This document shows positions 1-64,000 of a stretch of 64,000 nt of DNA, piece by piece. Under the pieces are notes generated by a model. The model ran no database searches. It was not told the origin of the DNA and was given only the letters and a program-made list of their open reading frames with translations. Location: contig NZ_MTQP01000066.1 in NCBI RefSeq assembly GCF_001984175.1, forward strand, positions 248,001-312,000, given 5' to 3'. Position 1 is the stretch's first letter, and each line of letters begins with the position of its first letter. The translations under genes and the position numbers were made by a program. Origin of the DNA: Saccharothrix sp. ALI-22-I. GTDB lineage: Bacteria > Actinomycetota > Actinomycetes > Mycobacteriales > Pseudonocardiaceae.

Positions 1-2
1 GC

Positions 3-290
3 GGGGAGTCGGTGCTGCAACCGTCGGTCGCGACCAAGCTCGTGGCCAGGGTCGCCCAACTGCCGCACGAGGGCGCACCGGCGCGTGTGCCGTTGGCGGT
101 GCCGCTGTCGGAGCGTGAGCTGGACGTGGTCCGGCTGCTCGCCGAGGGCCGCAGCAACCGCGAGATCGCGGGCCGCCTGTTCCTGGCCGAGGGCACGGTG
201 AAGAACCTGGTCACGAGCGTGCTGTCCAAGCTCCAGGTCCGTGACCGCACGCAGGCGGCGCTGCGGGCCAGGGAACTCGGCCTGTGCTGA
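3..290 (+). CDS. Response regulator, NarL/LuxR family (C-terminal part)
   Basis: This is the 3' end of a two-component response regulator; the gene begins before the window. The visible reading frame covers the last turn of the receiver domain and then a complete LuxR-type helix-turn-helix, with LSERELDVVRLLAEG, the recognition-helix stretch EGTVKNLVTSVLSKL and the closing LQVRDRTQAALRARELGL. The family binds DNA as a phosphorylated dimer. No kinase partner is visible because the upstream side is cut off. The stop is at 288-290, and a gap of about 120 bp separates it from the next gene. The domain call is secure; the target genes are unknown. Confidence 0.9.
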   Translation, partial: GESVLQPSVATKLVARVAQLPHEGAPARVPLAVPLSERELDVVRLLAEGRSNREIAGRLFLAEGTVKNLVTSVLSKLQVRDRTQAALRARELGLC

Positions 291-407
291 CCGCTCGGAG
301 GTCGTGCCGGGTCATGACCCAGGACATGACCTTCGGCACCTGACCGCGCCGCCCAGGCGGCCCAGGGTCTCTGTTGCACCGCGACATCCCGCAACGGAGG
401 AGCCGTC

Positions 408-812
408 ATGGAAACGAAGACGACCATCGATCGGCAGCGACCCCGGCGTCGCGTGCTGCGCTTCACCCGGCACGCGCTGGAAATGGTCGTCGCCATGGTG
501 GCGGGCATGGTCGTGCTGGAGCCGGTGTGGTCGTTCGTGTGGCCGGACCTGGGCGACATCGTGACCGCGCAGGTGCTGGTGATGGCCACCGACATGTCGC
601 TGGGGATGGCGCTGTGGATGCGGGTGCGCCACCACGGCTGGGCCGGCATCGCCGAGATGTCCGCCGCGATGTACCTGCCGTTCCTCGTCCTGCTGCCGTT
701 CTACTGGACCGGGCTGCTGTCCGGGATGGCGCTGATGACCGCCGGTCACGTGCTGATGATCCCGGCCATGCTGGGCGCGATGCTGCGCCGTCGCCACGAG
801 TACGGGTGCTGA
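408..812 (+). CDS. Small multi-pass membrane protein of unknown function
   Basis: A 134-residue protein with a basic N-terminus (about 20 residues rich in Arg/Lys) followed by roughly four hydrophobic helices, unusually rich in methionine (for example MVVAMVAGMVV). I do not recognise a catalytic motif. The ATG at 408 is supported by a GGAGGAG ribosome binding site at 396-402. It ends two bases before the DJ-1-like gene, so the two are probably co-transcribed. Similar small actinobacterial proteins are sometimes labelled as flagellar FliP, but nothing here supports a flagellar role. Confidence 0.75.
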   Translation: METKTTIDRQRPRRRVLRFTRHALEMVVAMVAGMVVLEPVWSFVWPDLGDIVTAQVLVMATDMSLGMALWMRVRHHGWAGIAEMSAAMYLPFLVLLPFYWTGLLSGMALMTAGHVLMIPAMLGAMLRRRHEYGC

Positions 813-814
813 CC

Positions 815-2041
815 ATGCGCGCCCTCCTGCGGATCACCGGAACCGCCCTGGTGTTCCTGCTCGCCGCCCTCGCCCTGCCCGCCGCACTCGGCACCCCGAC
901 CGTCATGGCCGCGTTCGACGACCTGCACGCTCCGCGCACTGACGGCGCGGCCCCGTTACCGGCGCCGGTGGCGCACGACCCGGCCAAGCCGACGGCGGTG
1001 GTCGTGGTCGGCGAGCAGGGTGCCGTCGCGTCCGACACGCTCGCCCCCTACGAAGTCCTGGCGACGACCGGCGCGTTCAACGTCTACACGGTCGCGGCGG
1101 CGGGCCGCCCGGTCCCGCTGACCGGTGGCCTCGACCTGGTCCCCGACCTGACCTTCGCCGACCTCGACCGCCTGCTCGGCGGGGCCGCGGACGTCGTGGT
1201 CGTGCCGGCGCTCCCCGACGTCGGCGAGAGCACGACGAAGCCGGTGACCGACTGGCTCAACCGGCAGGCGGCCGGCGGGTCACTGCTGCTCGGCGTCTGC
1301 AACGGATCGGCGGTGCTCGCCTCCGCCGGTCTGCTCGACGGGCGTGCGGCGGCCACGCACTGGCTCCGCGTCGACGGCGTCGAGGACCGCTACCCGGCCG
1401 TCGACTGGGCGCGCGGGACGCGGTACGTCGACGGCGGCGACATCATCAGCACGGCCGGCATCCTGTCCGGTATCGACGGCACGCTGCGCGTCGTCGAACG
1501 GCTGGTCGGCCCCGAGGCCGCGGTCCGGGCCGCGGCGGCCATCGGCTGGCGGCACTACCGCCGCGACACGGCGGCCTCGATGGCGCAGGCGCGGTTTGGA
1601 CCGGCCGACACCGTCGTCGGCCTCAACACCGCCTTCCGCTGGGACCGCCCCACGACCGGGGTGCTGCTCACCGACGGGGTCGGGGAGATCGAACTCGCCT
1701 CCGTCTTCGACACCTACGGGCAGTCGCTGGCGGTGCGCGCACTGGCCGTAGGTGTCGAGCCGGTGCGGTCCCGGCACGGCCTGACGTTCGTGCCGAGGGC
1801 GGCTCCGGTGACCGGCGACCTCGACCGGCTGGTCGTGCCGGGCGCCGAGGCCGCGGACCGGTACGCCGTGAACTGGTGCCTGCGTCACCACTCCGGACAC
1901 TCGCTCGGGCGGGTTGTTCGACCCGGTCATCCACGACGGTGTGCGCACTCAGGACACCGACGACGGCGTCGATTTCCGAACCAGGAGTCGGCGCCGTTCG
2001 CCGTTCAGCGGCTCGTGCGCCGCCTTCTCGATCACTCGTAG
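815..2041 (+). CDS. DJ-1/PfpI (GlxA-type) domain protein with a possibly decayed C-terminus
   Basis: Starts with a hydrophobic segment (residues 1-25, signal peptide or anchor), then a class I glutamine-amidotransferase-like fold typical of DJ-1/PfpI proteins and the N-terminal half of GlxA/AraC regulators. The nucleophile elbow is GVCNGS with Cys162, followed by LASAGLLDGR and the THW motif usual for GlxA-like proteins. There is no AraC helix-turn-helix. After about residue 360 the sequence loses family character and becomes Arg/His-rich; in the next frame, around 1911-1960, a more plausible stretch (FDPVIHDGVRTQD) is readable. The end therefore looks frameshifted or eroded. The gene may be functional for the first 350 residues or may be a pseudogene. 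Confidence 0.6.
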   Translation: MRALLRITGTALVFLLAALALPAALGTPTVMAAFDDLHAPRTDGAAPLPAPVAHDPAKPTAVVVVGEQGAVASDTLAPYEVLATTGAFNVYTVAAAGRPVPLTGGLDLVPDLTFADLDRLLGGAADVVVVPALPDVGESTTKPVTDWLNRQAAGGSLLLGVCNGSAVLASAGLLDGRAAATHWLRVDGVEDRYPAVDWARGTRYVDGGDIISTAGILSGIDGTLRVVERLVGPEAAVRAAAAIGWRHYRRDTAASMAQARFGPADTVVGLNTAFRWDRPTTGVLLTDGVGEIELASVFDTYGQSLAVRALAVGVEPVRSRHGLTFVPRAAPVTGDLDRLVVPGAEAADRYAVNWCLRHHSGHSLGRVVRPGHPRRCAHSGHRRRRRFPNQESAPFAVQRLVRRLLDHS

Positions 2042-2163
2042 CTGATCAGATCGGTCCGCGGGTAGAACAGCGCCGGGTCCACGGCGGCTTCCAGCGCGGC
2101 CACCGCCTCCTCCGCGCCGCATTCACCCGAACACTCAAGGTGCCGAGGGAAAGCGAACGCCGT
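2032..2163 (-). pseudogene. Possible 3' remnant of a gene, convergent with the DJ-1-like gene
   Basis: Reading leftwards there is an open stretch of 43 codons with G/C-rich third positions ending at a TGA (2034-2032). The peptide has an acidic, helical-looking centre (EEAVAALEAAVDPALFYP) and ends in TDLISYE. No start codon with a ribosome binding site is present upstream, where a stop occurs at 2166-2164. It looks like the surviving tail of a larger gene, but the family is not recognised and chance coding character cannot be excluded. Confidence 0.25.
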
Positions 2164-2325
2164 TCACCGGGCAGAGATCAGCGGCGGACGCTAGCACGCC
2201 TGGTGAGGGGCTCGTCCAGCACGAAATCGCGTCGATCCGGCGAACCGGCCGCGTCACGAGGGGCCCCGATCGGGTGATGTGTCCGGGGTCGCACCAGGCG
2301 TTATCTGCGCGGTCTTGTTTGCTAT

Positions 2326-2344
2326 TTAGGTTAGCTTTACCTTG
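2326..2344 (+). promoter_or_regulatory. Iron box (DmdR/IdeR-type operator) over the promoter of the iron operon
   Basis: The 19-mer TTAGGTTAGCTTTACCTTG matches about 14 of 19 positions of the actinobacterial iron-box consensus (TTAGGTTAGGCTAACCTAA). It lies between a plausible -35 (TTGTTT, 2315-2320) and -10 (TACCTT, 2338-2343) with a 17-bp spacer, so an Fe(II)-loaded repressor bound here would block transcription. The first gene starts 46 bp downstream at 2390, behind an AGGAGG at 2377-2382. The rest of the 2042-2389 gap shows only a possible gene remnant. Confidence 0.75.
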
Positions 2345-2389
2345 TCTCCGCCTGAGCCGCCTGGGGGGTGAGTTCTAGGAGGACCCGCA

Positions 2390-3406
2390 GTGAGCCGTCG
2401 CGCACGCGCTGTCGCGTTGATCATGGCTTTGCTGACCATTCCGGTCGTCGCGTGCGGCAGCACCGGCGGCAGTGACGCGCTGGTGATCTATTCCGGCCGC
2501 AACGAAGGACTCGTGGGCGGCGTGCTCGAACAGCTGGAGCAGGCCACCGGCGTGGACGTCGAAGTCCGCTACGGCAGCAGCGGCGAGATGGCGGCGCAGC
2601 TGCTGGAGGAGGGCGACGGCACCCAGGCCGACGTGTTCTTCTCGCAGGACGCGGGCGCGTTGGGCGCGGTCGCCGAACAGGGCAGGCTCGCCGAGCTGCC
2701 CTCCGACGTGCTCGACCTGGTGCCCGCCGAGTACCGGGCGGACGACGGCCGCTGGGTCGCGACCTCGGCCCGTGCCCGCGTGGTCGCCTACGACCCGCGC
2801 GTGGTCACCGAGGCCGAGCTGCCGCAGAGCCTGGACGACGTGGTCGATCCGAAGTGGAAGGGCCGGATCGGGTACGCGCCCACCAACGGGTCGTGGCAGG
2901 CGTTCGTCACGTCGGTGCGGGTGCTCAAGGGCGAGGAGTTCGCCAAGGACTGGCTGCGCCGGTTCGCCGCGAACGAGCCGAAGCGGTACGACAACAACAT
3001 CGCGATCCTCAACGCGGTCAACGACGGCCAGCTGCCCGCCGGGCTGATCAACCACTACTACTGGTACGCCAAGGTCGCCGAGAACGGCGCCGACGCGGTC
3101 AAGGTGAAGCTGCACCACGTCTCCGGCGGTGACCCGCTCGGCCTGGTGAACGTGGCGGGCGCGGGCGTGATCGCGGGCTCCGACCGCAACGACGCCGCGG
3201 TGAAGGCGGTCCGGTTCCTGCTGTCCGAGCAGGCGCAGCGCTACTTCGCCGACGAGACCGCCGAGTACCCGGCCAACCCGGCGGTGAAGTCGAGCAAGCA
3301 CCAGCTGCCGGCGTTGGCCGAGCTGAACGGGCCGGACATCGACCTGTCCAAGCTGTCCTCGCTCCAGCAGACGCTGGCCCTGTTGCAGGAAGCGGGGCTG
3401 TCCTGA
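2390..3406 (+). CDS. Ferric-iron ABC transporter, substrate-binding lipoprotein (FbpA/FutA-like)
   Basis: A 338-residue extracellular solute-binding protein (family 1). The GTG start has an AGGAGG at 2377-2382. Residues 1-22 form a lipoprotein signal ending in the lipobox PVVAC with Cys22, so the mature protein should be anchored to the outer face of the membrane. The core begins LVIYSGRNEGL, as in iron-binding FbpA-type proteins (YSGR), and carries the Tyr223-Tyr224 pair (NHYYWY) that co-ordinates Fe(III) in this family. It heads an iron-box-controlled operon with its permease and ATPase. Substrate Fe(III), free or weakly chelated, is a strong family-based inference. Confidence 0.9.
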   Translation: MSRRARAVALIMALLTIPVVACGSTGGSDALVIYSGRNEGLVGGVLEQLEQATGVDVEVRYGSSGEMAAQLLEEGDGTQADVFFSQDAGALGAVAEQGRLAELPSDVLDLVPAEYRADDGRWVATSARARVVAYDPRVVTEAELPQSLDDVVDPKWKGRIGYAPTNGSWQAFVTSVRVLKGEEFAKDWLRRFAANEPKRYDNNIAILNAVNDGQLPAGLINHYYWYAKVAENGADAVKVKLHHVSGGDPLGLVNVAGAGVIAGSDRNDAAVKAVRFLLSEQAQRYFADETAEYPANPAVKSSKHQLPALAELNGPDIDLSKLSSLQQTLALLQEAGLS

Positions 3407-3414
3407 GCGGTCCC

Positions 3415-4911
3415 TTGCGGGCCGCACCGACGAACACCGCACTCGCCCTGGTCGTCGCCGGGGTCGCCCTGACTCCCCTCGCCTACCTCGCGGTCCGCTC
3501 CTTCGACCGCGGTGTGGGTGAGGTCGGGCGGGTGCTGTGGCGTGCCCGCACCCTGGACCTGGCCGTGCGCAGCCTGGCGTTGGCGGGCGCGGTGACGGTG
3601 GCCTGCGTGGTGATCGGCGTGCTCGGCGCGTGGCTGGTCGTGCGCAGCGACCTGGTCGGACGGCGGGTGGCCGGCGTGCTGCTGGTGCTGCCGCTGGCCG
3701 TGCCGTCCTATGTGGCCGGGTTCACCTGGGTGGCGATGCTGCCCGAGCTGACCGGGTTCGCGGGCGCGTTCCTGGTGCTCACGCTGGTGTCGTTCCCGTA
3801 CGTGCTGCTGCCCGTCGCCGCCGCCCTGCGCACGGCCGACCCGGCGGTGGAGGAGGTCGCGCGGTCTCTGGGGCGGACGAGCGCCCAGACGTTCTTCTCC
3901 GTGACGCTGCGCCAGATCCGGCCCGCGGCGACGGCCGGTGGGCTGTTGGTGGCGCTGTACGCGTTGAGCGATTTCGGCGCGGTATCGTTGATGCGCTACG
4001 AGGCGTTCACGCTCGGCATCTACACCAGCTACCGGGCCACGTTCGACCGCACGCCCGCCGCGATCCTGGGCTGCGTCCTGGTGGTGCTGGCGATCGCGTT
4101 GACGGTCGGTGAACGCCGGGCACGCGGTGCCGCCGCCGCGACGCGCGGTCCACGCCGGGCGGTCACCGTGCCGTTGGGTCGGGCCCGCGTTCCGGCGCTG
4201 CTGGGCACCGCCGCGCTGGTCGTGTTGTCGCTGGGCGTGCCGGTGTTCAGCCTCGGGTGGTGGCTGGCCGCGGGCCGGTCCACTGTGGGCGACGACCTGC
4301 TGACCACGACGTTGAACACGGTGTCGGTGTCGGCTCTGGGCGCGGCGCTCACCATCGTGCTGGCGTTGCCGGTCGGGGTGCTCACGGCCCGTCACCGTGG
4401 CGCGTTGGTGCGCGGCGTGGAGTTGGCCGGGTTCGCCGGTCACGCGTTGCCGGGCATCACGATCGGGCTGGCGCTGGTGTTCTTCGGCATCCGGTTCGCG
4501 CCCGGTCTCTACCAGACCACGCCGATGCTGGCGTTCGCCTACGCGGTGCTGTTCCTGCCGCTCGCGGTCGGCGCGGTGCGCACGGCCGTCGCGCACGCGC
4601 CACCGGTGCTCGAAGACGTGTCGCGGTCGTTGGGCAAGAGCCGGACGGTGACGCGGTTGCGGGTGACGGTGCCGCTGGCCGCGCCCGGCATCCTCGCCGG
4701 TGCCGCGCTGGTCTTCCTGACCTGCGCCAAGGAGTTGCCCGCGACCCTGCTGCTGCGGCCGACCGGTGTGGACACTCTCGCGACCGAACTGTGGATGAAG
4801 ACCGAGATCGCGGCGTACGCCGCCGCGGCCCCGTACGCGGCTGTGCTGCTCGTGGTGGCGGCGATACCCGCCGTCGTGCTGGACCGGTTCCTGCGTGGAG
4901 GTGAACGATGA
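3415..4911 (+). CDS. Ferric-iron ABC transporter, fused double permease (FbpB-like)
   Basis: A 498-residue inner-membrane protein of about 12 helices made of two homologous permease halves. Each half has the cytoplasmic EAA loop that contacts the ATPase: EEVARSLGRTSAQTF (about residue 145) and EDVSRSLGKSRTVTR (about residue 397). This tandem arrangement is typical of FbpB/FutB-type iron importers. The probable TTG start is 8 bp after the binding-protein stop, and the 3' end overlaps the ATPase start by 4 bp, so translation is coupled. It forms the membrane channel for the FbpA-like protein upstream. Confidence 0.9.
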   Translation: MRAAPTNTALALVVAGVALTPLAYLAVRSFDRGVGEVGRVLWRARTLDLAVRSLALAGAVTVACVVIGVLGAWLVVRSDLVGRRVAGVLLVLPLAVPSYVAGFTWVAMLPELTGFAGAFLVLTLVSFPYVLLPVAAALRTADPAVEEVARSLGRTSAQTFFSVTLRQIRPAATAGGLLVALYALSDFGAVSLMRYEAFTLGIYTSYRATFDRTPAAILGCVLVVLAIALTVGERRARGAAAATRGPRRAVTVPLGRARVPALLGTAALVVLSLGVPVFSLGWWLAAGRSTVGDDLLTTTLNTVSVSALGAALTIVLALPVGVLTARHRGALVRGVELAGFAGHALPGITIGLALVFFGIRFAPGLYQTTPMLAFAYAVLFLPLAVGAVRTAVAHAPPVLEDVSRSLGKSRTVTRLRVTVPLAAPGILAGAALVFLTCAKELPATLLLRPTGVDTLATELWMKTEIAAYAAAAPYAAVLLVVAAIPAVVLDRFLRGGER

Positions 4912-5930
4912 GCGATTTGCGAGTCAGCGGACTCGTCGCGGGCTACGGGCCCGCCCCCGTGCTGCGCGGCCTGGACCTCGCCGTGCCCGAAGGCGGCCTG
5001 CTCGCCGTGCTCGGGCCGTCCGGGTGCGGCAAGACCACGTTGCTGCGGGTGCTCGCGGGCTTCCACCCGGTGCGGTCCGGCGAGGTCCGGCTCGGTGAGC
5101 GGGTGCTGGCCGACCGGTCCACGCACGTGCCGCCGGAACGGCGCGGTATCGGCATCGTGCCCCAGGAGGGCGCGTTGTTCCCGCACCTGACCGTGGCGGG
5201 CAACGTCGGCTTCGGCCTGACCCGGGCCCAGCGGCGGGACGGCCGGGTGGATGAGCTGTTGGAGCTCGTCGGGTTGTCCGGGTACGGCAAGCGGATGCCC
5301 GCGCAGCTGTCCGGTGGGCAGCAGCAGCGGGTCGCGCTCGCGCGGGCGTTGGCGCCGAGGCCGGGCGTGGTGCTCATGGACGAGCCGTTCTCGTCCCTGG
5401 ACGCCGGCCTGCGCGATGAGCTGCGGGCCGACGTCCGGACGGCGTTGCACGCGTTCGGGGCCACCGCGCTGTTGGTGACGCACGACCAGGAGGAGGCGCT
5501 GGGCGTCGCCGATCTGGTCGCGGTGATGCGTGACGGTCTGGTGGCGCAACTCGGTGCGCCGCAGCAGATCTACACGTCACCGGCCGATCTCGGGGTGGCG
5601 CTGTTCGTGGGCGAGGCGGTGACGTTCGACGGTTCGGCACGTGACGGCGTGGCGGAGACGCCATTGGGACGGCTGCCGGTCCGCGACACGGCGATCGGCA
5701 ACGGCACGGTGTTGGTGCGGCCCGAACAGCTGCACCTCGGCACCGGCGGCGTCGCGGCCACCGTGGACGACGTGCTGTTCCACGGCCACGACGCGACCCT
5801 GCTGCTGCGCCTGCCCGACGGCACGCAGGTGCGGTCCCGCGTCCAGGGACCTCCGCCCGTGCGACGGGGTGACGCCACGGCGGTGCGCGTGTCCGGGTCG
5901 GCGCTGTTCTTCAACGGTCGCCCGTCATGA
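4908..5930 (+). CDS. Ferric-iron ABC transporter, ATP-binding protein (FbpC-like)
   Basis: A 340-residue ABC ATPase. Walker A GPSGCGKTT (residues 36-44), signature LSGGQQQR (134-141), Walker B VVLMDEP (154-160) and the switch histidine in LLVTHDQEEAL are all present. A C-terminal extension of about 100 residues (TOBE-like, containing VLVRPEQLHLG) is usual for FbpC/PotA-type proteins. The start overlaps the permease stop (ATGA), and the stop overlaps the start of the AMP-ligase fusion in the same way. It powers iron import by the two upstream products. Confidence 0.92.
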   Translation: MSDLRVSGLVAGYGPAPVLRGLDLAVPEGGLLAVLGPSGCGKTTLLRVLAGFHPVRSGEVRLGERVLADRSTHVPPERRGIGIVPQEGALFPHLTVAGNVGFGLTRAQRRDGRVDELLELVGLSGYGKRMPAQLSGGQQQRVALARALAPRPGVVLMDEPFSSLDAGLRDELRADVRTALHAFGATALLVTHDQEEALGVADLVAVMRDGLVAQLGAPQQIYTSPADLGVALFVGEAVTFDGSARDGVAETPLGRLPVRDTAIGNGTVLVRPEQLHLGTGGVAATVDDVLFHGHDATLLLRLPDGTQVRSRVQGPPPVRRGDATAVRVSGSALFFNGRPS

Positions 5931-8344
5931 CCGCCACCGCCGACCTCGGGTTCGCGGCCGGGCTCGCCGCGCACGGTGACCGCGTCGCCCTGGTGACGCC
6001 GGACGGCACGGCGATCAGCTACCGGGAACTGGACGACCGGGTGTCCACCGCCGTGGACCGGCTCGGGCCGGTGCGCCGGCTGGTGCTGCTCGCCGTGCGC
6101 AACGACGTCGACTCGCTCGTCACCTACCTGGCCGCGTTGCGCGGCGGACACCCGGTGCTGCTCACCGCGCCCGCGCAGGTGGCCGCGCTGTCGTCCGCCT
6201 ACGACCCGGACGTCGTGGTCGACGGCCGGTGGACCGAGCACCGGACGGGCACCGCGCACGAGCTGCACCCGGACCTCGCGTTGCTGCTGTCCACCTCGGG
6301 CTCGACCGGGTCGCCGAAGCTGGTGCGGTTGTCGGCGGACAACCTGGCGGCCAACGCCGAGGCCATCGCCGAGTACCTGGACATCCGCCCCACGGACCGC
6401 GCGATCACGTCGTTGCCGATGCACTACTGCTACGGGCTGTCCGTGGTGAACAGCAACCTTCTGCGCGGCGCGGGGCTCGTGCTCACGGACCGGTCGGTGG
6501 TCGATCCGGCGTTCTGGACCACCGTGCGGGAGCACCGGGTGACCAGCCTGCACGGTGTGCCGCACACGTTCGACCTGCTCGACACCGTCGGCTTCGAGCG
6601 GATGGACCTGCCGAGCCTGCGGTACGTGACGCAGGCCGGCGGGCGGCTCGCACCCGAGTCGGTCCGCCGGTTCGCGCGGCTCGGCGAGGAACGCGGGTGG
6701 CGGCTGTTCGTCATGTACGGGCAGACCGAGGCGACGGCCCGGATGGCGTACCTGCCACCGGAACTGGCGCGCACCCACCCGTCCGCGATCGGCGTGCCCA
6801 TCCCCGGTGGCGATTTCGACATCGCCGACGACGGTGAGCTGGTGTATCGCGGGCCCAACGTGATGCTCGGTTACGCGCACCGCGCCGCCGACCTCGCGCT
6901 CGGCCGCACGACGGGTGAGCTGCGGACCGGTGACCTGGCGCGGCGCACGCCCGAGGGCCTGTACGAGGTGATCGGCCGGAAGAACCGGTTCCTCAAGCTG
7001 TACGGGCTGCGGATCGATCTGGACCGGGTCGAGCGGGTGCTGGCCGAGGACGGGTTCGCGGCGGTGTGCGCGGGGACCGACGACGTGCTGGTGGTCGCGG
7101 TGCGGGGTGCGGTTCGGCGCGTGGATCAGCTCGTACGCGCCCGGTTCGGCCTGCCCAGAGCCGGCGTGCGGGTCGTACGGGTCCGTGAGTTCCCCCGGCT
7201 GCCGAACGGGAAGGTCGACTACGCGGCGGTGGCCGGGATCGCGCCGGATTCGACGGCCGGTGGCGGCTCGGTCAGGCAGGTGTTCGCTTCGGCGCTCGGG
7301 GTTTCGGACGTGCCGGACGACGCGACGTTCGTGGACCTCGGCGGTGACTCGTTGAGCTACGTCCAGACGTCGGTGGCGTTGGAACGGGTGCTCGGCCCGT
7401 TGCCGGAGAACTGGCCCACCACGCCTGTGGCGGAGCTGGAGAGGCGGCGTGCGCCGGTGTCGCGGACGCCGTCGGTCGAGACGAACATCGTGCTGCGGGC
7501 ACTCGCGATCGTGCTGGTGGTCGGGTCGCACATCGAGTTCTTCGACATCACCGGCGGGGCGCACCTGCTGCTGGTGATCGCCGGGTGGAACTTCGCGCGG
7601 TTCGTGCTGCCCGCGCCCGCCCGGATGGTGCGCAGTGCGGCGCTGATCGCGGCGCCGGCCGTGCTGTGGCTCGCGTACCGGGTGGCGGTCACGGACGACG
7701 TGACGGTGGTGAACGTGCTGCTGGTGAACAACTTCGTCGGCACGGGCGCGATCGGCTACTGGTTCGTGGAAGTGGTGGTGCACGCGCTGGTGGCGTTCGC
7801 GATCCTGTTCGCGGTGCCGGCCGTGCGGCGGGTCGAACGCGCGCACGGGTTCGTCACCGCGCTGGTGTTCCTGGGTGCGGCTCTGCTGCTGCGCGTCGGT
7901 TTCGACGCGTCCAGTTCCTTCGCCGAACGCAACATGACCACGTTGGGCGCGCTGTGGTTCTTCGTGCTCGGCTGGCTGGTGCAGCGGGCGGAGACGCGGT
8001 GGCAGAAGGTGGTCGTGCTGGTTCTCGCGCTCGCACTGGTCCCCGGCACGTTCGACGACCGGGCACGGGAAGCGGTCGTGGTGGTGGGGCTGGTGCTGCT
8101 CGTCGTGGTGGCGCGGGTGTGGCTGCCCAAGGCGGCGGTGACGGCGGTGACGCTCGTGGCCAGCGCGTCGCTCTACATCTACCTGACGCACTACGCGGTG
8201 TTCCCGGCACTGCTCGGCCACCTGCCGCGCTCACTCGTCGTCGTGTCGAGCCTCGCGGCGGGCATCATCACGTGGCACGTAGTCCGCCGCTACCAACGAA
8301 CCGTGGCCCGCTGGTACCGACGGACGTCCGCATACCGCTCGTGA
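5927..8344 (+). CDS. AMP-ligase / acyl- or peptidyl-carrier / membrane acyltransferase fusion
   Basis: An 805-residue three-part protein. Residues about 1-440 are an ANL-family adenylation domain: phosphate loop LLSTSGSTGSPK near residue 120, MYGQTEATARM, GELRTGDLA and the C-terminal NRFLKLYGLRIDLDRVE and LPNGKVDY motifs. Residues about 445-510 are a carrier domain with FVDLGGDSL, the phosphopantetheine serine being Ser475. Residues about 520-800 are a hydrophobic, roughly ten-helix region that starts RALAIVLVVGSH, as in acyltransferase-3 (OafA-like) proteins. The simplest reading is activation of a carboxylic acid, loading on the carrier and transfer to an acceptor at the membrane. Translational coupling to the iron transporter and the shared iron box tie it to iron limitation. 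Substrate and product are unknown. Confidence 0.85.
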   Translation: MTATADLGFAAGLAAHGDRVALVTPDGTAISYRELDDRVSTAVDRLGPVRRLVLLAVRNDVDSLVTYLAALRGGHPVLLTAPAQVAALSSAYDPDVVVDGRWTEHRTGTAHELHPDLALLLSTSGSTGSPKLVRLSADNLAANAEAIAEYLDIRPTDRAITSLPMHYCYGLSVVNSNLLRGAGLVLTDRSVVDPAFWTTVREHRVTSLHGVPHTFDLLDTVGFERMDLPSLRYVTQAGGRLAPESVRRFARLGEERGWRLFVMYGQTEATARMAYLPPELARTHPSAIGVPIPGGDFDIADDGELVYRGPNVMLGYAHRAADLALGRTTGELRTGDLARRTPEGLYEVIGRKNRFLKLYGLRIDLDRVERVLAEDGFAAVCAGTDDVLVVAVRGAVRRVDQLVRARFGLPRAGVRVVRVREFPRLPNGKVDYAAVAGIAPDSTAGGGSVRQVFASALGVSDVPDDATFVDLGGDSLSYVQTSVALERVLGPLPENWPTTPVAELERRRAPVSRTPSVETNIVLRALAIVLVVGSHIEFFDITGGAHLLLVIAGWNFARFVLPAPARMVRSAALIAAPAVLWLAYRVAVTDDVTVVNVLLVNNFVGTGAIGYWFVEVVVHALVAFAILFAVPAVRRVERAHGFVTALVFLGAALLLRVGFDASSSFAERNMTTLGALWFFVLGWLVQRAETRWQKVVVLVLALALVPGTFDDRAREAVVVVGLVLLVVVARVWLPKAAVTAVTLVASASLYIYLTHYAVFPALLGHLPRSLVVVSSLAAGIITWHVVRRYQRTVARWYRRTSAYRS

Positions 8345-8458
8345 GGTGTCACGGCCGGGGCTGCCGTCTTGTCTCAAGGGGTGCAGATTCCTCGGTCACC
8401 CGACTTCAGATCGCCGGAACGGGAAGGATCACTCCGGTCCGCCAACGATCGGAGTCCC

Positions 8459-9364
8459 GTGGTCGATCTTCCTGTGCACCCGTCGGCCGGTGAGCTGCTC
8501 GCCGACCTCGCCGACCTCTCTCGCCTCGCCGACCTGGCCGCGGCGCAGGGCGGGATCGCGGCGGAACTGTTGGCCCGGCTCGATGTGCGCGGTTTCGGCG
8601 CGGCCGAGCGGGTGGTGCTGGTGAGCGCGGCGTCGTTGGAGGCCGAACGGCTGGGTGACGTGGCGGTGCGTCCCGAGCACCTGGTGCTGGGTTGGGTGCG
8701 CGCGGCCGAGGAGAGCGGTGCCCGACCACCGGGCGCACCGGGGTTGGACGCCGTGCGCGAGGAGTTGCAGGCGTTGATGGCGGACCGGGCACACGCGCAG
8801 TACGAGCAGCTGCGGCCGATCCTGCGCCCGGACGCCGTGCGGCGGCCTCGGACGATCCTGCTCGCGGGTGTGCCGGGAACCGGCAAGAGCACGTTGGCCG
8901 AAGCCCTCGCCTGGCGGCTCACCGCGCCGGTGTTCTCCATGGACTGGCAACTGGGCGCGCTGGTGCCGTTCGGCGCCCTGCGGTCGGACAACACGCCGCA
9001 CCTGGCGGAGGTGAACCTGACCGCGTCGGTGGCGCGGCAACTGCAACTCGGCCTCGACGTGATCGTGGACGCGACCGGGCACCGTCGGGAGACCCGGCGG
9101 CGGTGGCGATCGGTCACCGAGCGCCTGGGTGGCGTGTTCGTGGGCGTGGAGTGCGTGTGCTCGGACGAGTGGGTGCAGCGCGGTCGGGTCGAGGGCCGGG
9201 CACGCGGGATTCCGGGCTGGCACCCGACGGTGTCGTGGGAACACGTCCTGCGGATGAAGCAGCAGTGGGAGAGCTGGGACGACCCGCGCCTCGTGGTGGA
9301 TTCCGCGATCGAGCCGCCCGAGGTCGGCTTGCGCCGGGTGCTGGACCACTACCGATCTTCGTAG
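8459..9364 (+). CDS. P-loop kinase-like ATPase with a Clp-N-like N-terminal region
   Basis: About 301 residues from GTG 8459 (GGAG at 8451-8454); an upstream TTG at 8369 would add 30 residues of low-complexity sequence and is less likely. The N-terminal third (VVLVSAASLEAERLG, VRPEHLVLGWV) resembles a Clp-N repeat helical module. The C-terminal part has a Walker A (AGVPGTGKSTLAEAL) and a DVIVDATGHRRETRRRW stretch like gluconate-kinase or zeta-toxin-type P-loop kinases. No pathway partner is adjacent; the iron operon ends 114 bp upstream. The kinase activity is a family inference and the substrate is unknown. Confidence 0.65.
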   Translation: MVDLPVHPSAGELLADLADLSRLADLAAAQGGIAAELLARLDVRGFGAAERVVLVSAASLEAERLGDVAVRPEHLVLGWVRAAEESGARPPGAPGLDAVREELQALMADRAHAQYEQLRPILRPDAVRRPRTILLAGVPGTGKSTLAEALAWRLTAPVFSMDWQLGALVPFGALRSDNTPHLAEVNLTASVARQLQLGLDVIVDATGHRRETRRRWRSVTERLGGVFVGVECVCSDEWVQRGRVEGRARGIPGWHPTVSWEHVLRMKQQWESWDDPRLVVDSAIEPPEVGLRRVLDHYRSS

Positions 9365-9667
9365 TCACACACGCGCTTTCGGTGGGGCGGAGTCGACGGT
9401 GGGGGTCGCCGCAAGCGCCTCGCGCACGCCGTCGTGCTCGGGAAGGCCACCTCCGGTCGACGTCCGTGGGCCGCCGTCACCTAACCTGCGGCGGATACGC
9501 GCACCGTGAACCGGGACGTCGGGGTGCCGGCGTCTCGTCGCCGGCTTAAGGTGCTGCGGTGCTGATCGTCGGGGGTGGAGTGGGCGTGGAGTGCCGGCAG
9601 GTGCGGTACCGGGAGCGACCGGCTCGATGACGCCTCGCGCAGTGGTCGTCGCCGGGGGCGGGTGGGC
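9365..9667. other. Intergenic region before the potassium transport genes
   Basis: About 300 bp without a convincing gene. It must hold the promoter of ktrB/trkH. I looked for a c-di-AMP (ydaO-type) riboswitch because this class often precedes Ktr genes, but saw no recognisable conserved core. Confidence 0.4.
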
Positions 9668-11023
9668 GTGAGCACGACGCGTCCCCGGGTCACGGCGGGT
9701 GTCGGGCGTCCGGCACGGCTGATCGTGTTCGGGTTCGGCTGCGCGGTGCTGTTGGGCACGGTGTTGCTGATGCTGCCCATCGCGACCGAGAACGGCACGT
9801 CGCCGGGCGTGGTGACGGCGTTGTTCACCGCCACCTCGGCGGTGTGCGTGACCGGCATGGTCGTGGTGGACACCGCCACGCACTGGTCGACCTACGGCGA
9901 GGTGGTGATCCTCGTCCTGGTCCAGGCCGGTGGGCTGGGCATCATGACGCTGGCCTCGCTGCTCGGGCTGCTCGTCGCCCGCCGCATGGGGTTGCGCATG
10001 CAGTTGACCGCGCAGGCCGAGACCAAGACGCTCGGGTTGGGTGAGGTCCGCGGTGTCGTGCTGCGGGTCATCGCGATCAGTCTGGTGGTCGAGGCGGTGA
10101 CCGCGATCGCGCTGAGCGCGCGGTTCGCCATCGGCTACGACATGCCGTTCGGACGGGCCGTGTACGAAGGGGTGTTCCACGGCGTCTCGGCGTTCAACAA
10201 CTCGGGCTTCGCCCTCTACGCCACGAACATGGTCCCGTATGCCACCGATCCGTGGATCATCGTGCCGATCATGATCGCGATCATCATCGGCGGGCTCGGG
10301 TTCCCGGTGCTGTTCGAGATCGGCCGCCGGCTGCGCGGAAAGCTGCGCCGGTGGTCCCTGCACGCCCGCATCACCCTGCTCACCTACGCCGCGCTGACCG
10401 CGTTCGGCATCATCGCGCTCACCGCGATCGAGTGGTCCAACCCCGCCACCCTCGGCCCGCTGGGCGTGCCCGGCAAGCTGCTGGTCGGGGCGTTCCACGG
10501 GGTCAACCCGCGCAGCGCCGGGTTCAACTCCGTCGACGTCGCCCAGATGTCACCGGCGTCGCTGCTGGTCACGGACTTCCTGATGTTCGTCGGCGGCGGC
10601 AGCGCGAGCACCGCGGGCGGGATCAAGGTGACCACGTTCGCGCTGCTGGCGTTCGTCATCGTCGCCGAGATCCGCGGTGAGCCGAGCGTGCACGTGATGG
10701 GGCGGCGGCTGTCCGCCGAGGTGCAGCGCCAGGCCCTCACGGTGGCGCTGCTCGGCGTCGGCGCGGTCGCCACGTCGACGTTCGTCCTGCTGCTGATCAC
10801 CGATTTCCCGTTGGACCTGGTGCTGTTCGAGGCCACTTCCGCGTTCGGCACGGTCGGCATGTCCACCGGCATCCCGGCCTCTTTCCCGGTCGGCGCACAG
10901 GTGGTACTGGTGGTGCTGATGTTCGTCGGACGGCTCGGCCCGATCACCCTGGGTGCCGCGCTCGCCCTGCGCGAGCGGGCGCGCCGCTACGAACTACCCG
11001 AGGAGCGACCGATCGTTGGCTGA
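9668..11023 (+). CDS. ktrB: Potassium uptake channel subunit, TrkH/KtrB family
   Basis: About 451 residues from GTG 9668 (MSTTRPRV); an upstream GTG at 9575 would only add a non-conserved Arg/Gly-rich leader. The protein is a four-fold pore of M1-P-M2 repeats, and each pore loop shows its filter glycine: TSAVCVTGMV, AFNNSGFAL, NPRSAGFNS and AFGTVGMSTG. Length and pore motifs fit KtrB. Its 3' end overlaps the start of the regulatory RCK subunit gene by 8 bp. Together they form an NAD(P)- or nucleotide-gated K+ (possibly Na+-coupled) uptake system in the membrane. Confidence 0.92.
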   Translation: MSTTRPRVTAGVGRPARLIVFGFGCAVLLGTVLLMLPIATENGTSPGVVTALFTATSAVCVTGMVVVDTATHWSTYGEVVILVLVQAGGLGIMTLASLLGLLVARRMGLRMQLTAQAETKTLGLGEVRGVVLRVIAISLVVEAVTAIALSARFAIGYDMPFGRAVYEGVFHGVSAFNNSGFALYATNMVPYATDPWIIVPIMIAIIIGGLGFPVLFEIGRRLRGKLRRWSLHARITLLTYAALTAFGIIALTAIEWSNPATLGPLGVPGKLLVGAFHGVNPRSAGFNSVDVAQMSPASLLVTDFLMFVGGGSASTAGGIKVTTFALLAFVIVAEIRGEPSVHVMGRRLSAEVQRQALTVALLGVGAVATSTFVLLLITDFPLDLVLFEATSAFGTVGMSTGIPASFPVGAQVVLVVLMFVGRLGPITLGAALALRERARRYELPEERPIVG

Positions 11024-11684
11024 CACCACACCCCGCACCGCCCGTGTCGTGGTCATCGGCCTGGGCCGGTTCGGCGGGTCCCTGGCCCGGGAACTGATCG
11101 CGCACGGCTCGCAGGTGCTGGGCATCGACTCCAGGCCCGCGATCGTGCAGCGCTACGCGGACGACCTGACGCACACCGCCGTGGCGGACACGACCGACGA
11201 GACCGCCTTGCGCCAACTCGGCGTGCCCGACTACCAGCGCGCCGTCGTGGCCATCGGCACGGACCTGGAAGCCAGCATCCTGACCACGGCCCTGCTGGTC
11301 GACTTCGGCGTGCCGAACATCTGGGCCAAGGCCACCAGCCGCCAGCACGGCCGCATCCTCGAACGGATGGGCGCGCACCACGTCGTCCTGCCCGAGCACG
11401 ACATGGGCGAACGCGTGGCCCACCTGGTCACCGGGCGGATGCTGGACTACATCGAGTTCGAGGACGACTACGCGATGGTCAAGACCGTCGCACCCGCACA
11501 AGCCGTCGGCGTCCCGTTGGGCCAGAGCAAGCTGCGCAGCCGCCACGGCGTCACAGTGGTAGCGATCAAACGCCCCGGCGCCGACTTCACCTACGCCGCC
11601 GCCGACACCATCGTCCAACCCGGCGACCTCCTCATCGTGGCAGGCCGCACCAACCAGGTGGAAGCCTTCGCCGCCCTCACCTGA
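11016..11684 (+). CDS. ktrA: Potassium uptake regulatory subunit, TrkA/KtrA family (RCK)
   Basis: A 222-residue cytoplasmic protein with an RCK-N Rossmann domain (VVVIGLGRFGGSLAREL, then GIDSRP closing the second strand) and an RCK-C domain at about residues 140-220 (VGVPLGQSKLRSRHGVTVVA, PGDLLIVAGR). It gates the KtrB pore in response to bound nucleotide. The TTG start at 11016 is chosen because GAGGAG lies 10 bp upstream (11000-11005) and because the conserved region begins straight after it; the frame overlaps ktrB by 8 bp. Confidence 0.9.
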   Translation: MADTTPRTARVVVIGLGRFGGSLARELIAHGSQVLGIDSRPAIVQRYADDLTHTAVADTTDETALRQLGVPDYQRAVVAIGTDLEASILTTALLVDFGVPNIWAKATSRQHGRILERMGAHHVVLPEHDMGERVAHLVTGRMLDYIEFEDDYAMVKTVAPAQAVGVPLGQSKLRSRHGVTVVAIKRPGADFTYAAADTIVQPGDLLIVAGRTNQVEAFAALT

Positions 11685-11723
11685 CTCCCACCGACGGCTA
11701 CCCAACCCATTCCGAAACAACCC

Positions 11724-11818
11724 GGCGTGTCCAACCGTCAGGACACGCGTGTCCAACGCTCAGTACACGCGTGTCCAACGCTCAGAACCCCCGAGTTGAA
11801 CGCTCAGAACACTCCGGG
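11724..11818 (+). repeat. Array of 22-bp intergenic repeats (locus 1)
   Basis: Four degenerate copies at an exact 22-bp spacing (GTGTCCAAC-like cores at 11727, 11749 and 11771, then a GAGTTGAAC variant at 11793). The core is GTGTCCAACGCTCAG followed by an ACACGC-type joint. The same family forms a second array at 43036-43215. There is no unique spacer between copies, so this is not CRISPR. It sits between the ktrA stop and a decayed transporter gene. Confidence 0.8.
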
Positions 11819-11837
11819 GCGACCAACGAGGTAGAAC

Positions 11838-12507
11838 GTGAGGTGGCGTTGTGCCGCCTCGACCCCGCGTGTGACGGCCCGCCGGCGCCCGGCCCGCCTC
11901 GGTGAACGCCCCACCGTCGGCGCACTGATCGCCTCCATCCCGCTGTCCGCGAGCCTGGACGTGCTGCACCTCGGCCAGGTCTACGCCGTGGCGATCGCGT
12001 CCGCCGCGTTGTCGTCGCTCACGGAAGTCGCGGAGAGCGCCCTGGTGCCGCGCGTGGTGGCGGACGAGGACTTGGAGGCGGCGAACTCCCTGCTCTCGGT
12101 GAACTGGGAACTCGCGTACGTCGTCGGACCACCGACGGCCGGGCTCCTGGTGGGCGCGTTCGACACGAGTGCCGCCCTGCTCGTGGACGCGGCCAGGTTT
12201 CGCGGTGATGAGCGCGCTGGCCTTCAGCCTCCCCGCGCTGTCCGTGCAAGCGGACGTCGGCCCCTCCTGGTCCACCGAACGGTCGATGTTCCAGCGCGCC
12301 GTGCCCGACTCCGTGCGTGGCCAGGTGACCGGCGCGCGGACGGCGTTGTGCTCGCTGGGTTTCCCGCTCGGCAGCGCGGCGGGCGGGATGCTGCTGGCCG
12401 GGAGTCCTCTCTCGACCGCCGCGCTGCTGATCGCCGGGGCGCACCTGGTCGTGGCGGTGGTGCCACTGTTCGTATCGATCGCGCGCAGGATGGCGGTTTC
12501 TGGTTGA
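11838..12507 (+). pseudogene. Decayed MFS transporter
   Basis: Two reading frames together give recognisable pieces of a major facilitator protein of the macrolide-efflux type. The first (to about 12200) reads SLTEVAESALVPRVVADEDLEAANSLLSV in spirit of the third to fifth helices and ends at VDAARF. The protein then continues one frame over with AVMSALAFSLPALSV and jumps to MFQRAVPDSVRGQVTGAR and FPLGSAAGGMLL, which in intact relatives lies more than 100 residues later. So there is an N-terminal truncation, a frameshift near 12200 and an internal deletion near 12285. It is unlikely to make a transporter. Confidence 0.75.
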
Positions 12508-12537
12508 CCTCGCCGCCGGCGCGGGTTATCCACGGTT

Positions 12538-13329
12538 GTGAGTGACGACCAGACCGAGCCGGTCCCCGTGGACGACCGGGTGACCCCACCGCCGTCCGAT
12601 GCCGCCCCGGCGAGAGGACGGCGGGCAGGGCTGACGTTGATCGCCGTGTTCCTCGCCGCGCAGCTGGTGATGGTGGCCGCGTCGGTGGTGGTGTTGCTGG
12701 CGTTCGGCGGCTCCGATCCGGCGTTGCTGGAGGACGGTCTGCTGATCGCGTTGCTGGTCGTGCCGACCGCGTTGGGCGCGGTCGTGGCGGTGCTCGGCGT
12801 GGCCCGGCTGGGCGGCGGGCCGAAGGCCGGACGGGCGCGGCGCGAGCTGGCGATCCGTTGGAACGGCCGGGACATCGGCATCGGGTTGGCGTTGGGGGCG
12901 GGCGGGTTGGTGCTCACGCTGCCGGCGGCGGCGTTGTGGGCCGCCTGGGTGGGTGACGAGCAGGCCACCTCGGCGGTCGGTGACGTGTTCGCCGGGCGCG
13001 AGTTGGGCACGACGGCGGCCGTGGTCACGTTCCTCGCGGTGTGGTTGGTCGCGCCGCTCGGTGAGGAAGTGCTGTTCCGGGGCGTGTTGTGGCGCGCGTT
13101 GGAGAACTGGGGCCTGAACCGCTGGGTGGTGTTCGCGGTGACCAGCCTGGCGTTCTCCTTCGCGCACCTCGAACTGCTGCGCACACCCCTGCTGCTGGTG
13201 CTGTCGATCCCGATCGGACTGGCCCGGTTGTTCACCGGCAACCTGCTCGCCAGCGTCGTCGCCCACCAGGTGAACAACTTCCTGCCCGCCGTCGCCCTTC
13301 TCCTCGCCACGACGGGCGCGCTGCCGTGA
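12538..13329 (+). CDS. CPBP-family intramembrane metalloprotease (CAAX/Abi type)
   Basis: A 263-residue protein with about seven membrane helices after a 35-residue acidic/basic tail. The glutamate-protease motifs are intact: GEEVLFRGVLWRAL (EExxxR), SFAHLELLRTPLL (conserved His in the next helix) and HQVNNFLPA (HxxxN). The family includes CAAX prenyl endopeptidases and bacteriocin-immunity proteins; no peptide substrate is encoded nearby. The GTG start at 12538 is 31 bp past the transporter remnant. It converges on the ABC-2 permease gene with only a 7-bp gap. Confidence 0.88.
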   Translation: MSDDQTEPVPVDDRVTPPPSDAAPARGRRAGLTLIAVFLAAQLVMVAASVVVLLAFGGSDPALLEDGLLIALLVVPTALGAVVAVLGVARLGGGPKAGRARRELAIRWNGRDIGIGLALGAGGLVLTLPAAALWAAWVGDEQATSAVGDVFAGRELGTTAAVVTFLAVWLVAPLGEEVLFRGVLWRALENWGLNRWVVFAVTSLAFSFAHLELLRTPLLLVLSIPIGLARLFTGNLLASVVAHQVNNFLPAVALLLATTGALP

Positions 13330-13336
13330 CCGTCAC

Positions 13337-14185
13337 CTATCCGACCCGTTGGAGGGACTTCTCCCGGCGCTGGGCGACACTCGACCCCGACTCGCGGCGG
13401 GCCATCCGGCGCAGCACGATCGGCGCGAGGACCAGACCCAGGACCGCCCACGCGGTGAGCACGCCGACGGTTTCCAGGTGCCGCCACGACTCGCCGATCT
13501 CCACCGCCACCGCCGCGTCCGGCAGCAACGCCGAGCGCATGCCGAGGCCGAGCCAGTAGACCGGGAAGACCTGGGCGACCCACTGCAACCACACCGGCAG
13601 CGACGTGATCGGGTAGAAGACGCCGGAGATCGCGATCATGGCGAGGATCGGCAGGATCAGCAGCCCTTGGCCGCGTGCGCTGGAGAACGCCGAGCCCAGC
13701 ACCGCGCCGATGGGCAGGGCGGCGACCATGCCGAGCGCCAGCACCCACGCCAGGGTCAGCCAGGAGTCGAGGCTGCCGGTCACCAGGCCGGACACGATGA
13801 ACACGCCGGGGACCAGGAAGATGGCCAGGTCCACGATCAGGCCGCCGGCCACGGACACGATCTTGCCGACCAGGTAGCCGAGCATCCCGTTCGGTGTCGC
13901 CTTGGCGCGCAGCAGGGTGCCGTCCTCGCGTTCGGCGGTGAGCAGTTGGCTCATGGTGACCATCGCCATCGCGGCGTTCATGCCGAGGATGCTCGGCAAC
14001 GCGAGGGTGCCGACGGAGAACCCGCTCTGCCCGAACGACACGTCACGCAGGAAGAACGTGACGATCAGCATCAGCACGGGCCAGAACGCGTGGTTCCACA
14101 GGTCCGCGCCGTTGGTGAGCGACTGCCGCAGCTCGATCAGGCCGCGCTTCCAGCCGGCGCGCAACGCGGTCGTGGTCGGGTTCAC
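13337..14185 (-). CDS. ABC-2 type transporter, permease
   Basis: A 282-residue membrane protein with six predicted helices. It has the ABC-2 hallmarks: a cytoplasmic N-terminus (WKRGLIELRQSL), a conserved loop TAEREDGTLLRAKATPNG between helices 2 and 3, and the SGVFYPITSLP turn before the last helices. It starts at GTG 14185, overlapping the ATPase stop by 4 bp, so the pair forms one exporter. Such pairs commonly export drugs, lipids or peptides; the cargo is unknown. The divergent double-HTH regulator upstream of the ATPase probably controls both genes. Confidence 0.9.
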   Translation of the reverse strand: MNPTTTALRAGWKRGLIELRQSLTNGADLWNHAFWPVLMLIVTFFLRDVSFGQSGFSVGTLALPSILGMNAAMAMVTMSQLLTAEREDGTLLRAKATPNGMLGYLVGKIVSVAGGLIVDLAIFLVPGVFIVSGLVTGSLDSWLTLAWVLALGMVAALPIGAVLGSAFSSARGQGLLILPILAMIAISGVFYPITSLPVWLQWVAQVFPVYWLGLGMRSALLPDAAVAVEIGESWRHLETVGVLTAWAVLGLVLAPIVLRRMARRESGSSVAQRREKSLQRVG

Positions 14186-15078
14186 CGGGTCGCTCCTTCC
14201 AACTCGACCCGGCGCACCAGCGACAGGTAGGTGTCCTCCAGCGAGGCCCGCCGGACCTCCAGGTCGGTGATCTCGTCGCCGTACTGGCGGAAGAGGTCGT
14301 GGACGAACTTCGTGGACTCCTTGACCGCCCGCACGTGGTGCTGTCCGGCGTGGGTCCAGCGGACTTCGTCGTCGCCCGCGATCCGCTGCGCCAGTTCGTC
14401 GGCCGTGCCGTCGGCGACGATCCGGCCGCCGTCGAGGACGACGATGCGGTCGGCGAGTTTTTCGGCCTCGTCCAGGTCGTGGGTGGTGAGCAGGATCGTG
14501 GTCTGGTCCTGGCTCGCCAGCCGGTGCACGAGGTCGTGGAACTCGCGCCGGGCGACCGGGTCGAAGCCGGTGGTCGGCTCGTCGAGGAACAGCAACTCGG
14601 GACGGCCGACGATGCCGACCGCGACGTCCAGCCTGCGCCGCTGGCCGCCGGACAACGTCCTGATCTTCTTGTCCGCCTGGGCGGTGAGGCCGACGGCTGC
14701 GACCAGGTCGTCCGGGTCCCACGGTCGTACGACTTGTTCGGTGGCGTAGCAGGAGTAGTAGGTGCCGAGGTGCGCGAGGAGTTCGCGGACCCGCCACTTG
14801 CCGTGGTCACGCCAGGATTGCAGGACGACGCCGACGCGGGCGCGCCAGCGTTCGTCGGCGTGCGCCGGGTCGACGCCGAGCACCGAGACCCGGCCCGCCG
14901 ACCGCATCCGGAAGCCTTCCAGGATCTCGATGGTCGTGGTCTTGCCCGCGCCGTTCGGGCCGAGCAGGGCCAGCACCTCGCCGTGCCGGGCCTGGAACGT
15001 GACGTCGTGCAGGACGTCGGTCGTGCCGTAGCGCATGCGCAGGCCTTCGACGTCGAGCACGACTTGCTCGCTCGTCAT
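14182..15078 (-). CDS. ABC-2 type transporter, ATP-binding protein
   Basis: A 298-residue DrrA/CcmA-type ATPase: Walker A GPNGAGKTTT (residues 40-49), signature LSGGQRRRLDVAVG, Walker B LLFLDEPTTGFDP and the switch histidine in LLTTHDLDEAE. The C-terminal quarter (ITDLEVRRASLEDTYLSL) is the usual tail of drug-export ATPases. The ATG start has GGGGGAGGA just upstream. It works with the overlapping permease gene. Confidence 0.93.
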   Translation of the reverse strand: MTSEQVVLDVEGLRMRYGTTDVLHDVTFQARHGEVLALLGPNGAGKTTTIEILEGFRMRSAGRVSVLGVDPAHADERWRARVGVVLQSWRDHGKWRVRELLAHLGTYYSCYATEQVVRPWDPDDLVAAVGLTAQADKKIRTLSGGQRRRLDVAVGIVGRPELLFLDEPTTGFDPVARREFHDLVHRLASQDQTTILLTTHDLDEAEKLADRIVVLDGGRIVADGTADELAQRIAGDDEVRWTHAGQHHVRAVKESTKFVHDLFRQYGDEITDLEVRRASLEDTYLSLVRRVELEGATR

Positions 15079-15193
15079 TCCTCCCCCTTCGTCTACTGAT
15101 CTTCAGAAGGGAGCGAACGCTACGTTGCGTTTGAAATAGCGACAACGGACTGCCTCACCCTCTCCCACCTTTTACCTGGTAGAAGCTGGCCGA

Positions 15194-15228
15194 TCATTGC
15201 AATGAACCTGCCGACGAACGCAATGTTC
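15194..15228. promoter_or_regulatory. Palindromes between the ABC exporter and its divergent regulator
   Basis: The 12-bp perfect palindrome TCATTGCAATGA occupies 15194-15205 and is followed by a GAAC-N5-GTTC inverted repeat at 15216-15228 that again contains GCAATG. A related GTTGCAC half-site follows near 15239. A further AACGC-N6-GCGTT inverted repeat lies near the ATPase start (about 15115-15130). Position in the 223-bp divergent gap and the repeated GCAAT core suggest binding sites for the regulator at 15302. Confidence 0.5.
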
Positions 15229-15301
15229 CGGGCCGGTTCGTTGCACTGTGCTGATCGTGAATGCACACTGGGCGGACCGACGAGCAGGAGGTGGACCGGC
15301 G

Positions 15302-16123
15302 ATGCCGGGAGGCAGGCTGACCGACGAGGACCGCCGCGATATCGCGTCGGGTCTGACCGACGGCCTCGGGTACGCCGAGATCGCCAGGCGGCTGGACCGG
15401 CCGACGTCCACCATCACCCGCGAGGTGAGCCGCAACGGCGGCGCCCGCGACTACCGCGCCGACCGCGCCCACCAAGCCACCCTCCGACGCGCCCGCCGAC
15501 GCCGGACCGCCACGCCGCACGAGCCCCCGGTCGCCGTCGGCGCGCCCGGACGTGACCCGGTCGCGGTACTCGCGTTCGCGGAGGAGTTCGCCGCGCTGAT
15601 GGTCCGGATGGGACTGCCGCGCATGGCGGCCCGCGTGCTGGCGAGCCTGGTCACCACCGACTCCGGCGCCCTGACCGCCGCCGAACTGGTCGGCAGGCTG
15701 CGGGTCAGCCCCGCGTCGGTGTCCAAGGCCGTCGGCTACCTGGAAGGCCTGGAACTGGTCCGCCGCGAACGCGACGCCCGGCGACGGGAGCGGTACTTCA
15801 TCGACGACGGGATGTGGCTGCGGACGTGGCTGACCAGTGCCCGGACGAACGCGATGCTGGCCGACACCGCCCAACGCGGCGTCGCCGTCTTCGACCCGGC
15901 CACACCCGCCGGTGCCCGCCTGGACCACATGCGCCGCTTCTTCGCGCAACTGAGCGACGACATGTCCGGCGCGGGCACGGCCACCGGCGACGTGGTGACC
16001 GTGCTCGACGCACTGGTCCGCGCCGTCACCCCCGACACCGCGAACCGGCTCGCCACCGAACTGGGCTGGCCACCGGACCGCGTCGCCGCCGCGCTCTTCG
16101 ACGCCGGCCAACTCGTCCGATAG
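15302..16123 (+). CDS. Double helix-turn-helix regulator (HTH_38 plus MarR/GbsR-like)
   Basis: A 273-residue DNA-binding protein. The first 45 residues form an HTH like that of IS30-type transposases (GYAEIARRLDRPTSTITREV); a basic linker follows, and then from about residue 80 a GbsR/MarR-type winged helix (LRVSPASVSKAVGYLEGLELVRRE) with a helical dimerisation tail. ATG 15302 is preferred over upstream starts because AGGAGG lies at 15286-15291. It is transcribed away from the ABC-2 exporter, and palindromes fill the shared gap, so it most likely regulates the exporter and itself. Confidence 0.82.
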   Translation: MPGGRLTDEDRRDIASGLTDGLGYAEIARRLDRPTSTITREVSRNGGARDYRADRAHQATLRRARRRRTATPHEPPVAVGAPGRDPVAVLAFAEEFAALMVRMGLPRMAARVLASLVTTDSGALTAAELVGRLRVSPASVSKAVGYLEGLELVRRERDARRRERYFIDDGMWLRTWLTSARTNAMLADTAQRGVAVFDPATPAGARLDHMRRFFAQLSDDMSGAGTATGDVVTVLDALVRAVTPDTANRLATELGWPPDRVAAALFDAGQLVR

Positions 16124-16132
16124 CCAGGTCGC

Positions 16133-17575
16133 TCAGTCCTTCCAGGGCATCTCGTCGCGCAGCCCCTCGTGGATCGCGTAGGCGTTCTTCACCGCCGCCT
16201 TGAGCGCGCCCTCCACCCACCGCCGGTGACGGCGGTCGCAGGCGTCGTTCGCGAACCAGACCCGGTTCACCGGTCGGATCACGTCCTCGTAGAACGCCTC
16301 GCTCATCTCGAACGCCCGGAACAGGGGGCCGATACCGCACGCGAACCAGTCGAGCGCCCAGTCCTTGTACACGCCGAACTCGAACGTGTCCCGCGCCTCC
16401 GGGTGGATCTTCACCAGATCCTCCAACGCCTGCGCCACGCTCTCCTCCCCCGCCAACGGCGTGTAAGGCATGCTGTCCTGCTCCCAGCAGTACGACGCGA
16501 TCATCACACCCTTGCGGAACCGGGTGTCCTGCCCCGCCGGCGGGTAGACGATGTTGCGGATCGCCAGGTCGGTCACGGTGAGCCCGTGCGTGATGCCGTA
16601 CGAGCTTTCCCACCACCGTTCGCTGAACTGCATGAACAGCTTGTGCGCCCGCCCGTAGTAGGTGTTGCGGATCGCGTACCACTTGTCCGGGTCGAGCCCT
16701 TGGACCTCCATGTGCCGCAGACTCGCGAACGGCACCGTCACGATGCACTCGTCCGCCGTGATCGTGTGCGTCTTGCGCCCGGCCCGGAAGTGGACTCGCA
16801 CCTCGCTGTCCGTCTGGTCGACGGCGTGGACCTGCGCGCCGAGCCTGATGTCGTCCATCAGGAACGGCTCGAACGCCCTGGGCAGCGAATCCGCGCCGTC
16901 CACGATGTAGACCAGTTGACCGAACACGTCCTCGTAGTAGTGCGAGAACCACTCGACCAGCGAGAAGTGGTACCGGCCCTCCAGGTTGAACAACGGCCCG
17001 AGCATCGACAGGGCGCCGTCGCTCAGACCGCGCTCCTTGAGGTACCCGAGCAGTGTGTACCCGTCGTAGTCGGTCAGCAGTCGGTGCCACGCCTTCGCGT
17101 CATCCTCCTGCTCCATGATGTCCACGAGCGGCTGCACGGTGTGCCGCAGCAGGTCGTGCGGCGCTTTGTCGGCCTCACCGCGCGACAGGTCGAAGGTGAA
17201 CTGGTCGGCGCTGAAATCCCGCCGCCGCACACCCTTTCCCTGGAGGTACACGAACGTGTCCTCGTCGTACATCGGAAATGGTTTCGTGGCGAGCTTGAAC
17301 TTGTCCTCGATCAGCCACTGCACCAACGGGTGTTGGAGCGGGAACCGCATCGCGCCGAACTCGCCGTACATGTCACCGGCGAATCCCCGATAGGTGAGGA
17401 TGCGCCCGCCCAATCGGTTCTGGCCTTCGAGGATCGTCACCTCGTGGCCCGCTTCCTTCAACAGCATGGCCGCGGTCAACCCGGCCATTCCGGCACCGAC
17501 CACGACGATCCGCCGCCGTGGCGCGGCACTCTCCGGCAATCCTGCTCTGAGCAGATCGAGAACGTCCAGCGACAT
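16133..17575 (-). CDS. Flavin-dependent amine / L-amino-acid oxidase family protein
   Basis: About 480 residues from ATG 17575; an open frame continues upstream to 17749 but that part is not conserved-looking. The FAD dinucleotide fold is clear: VVVGAGMAGLTAAMLL (GAGMAG at residues 27-32), Glu50 ending the second strand and RLGGRILTYR. EFGAMRFP is the motif seen in L-amino-acid oxidases near the substrate-binding Arg. The family oxidises amines or amino acids to imines with release of H2O2. It lies beside an isolated tryptophan synthase pair, so an aromatic amino acid is an attractive but unproven substrate. The gene ends 10 bp from the convergent regulator gene. Confidence 0.85.
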   Translation of the reverse strand: MSLDVLDLLRAGLPESAAPRRRIVVVGAGMAGLTAAMLLKEAGHEVTILEGQNRLGGRILTYRGFAGDMYGEFGAMRFPLQHPLVQWLIEDKFKLATKPFPMYDEDTFVYLQGKGVRRRDFSADQFTFDLSRGEADKAPHDLLRHTVQPLVDIMEQEDDAKAWHRLLTDYDGYTLLGYLKERGLSDGALSMLGPLFNLEGRYHFSLVEWFSHYYEDVFGQLVYIVDGADSLPRAFEPFLMDDIRLGAQVHAVDQTDSEVRVHFRAGRKTHTITADECIVTVPFASLRHMEVQGLDPDKWYAIRNTYYGRAHKLFMQFSERWWESSYGITHGLTVTDLAIRNIVYPPAGQDTRFRKGVMIASYCWEQDSMPYTPLAGEESVAQALEDLVKIHPEARDTFEFGVYKDWALDWFACGIGPLFRAFEMSEAFYEDVIRPVNRVWFANDACDRRHRRWVEGALKAAVKNAYAIHEGLRDEMPWKD

Positions 17576-17751
17576 GAATCCGACCGTACTGGGCCGAAAA
17601 CAGCCGGCCAACTCCCCGAAAGGGTTGTGTTCATTTTCATCCGCACGACTCGGAATACCCGACCAAAACGCAGAAGTGCGGTTCCACGGACAGCCGCGCT
17701 GCAGCCGAACGGGGTGGTGCGTCCCCCTGTCAGGTGTCGGATAATCCACGG

Positions 17752-18159
17752 ATGGGCGAACCCGCTGAGGTACCGGACGAGATCGTGGAACGGCTGCGGG
17801 CGGTGTGCGGAGCGTTCCCCGAAGTCGTGGAGGAACGGGCCTGGCGGGGCACGCGGTGGCGGATTCGGCAGCGGGCCTTCGCGCACGTGCTGGAAGTCGA
17901 GGACGGCAACCCGCCGTCGTACGCCGCAGCGGCGAGGACGGACGGTCCGGCGAGCGTGTTGACGTTCCGCTCGGCGGGCCCGGAGTTGGCGGCGCTGAGC
18001 CACGCCGCCCACCCGTTCTTCAAGCCGGTGTGGGCGACCAACGTCGTGGGCGTGGTCCTGGACGACGACACGGACTGGGACGAGGTCGCCGAGCTGTTGA
18101 CCGAGAGCTACCGCGTGTCCGCGCCGAGGAAGCTGGTCGAGCAGATGCGGCCCGTCTGA
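17752..18159 (+). CDS. MmcQ/YjbR-like protein
   Basis: About 135 residues of the MmcQ/YjbR fold (cyanase-like double-winged domain): ERLRAVCGAFPEVVEERAW at the start, WRIRQRAFAHVLEVED in the middle and WDEVAELLTESYRVSAPRKL at the end. The fold is often called DNA-binding but biochemical proof is scarce. ATG 17752 fits the family start; GTG 17734 is an alternative adding six residues. It is convergent with the epimerase gene (8-bp gap). Confidence 0.75.
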   Translation: MGEPAEVPDEIVERLRAVCGAFPEVVEERAWRGTRWRIRQRAFAHVLEVEDGNPPSYAAAARTDGPASVLTFRSAGPELAALSHAAHPFFKPVWATNVVGVVLDDDTDWDEVAELLTESYRVSAPRKLVEQMRPV

Positions 18160-18166
18160 GCGCGGG

Positions 18167-19024
18167 TCACACCTGGTCCCGCCAGCTGTGCTGGGGTTCG
18201 TAGCCGAGCAGCCGGCGGGCTTTGTCGATCGACAGCAGCGTCTCGTTGCCCTCCAGCGGCCGGCGCAGCGGCACGTCGGGCAGCCGCTCGGCGACGAGGT
18301 CGGCGGTGGGCTTGGACATGACCGTGTCGGCGTTGGCGATGATGAACACCTCCAGCCCGACGCCGTCGCGCTCCAGGGCTCGGCGAACGGCCTGGGCGCC
18401 GTCACGGGCGTCGATGTACCCCCACAGGTTCCACGACCGCAGGCCGGGATCGGCGTCGAACGACGGGAACGCCGCGTAGTCGCCGGGCTCCATCACGTTG
18501 GAGAAGCGCAGCCCGGTCGCCTTGAGGTCGGGCTGCCAGCGGCAGAACTCGGCCGCCATGGTCTCCTCCAGGTGCTTGGCCAGGGCGTAGGAGGTCTCCG
18601 GCCGGGCCGGGTAGTCCTCGTCGACCGGCAGGTACGGCGGCGGGGTGTCGAACGGGAGGCCCAGCAGGGTCTCGCTGGACGCCCACACCACGTTGCGGAT
18701 GCCGGCCTGCCTGGCGGCGGCGAACACGTTGTACGTGCTGGTGGTGTTGTTGTGGAAGATCGTGGCGTTGGTGGCGACGCCGGGTCCGGGGATCGCCGCC
18801 AGGTGCACGACCGCGTCGACGCCGGTGTAGCGGTCGTCGATCGCGGTGAACGCCTCGACCACCTGCCCGTAGTCGGTGAGGTCGACCCGGGTCGTCGGGG
18901 CGAGTGGCGCGGCCGGGACGACGCGGTCGACCACGACCACCTCCCAGCCGGTGGCGACGAGATCGGCCACGACCGCGCGGCCGAGCTTGCCGCTCCCTCC
19001 GGTGACGACGACACGCGATGGCAT
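18167..19024 (-). CDS. NAD(P)-dependent epimerase/dehydratase (extended SDR)
   Basis: A 285-residue extended short-chain dehydrogenase. The N-terminal TGGSGKLGRAV loop binds NAD(P), VDLTDYGQV supplies the acidic contact, and the catalytic SYALAKHLEE (YxxxK) is intact with VVWASSE carrying the serine. Members act on nucleotide sugars or similar hydroxyl compounds. ATG 19024 is supported by GAGGAG 5 bp upstream. It is divergent from trpB with a 118-bp gap that carries the trpB promoter, so the GntR regulator may affect both. Confidence 0.88.
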   Translation of the reverse strand: MPSRVVVTGGSGKLGRAVVADLVATGWEVVVVDRVVPAAPLAPTTRVDLTDYGQVVEAFTAIDDRYTGVDAVVHLAAIPGPGVATNATIFHNNTTSTYNVFAAARQAGIRNVVWASSETLLGLPFDTPPPYLPVDEDYPARPETSYALAKHLEETMAAEFCRWQPDLKATGLRFSNVMEPGDYAAFPSFDADPGLRSWNLWGYIDARDGAQAVRRALERDGVGLEVFIIANADTVMSKPTADLVAERLPDVPLRRPLEGNETLLSIDKARRLLGYEPQHSWRDQV

Positions 19025-19106
19025 GCGACTCCTCGATGTGCTCGCACAAGGGCGCGGTGGCGCCCTTCGACGGTGTGCCCGCACAGACTGCCGGCAATCG
19101 TGCCGC

Positions 19107-19142
19107 TTGCCAGCCCGGGCGATGAGTTCTAGAGTTCTAGAA
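19107..19142 (+). promoter_or_regulatory. trpB promoter with overlapping TTCTAGA palindrome
   Basis: A -35 TTGCCA (19107-19112) and a -10 TAGAGT (19130-19135) are exactly 17 bp apart, placing the transcription start at or near the GTG at 19143. The -10 lies inside TTCTAGAGTTCTAGAA (19127-19142), which is a palindrome apart from the central two bases; AGTTCTAG is also directly repeated. This is a good candidate operator for the HutC-type GntR protein encoded downstream of trpA. Confidence 0.6.
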
Positions 19143-20342
19143 GTGTCAGTCGAAGAGGTCGTCAGCACCGGCGCGATGCGCGCACCCGACGCCGCCGGTC
19201 GATTCGGGAGGTTCGGCGGGCGATACCTGCCGGAAGCACTCATGCCCGCCGTACAGGCGGTGGAGGCGGCGTTCCGCGAGGCGTGGGCCGATGCCGCGTT
19301 CATGACGGAGTACCGGCGACTGCTCGCCACCTACGTGGGCAGGCCGACGCCGTTGACGGAGTGCGCGCGGCTGTCCGAGGCGTTGGGCGTGCGCGTCCTG
19401 CTCAAACGGGAAGACCTCGCGCACACCGGATCACACAAGATCAACAACGTGCTGGGTCAGGCGCTGCTCGCCAAGCGCATGGGCAAGCGCAAGCTGATCG
19501 CCGAGACCGGCGCCGGGCAGCACGGCGTGGCCACCGCGACCGCCGCCGCGCTGCTCGACCTGTCCTGCACCGTCTACATGGGGCAGACCGACGTCCGCCG
19601 GCAGGAGATGAACGTCTTCCGGATGGACCTGCTCGGCGCCGAGGTCGTGCCCGTCACGTCGGCGAACGGCATCGGCACGTTGAAGGAGGCGACCAACGCC
19701 GCGCTGCGCGCCTGGGTGAACGAGACCGAGGACGCGCACTACTGCGTGGGTTCGGTCATGGGCCCGCACCCCTACCCGTGGATGGTGCGCGAGTTCCAGC
19801 GCGTCATCGGCGAGGAAGCCCGCGCCCAGTGCGCGGACCGGCTGTCCACCGCCGTGCCGGACGTCGTGGTGGCCTGCATCGGCGGCGGGTCGAACGCGGC
19901 GGGCACGTTCGCCGGGTTCGTGGACACCCCGGCCCGACTGGTCGGCGTCGAGGCGGCCGGCGGCAGCGCGGTGGAGAAGGGCAAGCTCGGCGTCCTGCAC
20001 GGGTTCATGTCGCACTTCCTCCAGGACGACGACAGCCAGATCCTCGAAGCGGAGTCGATCTCGGCGGGCCTGGACTACCCGGGCATCGGCCCGGAACACG
20101 TGCACCTGGCCGAAACCGGGCGCGTGCAGTACACCAGCGTCACCGACGACCAGGCCGTGCGGGCGTTGACGCTGGTGACCAGGACCGAGGGCATCCTGCC
20201 CGCGCTCGAATCGGCGCACGCCCTGGCGTGGGTGGTCGACGCCGCCGCGACCGGCGAGCTGGCCGCCGGCTCCACGGTGCTGGTCACGTTGTCCGGCCGC
20301 GGCGACAAGGACATCCAGCAGATCAGGGAGCACCTCCGATGA
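19143..20342 (+). CDS. trpB: Tryptophan synthase beta chain
   Basis: A 399-residue PLP enzyme of the TrpB1 class that condenses indole with L-serine. The PLP lysine is Lys99 in TGSHKINN, and the catalytic glutamate is Glu121 in AETGAGQHG, the same 22-residue spacing as in E. coli. The GGGSNAAG phosphate loop and SGRGDKD end are present. The GTG at 19143 appears to be the first transcribed codon (leaderless); ATG 19176 is an alternative but has no ribosome binding site at a good distance. It overlaps trpA by 4 bp. No trpC, trpD or trpE is adjacent, so this is a stand-alone pair that may be a second copy used in specialised metabolism. Confidence 0.93.
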   Translation: MSVEEVVSTGAMRAPDAAGRFGRFGGRYLPEALMPAVQAVEAAFREAWADAAFMTEYRRLLATYVGRPTPLTECARLSEALGVRVLLKREDLAHTGSHKINNVLGQALLAKRMGKRKLIAETGAGQHGVATATAAALLDLSCTVYMGQTDVRRQEMNVFRMDLLGAEVVPVTSANGIGTLKEATNAALRAWVNETEDAHYCVGSVMGPHPYPWMVREFQRVIGEEARAQCADRLSTAVPDVVVACIGGGSNAAGTFAGFVDTPARLVGVEAAGGSAVEKGKLGVLHGFMSHFLQDDDSQILEAESISAGLDYPGIGPEHVHLAETGRVQYTSVTDDQAVRALTLVTRTEGILPALESAHALAWVVDAAATGELAAGSTVLVTLSGRGDKDIQQIREHLR

Positions 20343-21133
20343 CCGTGTTGGAACACCACCTGCGGACCGCCCGCGCCGACGGGCGCCGGCTGCTGATCCC
20401 GTACGTGATGGCGGGTGTCGTGCCGGACTGGTTGGACCTGGTCCGGGGCGCGGCGGAGGCCGGTGCGGACGCGGTCGAGATCGGGTTGCCGTTCTCCGAC
20501 CCGATGCTGGACGGACCGACCGTGCAGCAGGCCGCCGCCCTCGCGACCCGCCGCGGCGGACGGCCGAGGCCGCTGCTCGACGAGCTGGCCGGGCTGGACC
20601 TCGACGTGCCGCTGGTCGTCATGACGTATGCGAACGTGGCGCTGACGTTGACGCCCTCGCACGGGGTGGGCGGATTCCTCGACCACCTGGCGGCGGTGGG
20701 CGTGCAGGGCGTGATCGTGCCGGACCTGCCGTTGGAGGAATCGTCGGAGTACCTGGCGCGTGCGGCGGAGGCGTCGGTCGCCGCGGTGCTGCTGGCCGCG
20801 CCCGCGTGCGGTGACGACCGGTGCCGTGAGATCGCGCGGGCGTCGTCCGGGTTCGTGTACTGCATGAGTTCGATGCGCACCACCGGCGAACGCAACGCCC
20901 TCGCCACCACCGCCCGCGAGAACGCCCGGCGGCTCAAGGGCATGACCGAGCTGCCCGTGGTGACCGGTTTCGGCATCTCCACGGTGGAGCACGCGGTGGA
21001 GGCCTGTGTGGACGCCGACGGTGTCGTGGTCGGCTCGGCGTTCATGCGGATGCTGGTCGACGGCGCGCCGGTCGCCGAGGTCGTGGACGCGGTGGCCGCG
21101 TTCCGCCGGGCGCTATCCTCGGTCGGAGGTTGA
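20339..21133 (+). CDS. trpA: Tryptophan synthase alpha chain (divergent)
   Basis: A 264-residue TIM barrel that cleaves indole-3-glycerol phosphate. Both catalytic acids are in place: Glu47 (EIGLPFSDP) and Asp58 (LDGPTVQQA), 11 residues apart as in E. coli Glu49/Asp60. Several usually conserved stretches differ: YVMAGVVPDW replaces the common YVTAGDPD, and VYCMSSMRTTGER replaces the usual YCVSxxGVTG loop 6-7 region. It is coupled to trpB by a 4-bp overlap. It could be a normal alpha subunit or an indole-releasing variant. Confidence 0.88.
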   Translation: MTVLEHHLRTARADGRRLLIPYVMAGVVPDWLDLVRGAAEAGADAVEIGLPFSDPMLDGPTVQQAAALATRRGGRPRPLLDELAGLDLDVPLVVMTYANVALTLTPSHGVGGFLDHLAAVGVQGVIVPDLPLEESSEYLARAAEASVAAVLLAAPACGDDRCREIARASSGFVYCMSSMRTTGERNALATTARENARRLKGMTELPVVTGFGISTVEHAVEACVDADGVVVGSAFMRMLVDGAPVAEVVDAVAAFRRALSSVGG

Positions 21134-21151
21134 GAGTCTGGAGTTTCCCTG

Positions 21152-21949
21152 GTGGACGACGGGCGGCGCACTGGCCGTGAGTACGAGACGCGCGTGCCCA
21201 AGTACCTCGCGATCTACCGGGTGCTGGCCGATCGGATCGCCGACGGGCGTTACCCCGCGGACGCGCCGTTGCCCGCGCAGCGGGAGTTGGTCGAGGAGTT
21301 CGACGTCTCGCTGATGACCGTGCGCCAGGCGATCGGGGCGCTGGAGGCGGACGGGCTGCTGGAGACCCGGCACGGGGTGGGCACGTTCGTGCGGCGACCC
21401 GCGTTCTCGTACGGCCTCACCGGGTTGCGGAGCCTGTCGCAGGACCTGGTCGAGCAGGGCATCGAGCTGGAGACCGAGGTGCTGGACGCGGCGCTCGTCG
21501 TGCCGCCGGCGGACGTGAGCGCACGGCTGGGCGTTCCGGCGGGCAGTCGGGTGCTCGCGGTCGAGAGGTTGCGCAGCACCCGCACCACCGGCGCGCCCGT
21601 TCCGCTGCTGCTGCAGACGTCGTACCTGCCGGAGGCGATCGGGTCGCGGATCGGCGCGGAACCCCTGCGCCACCAGTCCCTCTACCGCCTCCTCGACGAC
21701 CTGGGCACGCCGGTGCGGCAGGCCAGCGAGACCATCCAGGCGGTCGCGCTGACCGCCGAGCAGGCCAGGACGCTCCAGCGCGACCCCGGTTCGCCCGCCC
21801 TGCTGAGCTGCCGGCTGAGCCGCGGCGAGAACGGCACCCCCCTGGTGGACGACCGTGCGCTGCTGGTCGGCGACAACACCGTCATCACCGCCGAACGCGC
21901 CGCGACCGGCACCAACCTGGCCTACGAACACGTCACCGCCCCGCGCTGA
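21152..21949 (+). CDS. GntR-family regulator, HutC subfamily (UTRA domain)
   Basis: A 265-residue regulator. Residues about 15-85 form the winged helix (LPAQRELVEEFDVSLMTVRQ, ETRHGVGTFV). Residues about 95-260 are a UTRA effector domain (LGVPAGSRVLAVERLR, LLLQTSYLP). The GTG at 21152 follows trpA by 18 bp with GGAG at 21143-21146, so it is the third gene of the trp operon. UTRA domains sense small metabolites; the TTCTAGA palindrome over the trpB -10 is its likely operator, giving autoregulation. The effector is unknown. Confidence 0.88.
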   Translation: MDDGRRTGREYETRVPKYLAIYRVLADRIADGRYPADAPLPAQRELVEEFDVSLMTVRQAIGALEADGLLETRHGVGTFVRRPAFSYGLTGLRSLSQDLVEQGIELETEVLDAALVVPPADVSARLGVPAGSRVLAVERLRSTRTTGAPVPLLLQTSYLPEAIGSRIGAEPLRHQSLYRLLDDLGTPVRQASETIQAVALTAEQARTLQRDPGSPALLSCRLSRGENGTPLVDDRALLVGDNTVITAERAATGTNLAYEHVTAPR

Positions 21950-21971
21950 GCGGTCTCGGGCGTCGCGGTGG

Positions 21972-23714
21972 TCACTTACCACCCACCGCCTCCAGCCACG
22001 CCCGACGGGCGGTGGCGCGGGTGAACTCGCGGACGTGCAGGCCGGCGCGTAGCCAGGCGAACGGGAAGTCGTCGCCGACGTCGGGCACGATCCGGCCGAA
22101 CGCGTCGCGGCCGCGGTCGCGTGAGGCGTGGGCCAGGTCGGCCAACAGGCCGGCGGTGGCGGCGAGTCCGGTGCGGGTCAGGGTGGCGACGTCGCGTTCG
22201 GCCGACGCGACCGCCGCCACGGCGCGTCCGCCCAGCGCCACCCGGTGCAGCACGTTTTCCAGCGGACGCACCGGGCGTGGGACGCGGTCGGACGGTTCGG
22301 GGCGGGGTGGGAGTTCTCTCGTGGCGTCTCCGGCGACGTGGGAGCGTTGGAGTCGGTCTAGGCCCAGGTCGACGTGGTGCCGGAGTTCGGCGGGCAGGTC
22401 CAGGTCGCCGGACACCGCCAGGGCTACGGCCGTGCCGGGGCGGCCGGGCAGCAGGCGGGCGACGACACGCAGCCGCAGTCCGGCGGCGCCCGCGAGAACG
22501 CGCAGGTTCCCCCTCGCCCACTCGCCCTCGCCGACGAGGTCTACCTGGGTCTTCTCGGTGGCCAGTCGCAATGCGTCGCCCGCAGCGCCGAGCACGGTGC
22601 CGTCCAGGAACAGCAGGTCCGCGCCTGCCGGGCGGTAGCCCTCGGCGCGAGTGTCGGCGTGGAAGGCGCGCAACACCTGGTCGGGCAACGGTTGCGCCCA
22701 CAGATCGGTGAGCGGCGGGTCGTTCCAGGACGCGGCGGACGCGGCCACCGCTCGGACGCTTTTGCCTGCTCCGAGCCGGTGATCGGGCGACGCCGTGCCA
22801 CCGGACAGGAGCAGGCCGCCGCGCCCCGACTCGCGCTGGCTGAGCCCGGACTCGCCGACCGCCACCGGCCCGCTCGCGGCGGCAGTGACCCGTTCGGCAC
22901 CACCCGGCATGATCGCGGGGACGGTCCACAGCACACCGTTGTCGTCGACGAGGTGCGTGACGACGCCGGCGTACCCGGAGGTGCTGATGACCGCCTCGGT
23001 GCACAGGCCGTACAGGCGGAGAGCGCCGATCGGCCGGTACTCGCGCCGGGCGGTGCCGCGCAGTTCGGCCTGCCCGGCGCCGGTGCGGAGGTCGTGGCAC
23101 AGGAGCATCAGGTCGACCCGTTCGGCGGTGAGCAGTTCGCGGTCGAACGACGAGTCGCCGGCACGTGCGGCGGCGAGGGCGGTGGCGATGCGCAGACCGT
23201 TCGCGGCGGCCCGGTGCAGGCCGACGACGCGTGCCGAGTGGACGGCGCGCAGCAGTTCGGCCCGGACCACGGCACCACTGCCGGTGGCACCCGCTCGAAG
23301 CACGGTCGCGCAAGCCTCCCAGAGGGCGGTCGCGGCCGCGCGTTCACCACTCGACGTGGTCTCGGCATCGGGCACGACCTCGACGGTGACGGGAGCGGCG
23401 GCCTCGGGAGCGGCGGCCTCGGGAGCGTCAGCGGCGGCGATGTCGGCCGCGGCGACGGCTATACCCCGGTGCAGGCACTTCGGTGCGAGCAGGCAGCTGC
23501 ACACCAGATCGTCGGCGGTCGTCAGCACGCCTTGGCTCAGCGTCCACGTCAACGCCGTCTCCGAGTCCAGCGTGGCGTGGGCTGTGTCGGCATCAGCGGT
23601 CACCGTCCACTCGGCCACGCGCACCAACGACGCGTCGATCCGCTTCCGCAGCCGGGGCGGCAAGGCGTCGAGCACGTCCGCCACCACTGCCGGAGCCACC
23701 GGGGGCACGGTCAT
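21972..23714 (-). CDS. SWIM zinc-finger protein (YehQ-like)
   Basis: A 580-residue protein with a SWIM zinc-binding motif near the N-terminus: Cys72, Cys74, Cys80 and His82 (VCSCLLAPKCLH), the CxC-xn-CxH pattern. The rest is Ala/Arg-rich and mainly unrecognised, with a small PEAAA tandem duplication at about residues 96-106. SWIM domains bind nucleic acid or protein. The gene is the last of a five-gene coupled operon, its ATG overlapping the DUF5682-VWA stop by 4 bp. In E. coli the equivalent neighbour set contains the SWIM protein YehQ. Function is unknown. Confidence 0.82.
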   Translation of the reverse strand: MTVPPVAPAVVADVLDALPPRLRKRIDASLVRVAEWTVTADADTAHATLDSETALTWTLSQGVLTTADDLVCSCLLAPKCLHRGIAVAAADIAAADAPEAAAPEAAAPVTVEVVPDAETTSSGERAAATALWEACATVLRAGATGSGAVVRAELLRAVHSARVVGLHRAAANGLRIATALAAARAGDSSFDRELLTAERVDLMLLCHDLRTGAGQAELRGTARREYRPIGALRLYGLCTEAVISTSGYAGVVTHLVDDNGVLWTVPAIMPGGAERVTAAASGPVAVGESGLSQRESGRGGLLLSGGTASPDHRLGAGKSVRAVAASAASWNDPPLTDLWAQPLPDQVLRAFHADTRAEGYRPAGADLLFLDGTVLGAAGDALRLATEKTQVDLVGEGEWARGNLRVLAGAAGLRLRVVARLLPGRPGTAVALAVSGDLDLPAELRHHVDLGLDRLQRSHVAGDATRELPPRPEPSDRVPRPVRPLENVLHRVALGGRAVAAVASAERDVATLTRTGLAATAGLLADLAHASRDRGRDAFGRIVPDVGDDFPFAWLRAGLHVREFTRATARRAWLEAVGGK

Positions 23715-26700
23715 CCGCGCACCTTCTCCCCCACCCACCGCGCCAACTCCTGCGGGCTCAACGCGGCGACCGGCATCCCGGCCGCGACCAGCGCGCCCGC
23801 TACCGACGTGGAGTAGCGGGCGACGCCGCGGTCGTCGAGGCTCGCGCACCCGAGCACCATCACGCCTGAGGCGACCAGTTCCCGGACCTGCCCGACGAGC
23901 GGCCCGACCGGACCGCCCTCCTCGAAATCGCTGACCAACACCACCATCGTCCTCTCCGGGACGGTCACCAGGGAACGGGCGTGCCGCAACGCGCCCGCGA
24001 TGTGCGTGCCGCCGCCGACCCGCACCTCCAGCAGCAACGACAACGGGTCGGCCACCCGCTCGGTCAGGTCCACGACCTCCGTCGAGAACGCCAGGAAGTG
24101 CGTCGACAACGCGGGCACCCCGGCGAACACCGACGCGGTCAGCGCCGACCACACCGTGGACGCCTCCATCGACCCGGACACGTCCACCACCAGCACCAAC
24201 CGCCAGTCGCTCGCCCGTCGCCCGCGCGTGCGGAACACCGGGCGTTCCGGCACGACCACGACCCGCCCGTCGGCGTCACGGCGCGCGGTGGCGAGGTTGG
24301 CGCGCAAGGTGCGCGGCAGATCCAGCCGACCACCCGGCCGACGGGTCGGCATCGGCAACTGCATCCCGGTCAACGCCGGCCTGATCCGGTTGGCCAGCTG
24401 CGCGGTCAACTCCCGCACCAGCCGCGCCACCAAGGGCCGCAACCGCACCAGCGCCGACTCCGACAACCCACCGGCCAACGACAGGACATTGCGCAGCAAC
24501 TCCACCGACGGCCGCACCGAGCCGGGATCGATCTCCAGCGCCGCCTCCAGCCGCCCACCTTCCGCCGCCGCGGCCAAGACTTCCTCCCGGACGTGGTCCC
24601 CGAACAGTTCCCGCAGCTCCTCGGACCACTCCCGCACGTCGGGGAACGGGCTGGCACGGTCGGCCCCGAGGTCACCGCGATGAGCACCCTCACCGCGATC
24701 ACGCCCGTACAGCTCGTCCAACGCGGCGGCATAACGCGCCGCACCCGCCGGCCTTTCACCACTCGCCCCCAGCACCAGCCGCCATCGTGTTGATGGCCGC
24801 TGCTCTGTGTTTGATTGCGCCGCCTCCGGCGTCGCGGGCTCGGTCGCCTGGCTGTAATCGACTCGACGCTCCGCGTCAGGGCAGGCCGCTCGTGCCTCAT
24901 TTTCCGACGATCGAAGAGCGTGATCGCCGGAAAATGAGGCACGAACGACCGACGCGACCTCGCGCGGCGGCTGGCTTTGGGTCGGCGCACCGTAGGCGAG
25001 GCGAGAGTCCGCCGGTTCTGCGGCCGGTTCCGGCACCTGTTGGCGGCGTTCGGTGAGCAAACTGTGGGCGCGTAGGGCGTCCATGGCGGACTGCTCGGCG
25101 TCCAACCACATCGCCAGCAGCTCCGGATCTGGCGTGCCGGGGCCGTCCACGCGTTCGCCCGTGCGCTGTTCCACCACTGCCAGCACCCGTGCTCGGGCGG
25201 CCGGGCCGATCGACGTGAACGCCCCGCGCAACGCGGGCAGGCGGTCGAGGAAATCCCGGTCCGCCAAGCCTTCCACCCGGTCCAGCAACGGCGTCAGCGC
25301 TTCGGGTGTCTCCAGCAACGGCCCCGCCGCCGCGAGCACCCCGGTCAGGCCACGCCGCAGCACGTCCCTCCGCTCAGGGGTACCGGCACCGTCCACCCAC
25401 GACGCCACCCGCTCCCCCAACACCGAAGGCGCCACCAACCCGAGCAGGACCCGCGCAGCCCCGGCAGCTCCGGCGATCAGCGGCGCACCCTCGTCGGCCA
25501 GCCGCCGCAGGCAGGCCTCAAGCCGCAGTCCGTGCACGTCGTGCCGCTGGCCGAGTTCCACCAATGCCCGCGCGTCCGCAACGTCGTCGGACCCGGCGAG
25601 CCCGGCCAACTGCGCCACCGCCGCCGTCTCCAGGTCCCGCGCCAGCAACGGGTGCCGGTCCAGGACGTCACCGGGCGTTCCGGGCAGGTGACCGGCGCGC
25701 AGCCGGTCGAGCAGGTCCAACGCCTCCAACAACTCCCGCAACGTCCCGGCCGACGGCAACACGGTCGCCGCGTCGGCCAACAACGTGTCCACCGACTCCG
25801 GCAACCCGCACAAAGCCGCGTCGACGAGATCCGCCAACACCACCCCGGGCGTGTGCCCGCCCCGCTGCTCACGTTCGGCGCGACGGGCCCGCAACCGTCC
25901 GGACGCGGCCAGTTCCAGCGTCGCGCCCCACATCCCGGCCACCGGCAGGGTGGCGGCCGTCGCCGGGGTCCACGCCGCCGTCCACCGGGTGGTGAGCGCG
26001 TCACCGCCGCCGACACCGGTGGTCTCCGTCTCCTCGGCGTACGTCACCCCGAGCACGGTCAACCGCCGCAACGCCACCTCACGCCGCGCGTCCAGCGCCG
26101 ACCGCAACGGGTCCAGCCGCAGCGACACCGGCTCCCGAGAGTCGGGACCGGGCAGCCGCAGGGAGGCGAGCAACGCCTCCACCGCCGGCGCCAGCCCCGA
26201 CCGGGGCGTGCCGGGCGCGAGCACCCCGGTGCGGTGCCCCACCAACACGTCCCCGGCGGCCCGCGCCACCACCCGCCCACGGCCCAGCGGTTCGGCCTGC
26301 GTCAGCACGGTCTGCACCGCCTCCACCACCTCGCCCCGGCCGGGTGCGGGCAAGCCGCGCAGCCGTGCCAGGTCGACGGCCAGCCGCAACGCCTCCCGCG
26401 CCTCACCCGGACCGGCCGGGTGGCCGAGTTCCCGGACCCGCACGCAGATCCGCACGATCACCGACGCGGCGGCAGCCTCCACCGCCTCCGGATCGCCCGC
26501 CGCCGCCAACACCGCCTGCTGCCACTCGGGATCGCGAATGCCCGCCGGATAACCGGAACGCTCGTCCAGCAACGCGAACCCGTACGGCACCAACGACGTG
26601 ACGACCTCGGTCGCACCAGGCGTCGAGTCGTCCGTCGGCCCCTCCAGCAACGCCGCCGCGTGGAACGACCCGACCACCGCCGCGCACCGACGCCCGTCCA

Positions 26701-27352
26701 CACCCAGAACCGCACGCCGCATCCACGCCTCCCGACGCAGGTCGAACGGGTCCACCCCGGTGCCCTCGGCGTCCCGGCGCAACGCCCACCCGACCAGCAA
26801 CGCCGCCCGCCGCACCGCTTCAGCGGTCTGACCGGGTGCAGCTGCCTCCACCAGCCGGTCCCACAGGTCATCACCGTCACGGCCGGTGGTCGCCCGGCGC
26901 AACGCGTCCGTCAGCGGTGACGCGCCCTGCCGTTCGCCCCGGTGCCCGTCACCGCGCAAGGCGAGCGGCAGGTCACACGGCCGGACCTCCACGCCGTTCC
27001 GGTACGCCCAGCGGATCGCGGCCAACTCGGGCGAGAAGTCCGCGAACGGGTAGAACGCCAGGTCACCGTCCGGCGAGGCACCGGACAGCGCAACCGGCGC
27101 CACCAGGTCGGGATCAGCCAGAAACGGCAGCCACCGCCCCAACTCCTCGGGCAACTCGACCAGCACCACCTCAGGCGCGAACGCCTCCAACAGGCCGGGA
27201 ACCACCGCCGCCAGCGCAGGCGAGTGATGCCGCACCCCGATGAGATACGGGACGTCGTGTTCGGCCAGCCGATCAACCACCTCCCGACTGGCCACCTCCC
27301 CGCCAGCCACGGCTCGGTCAGTCATCTCTCGGTCAGGCGTCGAGGACGTCAC
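23711..27352 (-). CDS. DUF5682 and VWA domain fusion protein (YehM-YehP-like)
   Basis: A protein of 1,213 residues (GTG 27352; ATG 27325, just past the ATPase stop, is an alternative). Residues about 30-800 match the DUF5682 family, starting PYLIGVRHHSPALAAVVP. From about residue 855 (TRWRLVLGASGE) a second protein type begins, ending in a von Willebrand A domain with the metal site DVSGSM at 1057-1062 and later VVLVSDFEEGG. In many genomes, including E. coli (YehM and YehP), these are two genes. The junction (about residues 800-855) is low-complexity and contains the in-frame inverted repeat at 24891-24943. VWA proteins of this type work with the MoxR ATPase, here encoded immediately upstream. 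Confidence 0.85.
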   Translation of the reverse strand: MTSSTPDREMTDRAVAGGEVASREVVDRLAEHDVPYLIGVRHHSPALAAVVPGLLEAFAPEVVLVELPEELGRWLPFLADPDLVAPVALSGASPDGDLAFYPFADFSPELAAIRWAYRNGVEVRPCDLPLALRGDGHRGERQGASPLTDALRRATTGRDGDDLWDRLVEAAAPGQTAEAVRRAALLVGWALRRDAEGTGVDPFDLRREAWMRRAVLGVDGRRCAAVVGSFHAAALLEGPTDDSTPGATEVVTSLVPYGFALLDERSGYPAGIRDPEWQQAVLAAAGDPEAVEAAAASVIVRICVRVRELGHPAGPGEAREALRLAVDLARLRGLPAPGRGEVVEAVQTVLTQAEPLGRGRVVARAAGDVLVGHRTGVLAPGTPRSGLAPAVEALLASLRLPGPDSREPVSLRLDPLRSALDARREVALRRLTVLGVTYAEETETTGVGGGDALTTRWTAAWTPATAATLPVAGMWGATLELAASGRLRARRAEREQRGGHTPGVVLADLVDAALCGLPESVDTLLADAATVLPSAGTLRELLEALDLLDRLRAGHLPGTPGDVLDRHPLLARDLETAAVAQLAGLAGSDDVADARALVELGQRHDVHGLRLEACLRRLADEGAPLIAGAAGAARVLLGLVAPSVLGERVASWVDGAGTPERRDVLRRGLTGVLAAAGPLLETPEALTPLLDRVEGLADRDFLDRLPALRGAFTSIGPAARARVLAVVEQRTGERVDGPGTPDPELLAMWLDAEQSAMDALRAHSLLTERRQQVPEPAAEPADSRLAYGAPTQSQPPREVASVVRASFSGDHALRSSENEARAACPDAERRVDYSQATEPATPEAAQSNTEQRPSTRWRLVLGASGERPAGAARYAAALDELYGRDRGEGAHRGDLGADRASPFPDVREWSEELRELFGDHVREEVLAAAAEGGRLEAALEIDPGSVRPSVELLRNVLSLAGGLSESALVRLRPLVARLVRELTAQLANRIRPALTGMQLPMPTRRPGGRLDLPRTLRANLATARRDADGRVVVVPERPVFRTRGRRASDWRLVLVVDVSGSMEASTVWSALTASVFAGVPALSTHFLAFSTEVVDLTERVADPLSLLLEVRVGGGTHIAGALRHARSLVTVPERTMVVLVSDFEEGGPVGPLVGQVRELVASGVMVLGCASLDDRGVARYSTSVAGALVAAGMPVAALSPQELARWVGEKVRG
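24891..24943. repeat. In-frame inverted repeat inside the DUF5682-VWA gene
   Basis: Two perfectly complementary 16-bp arms (CGTGCCTCATTTTCCG at 24891-24906 and its reverse complement at 24928-24943) enclose a 21-bp loop. The arms contain an A/T-rich ATTTT core unlike the surrounding coding sequence. The element lies exactly at the junction between the DUF5682 part and the VWA part and keeps the frame open. It looks like a small mobile palindromic unit or a captured intergenic hairpin. Confidence 0.8.
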
Positions 27353-28478
27353 GGAGTTCCCACAGGCGTCGCCAGGTTCGGGCGCCGGATTCGGCTCGGC
27401 GGCGAACCGCGCCGTCCCAGTAGCCGAGCAGTCGGGCCGCGTCGCCGGGGTCGTCCTTGCGGACCACGCCGAGCAAATGACCTGGCAGCAACGACAGGGG
27501 GTCGCGGTCGCCGGGGAAGTAGGCGTCGGCCAGGCCGAGCGAGGTCGCGACCGACACCGCCTCCGCCGTGCTCATCACCGTGGACGGCCGTTCGACCGCC
27601 CAACCCTCCTCCGACACCCCGTTGCGCAGGTCGCGGAACGCGGTGACCAGCACTTCCAGCACCACGTCGTCCACCGCGAACGGCGCGCTCACCCGTTCCA
27701 TCGCGGCACTCGCCTGGCGGCGCACCAACGCGGTCTCGGCGGCCAGGTCGCCGATGGGTCCGACGGCCTCGAAGTTGAACCGCCGCTTCAACGCCGCCGA
27801 CATCTCCGACACGCCCCGGTCGCGCAGGTTCGCGGTGGCGATCACGGTGAAGCCTGGGGCCGCGTGCACGGTCGCGCCGTCCGTACCGGACAACTCGGGC
27901 ACCGCGATGCGCCGGTCCGACAGGATGGACACCAACGCGTCCTGCACCTCGGGCAGGCATCGCGTGACCTCCTCCACCCGCACCACGCCGCCGCCGCGCA
28001 TCGCGGTGAGCACCGGTGACGGCACCAGGGCGCGCGGGCTCGGCCCTTCGGCCAGCAGGAGCGCGTAGTTCCAGCCGTAGCGCAACTGGTCCTCGGTCGT
28101 GCCCGCCGTGCCCTTCACCACCAGCTGACTGCTGCCGGAGACGGCGGCGGCCAGCAGTTCGGACAGCATCGACTTGGCCGTGCCGGGCTCACCGACCAGC
28201 AACAGCCCGCGCTCACCCGCGAGCGTCACCACCGCCCGTTCGACCAGCGCCCGTTCACCGACGAACTTCGGGCTGATCACCATCCGCGACGGCACGCCGT
28301 CCACCGAGACGCCCTTGGGCAACGCCAACGGATCGCCGCTACCCATCACGAACGTGACCACGGCGCGCGGGGTGAGCCGCCATCCCGGCGGACGCGGGCC
28401 GCTGTCGTAAGCCGCCAGGAACGCCAACTCGTCGCGGTAGGCGTCCTCGGCCGGTTCGACCTGCCTGGGAGCGGTCAC
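27333..28478 (-). CDS. MoxR-type AAA ATPase (YehL-like)
   Basis: A 381-residue AAA+ ATPase: Walker A GEPGTAKSMLSELL, a Walker-B-like segment VVRVEEVTRC, sensor-1 VIATANLRDRG and the arginine-rich ALKRRFNFE (arginine finger). MoxR ATPases remodel partner proteins together with VWA-domain proteins, and the next gene encodes one. GTG 28478 has GGAGG 8 bp upstream and overlaps the previous stop by 4 bp. It is the enzymatic motor of the five-gene system. The walker-B acid is Glu rather than the more common Asp-Glu pair, which deserves a check. Confidence 0.88.
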   Translation of the reverse strand: MTAPRQVEPAEDAYRDELAFLAAYDSGPRPPGWRLTPRAVVTFVMGSGDPLALPKGVSVDGVPSRMVISPKFVGERALVERAVVTLAGERGLLLVGEPGTAKSMLSELLAAAVSGSSQLVVKGTAGTTEDQLRYGWNYALLLAEGPSPRALVPSPVLTAMRGGGVVRVEEVTRCLPEVQDALVSILSDRRIAVPELSGTDGATVHAAPGFTVIATANLRDRGVSEMSAALKRRFNFEAVGPIGDLAAETALVRRQASAAMERVSAPFAVDDVVLEVLVTAFRDLRNGVSEEGWAVERPSTVMSTAEAVSVATSLGLADAYFPGDRDPLSLLPGHLLGVVRKDDPGDAARLLGYWDGAVRRRAESGARTWRRLWELRDVLDA

Positions 28479-31400
28479 CTGCGTCCTCCGGTCTTCAACT
28501 CTTCGTAAGCGGGCGCATCGCCGTCGACCACACGCCGCCAGGCGCGACCGAACAGGTCGGCGATGGGTTCGAACGGCACTATGACCTCGCGAGAGGCGGT
28601 GGTGAAGCCGAACATCGGCGCCTTCCACGACTCCAGCGGCAGGTGCGGGGCGGACAGCGGCAGCCACCCGCCGGGCAGGAACAGCGACCGCCCGGCCCGC
28701 GCCCGTTTCGCGGTGAGCACCAGGTCGGTCTCGGCGAGAGCGGCACGGGCCTTGCGCAGCCGGGCGGGCTTCCAGCCGGTCCACCGCGCCACGTTGGCGT
28801 CCGTGGGATCGGGCAGGGCCAGTAGTTGCAGGTACAGCACGGCGGCGTCCTCGGACAGGCCGAACTTCCCGGCCGCCTCCGCCACCAGGTGAGGCACCGA
28901 CACCGTCGGGTCCTGGTGGTAGGCGGCCGGATCGACGCCCTCGGGCGCCACGACAGCGCACGCGGCAGTGAGGCCGTCGTCGGCCAGCCGGTCCAGCGAC
29001 TGGAGCGCGTCCTGCGCGCCGATGGTCTCCACGAGCGCGAACAGCAGGTCGCGGTCCGCCGGTCCGACCAGGCCCGGCCGCAACACCAAGCGGCAGTACT
29101 CCGCGTTGATGCCCGCCAGCTCCAGCCAATCGCGGTGCCGGTGGACGATGCCCTCGGCGGGCAGGTCGACACCCAGCAGGGCGCGCACCCGCTCGATCGG
29201 GACCCACGCGCCGAGTTCGAGGGCGAAGCCCTGGTGCGCGACCCGTTGCCGCGCCAGCGCCAACGCCTCCGGCAACCGCGCCCGCAGCGGCGAACCGATC
29301 GGCAGCCGGTGCGCCAACCACGCCAACACCTGCGGCACCGCCCACAGCACCGCGCGGTCGAACCCGTGACCGTGACGGGCCTCCAACGACGTGCCGGTGA
29401 ACCGGAAATCGGCGTCCGTGGTGAGCCAGGACGTGCGGTCGGGGTTGACCACACCCGTCACGTACTCGCCGACGCCGGACAGGTTCAGCAGCTTCACGGC
29501 GTCCACGAGCACGTCGTCCGGCACCGGCGAACGCCGTCCGTGCTCGGCGACCCACACCTCGGCGACGGCGTCCACGTCGGGCCCGCGCGTCCACAGGTCG
29601 GCCGGATCGGCGGGCACCGCGGCAGCGAGCAGCCGAAGGCGGGTACCCGTCGTCCAGCCCTCGGAGCCGTTGTTTCGCGGCCTTCGCACCACCCGCCGAC
29701 AGACCGATCTGCTGCCGTTCGGCTGTGCCGAGGTAGTTCGCGCCCCACTGGTCGACGCCCGGCATCCCGGCCAGCAGCACCGCGGCCTCGGCGGTGCCCA
29801 GACCGGTGCGTTCCGCCAACGCGGGCACCGCCTCCGGGAACCACGGCGCGGGGCCGCGCGAAGCCAGCACGTCGAGGAACCGGGCGACCTGCGAACGCCC
29901 GAACGGCGTGCGCACTTCCTCGGCGGTCTCGACCGTCCAGTGCTTCGGCAGGTCGAACACCCCTGGCGTGCGGGTGTACTGCACGCCGTCGAACCGGCTG
30001 CCGGGCTCATGGCGCCACTGGGTTTCGAACAGGGCGATGAACCCGTCGCGCACCGGCGTGACCCGGTCCTTCGGGTTCGCCTGTCCCGCGTGCACGATCA
30101 CGCCTACCGTGCGCCAGTGCCCGTCGCCGTCCGCCAGGCCGCTGTCCGCGACGGACCGCAGCACCAGCACCAACGCGTCGCGCTCGTCGTCCGGGGTGAG
30201 CGGTGACGCGGCGCGGTGGGCCAACGCGGCGAGGTGCGGCAGCGCCCGGAACCAGCCGGGGCTGCCCGACTCGGGCAGCGCACGTCCCTCCGGCCGCGCG
30301 ACGGTCTCGCCGAGCGCGGCGATCAACGCGGGCAGGGCGGTCGGCGTGGTGCCGTGCGAGTTGCTGGACCGGTAGCCGCCGAACCAGCCGAGCGCGGCGT
30401 TGACCGCATCCTCGGTGATCTTCGGGCCGGTGGGCGCGACGACGGGTTCGACCCTGCGTGCCGCCACCGCGAGTTCGGCGTACCCGCGGTAGGAGCGCAG
30501 CAGGTCGACGGCACGGCGCACCAGGTCCACCACGCCGACGATCAACGCGGGATGGGTGAGGCCGGGCAGGGCGGAGATGACCACATCGGTGAACGCGTCG
30601 CGTTCACCGCGCAGCAGTGCGATCAGCCGGTCCCGGATCGTGCCCTTCTGCTTCGGCGCGGCCAGTGCGGCGGCGAGCATCGCGTCCACGGTCTCCCGCG
30701 TCACGCCGCGCAACATCGCGGAACCGGCCTCGTCACGCGGCCGGAGGAGGTGCCACCAGTCCAACGGCGGAACGAACGGCGTGCCCGTCGCGTACAGCGG
30801 GTGCTGCTCGCTCCCGGACACCGTGGCCAACGTGATGCCGTCGCCGTCGAGCAACACCATCGAGTCGCGCCCGCCCGCGAGCGTCACCTCGGCCCCGCCT
30901 GGCAGCCGCAGCACACCCACCGGATGCTGGAGATCGCCGGGGAGCCGGACCCGACGCCCGTCGACACCCTCGCCGACCCACGAGCCGTCGGCCTCACGAC
31001 GCACCCGCCACCCGTGCAGGCCGCCGGCCGCGCCGAGCGGGCTACCCGACGTCTCCGGCAGCGCAGGCCTCAGGTCGCAGTGGTCGAGGGCCAGGGTGGC
31101 ACCGTCGACGGCGAAGTCCTCCACGAACCGCGGCAGACTCGCCCGGCCGAGCTCGCCGCCGGCCGGATCGACCTCGTACCAGCGCCAAGCCTGCTCCCGG
31201 TAGTCCACGGTCCACACCGTGGTGCCGTCACCGTGCGCCGCCTGCGGCCTGGGCACGACCGTGTCACCGGGGTGCACGGCCCGCCCGCCGGCGAAGCGAC
31301 CACCACCGGGCAGCGCGATCGACGCCGTCAGGCCGCGCCCGTAGTGGTACCGGCTCTCACCGATCTGGAAGACGCGGTCGGGCGCGTCACTCCAGTACGC

Positions 31401-33293
31401 CAACTCGCCGTCCGGCCCGTACCAGCGCACCAGCAGCACCCCGTCGATCCAGGACGCGACCGGTTCGAACGACCAGCGCTGCCGCATATCCGCCGGAATG
31501 CGGGAAACGTGCTCGGCGAGCACCCCGTCCGGCCCGACCACGACGAACGTCTCACCGCGGCGCAGCACCAGCGCGGGCCACCCCTCGCCGCACACCACCA
31601 CGTTCTCGTCCTTGGGCACGCCGGCCGACCTCAGCCGACCGACCGCCTCCTCCAAAGCGGGCCACCCCAACTCGTCCAGCAGGCCGGCGCGCAACGTCCG
31701 GTGCAGGGCGGCGGCGACGTCGGCGCGGGCAAGCGATTCGGCCGCCTCCGGGACGTCCACGAACGCCTCGGGCACCCGCACCACGGCCAGTCGGTCCAGG
31801 TGATGGGTGAGATCGGGCAGCCCGGTGGCGACGACCCGCGCGGCCCGGCGGGTGATCCACGAGCCCAGCGCACTGCGCAGACCCGGCACCGCCATCGCGG
31901 CGGACAGCACGTCGGGGCTGATCCGCACCGAGCGGGCGGTGTTGCGGGCGTGCTGGACGAACCCGCTGCCCAGCGCCGGGCCGAACCGCTCGGACGCGGC
32001 CAACGCGGCCAGGTCACGGCGGCCGGGCCGGTCGTCGGCCAGCCACCCGGCCACGTCGAGTTGCTGGTCCTGGTCGACGGGCGCGATCGGCACCCCGCGC
32101 GACACCAACAGGTCCAGCAGGTCCAGTTCGCGCTGACGCCAGTACCGCAGCGCCCGGACCGGCACGCCGTCACCGACCAACCGATCGGCCATCGCCTCGA
32201 CCAGTTCCAGCAGCTTCACCGACCGCCAGGTGTTGGACCAGCCCGACGAACGCACCGCCACCACCGACGACAGCCACTCGGCCGAGTCCGCCAGCACCTC
32301 TTCGTCCGCCTTGATGAGCGCACGGGTGGCGCCGCAATCGGCAAGGATGTCCAGCCACGTGTCGAGCGCGGCGTTCGAATCCGGGACGAACGACAGCAGC
32401 CGGCCGCGCACCTCCACGTCGTCCTTCGCCAACGCCACCAGTGAGGTGCGGTAGGCCTTCCAGAACGCGCCGCCCGCGCGGCTGATCGCGGAACTGTCGA
32501 GAATCCCGCGCAGCAACCGACCATCCTCAACGGCCGGGTCGCGCTTGGCGGCCTTGGCCAACCGCCGCAGGTCCTCCGGCATCCCCGTGTACGGGGGCAG
32601 GCCGCCGCGCGTGCGTTCGACGCACAGGGTGAAGAACAGCTCGTAGGCCGCGTCCGGGTCGTGCTTGCGCGCCAGGCCCTTGGCGTGCGCGGACAGCGCC
32701 TTGGCGGTCAAGGCGCCGGCGAACGCGAACTCCAGGAACACCTCGCGGGTGCGCTCCGGGTCCACCGCCAGGTCGTGCACCTCCTCCGCCTCACGCGCCT
32801 TGCCGAACATGCTCGCCGCGTAGGTGGTGTTGCCGTGCTGGAGGAAGATCCGCCCGGCCTGCTCGTAGAACGTGGGCAGCAGGTGCGGCGCGGACCGGCC
32901 CAGCATGTCGCCGAGCGCGGTGAACCCGTCCTTGGCCGCGCCCGCCCGGGACTTGGCGGTGCGGGCCAGCCGTTCGACGTCCTTGACCAGGTTGAGCGCG
33001 TGGTGGGCGTTGGCCGGGTCGTGCACCAGCGCCCACGCGGGGAAGCCGAGGGCGCTGCGCCGGCCGGTGCCGACGTCGGCGATCCGGTCGGGCGCGGTGA
33101 ACCCGAGGTATTCGCAGGTCAGGTCTTCGGCACGGCCCAGCACCGCGGGCACCAGCCGCACCACCACGCGGTCGTCGAGACCGGGGTGGGCGTAGTGGCG
33201 GGCGGTGATGGTGTCGCGGTCCTCGCCGACGTCGGTGGTGCCGGGCAGCACGGCCCCCGCCGAGATGAGGGCGTTCGAGGTCAGAGGTTTCAC
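28475..33293 (-). CDS. Large protein of the DUF4132/MoxR/VWA/SWIM operon, with apparent single-base frameshift
   Basis: Read in two frames this is a protein of about 1,600 residues. From GTG 33293 the first frame runs to LRGLDDG near 29648; the second frame carries on with TRLRLLAAAVPADPADLWTRG and ends at 28475. Removing one base in 29641-29650 restores one continuous protein. The N-terminal third is helical and repeat-like (YEQAGRIFLQHGNTTYAASMFGKA resembles a TPR/SEL1-type turn); a beta-rich region (about residues 560-900) follows. No catalytic motif was found. It overlaps its neighbours by 4 bp on both sides. Either a sequencing or assembly error, a true mutation, or programmed frameshifting could explain the break. 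Confidence 0.7.
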
Positions 33294-34174
33294 TGGGCCA
33301 CCGCCGCTTCCTGCACGACCCGGCCGGCGTGGATCGCCGACGCCATGCGCATCCCCTCGGACCACGCGACCGGTCCGACGTCGGCGAGCGCCAACGCGGT
33401 TCCGTCCGCCAGCGCCCACCGCAGCTCGCCGGTCCAGGTCTCGCCCTCGGGGTAGTCCGAGCCGAGCCAGTAGCGGGCCTCCACGACCCTGCCGTCCTCG
33501 AACGCGGAGTAGACCGCGTCGCCGCCGCGCACCGGGTAGCCGAGCGTGCGGCAACGGCCCACCGCGTGGTTGAGCTGCTCGAACTTGCCGCCGGCGTAGT
33601 CGTCCACGGACGTCTTGCCCGCGGCCGGCACTGTCGGGCGGGCAAACGTCTGCCGGAACAGCTGCTGCACCTTCTGCTCGACCCCCAGCTCGGCGCCGAA
33701 CTCGCGCAGTTCCTCCAGGTCGTCCAGCAGCACCGGGTGCGGGATGCCCACCACCTCGGGCCGCAGCCGGCGCGTGTCGCCGTCGAGCGTTACCACGCCC
33801 AGCCCCCGCTCGGGGTCGGCGTCGCGCAGGAACCCGGTCTCCACGCCCCTGCCGTCATCGGCCGTGACGACGAGGTCGCGCAGCGCGTCGGCCCACGCGG
33901 CGTCCGCCCAGACCTCGGCGATCAGGGCCGTGGGCACCGGCAGGGAGCGGACCATCCAGCCGTCCACGGCGGACAGGCACTCCGCCTCGTGGCGGGACAG
34001 CCACTCGGCGAGCTGTCGCAACTGGACCACCTGCGGGTCGTCCTTGATCGACGCGGGTACCGAGGAGAGGAGCTTGCCCTTGCCGTTTCGGCACTGGACG
34101 CGCCCGTTCTCCCCGAGCCGCACCTGGTACCCGGAAGTGTGCCCCGAGAGATGTTGGGCATCGAGCCAGCCCAC
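33290..34174 (-). CDS. DUF4132-like protein, first gene of the five-gene operon
   Basis: A 294-residue soluble protein. It opens with a small WGR-like or beta-rich module (SGYQVRLGENGRVQCRNGKGK) and continues with a DUF4132-like region (GFLRDADPERGLGVVTLDGD, GIPHPVLLDDLEELREF, ADVGPVAWSEGMRMA). In E. coli the comparable domain is at the end of YehI/MolR. GTG 34174 has AGGAGG 6 bp upstream, which settles the start. The stop overlaps the next start by 4 bp. The 5' side is free of coding sequence, so the operon promoter must lie within about 34175-34350. The family name is from memory of related actinobacterial proteins. Confidence 0.7.
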   Translation of the reverse strand: MGWLDAQHLSGHTSGYQVRLGENGRVQCRNGKGKLLSSVPASIKDDPQVVQLRQLAEWLSRHEAECLSAVDGWMVRSLPVPTALIAEVWADAAWADALRDLVVTADDGRGVETGFLRDADPERGLGVVTLDGDTRRLRPEVVGIPHPVLLDDLEELREFGAELGVEQKVQQLFRQTFARPTVPAAGKTSVDDYAGGKFEQLNHAVGRCRTLGYPVRGGDAVYSAFEDGRVVEARYWLGSDYPEGETWTGELRWALADGTALALADVGPVAWSEGMRMASAIHAGRVVQEAAVAQ

Positions 34175-34350
34175 GGTTCCTCCTGCGAGTCGTTCACGAC
34201 GGTGTGGGGCAGGAGGCTAGCGAGGGGGACCGACAAAACGATCAGTTCAGTGTGTTCGCCGCCACGCCGTGACCGGGCAGCGGCGGCACTACCTCAAGTC
34301 TTGCCCAAATAGGATGCGATTGTGACCGGGGTCTCCCTAACCTCAATGCC

Positions 34351-34512
34351 ATGAGACTGCTGCTGTGGACCGCACTCACGTGCGCCCTCGCGGTCGCCGG
34401 GGGGATGGTCCTACCACTGCTGGCCGGCATCGCGCTCGTCGGCTGCGCCGACGACCACCTGCGTCGCGGGACGAGCCGCGCGTCATCTCGCCGTGATCTC
34501 TTCATCCGCTGA
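34351..34512 (+). CDS. Possible 53-residue membrane peptide
   Basis: A short frame with ATG 34351 encodes two closely spaced hydrophobic stretches (LLLWTALTCALAVAGGM and VLPLLAGIALVGCA) and a basic tail. Codon third positions are G/C-rich. There is no clear ribosome binding site, so translation is uncertain; it may be leaderless or not a gene. It lies divergently upstream of the five-gene operon. Confidence 0.35.
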   Translation: MRLLLWTALTCALAVAGGMVLPLLAGIALVGCADDHLRRGTSRASSRRDLFIR

Positions 34513-34761
34513 CCGGAATAGACGATCAATACAGACGATCAATAAATCGCCAAGAAATCCACGCCTGGTGTGACGCACACTACTTGACCTGTGTCCGAGT
34601 AGCGGTTTAACTGCGCTGACGCGTTGAGCGGGTCACCCACCTGGGTGATCTCAACGCGATCACGACGCAATCACGAGGGCACGGCGCGCCCATTGTTCCT
34701 GCCGCCACGGGCTATTCGACAGGTCCGACGGTGGGTGCCGCCTGCCGCTGGGAGTTCCGCA

Positions 34762-36135
34762 ATGTCCCTGCACACGTGGATCGAACACGCCGTCCACGGG
34801 CTTGCCCACCGCGTCCGCGGTCGGGTACTGATGTCTCTCATGGCTGGTGTCACGGGCATGGCCGCCCTGAACGCCCCCTCGGAGCCGGGAGCAGCGGAAC
34901 CGGGCGCCTCACCGCCGGTGACGTCGGAGCAGGCCGCCCCGCAGTCGACCTCCCCGCAGTCGACGGCCCCGCAGCCGACCACGCAGCCCACCGCGCAGGT
35001 GCCCGCCGCAAGCGGCCGCACCCGGTCGTTCTGGCTGCACATGAACAGCACGCCGGTCACCGACGCGCAGCTGGCGACCGAGGCGAAGCGCCGCGCGTAC
35101 ATCGTGCTCAACGCCTGGGAAGGCGCACTGATCCCCAAGCTCAAGGCGGCGAACCCGGCGGTCCAGGTGTTCGTCTACAAGGACCTGACGTCCACCCGCT
35201 CGTACGCGTGTCGCGACGGCGTGGACGACGCGCAGCTGCCGACCGGTGTCGGGTATTGCCAGGCGGAACGCGATCACCCCGATTGGTTCCTCCGCGATCG
35301 GAACGGCAACCGGTTCGAGTACAGCGGCTATTCCGGGCACTGGCAGATGGATGTCGGCAACACCGGCTACCAGGCCGCGTGGGCTGACAACGTGATCAAG
35401 AGCAGCACCGCTTCCGGATTCGACGGCGTGTTCATGGACAACGCCCTCTTCCCGTGCGACGCGTATCACGACGGCGTCTGCCCGGCGAAGTACCCGACCG
35501 ACGCGGCGTTGCAGGACGCGTACAAGTCGATGTTGTCCAACACCCGGGACGAATTCGTCTCCGCCGGGTTGAAAACGGTCGCGAACCTGTCCAACGCCCG
35601 CCTGCACGCCGGGGCGTGGGACGCCTACTCCGAGTACCTCGACGGCGGCTTCGACGAGTGGTGGCTGACCTTCGACGACTCCAACCTGCTCCCTGAGTAC
35701 GCCGAGGGGTGGAGCAGGCAGGTCGCCGAGATCGCCTCGAACGAGGCCAAGGGCAAGATCACCTGGGTCCAGCCGCACTACAGCGCCGGCCAGGACCGGC
35801 CGTACCGGTACGCGCTGGCCAGCTACTTCATGGCGACGGGCGGGCTGGCCGCGATCTCGGACATCGAGCAGACCGACCGCTACGACGACGCGTCGCCGTG
35901 GCGCGCCGAGTACGACTGGGACCTCGGCACGCCCGCCGGTCCCTACCGCTCGGTGGCCAAGAACGTGTTCCAGCGCGACTTCGCGTGCGGCACGGTCGTG
36001 GTCAACGCCAACCCGACCGACACCGGCGCGGTCACCGTGCAGGTGAACGGCGCTCACAAGGACGAACGCGGCGCGACCGTCACGTCGGTCTCGCTGCCGG
36101 GCACCTCAGGATCCATCCTCCGCAGGACCTGCTGA
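34762..36135 (+). CDS. Secreted GHL15-like putative glycoside hydrolase
   Basis: A 457-residue protein. An N-terminal hydrophobic segment (about residues 24-38) precedes a Pro/Thr/Gln-rich linker (about 55-85, with short TSPQSTAPQ-type repeats), as in exported proteins. The TIM-barrel region has RTRSFWLHMN, AYIVLNAWE, VFVYKDLTS, ASGFDGVFMDNALF and TVANLSNAR, and matches the hypothetical glycosyl hydrolase family 15 (GHL15). The Asp in FMDN at the end of strand 4 is the expected acidic active-site residue. ATG 34762 has GGAG at 34751-34754. The end overlaps the histidine kinase gene tail by 30 bp on the opposite strand. Substrate unknown. Confidence 0.8.
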   Translation: MSLHTWIEHAVHGLAHRVRGRVLMSLMAGVTGMAALNAPSEPGAAEPGASPPVTSEQAAPQSTSPQSTAPQPTTQPTAQVPAASGRTRSFWLHMNSTPVTDAQLATEAKRRAYIVLNAWEGALIPKLKAANPAVQVFVYKDLTSTRSYACRDGVDDAQLPTGVGYCQAERDHPDWFLRDRNGNRFEYSGYSGHWQMDVGNTGYQAAWADNVIKSSTASGFDGVFMDNALFPCDAYHDGVCPAKYPTDAALQDAYKSMLSNTRDEFVSAGLKTVANLSNARLHAGAWDAYSEYLDGGFDEWWLTFDDSNLLPEYAEGWSRQVAEIASNEAKGKITWVQPHYSAGQDRPYRYALASYFMATGGLAAISDIEQTDRYDDASPWRAEYDWDLGTPAGPYRSVAKNVFQRDFACGTVVVNANPTDTGAVTVQVNGAHKDERGATVTSVSLPGTSGSILRRTC

Positions 36136-37560
36136 CGGTTGAGCTGACGCAGCCAGCGGCAGAAGGACCTGGAAACGGGTGTCGCCGGGCTCGGACTCGA
36201 CCCGGATGTCTCCGTGGTGACGATCGACCACGATCCGCCAGGAGATGTCCAGGCCGAGTCCGGTGCCCTCACCGACCGCCTTGGTCGTGAAGAAGGGCTC
36301 GAAGATGCGGCCCTTCACCTCGGCCGGGATACCGGAACCGGTGTCACCGATCTCCACTACCAGGTCGTGACCGGCGCGGGACGTTCGCACTGTCAACGTC
36401 CCGCGCCGGTCCATTGCGGCCACCGCGTTGTCGATCAGGTTGGTCCACACCTGGTTGAGTTCGGCGGCGTAGGCGGGCAGTGGCGGCAGTGCCCGGTCGT
36501 AGTCCTTGACCACCCGCACGCCGTCGCCGATCTTGCCGCCGAGCATGACCAGCGTCGAGTCGAGCAGTTCGTGCACGTCGACGACCTGGAACGGCGCGCG
36601 GTCCACCTGCGAGTACTGCTTGGCCGCGCCCACCAGCGTGGACACCCTCGTGGTGGCGTCCTCGATCTCGTTCATCAGGGTCTCGGTGTCGACCGTGTAG
36701 GCCAGCCACCGCACGGCGGCCTCGGTCGCCGTCGCCGGGCACAGGGCCGCCGCCCGGTCGAGCCATTCGACGTCCAGCCCGCCCGCGACCAGCACCGGGG
36801 CCAGGTCCCAGCCGCCCGAGATGCCGTGCGCGTCCAGCCAGTCGGCGACTTCGTCCTCCAGGTCCGCGGTCTCCATCGGCCCCAGCTTCGGCGCCTTCGC
36901 GACCCGCTCGACCGCGCTCTCCTGCAACTTCACCAGCACCGGCAGGGTGGCCGGGTCCAGCGAACCGCTCGCCAGCAGGGCCAGCTTGTGCCGCATCCCG
37001 GCAACCCGCCGGCGCAACGCCCCGGTCGCGCGCACCGCGGCGGCGGCCGGGTTGTTCAGCTCGTGGGTCAGCCCGGCCGACAGCGAGCCCAGCGCGAGCA
37101 GCCGCTCCCGCTGGCCCACGATCCGCTGGGTGTTGCGCAACCCGAAGAACAACCCCTCCAGCAGGTGCACGGCCATCGGGAACCACTCGCGGAACACCGC
37201 GCCGAAATCGGTCGCGGGCAGTTGGTACAGCCGCACGTCGGTCACCGCGTCCGCGGTCATCTGGTAGACGGCCGTGGTCTCCGAGTCCAGGTTGAGGTAC
37301 GCCTGGGTGGACCCGAAGTACGAGCCGCGGTGGTCGGTGCGGTTGGTCTCCACGCGTTGGCCGCCGATCACCCGGCTGAGCGCGACCGTGCCGTCCAGGA
37401 GCACGAAGAAACAGGTCGCGGGCTGCCCCTCACGCAGCACCTGGGTGCCCGCCCCGTGCGTCTCCACCTCGCCGTGGGCGACGAGCCACCCCAACTGCTC
37501 CTCGGACAGGTGCTCGAACAGGAACAACCCGCGCAGGTCGTCGACCGTCAGCTTCTCCAC
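36106..37560 (-). CDS. Sensor histidine kinase with N-terminal cNMP-binding domain
   Basis: A 484-residue soluble kinase with no membrane helices. Residues about 1-130 are a cyclic-nucleotide-binding-like beta barrel (GAGTQVLREGQPATCFFVLLDG). The phospho-acceptor is the His in SAGLTHELNNPAAAAVR, followed by the N box (VWTNLIDNAVAAM), G1 (GDTGSGIP) and G2 (GEGTGLGLDIS). GTG 37560 starts one base after the stop of the upstream receiver/oxidoreductase gene, so the two are a pair. The kinase probably reads an intracellular signal and phosphorylates the receiver domain of its partner. Confidence 0.9.
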   Translation of the reverse strand: MEKLTVDDLRGLFLFEHLSEEQLGWLVAHGEVETHGAGTQVLREGQPATCFFVLLDGTVALSRVIGGQRVETNRTDHRGSYFGSTQAYLNLDSETTAVYQMTADAVTDVRLYQLPATDFGAVFREWFPMAVHLLEGLFFGLRNTQRIVGQRERLLALGSLSAGLTHELNNPAAAAVRATGALRRRVAGMRHKLALLASGSLDPATLPVLVKLQESAVERVAKAPKLGPMETADLEDEVADWLDAHGISGGWDLAPVLVAGGLDVEWLDRAAALCPATATEAAVRWLAYTVDTETLMNEIEDATTRVSTLVGAAKQYSQVDRAPFQVVDVHELLDSTLVMLGGKIGDGVRVVKDYDRALPPLPAYAAELNQVWTNLIDNAVAAMDRRGTLTVRTSRAGHDLVVEIGDTGSGIPAEVKGRIFEPFFTTKAVGEGTGLGLDISWRIVVDRHHGDIRVESEPGDTRFQVLLPLAASAQPSAGPAEDGS

Positions 37561-37561
37561 G

Positions 37562-39253
37562 TCAGGACCTTTCGAGGTAACGGTGGACCAGTGACACGGC
37601 CATCGCGCCGTCACCGACCGCCGACGCGACCCGCTTCACCGAGTCCGCGCGCACGTCACCGGCCACGAACACGCCCGGCAGGCTGGTCTCCAGGTGGTAC
37701 GGCGGCCGGTCGAACTCCCAGCCCTCGGGCAGGCGGCCGTCGCTGACCAGGTCCGGGCCGGCGAGCACGAACCCGCGCTCGTCGCGGGCCAGCGTGCCCG
37801 CGAGCCAGTCGGTGTGCGGTGCCGCGCCGATGAACGCGAACAGCCAGGACGTCGGCACGGTCGTCGTCTCGCCGGTCTTGTTGTGCCGCAACGTCAACGC
37901 CTCCAGGCGCTGCTCCCCCTCCCCGCCGACGACCTCGGTGCACGTGCGCACCTCGATGTTGTCGATGCGGGCGAGCTGTTCGATCAGGTAGTGCGACATC
38001 GACCGCTCCAGCGAGTCGCCGCGCACCACCAGCACGACGCGACGGGCGTGCGCGGCGAAGTAGAGGGCGGCCTGGCCCGCCGAATTCGCGCCGCCGACCA
38101 GGTAGACGTCCTGGTCGGTGCAGCTGGGGCCTTCGGTGGTCGCCGCGCCGTAGAACACGCCCTGGCCGGTCAGCCCGCCGAGGCCGGGCGCCTCCAGCAT
38201 CCGGTACGAGACGCCGGTGGCGAGGATGACGGTGTGCGCGGCCAGTTCGGTGCCGTCGCCGAGCCGCACCACGCGTGCCGCGCCGCGCGCCTCCAACCCG
38301 ACCACGTCGCACGCGGTCAGCACCTCGACGTCGAACTTCAGCGCCTGCCGGCGGGCGCGGTCGGTCAGCTGCTCGCCGGACACGCCGTCGGGGAAGCCCA
38401 GGTAGTTCTCGATCCGGCTGCTGGTGCCCGCCTGGCCGCCGGTCGCACGGCGTTCGACCAGCACCGTCCGCAGTCCCTCGGAACCGCCGTAGACGGCCGC
38501 GCCGAGGCCGGCCGGGCCGCCTCCGACCACGATCAGGTCGTAGAAGTCGGTGGACGGCCGCGTGGTCAGCCCGACCCTGGCGGCCAGCTCCGCGTCCGAC
38601 GGCTGGACCAGCGGCTCGCCGTCCGCGGTGATGACCACGGGCAGCCGGGTGCCGTCCTGGCCGGACGCGGTGAGCAGCCGGTCGGCCTCGGTGTCGCCGT
38701 CGTCCAGCGCGTGCCAGCGGAACGGGACGGAGTTGCGCGCCAGGAAGTCGCGCACCTCGTAGGATCGCGACGACCAGCGGTGGCCGATGACGCGGACCTG
38801 CCGCACCGGGCTGCGGTCGGCCGCCGTCCACGCGCTGAGCAGGTCGTCCAGCACCGGGTACAGCTTCTCCTCCGGTGGGTCCCACGGTTTGAGCAGGTAG
38901 TGGTCGAGATCGACGACGTTGATCGCGCGGATCGCCGCGTCGGTGTCGGCGTAGGCGGTGAGCAGCACCCGCCGTGCGGCCGGGAACAGGTCCATCGCGG
39001 CTTCCAGGAACTCGATGCCGCTCATGCCGGGCATCCGGTAGTCGGCCAGCAGCACCGCCACCTCCTCGCCGCGCAACTTGATCTCGCGCAACGCGTCCAG
39101 CGCCTGCGGCCCCGACTCGGCTCGCACGATCCGATAGCGCTCGCCGTACTTGCGGCGCAGGTCGCGCGCCACCGACCGGGACACGCCCGGGTCGTCGTCC
39201 ACAGTCAGGATCGAGGGCCTCGCGACCTGAGGTGTCGTCATGTCCACAGTCAA
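37562..39253 (-). CDS. Receiver domain / glutaredoxin-like / thioredoxin-reductase-like fusion
   Basis: A 563-residue protein (ATG 39253; ATG 39241 is an alternative). Residues 1-130 are a receiver domain with acidic DDD (19-21), phospho-Asp71 in LADYRMPG and the Lys in LLKPWD. Residues about 155-235 have a glutaredoxin-like order (VRVIGHRWSSRSYEVRDFL) in which the redox CxxC is replaced by WSSR. Residues about 245-560 are a thioredoxin-reductase-like flavoprotein: IVVGGGPAGLGAAVYGGSEG, ILATGVSYR, YLVGGANSAGQAALY and GVFVAGDVR. The CxxC of true thioredoxin reductases is not visible (GAATTEGPSC), so a different reductase activity is likely. Flavin oxidoreduction would be gated by phosphorylation from the kinase encoded next. 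Confidence 0.9.
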   Translation of the reverse strand: MTVDMTTPQVARPSILTVDDDPGVSRSVARDLRRKYGERYRIVRAESGPQALDALREIKLRGEEVAVLLADYRMPGMSGIEFLEAAMDLFPAARRVLLTAYADTDAAIRAINVVDLDHYLLKPWDPPEEKLYPVLDDLLSAWTAADRSPVRQVRVIGHRWSSRSYEVRDFLARNSVPFRWHALDDGDTEADRLLTASGQDGTRLPVVITADGEPLVQPSDAELAARVGLTTRPSTDFYDLIVVGGGPAGLGAAVYGGSEGLRTVLVERRATGGQAGTSSRIENYLGFPDGVSGEQLTDRARRQALKFDVEVLTACDVVGLEARGAARVVRLGDGTELAAHTVILATGVSYRMLEAPGLGGLTGQGVFYGAATTEGPSCTDQDVYLVGGANSAGQAALYFAAHARRVVLVVRGDSLERSMSHYLIEQLARIDNIEVRTCTEVVGGEGEQRLEALTLRHNKTGETTTVPTSWLFAFIGAAPHTDWLAGTLARDERGFVLAGPDLVSDGRLPEGWEFDRPPYHLETSLPGVFVAGDVRADSVKRVASAVGDGAMAVSLVHRYLERS

Positions 39254-39330
39254 CTACACGGCCTCTGAGGACCGAATTCGCAGCTCGGGCATTCGTGTTG
39301 TCGATGGGCCGCCCCCGGCCGAGCCTTCAC

Positions 39331-39344
39331 GGAAAACGCTTTCC
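39331..39344. promoter_or_regulatory. LacI-like palindrome upstream of the receiver/oxidoreductase gene
   Basis: GGAAAACGCTTTCC has 5-bp arms around a central ACGC, close to LacI-family/cre-type operators (GAAANCG core). It lies about 80 bp before the ATG at 39253 and between two operons. No LacI-family gene is in the window, so the binding protein is unknown and the match may be chance. Confidence 0.3.
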
Positions 39345-39396
39345 ACGCGGCGGTGACCCCGATGACAGCACAGCCACCGCCCGCCTGGCAATGCGC

Positions 39397-40125
39397 TCAG
39401 CCCACACCGAAGTCCCGCAGCAACCCCGTGAACGGCTTGGCCGGCGGCGGTGCGAACTCCGATCGGTCCCCCGTGCGCAACCCCATCGTCACCAGCGATT
39501 CCACCAGCACGGTCGCCGCCTGCACGCCGTCCACCACCGGCAACCCGACCTCCGCCGAGACGGCGGCACGCAGGTCCGCCATCCCGGCACAGCCCAACAC
39601 GATCGCGTCCACCCCGTCCTCCACGGCCGCGAGGTGGCACGCCTCGGTGATCGTCTTCACCGCCGCGTCACCGTGGAGGTCGAGCGGGGGGATGTCGACC
39701 GCGTGCACGCTCCGGCAGAACCGGGTGACGCCGTAGCGCTCCACCAGGTCCCACGCCCGCCCACGGGTGCGGGCGAGCGTGGTGACGACGCTGAAGCCGC
39801 GCCCGAGGTGGGTGGCCGTGCGCATGGCCGCCTCCGCGATGCCCACCACCGGTCCCCGGGCCAGTTCGCGCGCGGCGTCCAGGCCGGGGTCGCCGAAGCA
39901 GGCGATGACGTACCCGTCGAACCCGGCCCGCTCGCCGGCGGCGATCTCGGCGAGCAGGCCCGGCACGCTCAACGCCTCGTCGTAGTGGCTCTCCACCGAC
40001 GCGGGCCCCATGGCCGGGTTCACCGCGTCGACCACCGTGGTCGGCGCGGCGACTTCCCGTGCCGCCCGGCCGATCGCCGAGGTCATCGCCGCGCTGGTGT
40101 TGGGGTTGACGACCTTGATCTTCAC
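39397..40125 (-). CDS. Asp/Glu/hydantoin racemase family protein
   Basis: A 242-residue protein of the Asp/Glu racemase superfamily. The two catalytic cysteines of the family are seen in IACFGDPGLD and LGCAGM, and the N-terminal IKVVNPNTS is the hydantoin/allantoin racemase signature. Start is GTG 40125. It is the last gene of a three-gene run (FCD-type GntR regulator, NCS1 transporter, racemase), which suggests uptake and racemisation of a hydantoin or allantoin-type compound. A hydantoinase is not in the window. Confidence 0.88.
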   Translation of the reverse strand: MKIKVVNPNTSAAMTSAIGRAAREVAAPTTVVDAVNPAMGPASVESHYDEALSVPGLLAEIAAGERAGFDGYVIACFGDPGLDAARELARGPVVGIAEAAMRTATHLGRGFSVVTTLARTRGRAWDLVERYGVTRFCRSVHAVDIPPLDLHGDAAVKTITEACHLAAVEDGVDAIVLGCAGMADLRAAVSAEVGLPVVDGVQAATVLVESLVTMGLRTGDRSEFAPPPAKPFTGLLRDFGVG

Positions 40126-40128
40126 GGC

Positions 40129-40164
40129 ATCCTCACGACAATCCTCACGACAATCGTCACGACG
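40129..40164 (-). repeat. Three tandem 12-bp repeats before the racemase gene
   Basis: Two exact copies of ATCCTCACGACA (40129-40140, 40141-40152) and a third with two changes (40153-40164) lie between the NCS1 transporter stop and the racemase GTG. On the coding strand the unit reads TGTCGTGAGGAT, so each copy carries a GAGG that could act as a ribosome binding site. It may be a slipped duplication affecting racemase translation. Confidence 0.6.
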
Positions 40165-40174
40165 CGCGGGCAGC

Positions 40175-41650
40175 TCACGCCGCGCGGGCGGCCTTCGGCG
40201 CGAGCACGGTGTAGAGCACCAGGCCGATCGCCATGCCGATGAACCAGCTGTACTGGGCGACGGTCTTCATCCCCGGCCCGTCGCTCCACAGCACCGGGAC
40301 GACCGCGATGACCGCGCCGACCGCCGTGGCCCCGATCGCGGCCGGGTTGTAGCCGTTGCGGAACCAGTACTTGCCGCTGGTGGACATGGTGAACAGGTCG
40401 TCCACCGTGACCTTCTGCTTCGCCACCAGGTAGTGCCCGGCGATGAGCACGCCGAACAGCGGCCCGATGAACGCGCCCAGCACCTCCAGCGTGTAGTGGA
40501 TGATCTCCGGGCTGTTGTAGAGGTTCCACGGGGTGATCAGCACCGAACCGACGGCCGCGATCATGCCGCCCGCGCGCCAGCTGATCTTCTGCGGGCTGAC
40601 GTTGGAGAAGTCGAACGCGGGCGAGATGAAGTTCGCCACGATGTTGATGCCGATGGTGGCGATGGTGAAGGTCAACGCGCCGAGCACGATGGCGAACGTG
40701 GTGTCGATCCGGGCGACGGTCGCGACCGGGTCCGTGATCAGCTCGCCGAACACCGGCACGGTCAGCGACGCGGTGATCACCACGAGCAGCGAGAACACCA
40801 GGAAGTTCACCGGCAGACCGAGCAGGTTGCCGCGCTTGACGGCGGCGAACGACTTGCCGTAGCGGGAGAAGTCGCCGAAGTTGAGCATCGGCCCGGAGAA
40901 GTAGGACACGACCAGCGCGATCGCGCCGAGCATCACCGGCACGGACGCGAACCCGGTGTACTTGACGTCACCGAGCGTGAGGTCGATCGCGCTCCAACCG
41001 GCCCGGTAGATCAGGTAGCCGGCGAGCACGAACATCACCACGTACACGGCGGGCCCGCAGAAGTCGATGAACTTGCGGATGCTCTCCATGCCGGTCCAGA
41101 ACACCGCCGCCTGCACGACCCACAGCACGGAGAAGGAGAACCAGCCGAGCGCGGACAGCCCGAGGAACCCGTACTGCTGCACGTCCGCGTACGGGGTCAG
41201 GCCGGAGAACAGCTTGAGCAGCACGATGTTCAGCGCGGCCGAGGCGAGGTAGGTCTGGATGCCGTACCAGGCGACCGCGATCAGGCCGCGGATGACCGCC
41301 GGGACGTTCGCGCCCTTCACGCCGAACACGCTGCGGCAGATGACCGGGTAGGGCACGCCGGTGACCTGGCTGGGTTTGGCGACGAGGTTGCAGAACAGGT
41401 GGACGATCCCGATGCCGACCAGCAACGCGACCAGGACCTGCCAGCTGCTCAGTCCCAGCAGGAACAGGCTGCCCGCCGTGACGTACCCGCCGACGCTGTG
41501 CACATCGGACATCCAGAACGCGAAGATGTTGTAGGCGCCCCACTTCTGCTCGGTGAGCGGGGCGAGGTCGTCGTTGGTGAGGCGCGGGTCGTACTCCGGC
41601 TTGGTCGTCGTCGCCGTGGTTGCGCTCGCGACCGGCAGCGTTTCGGTCAT
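40175..41650 (-). CDS. NCS1-family nucleobase/hydantoin/allantoin transporter
   Basis: A 491-residue permease with about 12 membrane helices. It has the NCS1 (Mhp1/PucI) pattern: DLAPLTEQKWGAYNIFAFW before helix 1, FWMSDVHSVGGYV (helix 1 with its broken stretch), RSVFGVKGANVPAVIRG, and FGDFSRYGKSF in the middle. Mhp1-type members are Na+-coupled importers of hydantoins or nucleobases. ATG 41650 has AGGAG 6 bp upstream. Its neighbours, a racemase and an FCD regulator, fit an allantoin or hydantoin role. Confidence 0.9.
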   Translation of the reverse strand: MTETLPVASATTATTTKPEYDPRLTNDDLAPLTEQKWGAYNIFAFWMSDVHSVGGYVTAGSLFLLGLSSWQVLVALLVGIGIVHLFCNLVAKPSQVTGVPYPVICRSVFGVKGANVPAVIRGLIAVAWYGIQTYLASAALNIVLLKLFSGLTPYADVQQYGFLGLSALGWFSFSVLWVVQAAVFWTGMESIRKFIDFCGPAVYVVMFVLAGYLIYRAGWSAIDLTLGDVKYTGFASVPVMLGAIALVVSYFSGPMLNFGDFSRYGKSFAAVKRGNLLGLPVNFLVFSLLVVITASLTVPVFGELITDPVATVARIDTTFAIVLGALTFTIATIGINIVANFISPAFDFSNVSPQKISWRAGGMIAAVGSVLITPWNLYNSPEIIHYTLEVLGAFIGPLFGVLIAGHYLVAKQKVTVDDLFTMSTSGKYWFRNGYNPAAIGATAVGAVIAVVPVLWSDGPGMKTVAQYSWFIGMAIGLVLYTVLAPKAARAA

Positions 41651-41742
41651 GGTGCTCCTGACTTGGCCTGGTCGGGCTGGGCGGCCCGTCTGGCTGATTC
41701 AGGCAAAAATAGGAGCGGGCTGTTACGCCGCAATCACGCCGA

Positions 41743-42462
41743 TCATATATTTCCGGGTTCCGCGAAAAGACCGGTGTCCAGCGGGAGCGCCTCCAGCGAG
41801 GATTGCAGCAGGCCGTGGTGCGTGCGGGCGGCGGTGACCAGGGCGTCGGCGTCCCGGTTCAGGAACGCGGTCAGCATCACGCCGTGGTCCAGGTGCAGGC
41901 GGGCGCGGTCGGTCGCGGGGACGTGGGCCATCGGCTGCAACGGCTCGGTGATGTTCCAGGCGGATTCGAACATGCCCAGCAGCCGACGCATGCCACAGGG
42001 CCGCACCAGCGCGAGGTGGAACCGCCTGCTCTCCCGGTGGTACGCCCGCCCGTCACCGTCCGTCACGGCTTCTTCGAGCGCACGGTGTGCGGCCAGGGCG
42101 TTCTCGTCGTCTTCGGGGGTCGCGGACGTCACCGCGGCGTTGAGTGCGGCGGTCTCCAGGACTCCGCGCACGAGGTACATCTCGCGCAGTTCGAGGGCGG
42201 TGAGCATGGCGACGCGGTAACCGGCGTTCGGCCGGTGTTCGACCAGGCCTTCGCCGATGAGCGTCTTCAACGCCTCCCGCACCGGGATGACGCTCACCCC
42301 GAACGCGGCCGCGACCTCGTCCAACGGGATGGGCGATCCCGGCGGCACCCCGCCGTCCAGCAGGCACCGTCGCAGCTCGGCCAGGATCGCGCCCTGCGAG
42401 CTGCCGGGGTGGTCGCTGACCAGCCTCGCGATCAGCGCGGATCGCCTTCTCGGTCCCGGCAT
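41743..42462 (-). CDS. GntR-family regulator with FCD domain
   Basis: A 239-residue regulator from ATG 42462 (MPGPRRRS). The winged HTH is at about residues 20-85 (LDEVAAAFGVSVIPVREALKTL, NAGYRVAML), and the rest is an all-helical FCD ligand domain with the metal-binding histidines in FHLALV and LHLDHGVML. The NCS1 and racemase genes follow on the same strand, so it probably controls the hydantoin/allantoin module. FCD domains commonly bind carboxylates. Confidence 0.88.
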   Translation of the reverse strand: MPGPRRRSALIARLVSDHPGSSQGAILAELRRCLLDGGVPPGSPIPLDEVAAAFGVSVIPVREALKTLIGEGLVEHRPNAGYRVAMLTALELREMYLVRGVLETAALNAAVTSATPEDDENALAAHRALEEAVTDGDGRAYHRESRRFHLALVRPCGMRRLLGMFESAWNITEPLQPMAHVPATDRARLHLDHGVMLTAFLNRDADALVTAARTHHGLLQSSLEALPLDTGLFAEPGNI

Positions 42463-42563
42463 GCCGCAGAGGCTACGGGCCCGCCGCAAGCGGCACCCGT
42501 CGACGACGGCCGACGCCATTCAGGCCGCCACTCGGGCTGGCAGCCGGGCTGGCAGCCGGGCCG

Positions 42564-42977
42564 TCAGTCGTCCGCGAGATCGACGTCGGCCAGGTCGTCC
42601 ACACCGACCACGTCGGCGCCGTTGAACACGACCACGATCCCCAGCTCGGTGAAGCCGGGCACGCGGCACTCGGCGAACCGGACCAGCCAGTCGCGGCCCG
42701 GGTGGAAGGTGAACTCCGGATCGGCGACGGCCCCCGCCTCGTAGTCCGGGTGCTCCCTGAGGTGGTCGGCCACGGCCAGCTGCGCGGTGATGAGCAGCCG
42801 TTCCCGGTCTTCGAGGACGGAGCCGATGAACGGCAGGTCGAGGTCGTCGGTGGTGGCCGGGTCCTCCACCAACACGCTGACCGACGTCCCGGCGGCGGTC
42901 GTGTTCCAGCACGCCACACCGTCGGGCGTGTGGTCCACCGGCGGCAGCTCGCCGAACCCGGGAATCGTGATCGTCAC
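42564..42977 (-). CDS. Conserved hypothetical protein, acidic
   Basis: A 137-residue soluble acidic protein (ITIPGFGELPPVDHTPDG near the start, RVPGFTELGIVVVFNGADV near the end). I do not recognise the family. The composition and absence of signal or helices suggest a small cytoplasmic beta-rich protein. It sits alone between the FCD regulator and the second 22-bp repeat array. Confidence 0.6.
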   Translation of the reverse strand: MTITIPGFGELPPVDHTPDGVACWNTTAAGTSVSVLVEDPATTDDLDLPFIGSVLEDRERLLITAQLAVADHLREHPDYEAGAVADPEFTFHPGRDWLVRFAECRVPGFTELGIVVVFNGADVVGVDDLADVDLADD

Positions 42978-43035
42978 ACCCCGATCCTAGCCATCACCCC
43001 AGCTAACCCCACCAGTCCCATCTCACAACCCCCGC

Positions 43036-43215
43036 GTGTCCAACGTTCGGAACAGGCGTGTCCAACGTCCAGAACCCCCGAGTTGAACATTCGCGTCAGG
43101 GCGTCGGGTACCTGAGCGTTGAATTCGGGGGTCGCGAACGTTGGACACGCGCGTTCCCAACGTTGGACACGCGCGTTCTGGGGGTTGGACACGCGCGTTC
43201 TGAGGGGTTGGACAC
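43036..43215. repeat. Array of 22-bp intergenic repeats in two opposing orientations (locus 2)
   Basis: On the left, copies run in the GTGTCCAACGTTCGGAAC direction (43036, 43058, then a GAGTTGAAC variant at 43080). On the right, copies run in the opposite direction, GTTGGACACGCGCGTTC (43140, 43162, 43184, 43207). Spacing is 22 bp, once 23. The array is therefore a large imperfect inverted repeat centred near 43110 and fills nearly the whole gap between two genes. It is the same family as at 11724-11818. Confidence 0.85.
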
Positions 43216-43220
43216 GCGGG

Positions 43221-43703
43221 TTAGGTGGGGGTGGGGGTTAGGGCGGCTATGCGGGTGCGGAGGGCGGTTTCGATGTCGCGGAGTTCGCGGGCCGGGGCGC
43301 CGAGGCCGGTCATGGAGAGGCGGCGGTGTTCCAGGCGGTCGGAGCGGTATTGGGGGAAGGCGAGTTTGAGGGCCGAGTCGAGCATGCCCAGGTGGTAGCG
43401 GAGGAGTTCGACGATCCGCTGTGGTGGCGGGGGACGGTCGGTCGGCCACACGAGGTCCGCCGCCCAACTGGACAGCCTGCCGTACTGGCCGGCGACGACC
43501 CGTCCGTGTCGGGCGATCTCCCACGACGTGTCGCCCGGTTGCGCGCAGCCGACGATGATCGCCTCTGCCCGGTCCTGCAACGCCACGGCCTGGACCACGA
43601 CCTCCAGCAACGCCTCCAGTCGCACGAGTTCCGCCGTGGCCGGGTCGAGCATCACGCTCGTCGGTGCGGCACGGCGGTGTCCACTGCGCGGACGAAGGCG
43701 CAT
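43221..43703 (-). CDS. Conserved hypothetical protein, helical
   Basis: A 160-residue protein predicted to be mainly helical, with a basic start and no membrane segment. Stretches such as DPATAELVRLEALLEVV and RIVELLRYHLGMLDSALKL read as coiled helices. I do not recognise a family with confidence. The stop codon abuts the 22-bp repeat array. It is followed upstream by the LuxR-type response regulator gene on the same strand. Confidence 0.6.
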   Translation of the reverse strand: MRLRPRSGHRRAAPTSVMLDPATAELVRLEALLEVVVQAVALQDRAEAIIVGCAQPGDTSWEIARHGRVVAGQYGRLSSWAADLVWPTDRPPPPQRIVELLRYHLGMLDSALKLAFPQYRSDRLEHRRLSMTGLGAPARELRDIETALRTRIAALTPTPT

Positions 43704-43744
43704 GGTTCACCGTAGCGCGTTGACCCGCCGTTCAGGAGAGGGAC

Positions 43745-44446
43745 TTATGAAGCGCGGCCGGCCGGCGGTGGTGGGGAACTGCCCGGTGCGACGAGGCCGC
43801 TGTGGTAGGCGGCGGCGATGGCCTGGGCGCGGTCGCGCAGGCCGAGTTTCATCAGGATTCGGCCCAGGTGGGTCTTCACCGTCGCCTCGCCGACGATGAG
43901 GTGCGCGGCGACCTCCGGGTTCGACAACCCGTGCGCCACGAGCACCAGCACCTCGCGTTCCCGTGCCGTCAGCTCGCGCATCTCGGCCGACGTCGGCATC
44001 TGGTTGCGCGGTCGTGCGGCGAACTCGCGGATCAGTCCTTTCGCGACGGTCGGATCCAGCCACGCCTCACCGGACGCCACCGTGCGCACGGCGTCGACCA
44101 GTTCGCGTGGCACGGCGTCCTTCAGCAGGAACCCGGACGCACCGGCCCGCAGCGCCGCGTACACGGCCTCGTCCACGTGGTACGTCGTCAGGATGATGAT
44201 CTTGGTGGCGTGGTCCTCGCCGGTCGGGTCGGCGTCGATGATCCGCCGGGTCGCCTCCACCCCGTCCACGCCGGGCATCCGCACGTCCATCAGCACCACG
44301 TCCGGGTGCAGCTCACCGGCCTTGGCCACCGCGCCCGCGCCCTCGCCCGCCTCGGCCACCACCTCGATGTCCGGCTCGGCACCCAGCAGCATGGCCAGAC
44401 CGGCCCGCACCAACGGCTGGTCGTCCACCAGCATCACCCGGATCAC
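43745..44446 (-). CDS. Response regulator, NarL/LuxR family
   Basis: A 233-residue regulator: receiver domain with phospho-Asp in DVVLMDVRMPGVDG and the Lys in GFLLKDAVP, then a LuxR HTH (LTAREREVLVLVAHGLSNPEVAAHL is the family pattern, with EATVKTHLGRILMKLGLRDRAQ). ATG 44446 overlaps the kinase stop by 4 bp, so it is the cognate regulator of that kinase. Confidence 0.93.
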   Translation of the reverse strand: MIRVMLVDDQPLVRAGLAMLLGAEPDIEVVAEAGEGAGAVAKAGELHPDVVLMDVRMPGVDGVEATRRIIDADPTGEDHATKIIILTTYHVDEAVYAALRAGASGFLLKDAVPRELVDAVRTVASGEAWLDPTVAKGLIREFAARPRNQMPTSAEMRELTAREREVLVLVAHGLSNPEVAAHLIVGEATVKTHLGRILMKLGLRDRAQAIAAAYHSGLVAPGSSPPPPAGRAS

Positions 44447-45660
44447 CGCCGCTCCCCCGCGACCTCACTCGCCACCGGACCGGCCACCGGCAGCACGGCC
44501 GTGATCCGGAAACCGCCGGCCGGCAACGGGTCCGCCTCCAACCGCCCGCCCACGATCGCCAGCCGTTCGCGCAGCCCCACCAGACCGTGGTTGGTGGACA
44601 GGGTGCGTTCCGGCCGCCGCCCACGCCCGTCGTCGGTGACCTGGACGATCAGCTCGTCGTCCGCCCAGACCAGCCGGACGTCCACCTCCGCACCGGGCCC
44701 GACGTGCTTGGTCACGTTCGTCAGCCCTTCCTGCACCACCCGGTACGCGGCCAGGTCGACGCTGGCCGCCAACCGGCGCGGCTCACCCTCGACCCGCGTG
44801 TGCACCCGCACCCCCGCCGCCGCGATCGTGCCGACCAGGTTGTCCACGTCGGCCAGACCGGGCTGCGGACGACCGGTGACGCCGTCCGCCGCGGAGTCGT
44901 CGTGGCTGAACCGCAACGCGGTCAGCATCCGGCGCAGCTCCCCCATCGCCTGCTCGCCCGCCTCCTCGATGTGACCGAGGGCGTGCCCGACCCGCACCGG
45001 GTCGCTGTCGAGCACCCGCCGCGCGCCCGCCGCCTGCAACACCATCACGGTCACCGAGTGCGCGACGATGTCGTGCAACTCGCGCGCGATCCGGGTGCGT
45101 TCACCGACCACCGCCTCCTGGGCCGCCACCCGACGGCGGAACTCCAGGTCCTCGGCGTGCCGGCGGCTCAACCGCACCCACCGGCCGGCGGCCCACACGC
45201 AGCCGTACACCAGCAGGTAGAACGCCAGGGTGGCGTAGGCGGCCGTCATCCGCGCCTCGGGTGGTCTGGACGCCGCCTCCCTCAGCCCGGCCAGCACCGC
45301 GAGCACCCCGCAGGCGAGCAGCGCGCCGACCGACACCTTGGCCCGGCTGTGCACCGCGATGGTGAGCAGGGCGACGCACGGGATCGCGGTCGGCTGGAAG
45401 TCCACCTCGCTCGTCGGCGTGACCAGCAGGGCCCACGTCCACACGCCCCCGAACACCGCGACCGGGTGCGCGCGCCGCACCAGGAGGGCCGCGAACCCGG
45501 CCAGGGCCAAGGCCGCGAACAACCACAGCCCGGCGTCCGCGGTCTGGAAGCCGTCCACCGCCGAGAACAGGAACACGTCCACGACGGTGGCCGACGCCGC
45601 CAGCGCGACGTCGACCGCCGTGGCGCGGGACAACCACCGGGGCCGTCCCATCCGGACCAT
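44443..45660 (-). CDS. Sensor histidine kinase, NarX-like (HisKA_3)
   Basis: A 405-residue kinase with about five membrane helices in the first 160 residues. The dimerisation/phospho-acceptor helix reads ERTRIARELHDIVAHSVTVM, and the ATPase domain has DDGRG and NHGLVGLRERLAIVGG. This is the DesK/NarX-type kinase usual in actinomycetes. ATG 45660 overlaps the upstream stop (TGATG), and its own stop overlaps the response regulator start, so the three genes are translationally coupled. The signal is unknown. Confidence 0.92.
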   Translation of the reverse strand: MVRMGRPRWLSRATAVDVALAASATVVDVFLFSAVDGFQTADAGLWLFAALALAGFAALLVRRAHPVAVFGGVWTWALLVTPTSEVDFQPTAIPCVALLTIAVHSRAKVSVGALLACGVLAVLAGLREAASRPPEARMTAAYATLAFYLLVYGCVWAAGRWVRLSRRHAEDLEFRRRVAAQEAVVGERTRIARELHDIVAHSVTVMVLQAAGARRVLDSDPVRVGHALGHIEEAGEQAMGELRRMLTALRFSHDDSAADGVTGRPQPGLADVDNLVGTIAAAGVRVHTRVEGEPRRLAASVDLAAYRVVQEGLTNVTKHVGPGAEVDVRLVWADDELIVQVTDDGRGRRPERTLSTNHGLVGLRERLAIVGGRLEADPLPAGGFRITAVLPVAGPVASEVAGERR

Positions 45661-46214
45661 CAGTCGGACTCCTTCTTGCACCGCGGGATCACGTCACACG
45701 GGTCGACGGGCACCAGACCGTCGTCGGGCGCCTCGAACACCGGCCGGCGCTGGGCCGCCTCCACCTCGGGCACCTGACGCAGCAGTTCCGGGGTGACCGC
45801 GTCACGCGACCCGGCCGGGATGACGCCCAGGGCCTCCAACGCGGCCCACAGGTCGCCGTCGTGCTGTTTGAGCGCCTTCGCCAACCGGCTGCCGGTGAAC
45901 TCGCCGACCGTGGGCTCGTGCCGCGAGTCGTTCGCCATCCGGATCAGCGCGAACCGGCCGCCGTGGGAATCCCTGACCGAGAACACCACCCGCTCGGCGA
46001 CGAGCCGCTCGATGCGACCGGCCTCCCCGAGCGGCAGCGGCAGCACGAGGAGGTCGATCCCCTCGGTCGCCTCGGCGATCCCGTCCGGCGCGGACGGCAC
46101 GAGCACGCTGCCGGGCTCCACCAGCACCCCGGTGGCCAGGTGGCCTTCCCAGGGCTTGTCCTCGAAACCGTGTACCTGGACGGACACCACTAGACGCACG
46201 TTGGAACTGGACAC
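45660..46214 (-). CDS. Hypothetical protein coupled to a two-component system
   Basis: A 184-residue protein. The N-terminal third (LVVSVQVHGFEDKPWEGHLA and GVLVEPGSVLVPS) loosely recalls the start of trypsin-like S1 domains, but no catalytic His, Asp or Ser is identifiable. It has no signal peptide. The stop overlaps the kinase start, so it may provide or modify the signal for that kinase. Function unknown. Confidence 0.6.
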   Translation of the reverse strand: MSSSNVRLVVSVQVHGFEDKPWEGHLATGVLVEPGSVLVPSAPDGIAEATEGIDLLVLPLPLGEAGRIERLVAERVVFSVRDSHGGRFALIRMANDSRHEPTVGEFTGSRLAKALKQHDGDLWAALEALGVIPAGSRDAVTPELLRQVPEVEAAQRRPVFEAPDDGLVPVDPCDVIPRCKKESD

Positions 46215-46480
46215 TTTTCCTCCCCGTTGTCACGCGGTCCACGCGTTCGACGCGCCGCATTCCCCACGCGCCGAAAACAATGGGACCACGCCCTCTCGCA
46301 CATATCGTCAGCCCAGCGTCTGACCTTGACGATCCCCCTCAGGGCTTACCTCGATCGGGCGACGCAGCACGGGAAAGCCGACCCGGCGAATCCACCCGGG
46401 GACAGACGAAAGACACCTCCCGATTCGGAACCATTGCCGTCATAAACCAGCAGGCGCAAACCGGATCGACGGAGGCCCAA
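46215..46480. other. Divergent intergenic region before the DAHP synthase gene
   Basis: No convincing gene. It must carry promoters for the leftward three-gene signalling operon and for the rightward DAHP synthase/chorismatase operon. A GGAGG at 46471-46475 serves the DAHP synthase start. I see no clear operator palindrome. Confidence 0.4.
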
Positions 46481-47668
46481 GTGACCACGGAACCCGTTCC
46501 GCGCAGCCACGCACGGGCGTTGTCCGAATGGGGGACGGCGCACTGGAAATCACTGCCCGCGGCCCAGCAGCCGCCGTGGCCCGACCACCGGGCACGGGCG
46601 TTCCGGGCCCGCCTGGCGCGGCTGGACGGCCTGGTGGCCCCGGCCGAGGTGGCGGCGTTGCGGTCCGCGCTGGCCGAGGTCGCGGCCGGGCGGCGGCTGG
46701 TCGTGCAGGCCGGTGACTGCGCCGAGCCGTTCGCCGAGTGCGGGCCGCGCCACCTGTCCCGCAAGGCGGCGCTGCTCGACCGGCTGGCCGCGGCGCTGGG
46801 CGCGGAAGACCGGCCGGCGGTGCGGGTCGGTCGGCTGGCCGGGCAGTTCGCCAAGCCGCGGTCCCGGCCGACCGAGGTGGTCGACGGGCTGGAACTGCCG
46901 GTGTACCGGGGCGACCTGGTCAACGCGCCGCAGCCGGACGCCGGGGCACGCCGGGCCGACCCGGCGCGGCTGATCGCGGGCTACCACGCGGCGCGGTCCG
47001 CGACCGGGTTCCTGCGCCGCCACCACCCCGGTGTGTGGACGAGCCACGAGGCGCTGGTGCTGGACTACGAGCTGCCGATGGTGCGCCGCGACGACGGGGG
47101 CGTCCCGCTGCTCACCACGACGCACTGGCCGTGGATCGGTGACCGCACCCGCGATGTCGACGGCGCGCACGTCCGGCTGCTGGCGTCGGTGGCGAACCCG
47201 GTGGCGTGCAAGGTCGGCCCCGGCATCACCCCCGACGAGCTGCGGGTGTTGTGCGACCGGCTGGACCCGGAACGCGAACCGGGGCGGCTGACGCTGATCG
47301 CCCGGCTCGGCGCGGACCGGGTGTCCGAGCTGCTGCCGCCGCTGGTGGACGCGGTCCGCGCGGCGGGTCACCCGGTGATCTGGCTGTGCGACCCGTTGCA
47401 CGGCAACACGGTCACCGCCGCCGACGGCCGCAAGACCCGGCTGGTCGACACCGTCGTCCGCGAGGTGGCGGACTTCCTGGCGACCGTGCACGTGGCCGGT
47501 GGCGTGGCGGGCGGTCTGCACCTGGAGACCACGCCGGACGAGGTCGACGAATGCGGTTGGGACGACTTCCCGACCGGCTCGGCGCTCTACACGAGCCTCT
47601 GCGACCCGCGGCTCAACCCCGGACAGGCGCTCGCCGTGATCGCGGCGTGGCGTGCGGTCCGACTCTGA
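46481..47668 (+). CDS. Class II DAHP synthase (PhzC-like)
   Basis: A 395-residue 3-deoxy-D-arabino-heptulosonate-7-phosphate synthase, the first shikimate-pathway enzyme (PEP plus erythrose-4-phosphate). Class II motifs are intact: QAGDCAEPF, GRLAGQFAKPRSRP, YRGDLVN, LLTTTHWPWIGDRTR and WLCDPLHGNT, including the Cys, His, Glu and Asp metal ligands. It is shorter than housekeeping class II enzymes of actinomycetes (about 460 residues), like PhzC-type enzymes dedicated to secondary pathways, which often lack feedback-inhibition insertions. GTG 46481 has GGAGG 6 bp upstream. It is followed 25 bp later by a chorismatase. Confidence 0.9.
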   Translation: MTTEPVPRSHARALSEWGTAHWKSLPAAQQPPWPDHRARAFRARLARLDGLVAPAEVAALRSALAEVAAGRRLVVQAGDCAEPFAECGPRHLSRKAALLDRLAAALGAEDRPAVRVGRLAGQFAKPRSRPTEVVDGLELPVYRGDLVNAPQPDAGARRADPARLIAGYHAARSATGFLRRHHPGVWTSHEALVLDYELPMVRRDDGGVPLLTTTHWPWIGDRTRDVDGAHVRLLASVANPVACKVGPGITPDELRVLCDRLDPEREPGRLTLIARLGADRVSELLPPLVDAVRAAGHPVIWLCDPLHGNTVTAADGRKTRLVDTVVREVADFLATVHVAGGVAGGLHLETTPDEVDECGWDDFPTGSALYTSLCDPRLNPGQALAVIAAWRAVRL

Positions 47669-47693
47669 TCCGACTCCGAGGGGGAGAACAACC

Positions 47694-48692
47694 ATGCACA
47701 GCAAGACGACCGTGACACCGCCGTGTTCGTTCCGGACGGCGGAGGACTTCGCGGACCTGGCCGGGCAGGGCGTGCTGGGCGCCGTGCGCTACACGACCAG
47801 GGCCGGTCCGCCGCGGTGGGAGCACGGCCGCCCGGTCCTCCCGCTGCACATGGTGCGGCCGGGTGAGCCCGAGGTGGTGGAGGTGTGGTCCACAGAGGAC
47901 CGGCCGGTGGAAACCGGTGAGCACAAAGGGCTGCTCTACGCGCACGACGGCGAAGTGCTGTTCGCCGGAGGGCACATCGGCCCGTCGGCGGACTGCGGTG
48001 AGGCGACGCGCGCCGCGTACCTGGCGGCGTTCGAGCTGGTCGAGCACCTGGGGTACCGCAACGTGTTCCGGATGTGGAACATGATCGACGGCATCACCGA
48101 CCGCAGCGCGCACGGCACCGAGGTGTACGCGGACTTCTGCGTCGGCCGAGGGCGTGCGTTCGACGAGCGCGGCCACGACATGCCGGCGTCCACCGGCATC
48201 GGCGCGCTCGGCGGCGGCGTCGGGTTCTACTTCCTGGCGCACCGGTCGCACGCGGCCGTGCACCTGGAGAACCCGTTGCAGGTGCCCGCGCACGAGTACC
48301 CGGAGCAGTACGGACCGAGGTCGCCGAGCTTCGCGCGGGCGACGTACCTGATGCCGGAGCACGGCCGGGGCTCGCTCTACGTGTCGGGCACCGCGAGCAT
48401 CCTCGACCACGCCACCGTCGGCCCCGGCGACGTGGTCCGCCAGTGCCAGGTGACGCTGGCCAACATCGCCGCCCTGATCGGGGCGGACAACCTCGCCCGG
48501 CACGGCATCGACGGCGGCTACGCGTTGGCGGACCTGCGCGCGATCAAGGTCTACGTCAAGCACCCCGAGGACGTGCCGACCGTGACGCGGCTGTGCCGCG
48601 ACGAGTTCTCCCGGCGCGCGGACGTCGCCGTGTTCACCGTCGACGTCTGCCGCCCGGACCTGCTGGTCGAAATCGAAGGGATCACACCGTGA
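47694..48692 (+). CDS. Chorismatase (FkbO/Hyg5/XanB2 family)
   Basis: A 332-residue enzyme with the chorismatase order of motifs: NVFRMWNMIDGI, YADFCVGRGRAF, PASTGIGALGG, HLENPLQVPAHEYPEQYGP, LYVSGTASILDHATVGPGD and the C-terminal RPDLLVEIEGI carrying the catalytic glutamate. The family hydrolyses or eliminates chorismate to DHCHC (FkbO), 3-hydroxybenzoate (Hyg5) or 3-/4-hydroxybenzoate (XanB2-type) with pyruvate. Which product applies cannot be decided here. It follows a DAHP synthase and overlaps the next gene by 4 bp. ATG 47694 has GGGGGAG upstream (47680-47686). Confidence 0.9.
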   Translation: MHSKTTVTPPCSFRTAEDFADLAGQGVLGAVRYTTRAGPPRWEHGRPVLPLHMVRPGEPEVVEVWSTEDRPVETGEHKGLLYAHDGEVLFAGGHIGPSADCGEATRAAYLAAFELVEHLGYRNVFRMWNMIDGITDRSAHGTEVYADFCVGRGRAFDERGHDMPASTGIGALGGGVGFYFLAHRSHAAVHLENPLQVPAHEYPEQYGPRSPSFARATYLMPEHGRGSLYVSGTASILDHATVGPGDVVRQCQVTLANIAALIGADNLARHGIDGGYALADLRAIKVYVKHPEDVPTVTRLCRDEFSRRADVAVFTVDVCRPDLLVEIEGITP

Positions 48693-50356
48693 GCGAGCCC
48701 GTGAACCGAACCGCCGGAGGAGCACCCGTGCCGAACACGTCGGTCCTGCCCGAGCCGCGCCACGTCCGCATCCTGATGGTCGCCGACGGCGAGGCGAGCT
48801 TCGACCGGGCCGATTTCGGCCTGGCCACGCTCGTGGACGTGCTGGAGACACCGCCCGGCCCGTGGGTCCGGTTCGAGGTGACCAAGGCGCACCGCGAGCG
48901 CAACCTGCCCGCGTTGACCGCCGACATCCCGCTGTTCCGCTTCGACCGGCACGACCTGGCGCAGTACGACCAGATCTGGCTGTTCGGGGTGGCCCGCAGC
49001 GCCCGGCCGCCGTTGGAGCAGACCGAGCTCAGGGCTCTCGCGGAGTTCATGGACGGCGGTGGCGGCGTGTTCGCCACCGGTGACCACGAGGACTTCGGCG
49101 TGTCGATGTGCGGGGCCGTGCCGCGGGTGCGGAGCATGCGCAAGTGGCACTGGCCGAACCCCGGCCCGAACGGCGAGCCGGTCGCGCCGTCCATCGACGG
49201 GCCGGACCGCCACGACACGCTGTCCGAGGGCCACGACCCGCTGTTCCAGCTCAACGACCAGTCCGACGACATCCCGCAGGTCGTCACGCCCCGCATGTAC
49301 GCGACGTCGGACTCGCCGAAGTGGGCGCACCAGGCGTACCCGCACCCGCTGCTGTGCGGACCGCGCGGCACGATCCGCGTGCTGCCCGACCACCCGCACG
49401 AGGGCGAGTGCCACGTCCCGGAGGACCTGACCCGGTCGTTCACGTTCGACGGGTACGAGACGACCGAGTACCCGGCGGGTTTCGCGCCGGAGGTCGTCGC
49501 GTGGTCCGCGATCAACGCCCGGCCGGCGGACCGGGACCTGCGCAAGGGCCGGCTGAACGCGCGCACGTTCGGCGCGATCGGCGCGTACGACGGGCACCAG
49601 GTGGGCGTGGGCCGGGTGAGTGTCGACGCCACGTGGCACCACTTCTTCAACGTCAACCTGGTCGGTGACCCCACCGTGCCGCAGGACCCGATCAAGAGCG
49701 TCGGGTTCGCCGCGTCCGAGGCGGGCCGGGCCGCGTACGAGGAGATCAAGGCCTACTACCGCAACATCGCGGTGTGGCTGGCCCGGCCGACCGCGCAGGA
49801 GGCCATGTGGTGGCGGGCGGTGTGGGCGACGCGCTGGCACCACCGAATTTCGATGGACCTGCGGCCCGACCGGATGGGTGGCCCGGACACCTTGGACCTG
49901 GCGGAACTGCTGCGCATCGGCGCGGAGGCCCGTGAGGTGCTGGCGGCCACCGTGACCAGGGCGGACACGCTGCAGTGGGCCGGCCGGTACGGCGTGGGCG
50001 CGGTCGACCCCGGCCTGTGGGAGGCGGTGCGGGCGCACCTGGACCCGTGGCAGCCGCGGTCCGGTGCCGAGCAGGCGGGACACCTGCCGAACCTGGTGAT
50101 GTCCCTGCTGCCGGAACTGGTGCTGGACGCGGTGCTCGGCGCGGCTGTGTACGCGGTGGCCACGGCGTTCCCGGAGCCCACCGAACAGGCCCGGGACCGG
50201 GCCGGGGACCTCGACTGGACCACGACGGTGCGCCCGCACCTGGACCGGGCGCTCGACGTGGTCGCCGAGCAGGTGCTGCGGACCGACGAGCAGTTGCGGA
50301 CCTTGGGCGACACGCTCACGGCCGCCCGTCGGTCCGGTGACCGACGAGGGGGATGA
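48689..50356 (+). CDS. ThuA/GATase-like protein of the chorismatase operon
   Basis: A 555-residue soluble protein. The first 250 residues have a class I GATase or ThuA-like layout (HVRILMVADGEASF, FDRHDLAQYDQIWLFG, EFMDGGGGVFATGDHEDFG, AINARPADRDLRKGR), where a Cys nucleophile is not obvious (SMCGAVP is nearby). The second half is helical (WLARPTAQEAMWW, ADTLQWAGRYGVG) and unrecognised. Start is GTG 48689, overlapping the chorismatase stop; GTG 48728 with GGAGGAG 5 bp upstream is equally good. It may modify or bind the hydroxybenzoate product. Function unknown. Confidence 0.65.
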   Translation: MSEPVNRTAGGAPVPNTSVLPEPRHVRILMVADGEASFDRADFGLATLVDVLETPPGPWVRFEVTKAHRERNLPALTADIPLFRFDRHDLAQYDQIWLFGVARSARPPLEQTELRALAEFMDGGGGVFATGDHEDFGVSMCGAVPRVRSMRKWHWPNPGPNGEPVAPSIDGPDRHDTLSEGHDPLFQLNDQSDDIPQVVTPRMYATSDSPKWAHQAYPHPLLCGPRGTIRVLPDHPHEGECHVPEDLTRSFTFDGYETTEYPAGFAPEVVAWSAINARPADRDLRKGRLNARTFGAIGAYDGHQVGVGRVSVDATWHHFFNVNLVGDPTVPQDPIKSVGFAASEAGRAAYEEIKAYYRNIAVWLARPTAQEAMWWRAVWATRWHHRISMDLRPDRMGGPDTLDLAELLRIGAEAREVLAATVTRADTLQWAGRYGVGAVDPGLWEAVRAHLDPWQPRSGAEQAGHLPNLVMSLLPELVLDAVLGAAVYAVATAFPEPTEQARDRAGDLDWTTTVRPHLDRALDVVAEQVLRTDEQLRTLGDTLTAARRSGDRRGG

Positions 50357-50359
50357 AGG

Positions 50360-50842
50360 ATGAGCCAGGAGCTGATCAGACCACCGGAGACCGGCCGCGC
50401 GGTGCCGCCTCGCGGCCGGTTGGACGGGGTGTTACTCGCGGTGGACGGCGTGCTCGACCGAGGGGCCGTGCTGCTGCGGATCGCGCTGGGTGTGGTGTTC
50501 GTGTGGTTCGGCGTGTTGAAGGTCGCCGGCACGTCACCGGTGCACGAACTCATCGCCGACACGGTGCCGTTCCTGCCGGCGTCCTGGTTCGTGCCGGTGG
50601 TCGGCGTGTTCGAGGTGCTGGCGGGCATGGCGCTGGTCGTGGGGGTCCGGGTGAGGCTGGTGGCGGCGGTGACGGCGCTGCACCTGCTCGGCACGTTCCT
50701 GGTGCTGCTGGTGCAGCCGGGAGTGGCGTTCCGGGACGGCAACCCGCTGCTGCTCAGCGTCACCGGTGAGTTCGTGGTGAAGAACCTGGTGCTGTTCGCC
50801 GCCGCGCTCGTGGTGGCGGGGCACCACCGCATACGGCGCTGA
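50360..50842 (+). CDS. DoxX-like membrane protein
   Basis: A 160-residue protein with four predicted helices, the first reading LLRIALGVVFVWFGVLKV and the others around PVVGVFEVLAGMAL, VTALHLLGTFLVLL and LVLFAAALVVAGHH, as in DoxX/DUF417 proteins. ATG 50360 is 3 bp after the previous stop, with AAGGAT at 50356-50361 region and a GGGGG before it. The family includes quinone-reducing or respiratory-chain components. It is the last gene before a perfect 16-bp hairpin. Confidence 0.82.
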   Translation: MSQELIRPPETGRAVPPRGRLDGVLLAVDGVLDRGAVLLRIALGVVFVWFGVLKVAGTSPVHELIADTVPFLPASWFVPVVGVFEVLAGMALVVGVRVRLVAAVTALHLLGTFLVLLVQPGVAFRDGNPLLLSVTGEFVVKNLVLFAAALVVAGHHRIRR

Positions 50843-50857
50843 GACGCCGTCGGATGT

Positions 50858-50900
50858 GCCGCCGGTCGGTCAGGGTGGGGGGTGCTGACCGACCGGCGGC
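50858..50900 (+). terminator. Perfect 16-bp hairpin after the chorismatase operon
   Basis: Arms GCCGCCGGTCGGTCAG (50858-50873) and its exact reverse complement (50885-50900) enclose an 11-bp G-rich loop. It lies 16 bp after the DoxX stop and before the convergent DUF1540 gene. There is no U-tract, as is common for actinomycete terminators. It should end the four-gene operon. Confidence 0.75.
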
Positions 50901-51001
50901 CGCCGTTATCCGGCTCGACAGCGGTGGAGGAGGTTGTAGTGGTAGTCCACCCGGCCGGCTTATTCAGTACCGGACAGCGCATTCCCAACCGGACAGTGCG
51001 T

Positions 51002-51331
51002 TCAGGACATGATCCCGGGGGTCGGCGTCGAGGCGGCCCTGGTGTAGGTCAGGCAGTTGGCGGCGTGGTCGCCCTGACCGGGGCCGACGCGCACGGCGGA
51101 CGCGGTGCACTCCAGGTCGGTGTTGTGGACGCAATCCGTGCGCGTGCACGCGCCGACCTGCGCCACGACCTTCTCCAAGCCGCCCTTGCGGGCCAGCGGA
51201 ATGAACGTTCCGCAGTCGGCGGCACCGTTGGCACCGCTCACGGTGATCGCGAAAGCGTGACAACCGTCGTGGTTGTACGAACAACCCGTCACCGTGCACT
51301 CGCTGACGGCCGGCATTTCCGTGGTGGTCAT
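51002..51331 (-). CDS. Double DUF1540 cysteine-rich protein
   Basis: A 109-residue protein made of two four-cysteine modules: Cys12, 17, 24 and 40, and Cys62, 67, 75 and 93. This is the DUF1540 pattern (CxxxxC-x6-C...C). The cysteines suggest a metal site. The ATG at 51331 has AGGGAG 5 bp upstream. A strong iron box lies about 80 bp upstream (51409-51427), so the protein is expected to be induced when iron is scarce. Function unknown. Confidence 0.85.
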   Translation of the reverse strand: MTTTEMPAVSECTVTGCSYNHDGCHAFAITVSGANGAADCGTFIPLARKGGLEKVVAQVGACTRTDCVHNTDLECTASAVRVGPGQGDHAANCLTYTRAASTPTPGIMS

Positions 51332-51408
51332 GAACGCTCCCTCTGGACCGCGGTGTTCGGGAGTCCCGACGTTGCCACCGACCACCGGAGGCCGCAACAC
51401 GAACCCGG

Positions 51409-51427
51409 CAAGGCGAGGCTAACCTAA
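51409..51427 (-). promoter_or_regulatory. Iron box upstream of the DUF1540 gene
   Basis: The 19 bases at 51409-51427 match 15 of 19 positions of the iron-box consensus; the right half, AGGCTAACCTAA, is perfect. It lies about 80 bp before the DUF1540 start at 51331, in a promoter position. It is the second iron box of the window (the first is at 2326), and both probably bind a DmdR/IdeR-type repressor encoded elsewhere. Confidence 0.75.
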
Positions 51428-51588
51428 AGTCCGTAAAGGTATCCGGATCGGCGACGAGCTCTTCAGTGGTGTCGTCGCCGCCGTACACGACCCACCGGCG
51501 CCTCGCGAGGAGGTTGTCCGTCCACAACGGACGACGAAGGAAAAAGGGAGTACTCACTCCTTCCCACTCTTAATTTATAGCGCACCGG

Positions 51589-51609
51589 GGGGCTTGCGGC
51601 AAGACCCCG
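51589..51609 (+). promoter_or_regulatory. Rifamycin-associated-element-like site with embedded -35
   Basis: GGGGCTTGCGGCAAGACCC (51589-51607) is an imperfect inverted repeat that closely resembles, from memory, the 19-bp rifamycin-associated element found upstream of rifamycin-inactivating enzyme genes and helR in actinomycetes. Its TTGCGG (51595-51600) can serve as -35 with CAGAAT (51619-51624) as -10, 18 bp apart. The first gene downstream is the remnant of a glycosyltransferase, the second the HelD-type gene. Confidence 0.7.
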
Positions 51610-51665
51610 GTCGTGCCGCAGAATCACCGACCGAAGCCGGAACCTGCGAAAATCGGAGCCGCGAA

Positions 51666-51980
51666 GTGCGTTTTTTGTTGTCGGGCTATGACTCGCGCGG
51701 AGGCGTCGAGCCGCTGGCGGGACTCGCGGTGCGGTTGCGGGCACTCGGCGCGGACGTGCGGGTGTGCGCGCCGCCGGACTTCGCAGAGCGACTGGCCGGT
51801 GTCGACGGTCCCACTCCGACCTTCGAGTCCCCGTCTGCCGCACTCGGCACGGCCCTGACCCCCGAGACCCGCGCCCGAGCGACCGCCGTGGCCGGCACGA
51901 TCCGCACCGACGGGACGACGGTGGCCGCGAAGCTGCTGCTCGACACGGTCAGCCGGGAAAAGCCGCCGGTATCCGTGTGA
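51666..51980 (+). pseudogene. Internally deleted GT1 glycosyltransferase (rifamycin-type)
   Basis: A 104-residue frame joins the extreme N-terminus of an erythromycin/vancomycin-type glycosyltransferase ([33 protein letters not shown]) directly to its extreme C-terminus ([30 protein letters not shown]). About 300 residues in between, including both nucleotide-sugar and acceptor sites, are missing, with the join near residue 55. The frame is open, but no activity is possible. The preceding rifamycin-associated-element-like site suggests it was a rifamycin glycosyltransferase gene. Confidence 0.8.
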
Positions 51981-52147
51981 ACCACGAATCGGCCCCGCGA
52001 AGAACCAGGCCGTGCACCGGCCATCGCTTCTTCATGTTCTGCGGGCGGCGCTTGACAAGAGATGGACAATAGAAAATCGGCGTGTCTTCCACATCCCAAT
52101 GGAAAACCCGCCGAAAGTAATATCAGGTTAGCCGCTGTGAGGGGCAT
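51981..52147. other. Region between the glycosyltransferase remnant and helD
   Basis: An A/T-richer gap of 167 bp. It contains CTTGACAAG (a palindrome that recalls a half of the upstream element) within TTGACA at about 52053-52058, and TAATAT near 52119. No confident -35/-10 pair could be set. helD may be read from here or from the upstream element. Confidence 0.4.
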
Positions 52148-54352
52148 GTGTCAACTCAGGGGTACGAAGACGAACTGCGGTCCGAGCGGAGCTACGTCGC
52201 CGGGCTCTACAGGCAGCTCGACGCCGAGCGTGCACGGGTGAAGGGTGCGTACAACGCGGCGGTGCGGGGGAACGGCGGCACACCCATGGAACGGGACGTC
52301 GAGGTGCGCGCGCTGGCCCGAGAGGCGAAGCGGCTGGACGTGGCGGACAACGGGCTGTGCTTCGGCCGGCTGGACACCCTTTCGGGCGAACATTCCTACA
52401 TCGGCCGGATCGGACTCTTCGACCAGGAGGACGGGTACGAACCGGTGCTGCTCGACTGGCGGGCACCCGCGTCACGCGCGTTCTACATCGCCACCGCCGC
52501 GAACCCGGAGAACATGCGTCGACGCCGCCAGTTCCACACCCGCGGGCGTCGAGTGGCCGACTTCACCGACGAGGTGCTCGGCCGCCCCGACGGCGCCGAA
52601 GGAGGCGACGCGGCCCTGCTCGCGGCCGTCAACGCGCCGCGCGGTGACGGGATGCGCGACATCGTGGCGACGATCCAGGCCGAGCAGGACCGGATCATCC
52701 GGCTCGACCACCCGGGCGTGCTGGTGATCGAGGGCGGCCCGGGCACCGGGAAGACCGTGGTGGCGCTGCACCGCGTCGCCTACCTGCTCTACACCCAGCG
52801 GGAACGGATGGAACGCCACGGTGTGCTCGTGGTCGGACCCAACCCCGCGTTCCTCAACCACATCGGCCGCGTTCTGCCGTCGCTGGGCGAGTCCGACGTG
52901 GTGTTCATGACCACCGGCGACCTCGTGCCCGGTCTGCGCGTCACCGCCGAGGACACCCCGCAAGCCGCGCGGCTCAAAGGCTCGCTGAAGATCCTGGACG
53001 TGCTCAAAGCGGCGATCGCCCACCGGCAGCGGCTGCCGGAGGACCCGCTGCCGATCGAACTGGGCGGCGTCACGGTGCGCATCGACGCCGAGACCGCGGA
53101 GTGGGCCAGGGAGGAAGCACGCGCGAGCGGACTGCCGCACAACGAGGCCCGCACCGCGTTCACCGAGATCATCACCTACGTGCTCACCGAACGGGCGATA
53201 GCCCGGATCGGCCGGGGCTGGCTGACCCGGGAAGACCGCGAAGCGTGGGAACGCGTGCGGGCAGACCTGCTCAACGAACTCGCGAACGACGACAAGTTCA
53301 CCGCCGCGCTCGACGAACTCTGGCCGATGCTGACGCCGAAGACACTGCTGGCCCAGCTGTACACGTCCCCCGAACGACTGCGAGCGGCAGGCGCCGACCA
53401 GGTGCTGTCGCGCGCCGACGGCGACGCCTGGACGGTGTCGGACGTGCCGCTGCTCGACGAACTGGTCGACCTGCTTGGCCGCGACAAGTCGGCCGACCAG
53501 GCCGCCGAACGAGCACGCAAGGACGAGGCCGCGTACGCCACCCGCGTGCTGGACATGCTCCAGGTGGACCGCCAGGACATGATGGACGACGAGGACCACC
53601 TGCTCGCCCAGGACCTCCTCTACGCCGAGGACCTGGCGGAGCGCGTCCTCGAACGCGACACCCGCGAACTCGTCGAACGCGCCGCCGCGGACCGCGACTG
53701 GACCTACCGCCACGTCGTGGTCGACGAGGCCCAAGAACTGTCCGAAATGGACTGGCGGGTGCTGATGCGGCGCTGCCCCGGCCGATCCTTCACGGTGGTC
53801 GGCGACCTCGCCCAACGCCGGTCGGCGGCCGGGGCGACATCGTGGGACACCATGCTGGAGCCGTACGTGCCCGGCCGCTGGGCCTACCGGTCACTGACGG
53901 TGAACTACCGCACCCCGGCCGAGATCATGACCGTCGCCGCCGCGCTGCTCGCCGAGTTCGCCCCCGAGGTCCAGCCACCGGAGTCGGTCCGCGCGTGCGG
54001 CGTCCAACCGTGGTCCAGGCAGGTCACCGAGGACGAACTGCCCGCAGCCATCGAGGAATTCGTGCGGGACGAAGCCGGACGCGTCGGCACCAGCGTCGTG
54101 ATCGGACCACCCGGCGTGCCGGGCACGGTGGCGGCGTCGGAGACGAAGGGCCTGGAGTTCGACGCCGTCCTGGTCGTGGAACCGGAACGCATCCTCGCCG
54201 ACGGCCCACGCGGCGCGGCCGAGCTCTACGTCGCCCTCACCCGCGCCACCCAACGCCTCGGCGTCCTGCACCGAGGCCCCTTGCCACAGGCCCTGACCGG
54301 GCTCACCGAAACCGTGACACCCGCCCAGACCGGGAGCCAACAGCCGGCGTAG
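52148..54352 (+). CDS. helD: RNA polymerase-displacing UvrD-like ATPase, HelD/HelR type
   Basis: A 734-residue superfamily 1 helicase-like protein of the HelD family. Early motif DNGLCFGRLD and YIGRIGLFD are typical; Walker A is GGPGTGKTVVALHR (about residue 196), motif II reads VVVDEAQELSEMDWRVLMR, then VVGDLAQ, and motif VI YVALTRATQRLGVLH. HelD proteins free stalled RNA polymerase from DNA by inserting arms into its channels. The actinobacterial HelR branch gives rifampicin tolerance. The upstream rifamycin-element-like site supports that role. The GTG at 52148 has GAGGGG only 3 bp upstream, so the start is not fully certain. Confidence 0.9.
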   Translation: MSTQGYEDELRSERSYVAGLYRQLDAERARVKGAYNAAVRGNGGTPMERDVEVRALAREAKRLDVADNGLCFGRLDTLSGEHSYIGRIGLFDQEDGYEPVLLDWRAPASRAFYIATAANPENMRRRRQFHTRGRRVADFTDEVLGRPDGAEGGDAALLAAVNAPRGDGMRDIVATIQAEQDRIIRLDHPGVLVIEGGPGTGKTVVALHRVAYLLYTQRERMERHGVLVVGPNPAFLNHIGRVLPSLGESDVVFMTTGDLVPGLRVTAEDTPQAARLKGSLKILDVLKAAIAHRQRLPEDPLPIELGGVTVRIDAETAEWAREEARASGLPHNEARTAFTEIITYVLTERAIARIGRGWLTREDREAWERVRADLLNELANDDKFTAALDELWPMLTPKTLLAQLYTSPERLRAAGADQVLSRADGDAWTVSDVPLLDELVDLLGRDKSADQAAERARKDEAAYATRVLDMLQVDRQDMMDDEDHLLAQDLLYAEDLAERVLERDTRELVERAAADRDWTYRHVVVDEAQELSEMDWRVLMRRCPGRSFTVVGDLAQRRSAAGATSWDTMLEPYVPGRWAYRSLTVNYRTPAEIMTVAAALLAEFAPEVQPPESVRACGVQPWSRQVTEDELPAAIEEFVRDEAGRVGTSVVIGPPGVPGTVAASETKGLEFDAVLVVEPERILADGPRGAAELYVALTRATQRLGVLHRGPLPQALTGLTETVTPAQTGSQQPA

Positions 54353-54364
54353 CGATTCGCGCGC

Positions 54365-54389
54365 GGCCGGCCCTGAGCCGGGGCCGGCC
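54365..54389 (+). terminator. Hairpin after helD
   Basis: A perfect 9-bp stem, GGCCGGCCC (54365-54373) with GGGCCGGCC (54381-54389), and a 7-base loop, 12 bp after the helD stop. A second hairpin follows at 54412. Together they probably terminate helD transcription. Confidence 0.6.
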
Positions 54390-54411
54390 GCACCGGCCCG
54401 AGTCTTCCCGC

Positions 54412-54447
54412 GACACGGCCCGTTCCACTGCCGGAGCGGGCCGTGTC
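54412..54447 (+). terminator. Second hairpin before the LigD-type gene
   Basis: GACACGGCCCG (54412-54422) pairs perfectly with CGGGCCGTGTC (54437-54447) across a 14-base loop. It is the second strong stem in the 134-bp gap and separates helD from the polymerase-domain gene. Confidence 0.6.
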
Positions 54448-54486
54448 CGGCTTGCCGACGGCGCGGGGACCCGGAAGGGTGGTGCG

Positions 54487-55431
54487 ATGGGTGAAGAACG
54501 CGACGGCGTGGCGTTGACCAACCTCGACCAGCCGCTGTTCGACGGGGCGAACGCGACCAAGGGCGACCTGGTCGACTACCTCGACGCGGTGCGGGACCGG
54601 ATCATCCCCGGACTGGCCGGGCGACCGCTGTCGGTCATCCGGGTGCGGCCCGGACAGGAGCCGTTCACCCAGAAGAACCTGCCCAAGTACACGCCGCCGT
54701 GGGTGCCGACCGTGACGCTGTGGGCCGAGACGTCCAAGCGCGAGATCCGGTACGCGGTGTGCGAGGACCGGCGCACGTTGCTCTGGTTCGCCAACCAGCG
54801 GGCGGTGGAGTACCACGTCACGTTGGCGCTCGCGGGGGCGTTCGACCGGCCCACCTACCTGGTGCTCGACCTCGACCCACCGGAGGGCGCCGGGTTCGAC
54901 GTGGTCGTGGCGGCGGCGAAACTCGTGCGGCGGGCGTTGGCCGACGACGGGCTGTCCGGGGTGGTGAAGACCAGCGGGTCCAAGGGTGTGCACGTGTTCG
55001 TGCCCGTGGAGGGCGTCGATCACGATGTCGCCGCCGCGACGCGGGCGTTGGCGGCGCGTGCCGAGCGGTTGGACCCGGCGTTGGCGACGACCGCGTTCAT
55101 CAAGGACGACCGGGGCGGGCGGGTGTTCCTCGATTCGACGCGCGCGTACGGGTCGACCGTGGCCGCTGCGTACAGCCCTCGGATTCGGCCGGGTGCGACG
55201 GTGTCGTTCCCGGTGGCGTGGGACGACCTGGATTCCGTGACGCCGGCCGATTTCACCGTGCGGACCGCCGCCGCGTTGCTGGGTGACGAGGACCCGTGGA
55301 ACTCGCGGATGCCCGCGCCGCAGAAGCTGCCCGACGATCTGGTGGCCGAGGGGCACACCATCCCGGTCGCGCGCGTGCAGGCGATGCACGAGGGCAAGCG
55401 CCGGGCACGTGCTCAGCGCTCCCAGCAGTAG
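54487..55431 (+). CDS. LigD-type primase-polymerase domain protein (stand-alone)
   Basis: A 314-residue archaeo-eukaryotic primase-type polymerase like the PolDom of bacterial LigD. The catalytic motif LVLDLDPPEG and the SGSKGVHVFVP motif are intact, as is the LWFANQRAVEYH substrate-binding segment. Such proteins fill gaps with ribo- or deoxynucleotides in non-homologous end joining. Neither a ligase domain nor Ku is encoded here, so it acts with partners from elsewhere. ATG 54487 has GGAAGGG 6 bp upstream. Confidence 0.9.
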   Translation: MGEERDGVALTNLDQPLFDGANATKGDLVDYLDAVRDRIIPGLAGRPLSVIRVRPGQEPFTQKNLPKYTPPWVPTVTLWAETSKREIRYAVCEDRRTLLWFANQRAVEYHVTLALAGAFDRPTYLVLDLDPPEGAGFDVVVAAAKLVRRALADDGLSGVVKTSGSKGVHVFVPVEGVDHDVAAATRALAARAERLDPALATTAFIKDDRGGRVFLDSTRAYGSTVAAAYSPRIRPGATVSFPVAWDDLDSVTPADFTVRTAAALLGDEDPWNSRMPAPQKLPDDLVAEGHTIPVARVQAMHEGKRRARAQRSQQ

Positions 55432-55608
55432 GTTCCTGGGCTGTCCTCAGCGTTTTCTTGATCCGCTCTGTGCGCGCCGGACCGGTTGACAGCTAATTTT
55501 AGTCAACACTGAAGTTATCGAGCAGGCAAAGTTGTACAGACTACGTCCGAATGTGCCACGACGGACGTCGCCGGACCCCACCACCAGTGGGGCGCCGATC
55601 CGGGTGCG

Positions 55609-55770
55609 GGCGTCCAGATCGCATCGAGGCTGAGCGGGATGTGCCTGGAGGTTCGCGGCGGCAACACGGGCAACGGCGGCGCTGTGGCCATGTGGAGTTG
55701 TACCGGGGGAACAACCAGCGGTGGATTCGCCACGGCAACGGGTACCGGAACAGATCTGCCGAACCGGGGG
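55609..55770 (+). pseudogene. Remnant of a ricin-type (QxW) lectin domain
   Basis: One frame reads SGMCLEVRGGNTGNGGAVAM WSC; one base away the next reads GNNQRWIRHGNGYR, giving together a ricin-B-type beta-trefoil repeat with its CxGGNNQRW turn. A frame change occurs near 55704 and no start, signal sequence or further repeats remain. It is a fragment of a secreted carbohydrate-binding protein. Just upstream an A/T-rich inverted repeat at 55485-55507 (GTTGA...TCAAC) may have been its promoter region. Confidence 0.65.
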
Positions 55771-55800
55771 CTCACCTGATCGCCGCGACCGTGGGAGTTA

Positions 55801-58404
<2,604 letters not shown>

Positions 58405-58419
58405 CCCAGGAGGCACCAG

Positions 58420-58806
58420 GTGAACGCGGCACTGGAGTTCAAGGCGGCCGTCGAGGCGGGCGACATCGTCGGCGGCACGGCGTTGTTCGCGGACGACATC
58501 ACGTTCCACAGCCCGGTGAAGTTCCAGCCGTTCGAGGGAATCGACGCCGTGCGCGCCCTGTTCGGCGTGCTGCAACGGACGTTCGAGGACTTCCGGTACA
58601 TCGGCCAGTACGAGGGGCCCAACGGCCACGTCCTGCACTTCCGCACGGTGGTGAACGGCAAGCAGGTGGAGGGCATCGACCTGATCGAGCTGGACGAGGA
58701 CGGCCGGATCGGCACGTTCACCGTGATGATCCGACCCCAGTCGGCGCTGACCGCGGTCGGTGAGGCGATCTGGGCGGGCCTGGTCGCGGACGGCGTCGTG
58801 TCCTGA
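58420..58806 (+). CDS. NTF2/SnoaL-like small protein
   Basis: A 128-residue alpha+beta cone of the NTF2/SnoaL-like superfamily (EFKAAVEAGDIVGGTALFAD, ITFHSPVKFQPFEG, ALFGVLQRTFEDF). GTG 58420 has AGGAGG at 58408-58413. It is the third gene of the PadR operon, 15 bp after the flavoenzyme stop, and may bind or isomerise the same small molecule. Confidence 0.82.
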   Translation: MNAALEFKAAVEAGDIVGGTALFADDITFHSPVKFQPFEGIDAVRALFGVLQRTFEDFRYIGQYEGPNGHVLHFRTVVNGKQVEGIDLIELDEDGRIGTFTVMIRPQSALTAVGEAIWAGLVADGVVS

Positions 58807-58887
58807 CCCGAGCGGCGTCCACCTGGGCCGTGCCGCCGCCGAGCTGATGCGCGACGGCTGGGCGCGGCGGGTGTCGGACAACCCGTT

Positions 58888-58918
58888 GGACCCGCCCGGC
58901 CGGTGACCGGGCGGGTCC
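58888..58918 (+). terminator. Hairpin between convergent operons
   Basis: GGACCCGCCCGG (58888-58899) pairs exactly with CCGGGCGGGTCC (58907-58918) around a 7-base loop. It lies between the NTF2-like gene (stop 58806) and the convergent protease gene (stop 58943) and can terminate both. A short rightward frame just before it (GVHLGRAAAELMRDGWARR, ending at TGA 58903-58905) may be the tail of a lost gene. Confidence 0.7.
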
Positions 58919-58942
58919 ACTCAAGGGTTCACCGACGAGGGG

Positions 58943-61900
58943 TCACTTCAGCGCGTACGCCCTGATGATCCGCTGATCGACCGAGTTGCCCGCCGCGTCC
59001 CGCGCCTGGGCCTTGAGCGAGACGAACTTCGCGTCGGCCGGGTGCGCGACCGCCGCGATCCAGCGCTCACCGGTCTTCACCAGCGGCACCGGCTTCCACG
59101 TGGTGCCGTCGTCGTACGACACCTGCACAGCGGGCTTGGCCACGCCCTCGGCACCGGCCACGCCGTTGCGCTGCACGTACACCGGGAACGCGAAGGGCCG
59201 CCCCGCCGCCGCACGGTTCTGGTCGTCCAACGACGGCGCGAACCGCACCGCCAGCAACGGCACCGCGGCGGGCTCCTCCCCCGCCACGTGCTCCGAGGTG
59301 AACGTCCACTCCGCCATCACGAACGTGGACAGGTCGGCCACGCCGGCCCGGTTGGCCTTCGCGTTCAGCACGTACGTGCCCTTGTCCGCGGGCACGTCGG
59401 CGGTCAGCGAGCCCGCGTAGTCCCAGGTCCCGGCGAGCATCGTGCCGTCGCGGTGCAACGTGGTCTGCGCCTTCCCCGTCTGCGAGAAGCCGTAGTGGTT
59501 CGAGTCCTGGTCGGTGAACATCGGCACGTAGAACCCGAGCCGGTCACCACGCCGTTCCGCCCACTCGTAAGTGCGCCTCGCCTGCGGGAACGCCGGGCCG
59601 AACACGGCGGTGTTCCACTTCTCGGTGACCGGCCTCCCGGCTTGGAACTCTCGTGGCAGGGAGGTGTACTGGCCGGTCTCCGACGGGTACGCGTTCGGCG
59701 CCGTCATCTGCGCGAAGCTGCCGTACCAAGGGGTGTCCGGCGTGTAGTACTCGGTGATCCGCAGCGGCAGCGGGCCACCCGCCATCTGGTCGCGGAACCC
59801 GGTCTTGCCCGGCGCGGCCGCGGCGGTCACCGAGTTCACCTTCACCAGGTCGCGGTCGGCGAACGAGCGCTCCAACTGCTCGGGCACGCCGCCGTCGTGC
59901 GCCCACTGGACGTTGTACTGGTACGGGCTGCCGACGAACGTGCGGTCGGTGTCCGGCTTGGCCAGCCGCGTGGTCACCGTGAAGCTCGCCGCACCGGGCG
60001 CGGACGTCTTCGACGGCACGAACAGCAGACCGTCGAGGCCGAACCCGACGAGTCCGTTGCCGGTGTCGCCCCACGCGGTCTTGCGGGCGAAGAACAGGTC
60101 GGTGTAGCCGGTCTTGGCGTCCGGTTTCTCCACCTTCACGGACAGCGGCTTGCCCTGGCGCGCGTCGAACACCAGCTCGGTGGCGCCGGTGACGGTGAAG
60201 CTGGGCTCCAGGAACTGGGTGATCAGTCCGGGGTCGAGGGTCTGGATCGACGCGTCCAGGTAGAACACGCCCTTGGGCAGCCGGGCGACGAACGTGCCGG
60301 ACGGGTCGTGCTGCACGTGCGCCTTCCGCCGTTCGATCTCCACGAACCGGTAGAAGTACTCCGGGGTGAGGGCGCCGTTGTGGTCGAGGAACGTCAGCTT
60401 CACGTCGTAGCTCTCGACCTCCTTGGTCACGCCGATCGGCGTGCGCATCGCCGTGTCGCCGCCGGTCGCGACGAGCACGCCGCCGTAGAGGCCGTCCGGC
60501 GAGTCCACCGAGGTCTTCGTGGTGACGGTGACCGCCGCCGAACCGCCCGGCGCGATCGTCACCGAGGACGGCGACACGGTGACCATGTCGGCGGGTACCG
60601 GGTTTCCGGCCGGATCGCGCAGGTCGGCGGCGACGTCCAGGGTCAACGGCGTCGTGCCGGAGTTCTGGTACGTCACCTCCTTCACGATCGGCGCGTCGTC
60701 GTGGTGCGGCCACTGCGCGGTGCCCAGGTTCAGTGACGCGGGTGACGTCGAGACCGCCTGCCCGGCCGCGCGGGCCACGTCCACGCGACCGGCGCCCTGC
60801 TCGTAGACCGACAGCGTCGGGTTCGGCTTCGCACTGCCCATCAGGGCGCTCTTGAGCTGCGCGGCGGTCCAGTCCGGGTGCTGCCCGGCGAGGATCGCCG
60901 CCGCACCCGCGACGTGCGGGGTGGCCATCGAGGTACCGGACAACGCGACGTGCCCGTCGCCTACCGGCGTGCCGATCGTGCCGTTCTTCGCGCGCGCCGC
61001 GACGATGTCCACGCCCGGCGCGGTGATGTCCGGCTTGATGGCGTTGTCCAGCCAACGCGGACCGCGTGAAGAGAACTCCGCGAGGTTGTCGGAACGGTCC
61101 ACCGCACCCACGGTGAGCGCCGCGTCCGCTGCGGCCGGACTGCCGATGGACTGGTCGTCCGGCCCGCTGTTGCCCGCCGCCACGACGAACAACGCGCCGC
61201 TCTGCTCGGTGAGCCGGTTGACCGCCTGCGACATCGGGTCTGAGCCGTCGGTGGGCCAAGCGCTGCCCAGGCTCAGGTTGACCACGTCCGCTTGAGCGGA
61301 GACGGCCCACTCCATACCGGCGATGATGTCCGACTCACGGCCGCCGCCGTTGTCGCCGAGCACCTTGCCGACCAGCAGCGCACTGTCCGGGGCGACGCCC
61401 TGGTACGTGCCCGCGCCGGTGATGGTCGCGGCGACGTGCGTGCCGTGGCCCAGCCGGTCGTCGGTGGTGTCGCTGTCGCTGAAGTTCTTCGCCTCCACCA
61501 CCGCGCCCGCGAGATCCGCGTGGGTGGGGTCGATGCCGGTGTCCAGCACGGCGACCTTGGTGCCGTTGCCGGTGTGCCCGGCCTGCCACGCCTGCGGCGC
61601 ACCGATCTGCGGGACACTGCGGTCCAGCGTGGCCCGCACCGGGCCGTCCAACCACACCCGATCCACACCGGCTGTCCGCGCACCCGACCAGAACGCGGTG
61701 TCCTTCGGCGCTTCGTAGGCGAACCCGCCGACGCTCGGCAGGGCGTGCCCACCCGCGATCGCCGGTCCCGCCGAGGTCACGATCAACGGGGTGACCGGGC
61801 TCGACCGGTCGTCGTAGCCGGCCCGGATCAGACCCGTGACGTCGAACAACCGCTCGTCCAACTGCCCGGACCGGATGGCGGAGGCGGCGTCGGCGGGCAC

Positions 61901-62149
61901 CACGTGCAGGTCCCCGTGCTCATCGCGGTGCTGGAGGAACCGCACCGACTCGCGGCCACTCCCCGGCCGCACTTCCGCCCGTCCGGCGCGGAGTGTGACC
62001 ACGTCGCCGGTGAGCAAGGTGACCGTGCCGTCCGGGCTTTCCGCGCCTTGACCAGTGGGCGGCGCCGCAGTCGCCGAGCCGGTCACGGCGGTCATCGCGG
62101 CCGCCGTCACCAGCCCGACTGCCAGTAACGCCGTAGTTCTGCGGGACAT
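58943..62149 (-). CDS. Large secreted S8 (subtilisin-like) serine protease
   Basis: A 1,068-residue protein. Signal peptide about residues 1-29 (ALLAVGLVTAAAMTAVTGSATA-type, cut before APPTG). Propeptide-like region to about 190. Catalytic triad Asp203 (VLDTGIDPTH), His235 (LGHGTHVA) and Ser407 (SGTSMATPHVAG), with the oxyanion Asn327 (AAGNSGP). Residues about 460-570 look like a Fn3/DUF1034-type domain (PADMVTVSPSSVTIAPGGS), and the remaining 500 residues are beta-rich and unassigned. It should act outside the cell in protein degradation. ATG 62149 is the start; the hairpin at 58888 lies at its 3' side. Confidence 0.93.
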   Translation of the reverse strand: MSRRTTALLAVGLVTAAAMTAVTGSATAAPPTGQGAESPDGTVTLLTGDVVTLRAGRAEVRPGSGRESVRFLQHRDEHGDLHVVPADAASAIRSGQLDERLFDVTGLIRAGYDDRSSPVTPLIVTSAGPAIAGGHALPSVGGFAYEAPKDTAFWSGARTAGVDRVWLDGPVRATLDRSVPQIGAPQAWQAGHTGNGTKVAVLDTGIDPTHADLAGAVVEAKNFSDSDTTDDRLGHGTHVAATITGAGTYQGVAPDSALLVGKVLGDNGGGRESDIIAGMEWAVSAQADVVNLSLGSAWPTDGSDPMSQAVNRLTEQSGALFVVAAGNSGPDDQSIGSPAAADAALTVGAVDRSDNLAEFSSRGPRWLDNAIKPDITAPGVDIVAARAKNGTIGTPVGDGHVALSGTSMATPHVAGAAAILAGQHPDWTAAQLKSALMGSAKPNPTLSVYEQGAGRVDVARAAGQAVSTSPASLNLGTAQWPHHDDAPIVKEVTYQNSGTTPLTLDVAADLRDPAGNPVPADMVTVSPSSVTIAPGGSAAVTVTTKTSVDSPDGLYGGVLVATGGDTAMRTPIGVTKEVESYDVKLTFLDHNGALTPEYFYRFVEIERRKAHVQHDPSGTFVARLPKGVFYLDASIQTLDPGLITQFLEPSFTVTGATELVFDARQGKPLSVKVEKPDAKTGYTDLFFARKTAWGDTGNGLVGFGLDGLLFVPSKTSAPGAASFTVTTRLAKPDTDRTFVGSPYQYNVQWAHDGGVPEQLERSFADRDLVKVNSVTAAAAPGKTGFRDQMAGGPLPLRITEYYTPDTPWYGSFAQMTAPNAYPSETGQYTSLPREFQAGRPVTEKWNTAVFGPAFPQARRTYEWAERRGDRLGFYVPMFTDQDSNHYGFSQTGKAQTTLHRDGTMLAGTWDYAGSLTADVPADKGTYVLNAKANRAGVADLSTFVMAEWTFTSEHVAGEEPAAVPLLAVRFAPSLDDQNRAAAGRPFAFPVYVQRNGVAGAEGVAKPAVQVSYDDGTTWKPVPLVKTGERWIAAVAHPADAKFVSLKAQARDAAGNSVDQRIIRAYALK

Positions 62150-62324
62150 GTCGAACTCCCCCTGTCACCGTGGCAGCACCTTGCCGACTGCCACTCCCCT
62201 CAGTGACTAGGACACCGCAGAGAGCCATGAAGTTGCCTGGAGCGCGCAGATCACTGCGGTTTGTGCGGGACCGGGCCGACCACGTGCCGCCGGTCGGTCG
62301 GGGTCCGCGGGTCCGGGTCCTCGG

Positions 62325-63194
62325 CTAATCGCCAATCGAGACACCGCGGAACGGGCGCAGCACCTCGCGGAGGTAGTCCAGCGCACCCCACCGGTCGCCT
62401 TCGTGCGCCACGGTGCTGAGGATTTCCCGGAGGAAGACCACGGGCATCCGATCACGCCAACCCGCGTCCAGCGGCCGGACCTCGTGGTAGGCGTCGAAGA
62501 AACGGGCGGGCGAGTCCTTGCCGCAGAACATCATGCTGAGGTCCACGTCCGGCCACATCCACGACACCGCCGGATCGATGAACGCGGGCTCGCCCGCCGC
62601 AGTGGCGACAACGTTGTTGTGCCACAAGTCGCCGTGGGTCAACGCGGGCGGCGCGGCGGGCACGATCTCGGGCAGTCGCGTGCACAGCCGTTCCAGCGCG
62701 GTGCGGTCCTCCGTCGTCAGCACGGCGTCGACTTTCGGCTCGTCCAGGTAGCGCAGGAGCCGTTGCTCGACGAAGAACGCGTGCCCGTCGTCGTGCCACG
62801 TATTGCGCTGCGGGAGCACGCCCAGCCACCCGTCGTGCTCCCAGCCGAACCTCGGGCCGCGCACGTCGTGCAGCGCGGCGATCGCCCGTCCCGCGGTCTC
62901 CCAGAACGCGTCGGACGCCGGCGGCTCCGGTGTCAGCGCCTCCAGCAGCAGCCAGTCGGCACCGACGTCGAGCACCTCGGGCGTGCTCAGGCCGTGCTCG
63001 CGCAGCACCGTCAAGCCCTGCGCCTCGATCTCGAACAAGGATTGCGGCGCGTCGTCGGTCGTCTTGAGCACGGCATCGCGTTCGGGACCACGAACGAGCC
63101 ACACCGTGTTGACCACGCCGCCGGTCAACCGGACCGCCTCGGCGGCGCCGAACCGGGCCAGGACGTCTTGCGTCGAAACCTCTCGGGCAGCCAA
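62325..63194 (-). CDS. Fructosamine kinase-like phosphotransferase
   Basis: About 289 residues. The kinase-like fold has AVLKTTDDAPQSLFEIEAQG (ATP-binding Lys and Glu), HGDLWHNNV (catalytic loop) and AFIDPAVSWMWPDVDLSMM (Mg-binding Asp), the fructosamine/ketosamine-3-kinase pattern rather than the antibiotic-resistance one. TTG 63194 is chosen because GAGGGGG lies 6-12 bp upstream and the length fits the family; ATG 63275 has no ribosome binding site and would crowd the divergent gene. It is probably a protein-deglycating enzyme. Confidence 0.82.
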   Translation of the reverse strand: MAAREVSTQDVLARFGAAEAVRLTGGVVNTVWLVRGPERDAVLKTTDDAPQSLFEIEAQGLTVLREHGLSTPEVLDVGADWLLLEALTPEPPASDAFWETAGRAIAALHDVRGPRFGWEHDGWLGVLPQRNTWHDDGHAFFVEQRLLRYLDEPKVDAVLTTEDRTALERLCTRLPEIVPAAPPALTHGDLWHNNVVATAAGEPAFIDPAVSWMWPDVDLSMMFCGKDSPARFFDAYHEVRPLDAGWRDRMPVVFLREILSTVAHEGDRWGALDYLREVLRPFRGVSIGD

Positions 63195-63292
63195 CGGTTC
63201 CCCCTCGATTCCGCTGTCCGGCCGACGCCGGCGCCGTCCCGCCGAGACTACCGTTCGAATCGATTCAGCGGACATCTCGCAATGGAGCGATC

Positions 63293-64000
63293 ATGCCCAA
63301 GTCACGCACGTCCCTCGGCGTCCTCGCCCTGGCCTTGGCCCTGCCGCTGGTGATCGCGCCCGCCGCCGGCGCGAGCGCCGTCATCACCGAGTTACCCGGC
63401 CTGCCCGGCTACCCCACCCACCGCACCATCGCGGTCAACGACCTCGGCCAGGTAGTCGGCGCCGCCTCCGGCAACGGCGCGCCGCGCGCCGTCCAGTGGG
63501 CCCGCGGCAACGTGGCCACCGACCTCGGCAAGGGCACTCCGACCGGCCTCAACCAGATCGGCCAGGTGCTCGGCCTGGAGTCCGTCACCGGTGCCGGCCC
63601 CTACGTCCAACAGCCCCGGATCTGGCACGAGGGCAAGGTCTTCGACCTCACGCCGTCCGGCTCCGGCTGGGTCGTCGCGTCGGCGATCAACAACAACGGC
63701 GTGGTGCCGATGACGTACTCCGGCTCGCCGTCCGGGTACCACCAGGAGCACGCGGCGGTGTGGCGCGACGGCAAGCACACGTCGTTGGCGGTGTCCGGGT
63801 CGCACCTGTCGCTGAGCGCGATCAACGACGCCGGCGTGATCGCGGGGTCGAAGACGCCCATGTTCACCAACGACGTGCACGCGTTCCGCTGCACGAACGC
63901 CACGACGTGCACCCGGCTGGCGACGGTGTCCGGCTCCGGCAGCTACTCGGTGGAGGCGATCAACGAGGCCGGCGTGATCGTCGGCAACCGGGGGAACCAG
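63293..64000 (+). CDS. Secreted HAF-repeat protein (5' part)
   Basis: The gene runs off the window after 236 codons. A signal peptide (residues about 1-28, LGVLALALALPLVIAP, then AGA) precedes at least five HAF-type beta repeats with their N(D/Q/N)xGxxxG turns: AVNDLGQVVG, GLNQIGQVLG, AINNNGVV, AINDAGVIAG and AINEAGVIVG, each about 35-40 residues apart. HAF repeats make extracellular beta-propeller-like proteins of unknown role. ATG 63293 has GGAG at 63284-63287. Confidence 0.85.
   Translation, partial: MPKSRTSLGVLALALALPLVIAPAAGASAVITELPGLPGYPTHRTIAVNDLGQVVGAASGNGAPRAVQWARGNVATDLGKGTPTGLNQIGQVLGLESVTGAGPYVQQPRIWHEGKVFDLTPSGSGWVVASAINNNGVVPMTYSGSPSGYHQEHAAVWRDGKHTSLAVSGSHLSLSAINDAGVIAGSKTPMFTNDVHAFRCTNATTCTRLATVSGSGSYSVEAINEAGVIVGNRGNQ

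Follow-up and report, generated by a model that had tools for sequence, protein, structure and literature searches.

A YehL-type MoxR-VWA operon of Saccharothrix with a predicted TIKI-like domain and a fast-evolving large subunit

In the window, the 64,000-nucleotide stretch of Saccharothrix sp. ALI-22-I DNA that was analysed, five minus-strand genes follow one another from 34174 to 21972 and overlap at all four junctions (33290-33293, 28475-28478, 27333-27352 and 23711-23714), as described in the initial annotation (Table 1). The domains named there were also recovered: the third gene encodes a MoxR-type AAA protein, AAA_5 matching over its first 376 residues, the fourth joins DUF5682 (E 7.8e-190) to a VWA_CoxE domain whose DVSGSM is intact, and in the product of the fifth the CxC-CxH residues of the SWIM motif (C72, C74, C80 and H82) do not vary across 25 aligned rows. 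Judged by its sequence, the MoxR protein belongs to the YehL subfamily, since it is closer to YehL (46% identity over 377 aa) than to RavA (23% over 152 aa) and the DUF5682 and VWA genes adjoin. It is therefore from another subfamily than RavA, although the RavA-ViaA system is likewise a MoxR-VWA pair.

Table 1. Features of the operon and its upstream region (numbered from the first nucleotide of the window)
Feature	Position	Strand	Basis or remark
DUF4132 protein, 294 aa	33290..34174	-	Pfam PF13569, E 1.5e-27
Large protein ('LARGE'), ~1,600 aa in relatives, frame-broken here	28475..33293	-	
Frame-change stretch within the large gene	29640..29665	-	Intact copies in relatives
Beta-propeller-like domain of the large protein (predicted, approximate)	30696..31688	-	Mapped from residues 129-457 of the piece modelled in a relative
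MoxR AAA+ ATPase, YehL subfamily, 381 aa, P-loop GEPGTAKS	27333..28478	-	AAA_5, E 1.6e-35
DUF5682-VWA fusion (YehM+YehP), 1,213 aa	23711..27352	-	Pfam; blastp to YehM and YehP
DUF5682 N-terminal domain, residues 30-262, predicted TIKI/TraB/EreA-type fold	26567..27265	-	Model, conservation
VWA_CoxE domain, residues 986-1207, MIDAS motif DVSGSM	23732..24397	-	Pfam, E 3.7e-61
SWIM zinc-finger protein, 580 aa, YehQ position	21972..23714	-	
SWIM motif CxC-x5-CxH	23469..23501	-	Invariant residues in alignment
Intergenic promoter region	34175..34623	.	Divergent from the plus-strand GHL15 glycosyl hydrolase gene

The DUF4132 gene has a GTG start directly preceded by a Shine-Dalgarno-like AGGAGG, and no match to a sigma-70-type promoter was obtained within 34100-34800. 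Two further open frames at the borders of the operon were dismissed by codon-position GC and Pfam: 21113-21982 (minus strand), which overlaps the stop of the SWIM gene and was considered as a sixth operon gene, shadows a plus-strand GntR/UTRA gene (21152-21949), and 34909-36105 (minus strand) shadows the GHL15 gene. In six of the 17 loci tested, the DNA immediately upstream of the operon resembles that of the window, a likeness of DNA and not of proteins since the queries were shadow frames. These six matches argue only weakly for a fixed genomic site, because two of them (L023 and L034) are one locus and three (L023, L025 and L034) are inverted.

The second gene was initially presented as encoding an extra partner of about 1,600 residues, which is true for the relatives but not for the window's own copy, which is frame-broken and does not form one open reading frame. 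The span 33293-28475 measures 4,819 nt (a multiple of three plus one), codon-position GC changes frame in the 300-base interval 29,401-29,700, and the two readings join near 29,640-29,665. From 33293, the first of these readings runs for 1,986 aa with no stop before 27333, so that a gene caller would join the first part of the large protein to MoxR. While one of 25 genus genomes gave no match, the gene is open in all 23 others with a match, where the best-match frame measures 1,631-3,496 aa, against 540 aa in the window. Since constraint is equally strong on the two halves (dN/dS 0.40-0.43 and 0.36-0.48, measured against four relatives), the break is either very recent or a sequencing error. 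A MoxR frame running far upstream was seen in single-copy loci (L025, L032, L035, L036, L063, L064 and L076).

Neither part of the large protein has a Pfam match, and the candidate relatives tried by hhalign, YehI (P 0.6) and DUF5691 (P 0.037), gave nothing. In an AlphaFold2 model of a relative (L034, mean pLDDT 84.3), Foldseek and VIA rows point to a propeller-like domain, the VIA rows for beta-propeller likeness all having Z <= 7.0, which is middling on that tool's scale; the structures matched by the middle domain are, we take it, propellers. On this modelling, the large protein probably holds a beta-propeller-like domain, and a winged helix at its C-terminus is possible. The whole would comprise a helical N-terminus (a reading of the first 400 residues from sequence), a beta-propeller-like middle and a helical C-terminus.

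The large protein also evolves and multiplies in a manner of its own. Within the genus (eight relatives for each protein), its dN/dS is 0.36-0.58, against 0.04-0.11 for MoxR and 0.04-0.14 for the VWA protein, and its non-synonymous rate is 5-9 times that of MoxR. Several nearby matches, that is, tandem copies, were found in three genus relatives (three in a row in L028) and likewise in Actinoplanes, Actinospica and Arachnia loci. The tandem sets of L028 and L067 each form their own clade in the large-protein tree, from which only the clades made up of genuine tandem copies or of the pair lacking MoxR were used, long-branch joins being possible. The alignment of the large proteins (A3) holds 27 of the 29 non-redundant ones (L043 and L055 left out). 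A propeller-like domain, fast evolution and tandem multiplication are what would be expected of a recognition subunit; set against a motor that hardly changes, the rapid evolution and duplication of the large subunit point to it as the seat of specificity.

As for the fourth protein, modelling (mean pLDDT 86.3) predicts that the N-terminal domain of DUF5682 adopts a TIKI/TraB/erythromycin-esterase fold, and the four residues expected of it (His, Glu, Arg and His) are invariant. Among the 50 VIA matches listed, four lie wholly inside residues 1-260: three are chains of Tetrahymena complex IV (Z 9.4, 9.3 and 9.2, with 4.4-4.6 A over 187-190 residues) and the fourth is HopBA1 (Z 7.2, 3.5 A over 148 residues), which appears as a TIKI superfamily protein in the accessible text of PMC6254334. 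Because Tetrahymena complex IV contains a TraB-family subunit (PMC10060162, accessible part), the matched chain is presumably that subunit; a TraB protein used as a bridge to it gave nothing useful. BFVD ranks a TraB family protein first (E 3.1e-3, probability 1.00). Ere and TIKI enzymes use a His, a Glu, a basic residue and a late His (according to the available portions of PMC7979712 and PMC6254334). In DUF5682, H42/H43 and E66 are found in 39 of the 39 rows with letters there and R207 and H231 in 40/40 (alignment A2: 39 of the 77 matches of at least 600 aa, after redundancy removal, plus the window), while the same motifs are seen by eye in all five divergent type C proteins. These residues correspond, by sequence position and not by superposition, to H50, E78, R261 and H289 of EreC (PMC7979712, available portion).

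The likeness to this superfamily consists of the predicted fold and the positions of the four residues, with no significant sequence match. Foldseek returned nothing at E <= 0.001 for DUF5682, hhalign against an EreA-family alignment scored 17.2 (P 0.21) with seven decoys at 14.4-19.7, TraB_PrgY_gumN was matched by one of 40 DUF5682 members (E 0.19), and the window domain alone matched only DUF5682 in Pfam at E <= 10. Among the matches listed for DUF5682 in the fold libraries no row was named EreA, ChaN or PMT, and PF01963 yielded one locus across 60 phylum genomes, too few for a TraB profile. The sole piece aligned in that hhalign run placed the expected RExxM...H on RDxxM...H. The DUF5682 domain also differs from the superfamily in its setting, on a MoxR-VWA machine and with a mainly helical extension of ~500 residues.

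A TIKI-type fold need not mean this catalysis, since some members do without it, such as ChaN, which binds heme (PMC7979712, in the part available), and PMT, described without the 2His/2Glu set in the accessible part of PMC6254334. A rival reading is a maturation chaperone resembling NorQ-NorD or CoxD, in which MoxR-VWA would remodel one enzyme for insertion of a metal or cofactor and the DUF5682 pocket would bind or pass that cofactor, as ChaN does with heme, without cutting. This is what MoxR proteins of known function do (PMC3893208, as far as its accessible text goes); the VWA domain here is of the CoxE family, and an E. coli yehM mutation arose in copper-exposed populations (PMC12409786, accessible part). 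We nevertheless regard such a role as rather unlikely, since neither the operon nor its neighbours (two genes scanned to each side) include a cofactor enzyme, invariance extends beyond the histidines to the positions that are acidic and basic in the active sites of hydrolases, and a fast-evolving, tandemly duplicated subunit would be odd for a single fixed client.

Two proteins remain. The DUF4132 protein corresponds to the last ~290 residues of YehI-type proteins (profile match, E 1.5e-5) and has no second Pfam domain. The SWIM protein has no Pfam match at E <= 1; within its alignment (A4, all 24 plus the window) PF04434 is matched by 13 of the 25 members at E <= 0.5 (best 0.00037). Kinship between the SWIM proteins of the two operon layouts was rejected, with no match above chance (P 0.12). 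Another alignment of the analysis, A5, holds 18 of 19 sequences plus the window (L068 left out). Profiles of the DUF5682, large and SWIM proteins gave chance matches only when run against the sequences of solved structures. Through DUF4132/WGR (MolR-like) and SWIM, the motor could be linked to DNA or damaged proteins after stress, making the operon a DNA-damage or stress response factor. The invariance of the SWIM motif would suit this, as would the match of YehF, annotated with PF05406 (the WGR family, we assume), to the N-terminal part of YehI (35% over 137 aa). In the accessible part of PMC8533742, the DUF4132-containing drA0166 of D. radiodurans increases when DdrO is depleted, and MolR is described as a member of the LexA regulon. 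However, no LexA-like box was seen by eye upstream of the window's operon, its DUF4132 protein carries no further domain in Pfam, and Pfam finds no DNA enzyme in the core, which make this reading very improbable.

How tightly do these genes travel together? The DUF5682 locus scan covered the best 80 of 567 confirmed loci (589 stretches matched), all of which contain DUF5682 by construction, so that the mix is no census. Beside DUF5682, in loci with room, MoxR is present in 70 of 72 and VWA in 70 of 71, and the window's gene order recurs in 38 of the 58 loci with room on both sides (one-family runs counted once), a conserved neighbourhood. The MoxR-DUF5682-VWA core is found in Actinomycetota, Myxococcota, Planctomycetota, Bacteroidota, Cyanobacteria, Deinococcota, Rhizobium and E. 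coli. Its genes come in three or more layouts, two of which the window's genome carries. The proposal that all five products form one fully coupled machine goes too far: the core is indeed linked, but it also occurs with other partners or none, and two of the five genes, those of the large protein and DUF4132, have homologues away from the core, which by the initial annotation's own standard counts against the proposal for these two. The partners are separable, as seen from orphan or fused DUF4132-large copies (the two lie in one open reading frame at two orphan loci) and from two Streptomyces operons with no MoxR within the locus examined.

The suspected kinship with the E. coli yehI-yehK-yehL-yehM-yehP-yehQ cluster is borne out, the window holding homologues of YehL, YehM and YehP (the last two fused in its fourth gene) together with DUF4132 and a SWIM protein. 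In contrast to the cluster, DUF4132 is here a separate protein, no gene takes YehK's place, the likeness of the SWIM proteins is confined to the zinc motif, and there is an added protein of ~1,600 aa with no profile match to YehI-type proteins. Another layout, the SWIM-DUF5691-MoxR-DUF5682-VWA operons of Rhizobium, Deinococcus, Chitinophagaceae and contig 66 of the window's genome, has an identical core in identical order, but it opens with the SWIM gene, keeps DUF5682 and VWA as separate genes, and has DUF5691, which gives no profile match to the large protein, in place of DUF4132 and the large protein. The system is therefore undescribed only in part: YehL is already one of seven named MoxR subfamilies (PMC3893208, available text), while a PMC search by family and gene names retrieved, among the matches listed, no title or abstract on the operon's function.

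The MoxR-vWA ternary conflict systems (Kaur et al., 2020; PMC7159879, accessible part) share with the operon a MoxR and vWA core, the GXXXTAKS P-loop and a beta-propeller-like partner domain. They suggest a conflict module, anti-phage or self/non-self, in which the large protein would sense an intruder and the motor would release the DUF5682 hydrolase, damaging the target or the cell. The P-loop known from the FtsH and beta-propeller ternary systems reads GEPGTAKS in 54 of the 55 type A MoxRs of the scan loci, the bpMoxR domain model gives a weak match to the window MoxR (22.3 bits, cut-off 27), a fast-evolving, duplicated, propeller-bearing subunit would fit, and some copies lie on plasmid records (40 of 72,556). 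By comparison with those systems as far as they are described in that text, however, Pfam finds no VMAP, iSTAND or FtsH in the five window proteins, the propeller is in a separate protein, and VWA_CoxE ends at residue 1207 of 1213. Where tested, the genes are also widespread and not patchy (yehM in 5,284 of 5,426 complete E. coli genomes searched, the large gene in 24/25 genus genomes), all nine genus operons fetched are complete (L021-L026, L028/L029, L032 and L033), upstream DNA is alike in some loci, weakly though this supports a fixed site, and the PADLOC (2023) protein models gave only a chance-level match (REase_II, E 0.021). A defence role is thus possible but not favoured, and we rate it as distinctly unlikely.

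The reading that we tentatively prefer, while stopping just short of calling it probable, is a MoxR-VWA remodelling machine of the YehL type that has a TIKI-like hydrolase built in, with targets picked by the large subunit together with DUF4132. The MoxR protein would build an ATP-driven ring, and the VWA domain, fused to DUF5682, would be the MIDAS-bearing co-chaperone that brings this ring to the target; the operon products may assemble into a complex. A protein pulled or bent open by the motor would be acted upon by the predicted His-Glu-Arg-His pocket of DUF5682, which may cleave a peptide bond or another bond. Selection of the target would fall to the fast-evolving large protein and DUF4132, while SWIM might add a zinc module for binding protein or nucleic acid. 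The predicted TIKI-type pocket in DUF5682/YehM makes function testable by point mutants; if the reading is right, a gene set that is nearly universal in E. coli would gain a biochemical role, and ATP-driven protein processing a new design.

A wider proposal, unlikely on present evidence, would make the YehL clusters ATP-driven processing machines of a new class, in which a VWA-steered MoxR ring feeds clients to an attached TIKI-type hydrolase and exchangeable adaptors (the large beta-propeller protein with DUF4132, DUF5691, or YehI) decide which clients are taken. If this were true, about 97% of the complete E. coli genomes searched, and many other phyla, would harbour an unrecognised machine of this kind beside Lon, Clp, FtsH and the proteasome.

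The five-gene operon is real and conserved; instead of forming a separate kind of system, it varies on the MoxR-VWA cluster of the YehL type. As the initial annotation had it, five coupled minus-strand genes overlap at each junction, the first, third and fourth encoding a DUF4132 protein, a MoxR-type AAA+ ATPase and a DUF5682-VWA_CoxE fusion, and the last a SWIM protein, with a CxC-x5-CxH motif that stays unchanged across a 25-row alignment. The proposed likeness to the E. coli K-12 set (yehI-K-L-M-P-Q) also holds, since MoxR is 46% identical to YehL over 377 aa (23% over 152 aa to RavA) and the fourth protein fuses the counterparts of YehM and YehP. Minus-strand frames on either side, considered as extra genes, were ruled out as shadows of plus-strand genes, and the operon therefore has five genes. 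Its true neighbours are a GntR/UTRA regulator gene downstream and a GHL15 hydrolase gene upstream, both on the plus strand. DNA similar to the GHL15 region lies directly upstream of the operon at 6 of the 17 loci compared, although two of the six represent a single locus and three have it inverted. The 10-base sequence TTGATCGTCT is directly repeated ~350 bases ahead of the first gene, the copies starting 13 bases apart, and may be an operator.

Coordinates of the operon and associated features (window positions unless another record is named)
Feature	Position	Strand	Remark
Operon, five genes	34174-21972	-	overlap at each junction
Large gene	33293-28475	-	4,819 nt
Frame change in large gene	~29,640-29,665	-	by codon-position GC
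Direct repeat TTGATCGTCT	34520-34542	-	putative operator
GHL15 glycosyl hydrolase gene	34624-36135	+	divergent
Cyclic-nucleotide-binding plus histidine-kinase-type ATPase domain protein	36106-37614	-	
Second operon of the same genome (L031)	G000:C66:386000-405900		SWIM, DUF5691-like gene, MoxR, DUF5682, VWA
DUF5682-like stretch, phage record	MT835988.1:11511-12761		32% identity; unannotated record from human stool

The second gene, previously taken as a single ORF (large gene), is not open as such in the window, where codon-position GC reveals a switch of frame. Its second part is matched in 24 of 25 genus genomes (the window's own counted), and in 23 of 23 other genus genomes the top match sits within an open frame of 1,631 aa or longer (540 aa in the window). 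Since both halves have similar dN/dS and the relatives' frames are open, the break is very recent or an error. The first frame continues without a stop into that of MoxR, so annotation could display a spurious 1,986-aa large-MoxR fusion.

Gene order was compared at the best 80 loci from a species-genome scan with a DUF5682 alignment, which is no census; 58 had room on both sides, and runs of one family were counted once. Among the matches listed, the neighbourhood is conserved: 38/58 loci have the order DUF4132-large-MoxR-DUF5682-VWA-SWIM (Actinomycetota, Myxococcota and one planctomycete), two have it minus MoxR, two more show it with no DUF4132 recognised, and one carries an additional large gene in front. 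The other 15, again among the matches listed, read SWIM-(DUF5691)-MoxR-DUF5682-VWA (Bacteroidota, cyanobacteria, proteobacteria and some Actinomycetota), three with a YehI-like gene behind. The window's genome holds one of each layout. A third, VWA-MoxR-DUF5682 with other partners not recognised, occupies all five loci (L146-L150) fetched for divergent DUF5682 matches in the window's class. The recurring unit is therefore MoxR, DUF5682 and VWA, the remaining genes being exchangeable.

Of 148 genomes of the class, 31 carry DUF5682 and 11 carry the large protein. Eight of nine near-full-length large genes (the window's two pieces counted as one) adjoin DUF5682 with a MoxR-sized gap, as judged by eye from positions. 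Large genes also lie away from DUF5682, in one genome (G200) and at five more partial or diverged places, and at two off-core loci (L153, L154) a single ORF encodes both the large protein and DUF4132; these two thus look like a unit not bound to the motor. Two Streptomyces operons (L058, L078) have no MoxR gene, and their large proteins form a single clade (support 100). The first proposal, one coupled machine of all five products, is partly supported: MoxR, DUF5682 and VWA recur together, the other partners vary, and DUF4132 and the large protein are also found off-core.

DUF5682 itself may be an enzyme. Forty diverse members conserve G-x-R-H-H, E past the second strand, R-E-x-x-M and G-x-x-H, and in the AlphaFold2 model (pLDDT 86.3) a beta-alpha N-domain leads into a mainly helical remainder. 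Four of the best 50 VIA rows fall wholly inside residues 1-260: three Tetrahymena complex IV chains (Z 9.2-9.4), taken to be the TraB-family subunit, and HopBA1 (Z 7.2). An independent structure library ranks a TraB family protein first; Foldseek gave no E-value <0.001, and sequence profiles did not reach significance against TIKI/TraB/Ere families. Tetrahymena complex IV includes a TraB-family subunit (PMC10060162), HopBA1 is a TIKI superfamily protein, RRSP requires a 2His/2Glu set (both PMC6254334) and Ere chemistry is done by H50, E78, R261 and H289 (PMC7979712). DUF5682 H42/H43, E66, R207 and H231 occupy places matching the Ere residues, without exception in rows holding letters there (39/39 and 40/40). 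On the predicted model, a TIKI/TraB/Ere-type fold is likely, and the chances of the predicted hydrolase activity are about even. The open-access literature searched, outside which most subscription papers lie, names DUF4132 in three papers, does not name DUF5682, and mentions MoxR jointly with neither TIKI nor "SWIM zinc finger".

None of 27 members of the large protein family gave a Pfam match better than chance. In a relative's model (C-terminal 1,197 residues, pLDDT 84.3), residues 129-457 match beta-propellers: the best 50 VIA rows (Z 5.5-7.0) are, we take it, nearly all propeller structures, and Foldseek finds propellers with probability up to 0.99, none with E <0.001. The last 150 residues look by eye like a putative winged helix. 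Within the genus the large protein's dN/dS (0.36-0.58) exceeds that of MoxR (0.04-0.11) and VWA (0.04-0.14) in 8/8 comparisons, with residues 101-200 a slow exception (pN/pS 0.12). Three genus relatives have several nearby large-gene matches, one (L028) with three copies in a row inside the operon; tandem copies within the operon also occur in L067, L068 and L082, those of L028 and L067 each forming their own clade. From its conserved, putative docking end, fast-changing body and spare copies, we infer a recognition subunit.

A beta-propeller, a fast-evolving partner, a GXXXTAKS P-loop variant (published; PMC7159879) and matches in 40/72,556 plasmid records lend some support to a defence (conflict) module. 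However, yehM is in 5,284/5,426 E. coli genomes, the large gene in 24/25 genus genomes and the complete operon in 9/9 fetched genus loci, a partial match appears in 1/50,697 phage records, and PADLOC has no model; such a distribution is what a conserved cellular function would show. A damage-response role via DUF4132, linked to it in Deinococcus (PMC8533742), stays in play as a rival reading. In the literature passages found, yehQ and yehM are named solely among mutated genes, and an E. coli ST131 branch has a resistance transposon inserted in the metG/DUF4132/yeh region, where disruption is therefore tolerated (PMC9334617). New and testable in this conserved cluster are the predicted TIKI-type pocket in DUF5682 and the proposal that the large protein is an exchangeable specificity subunit.
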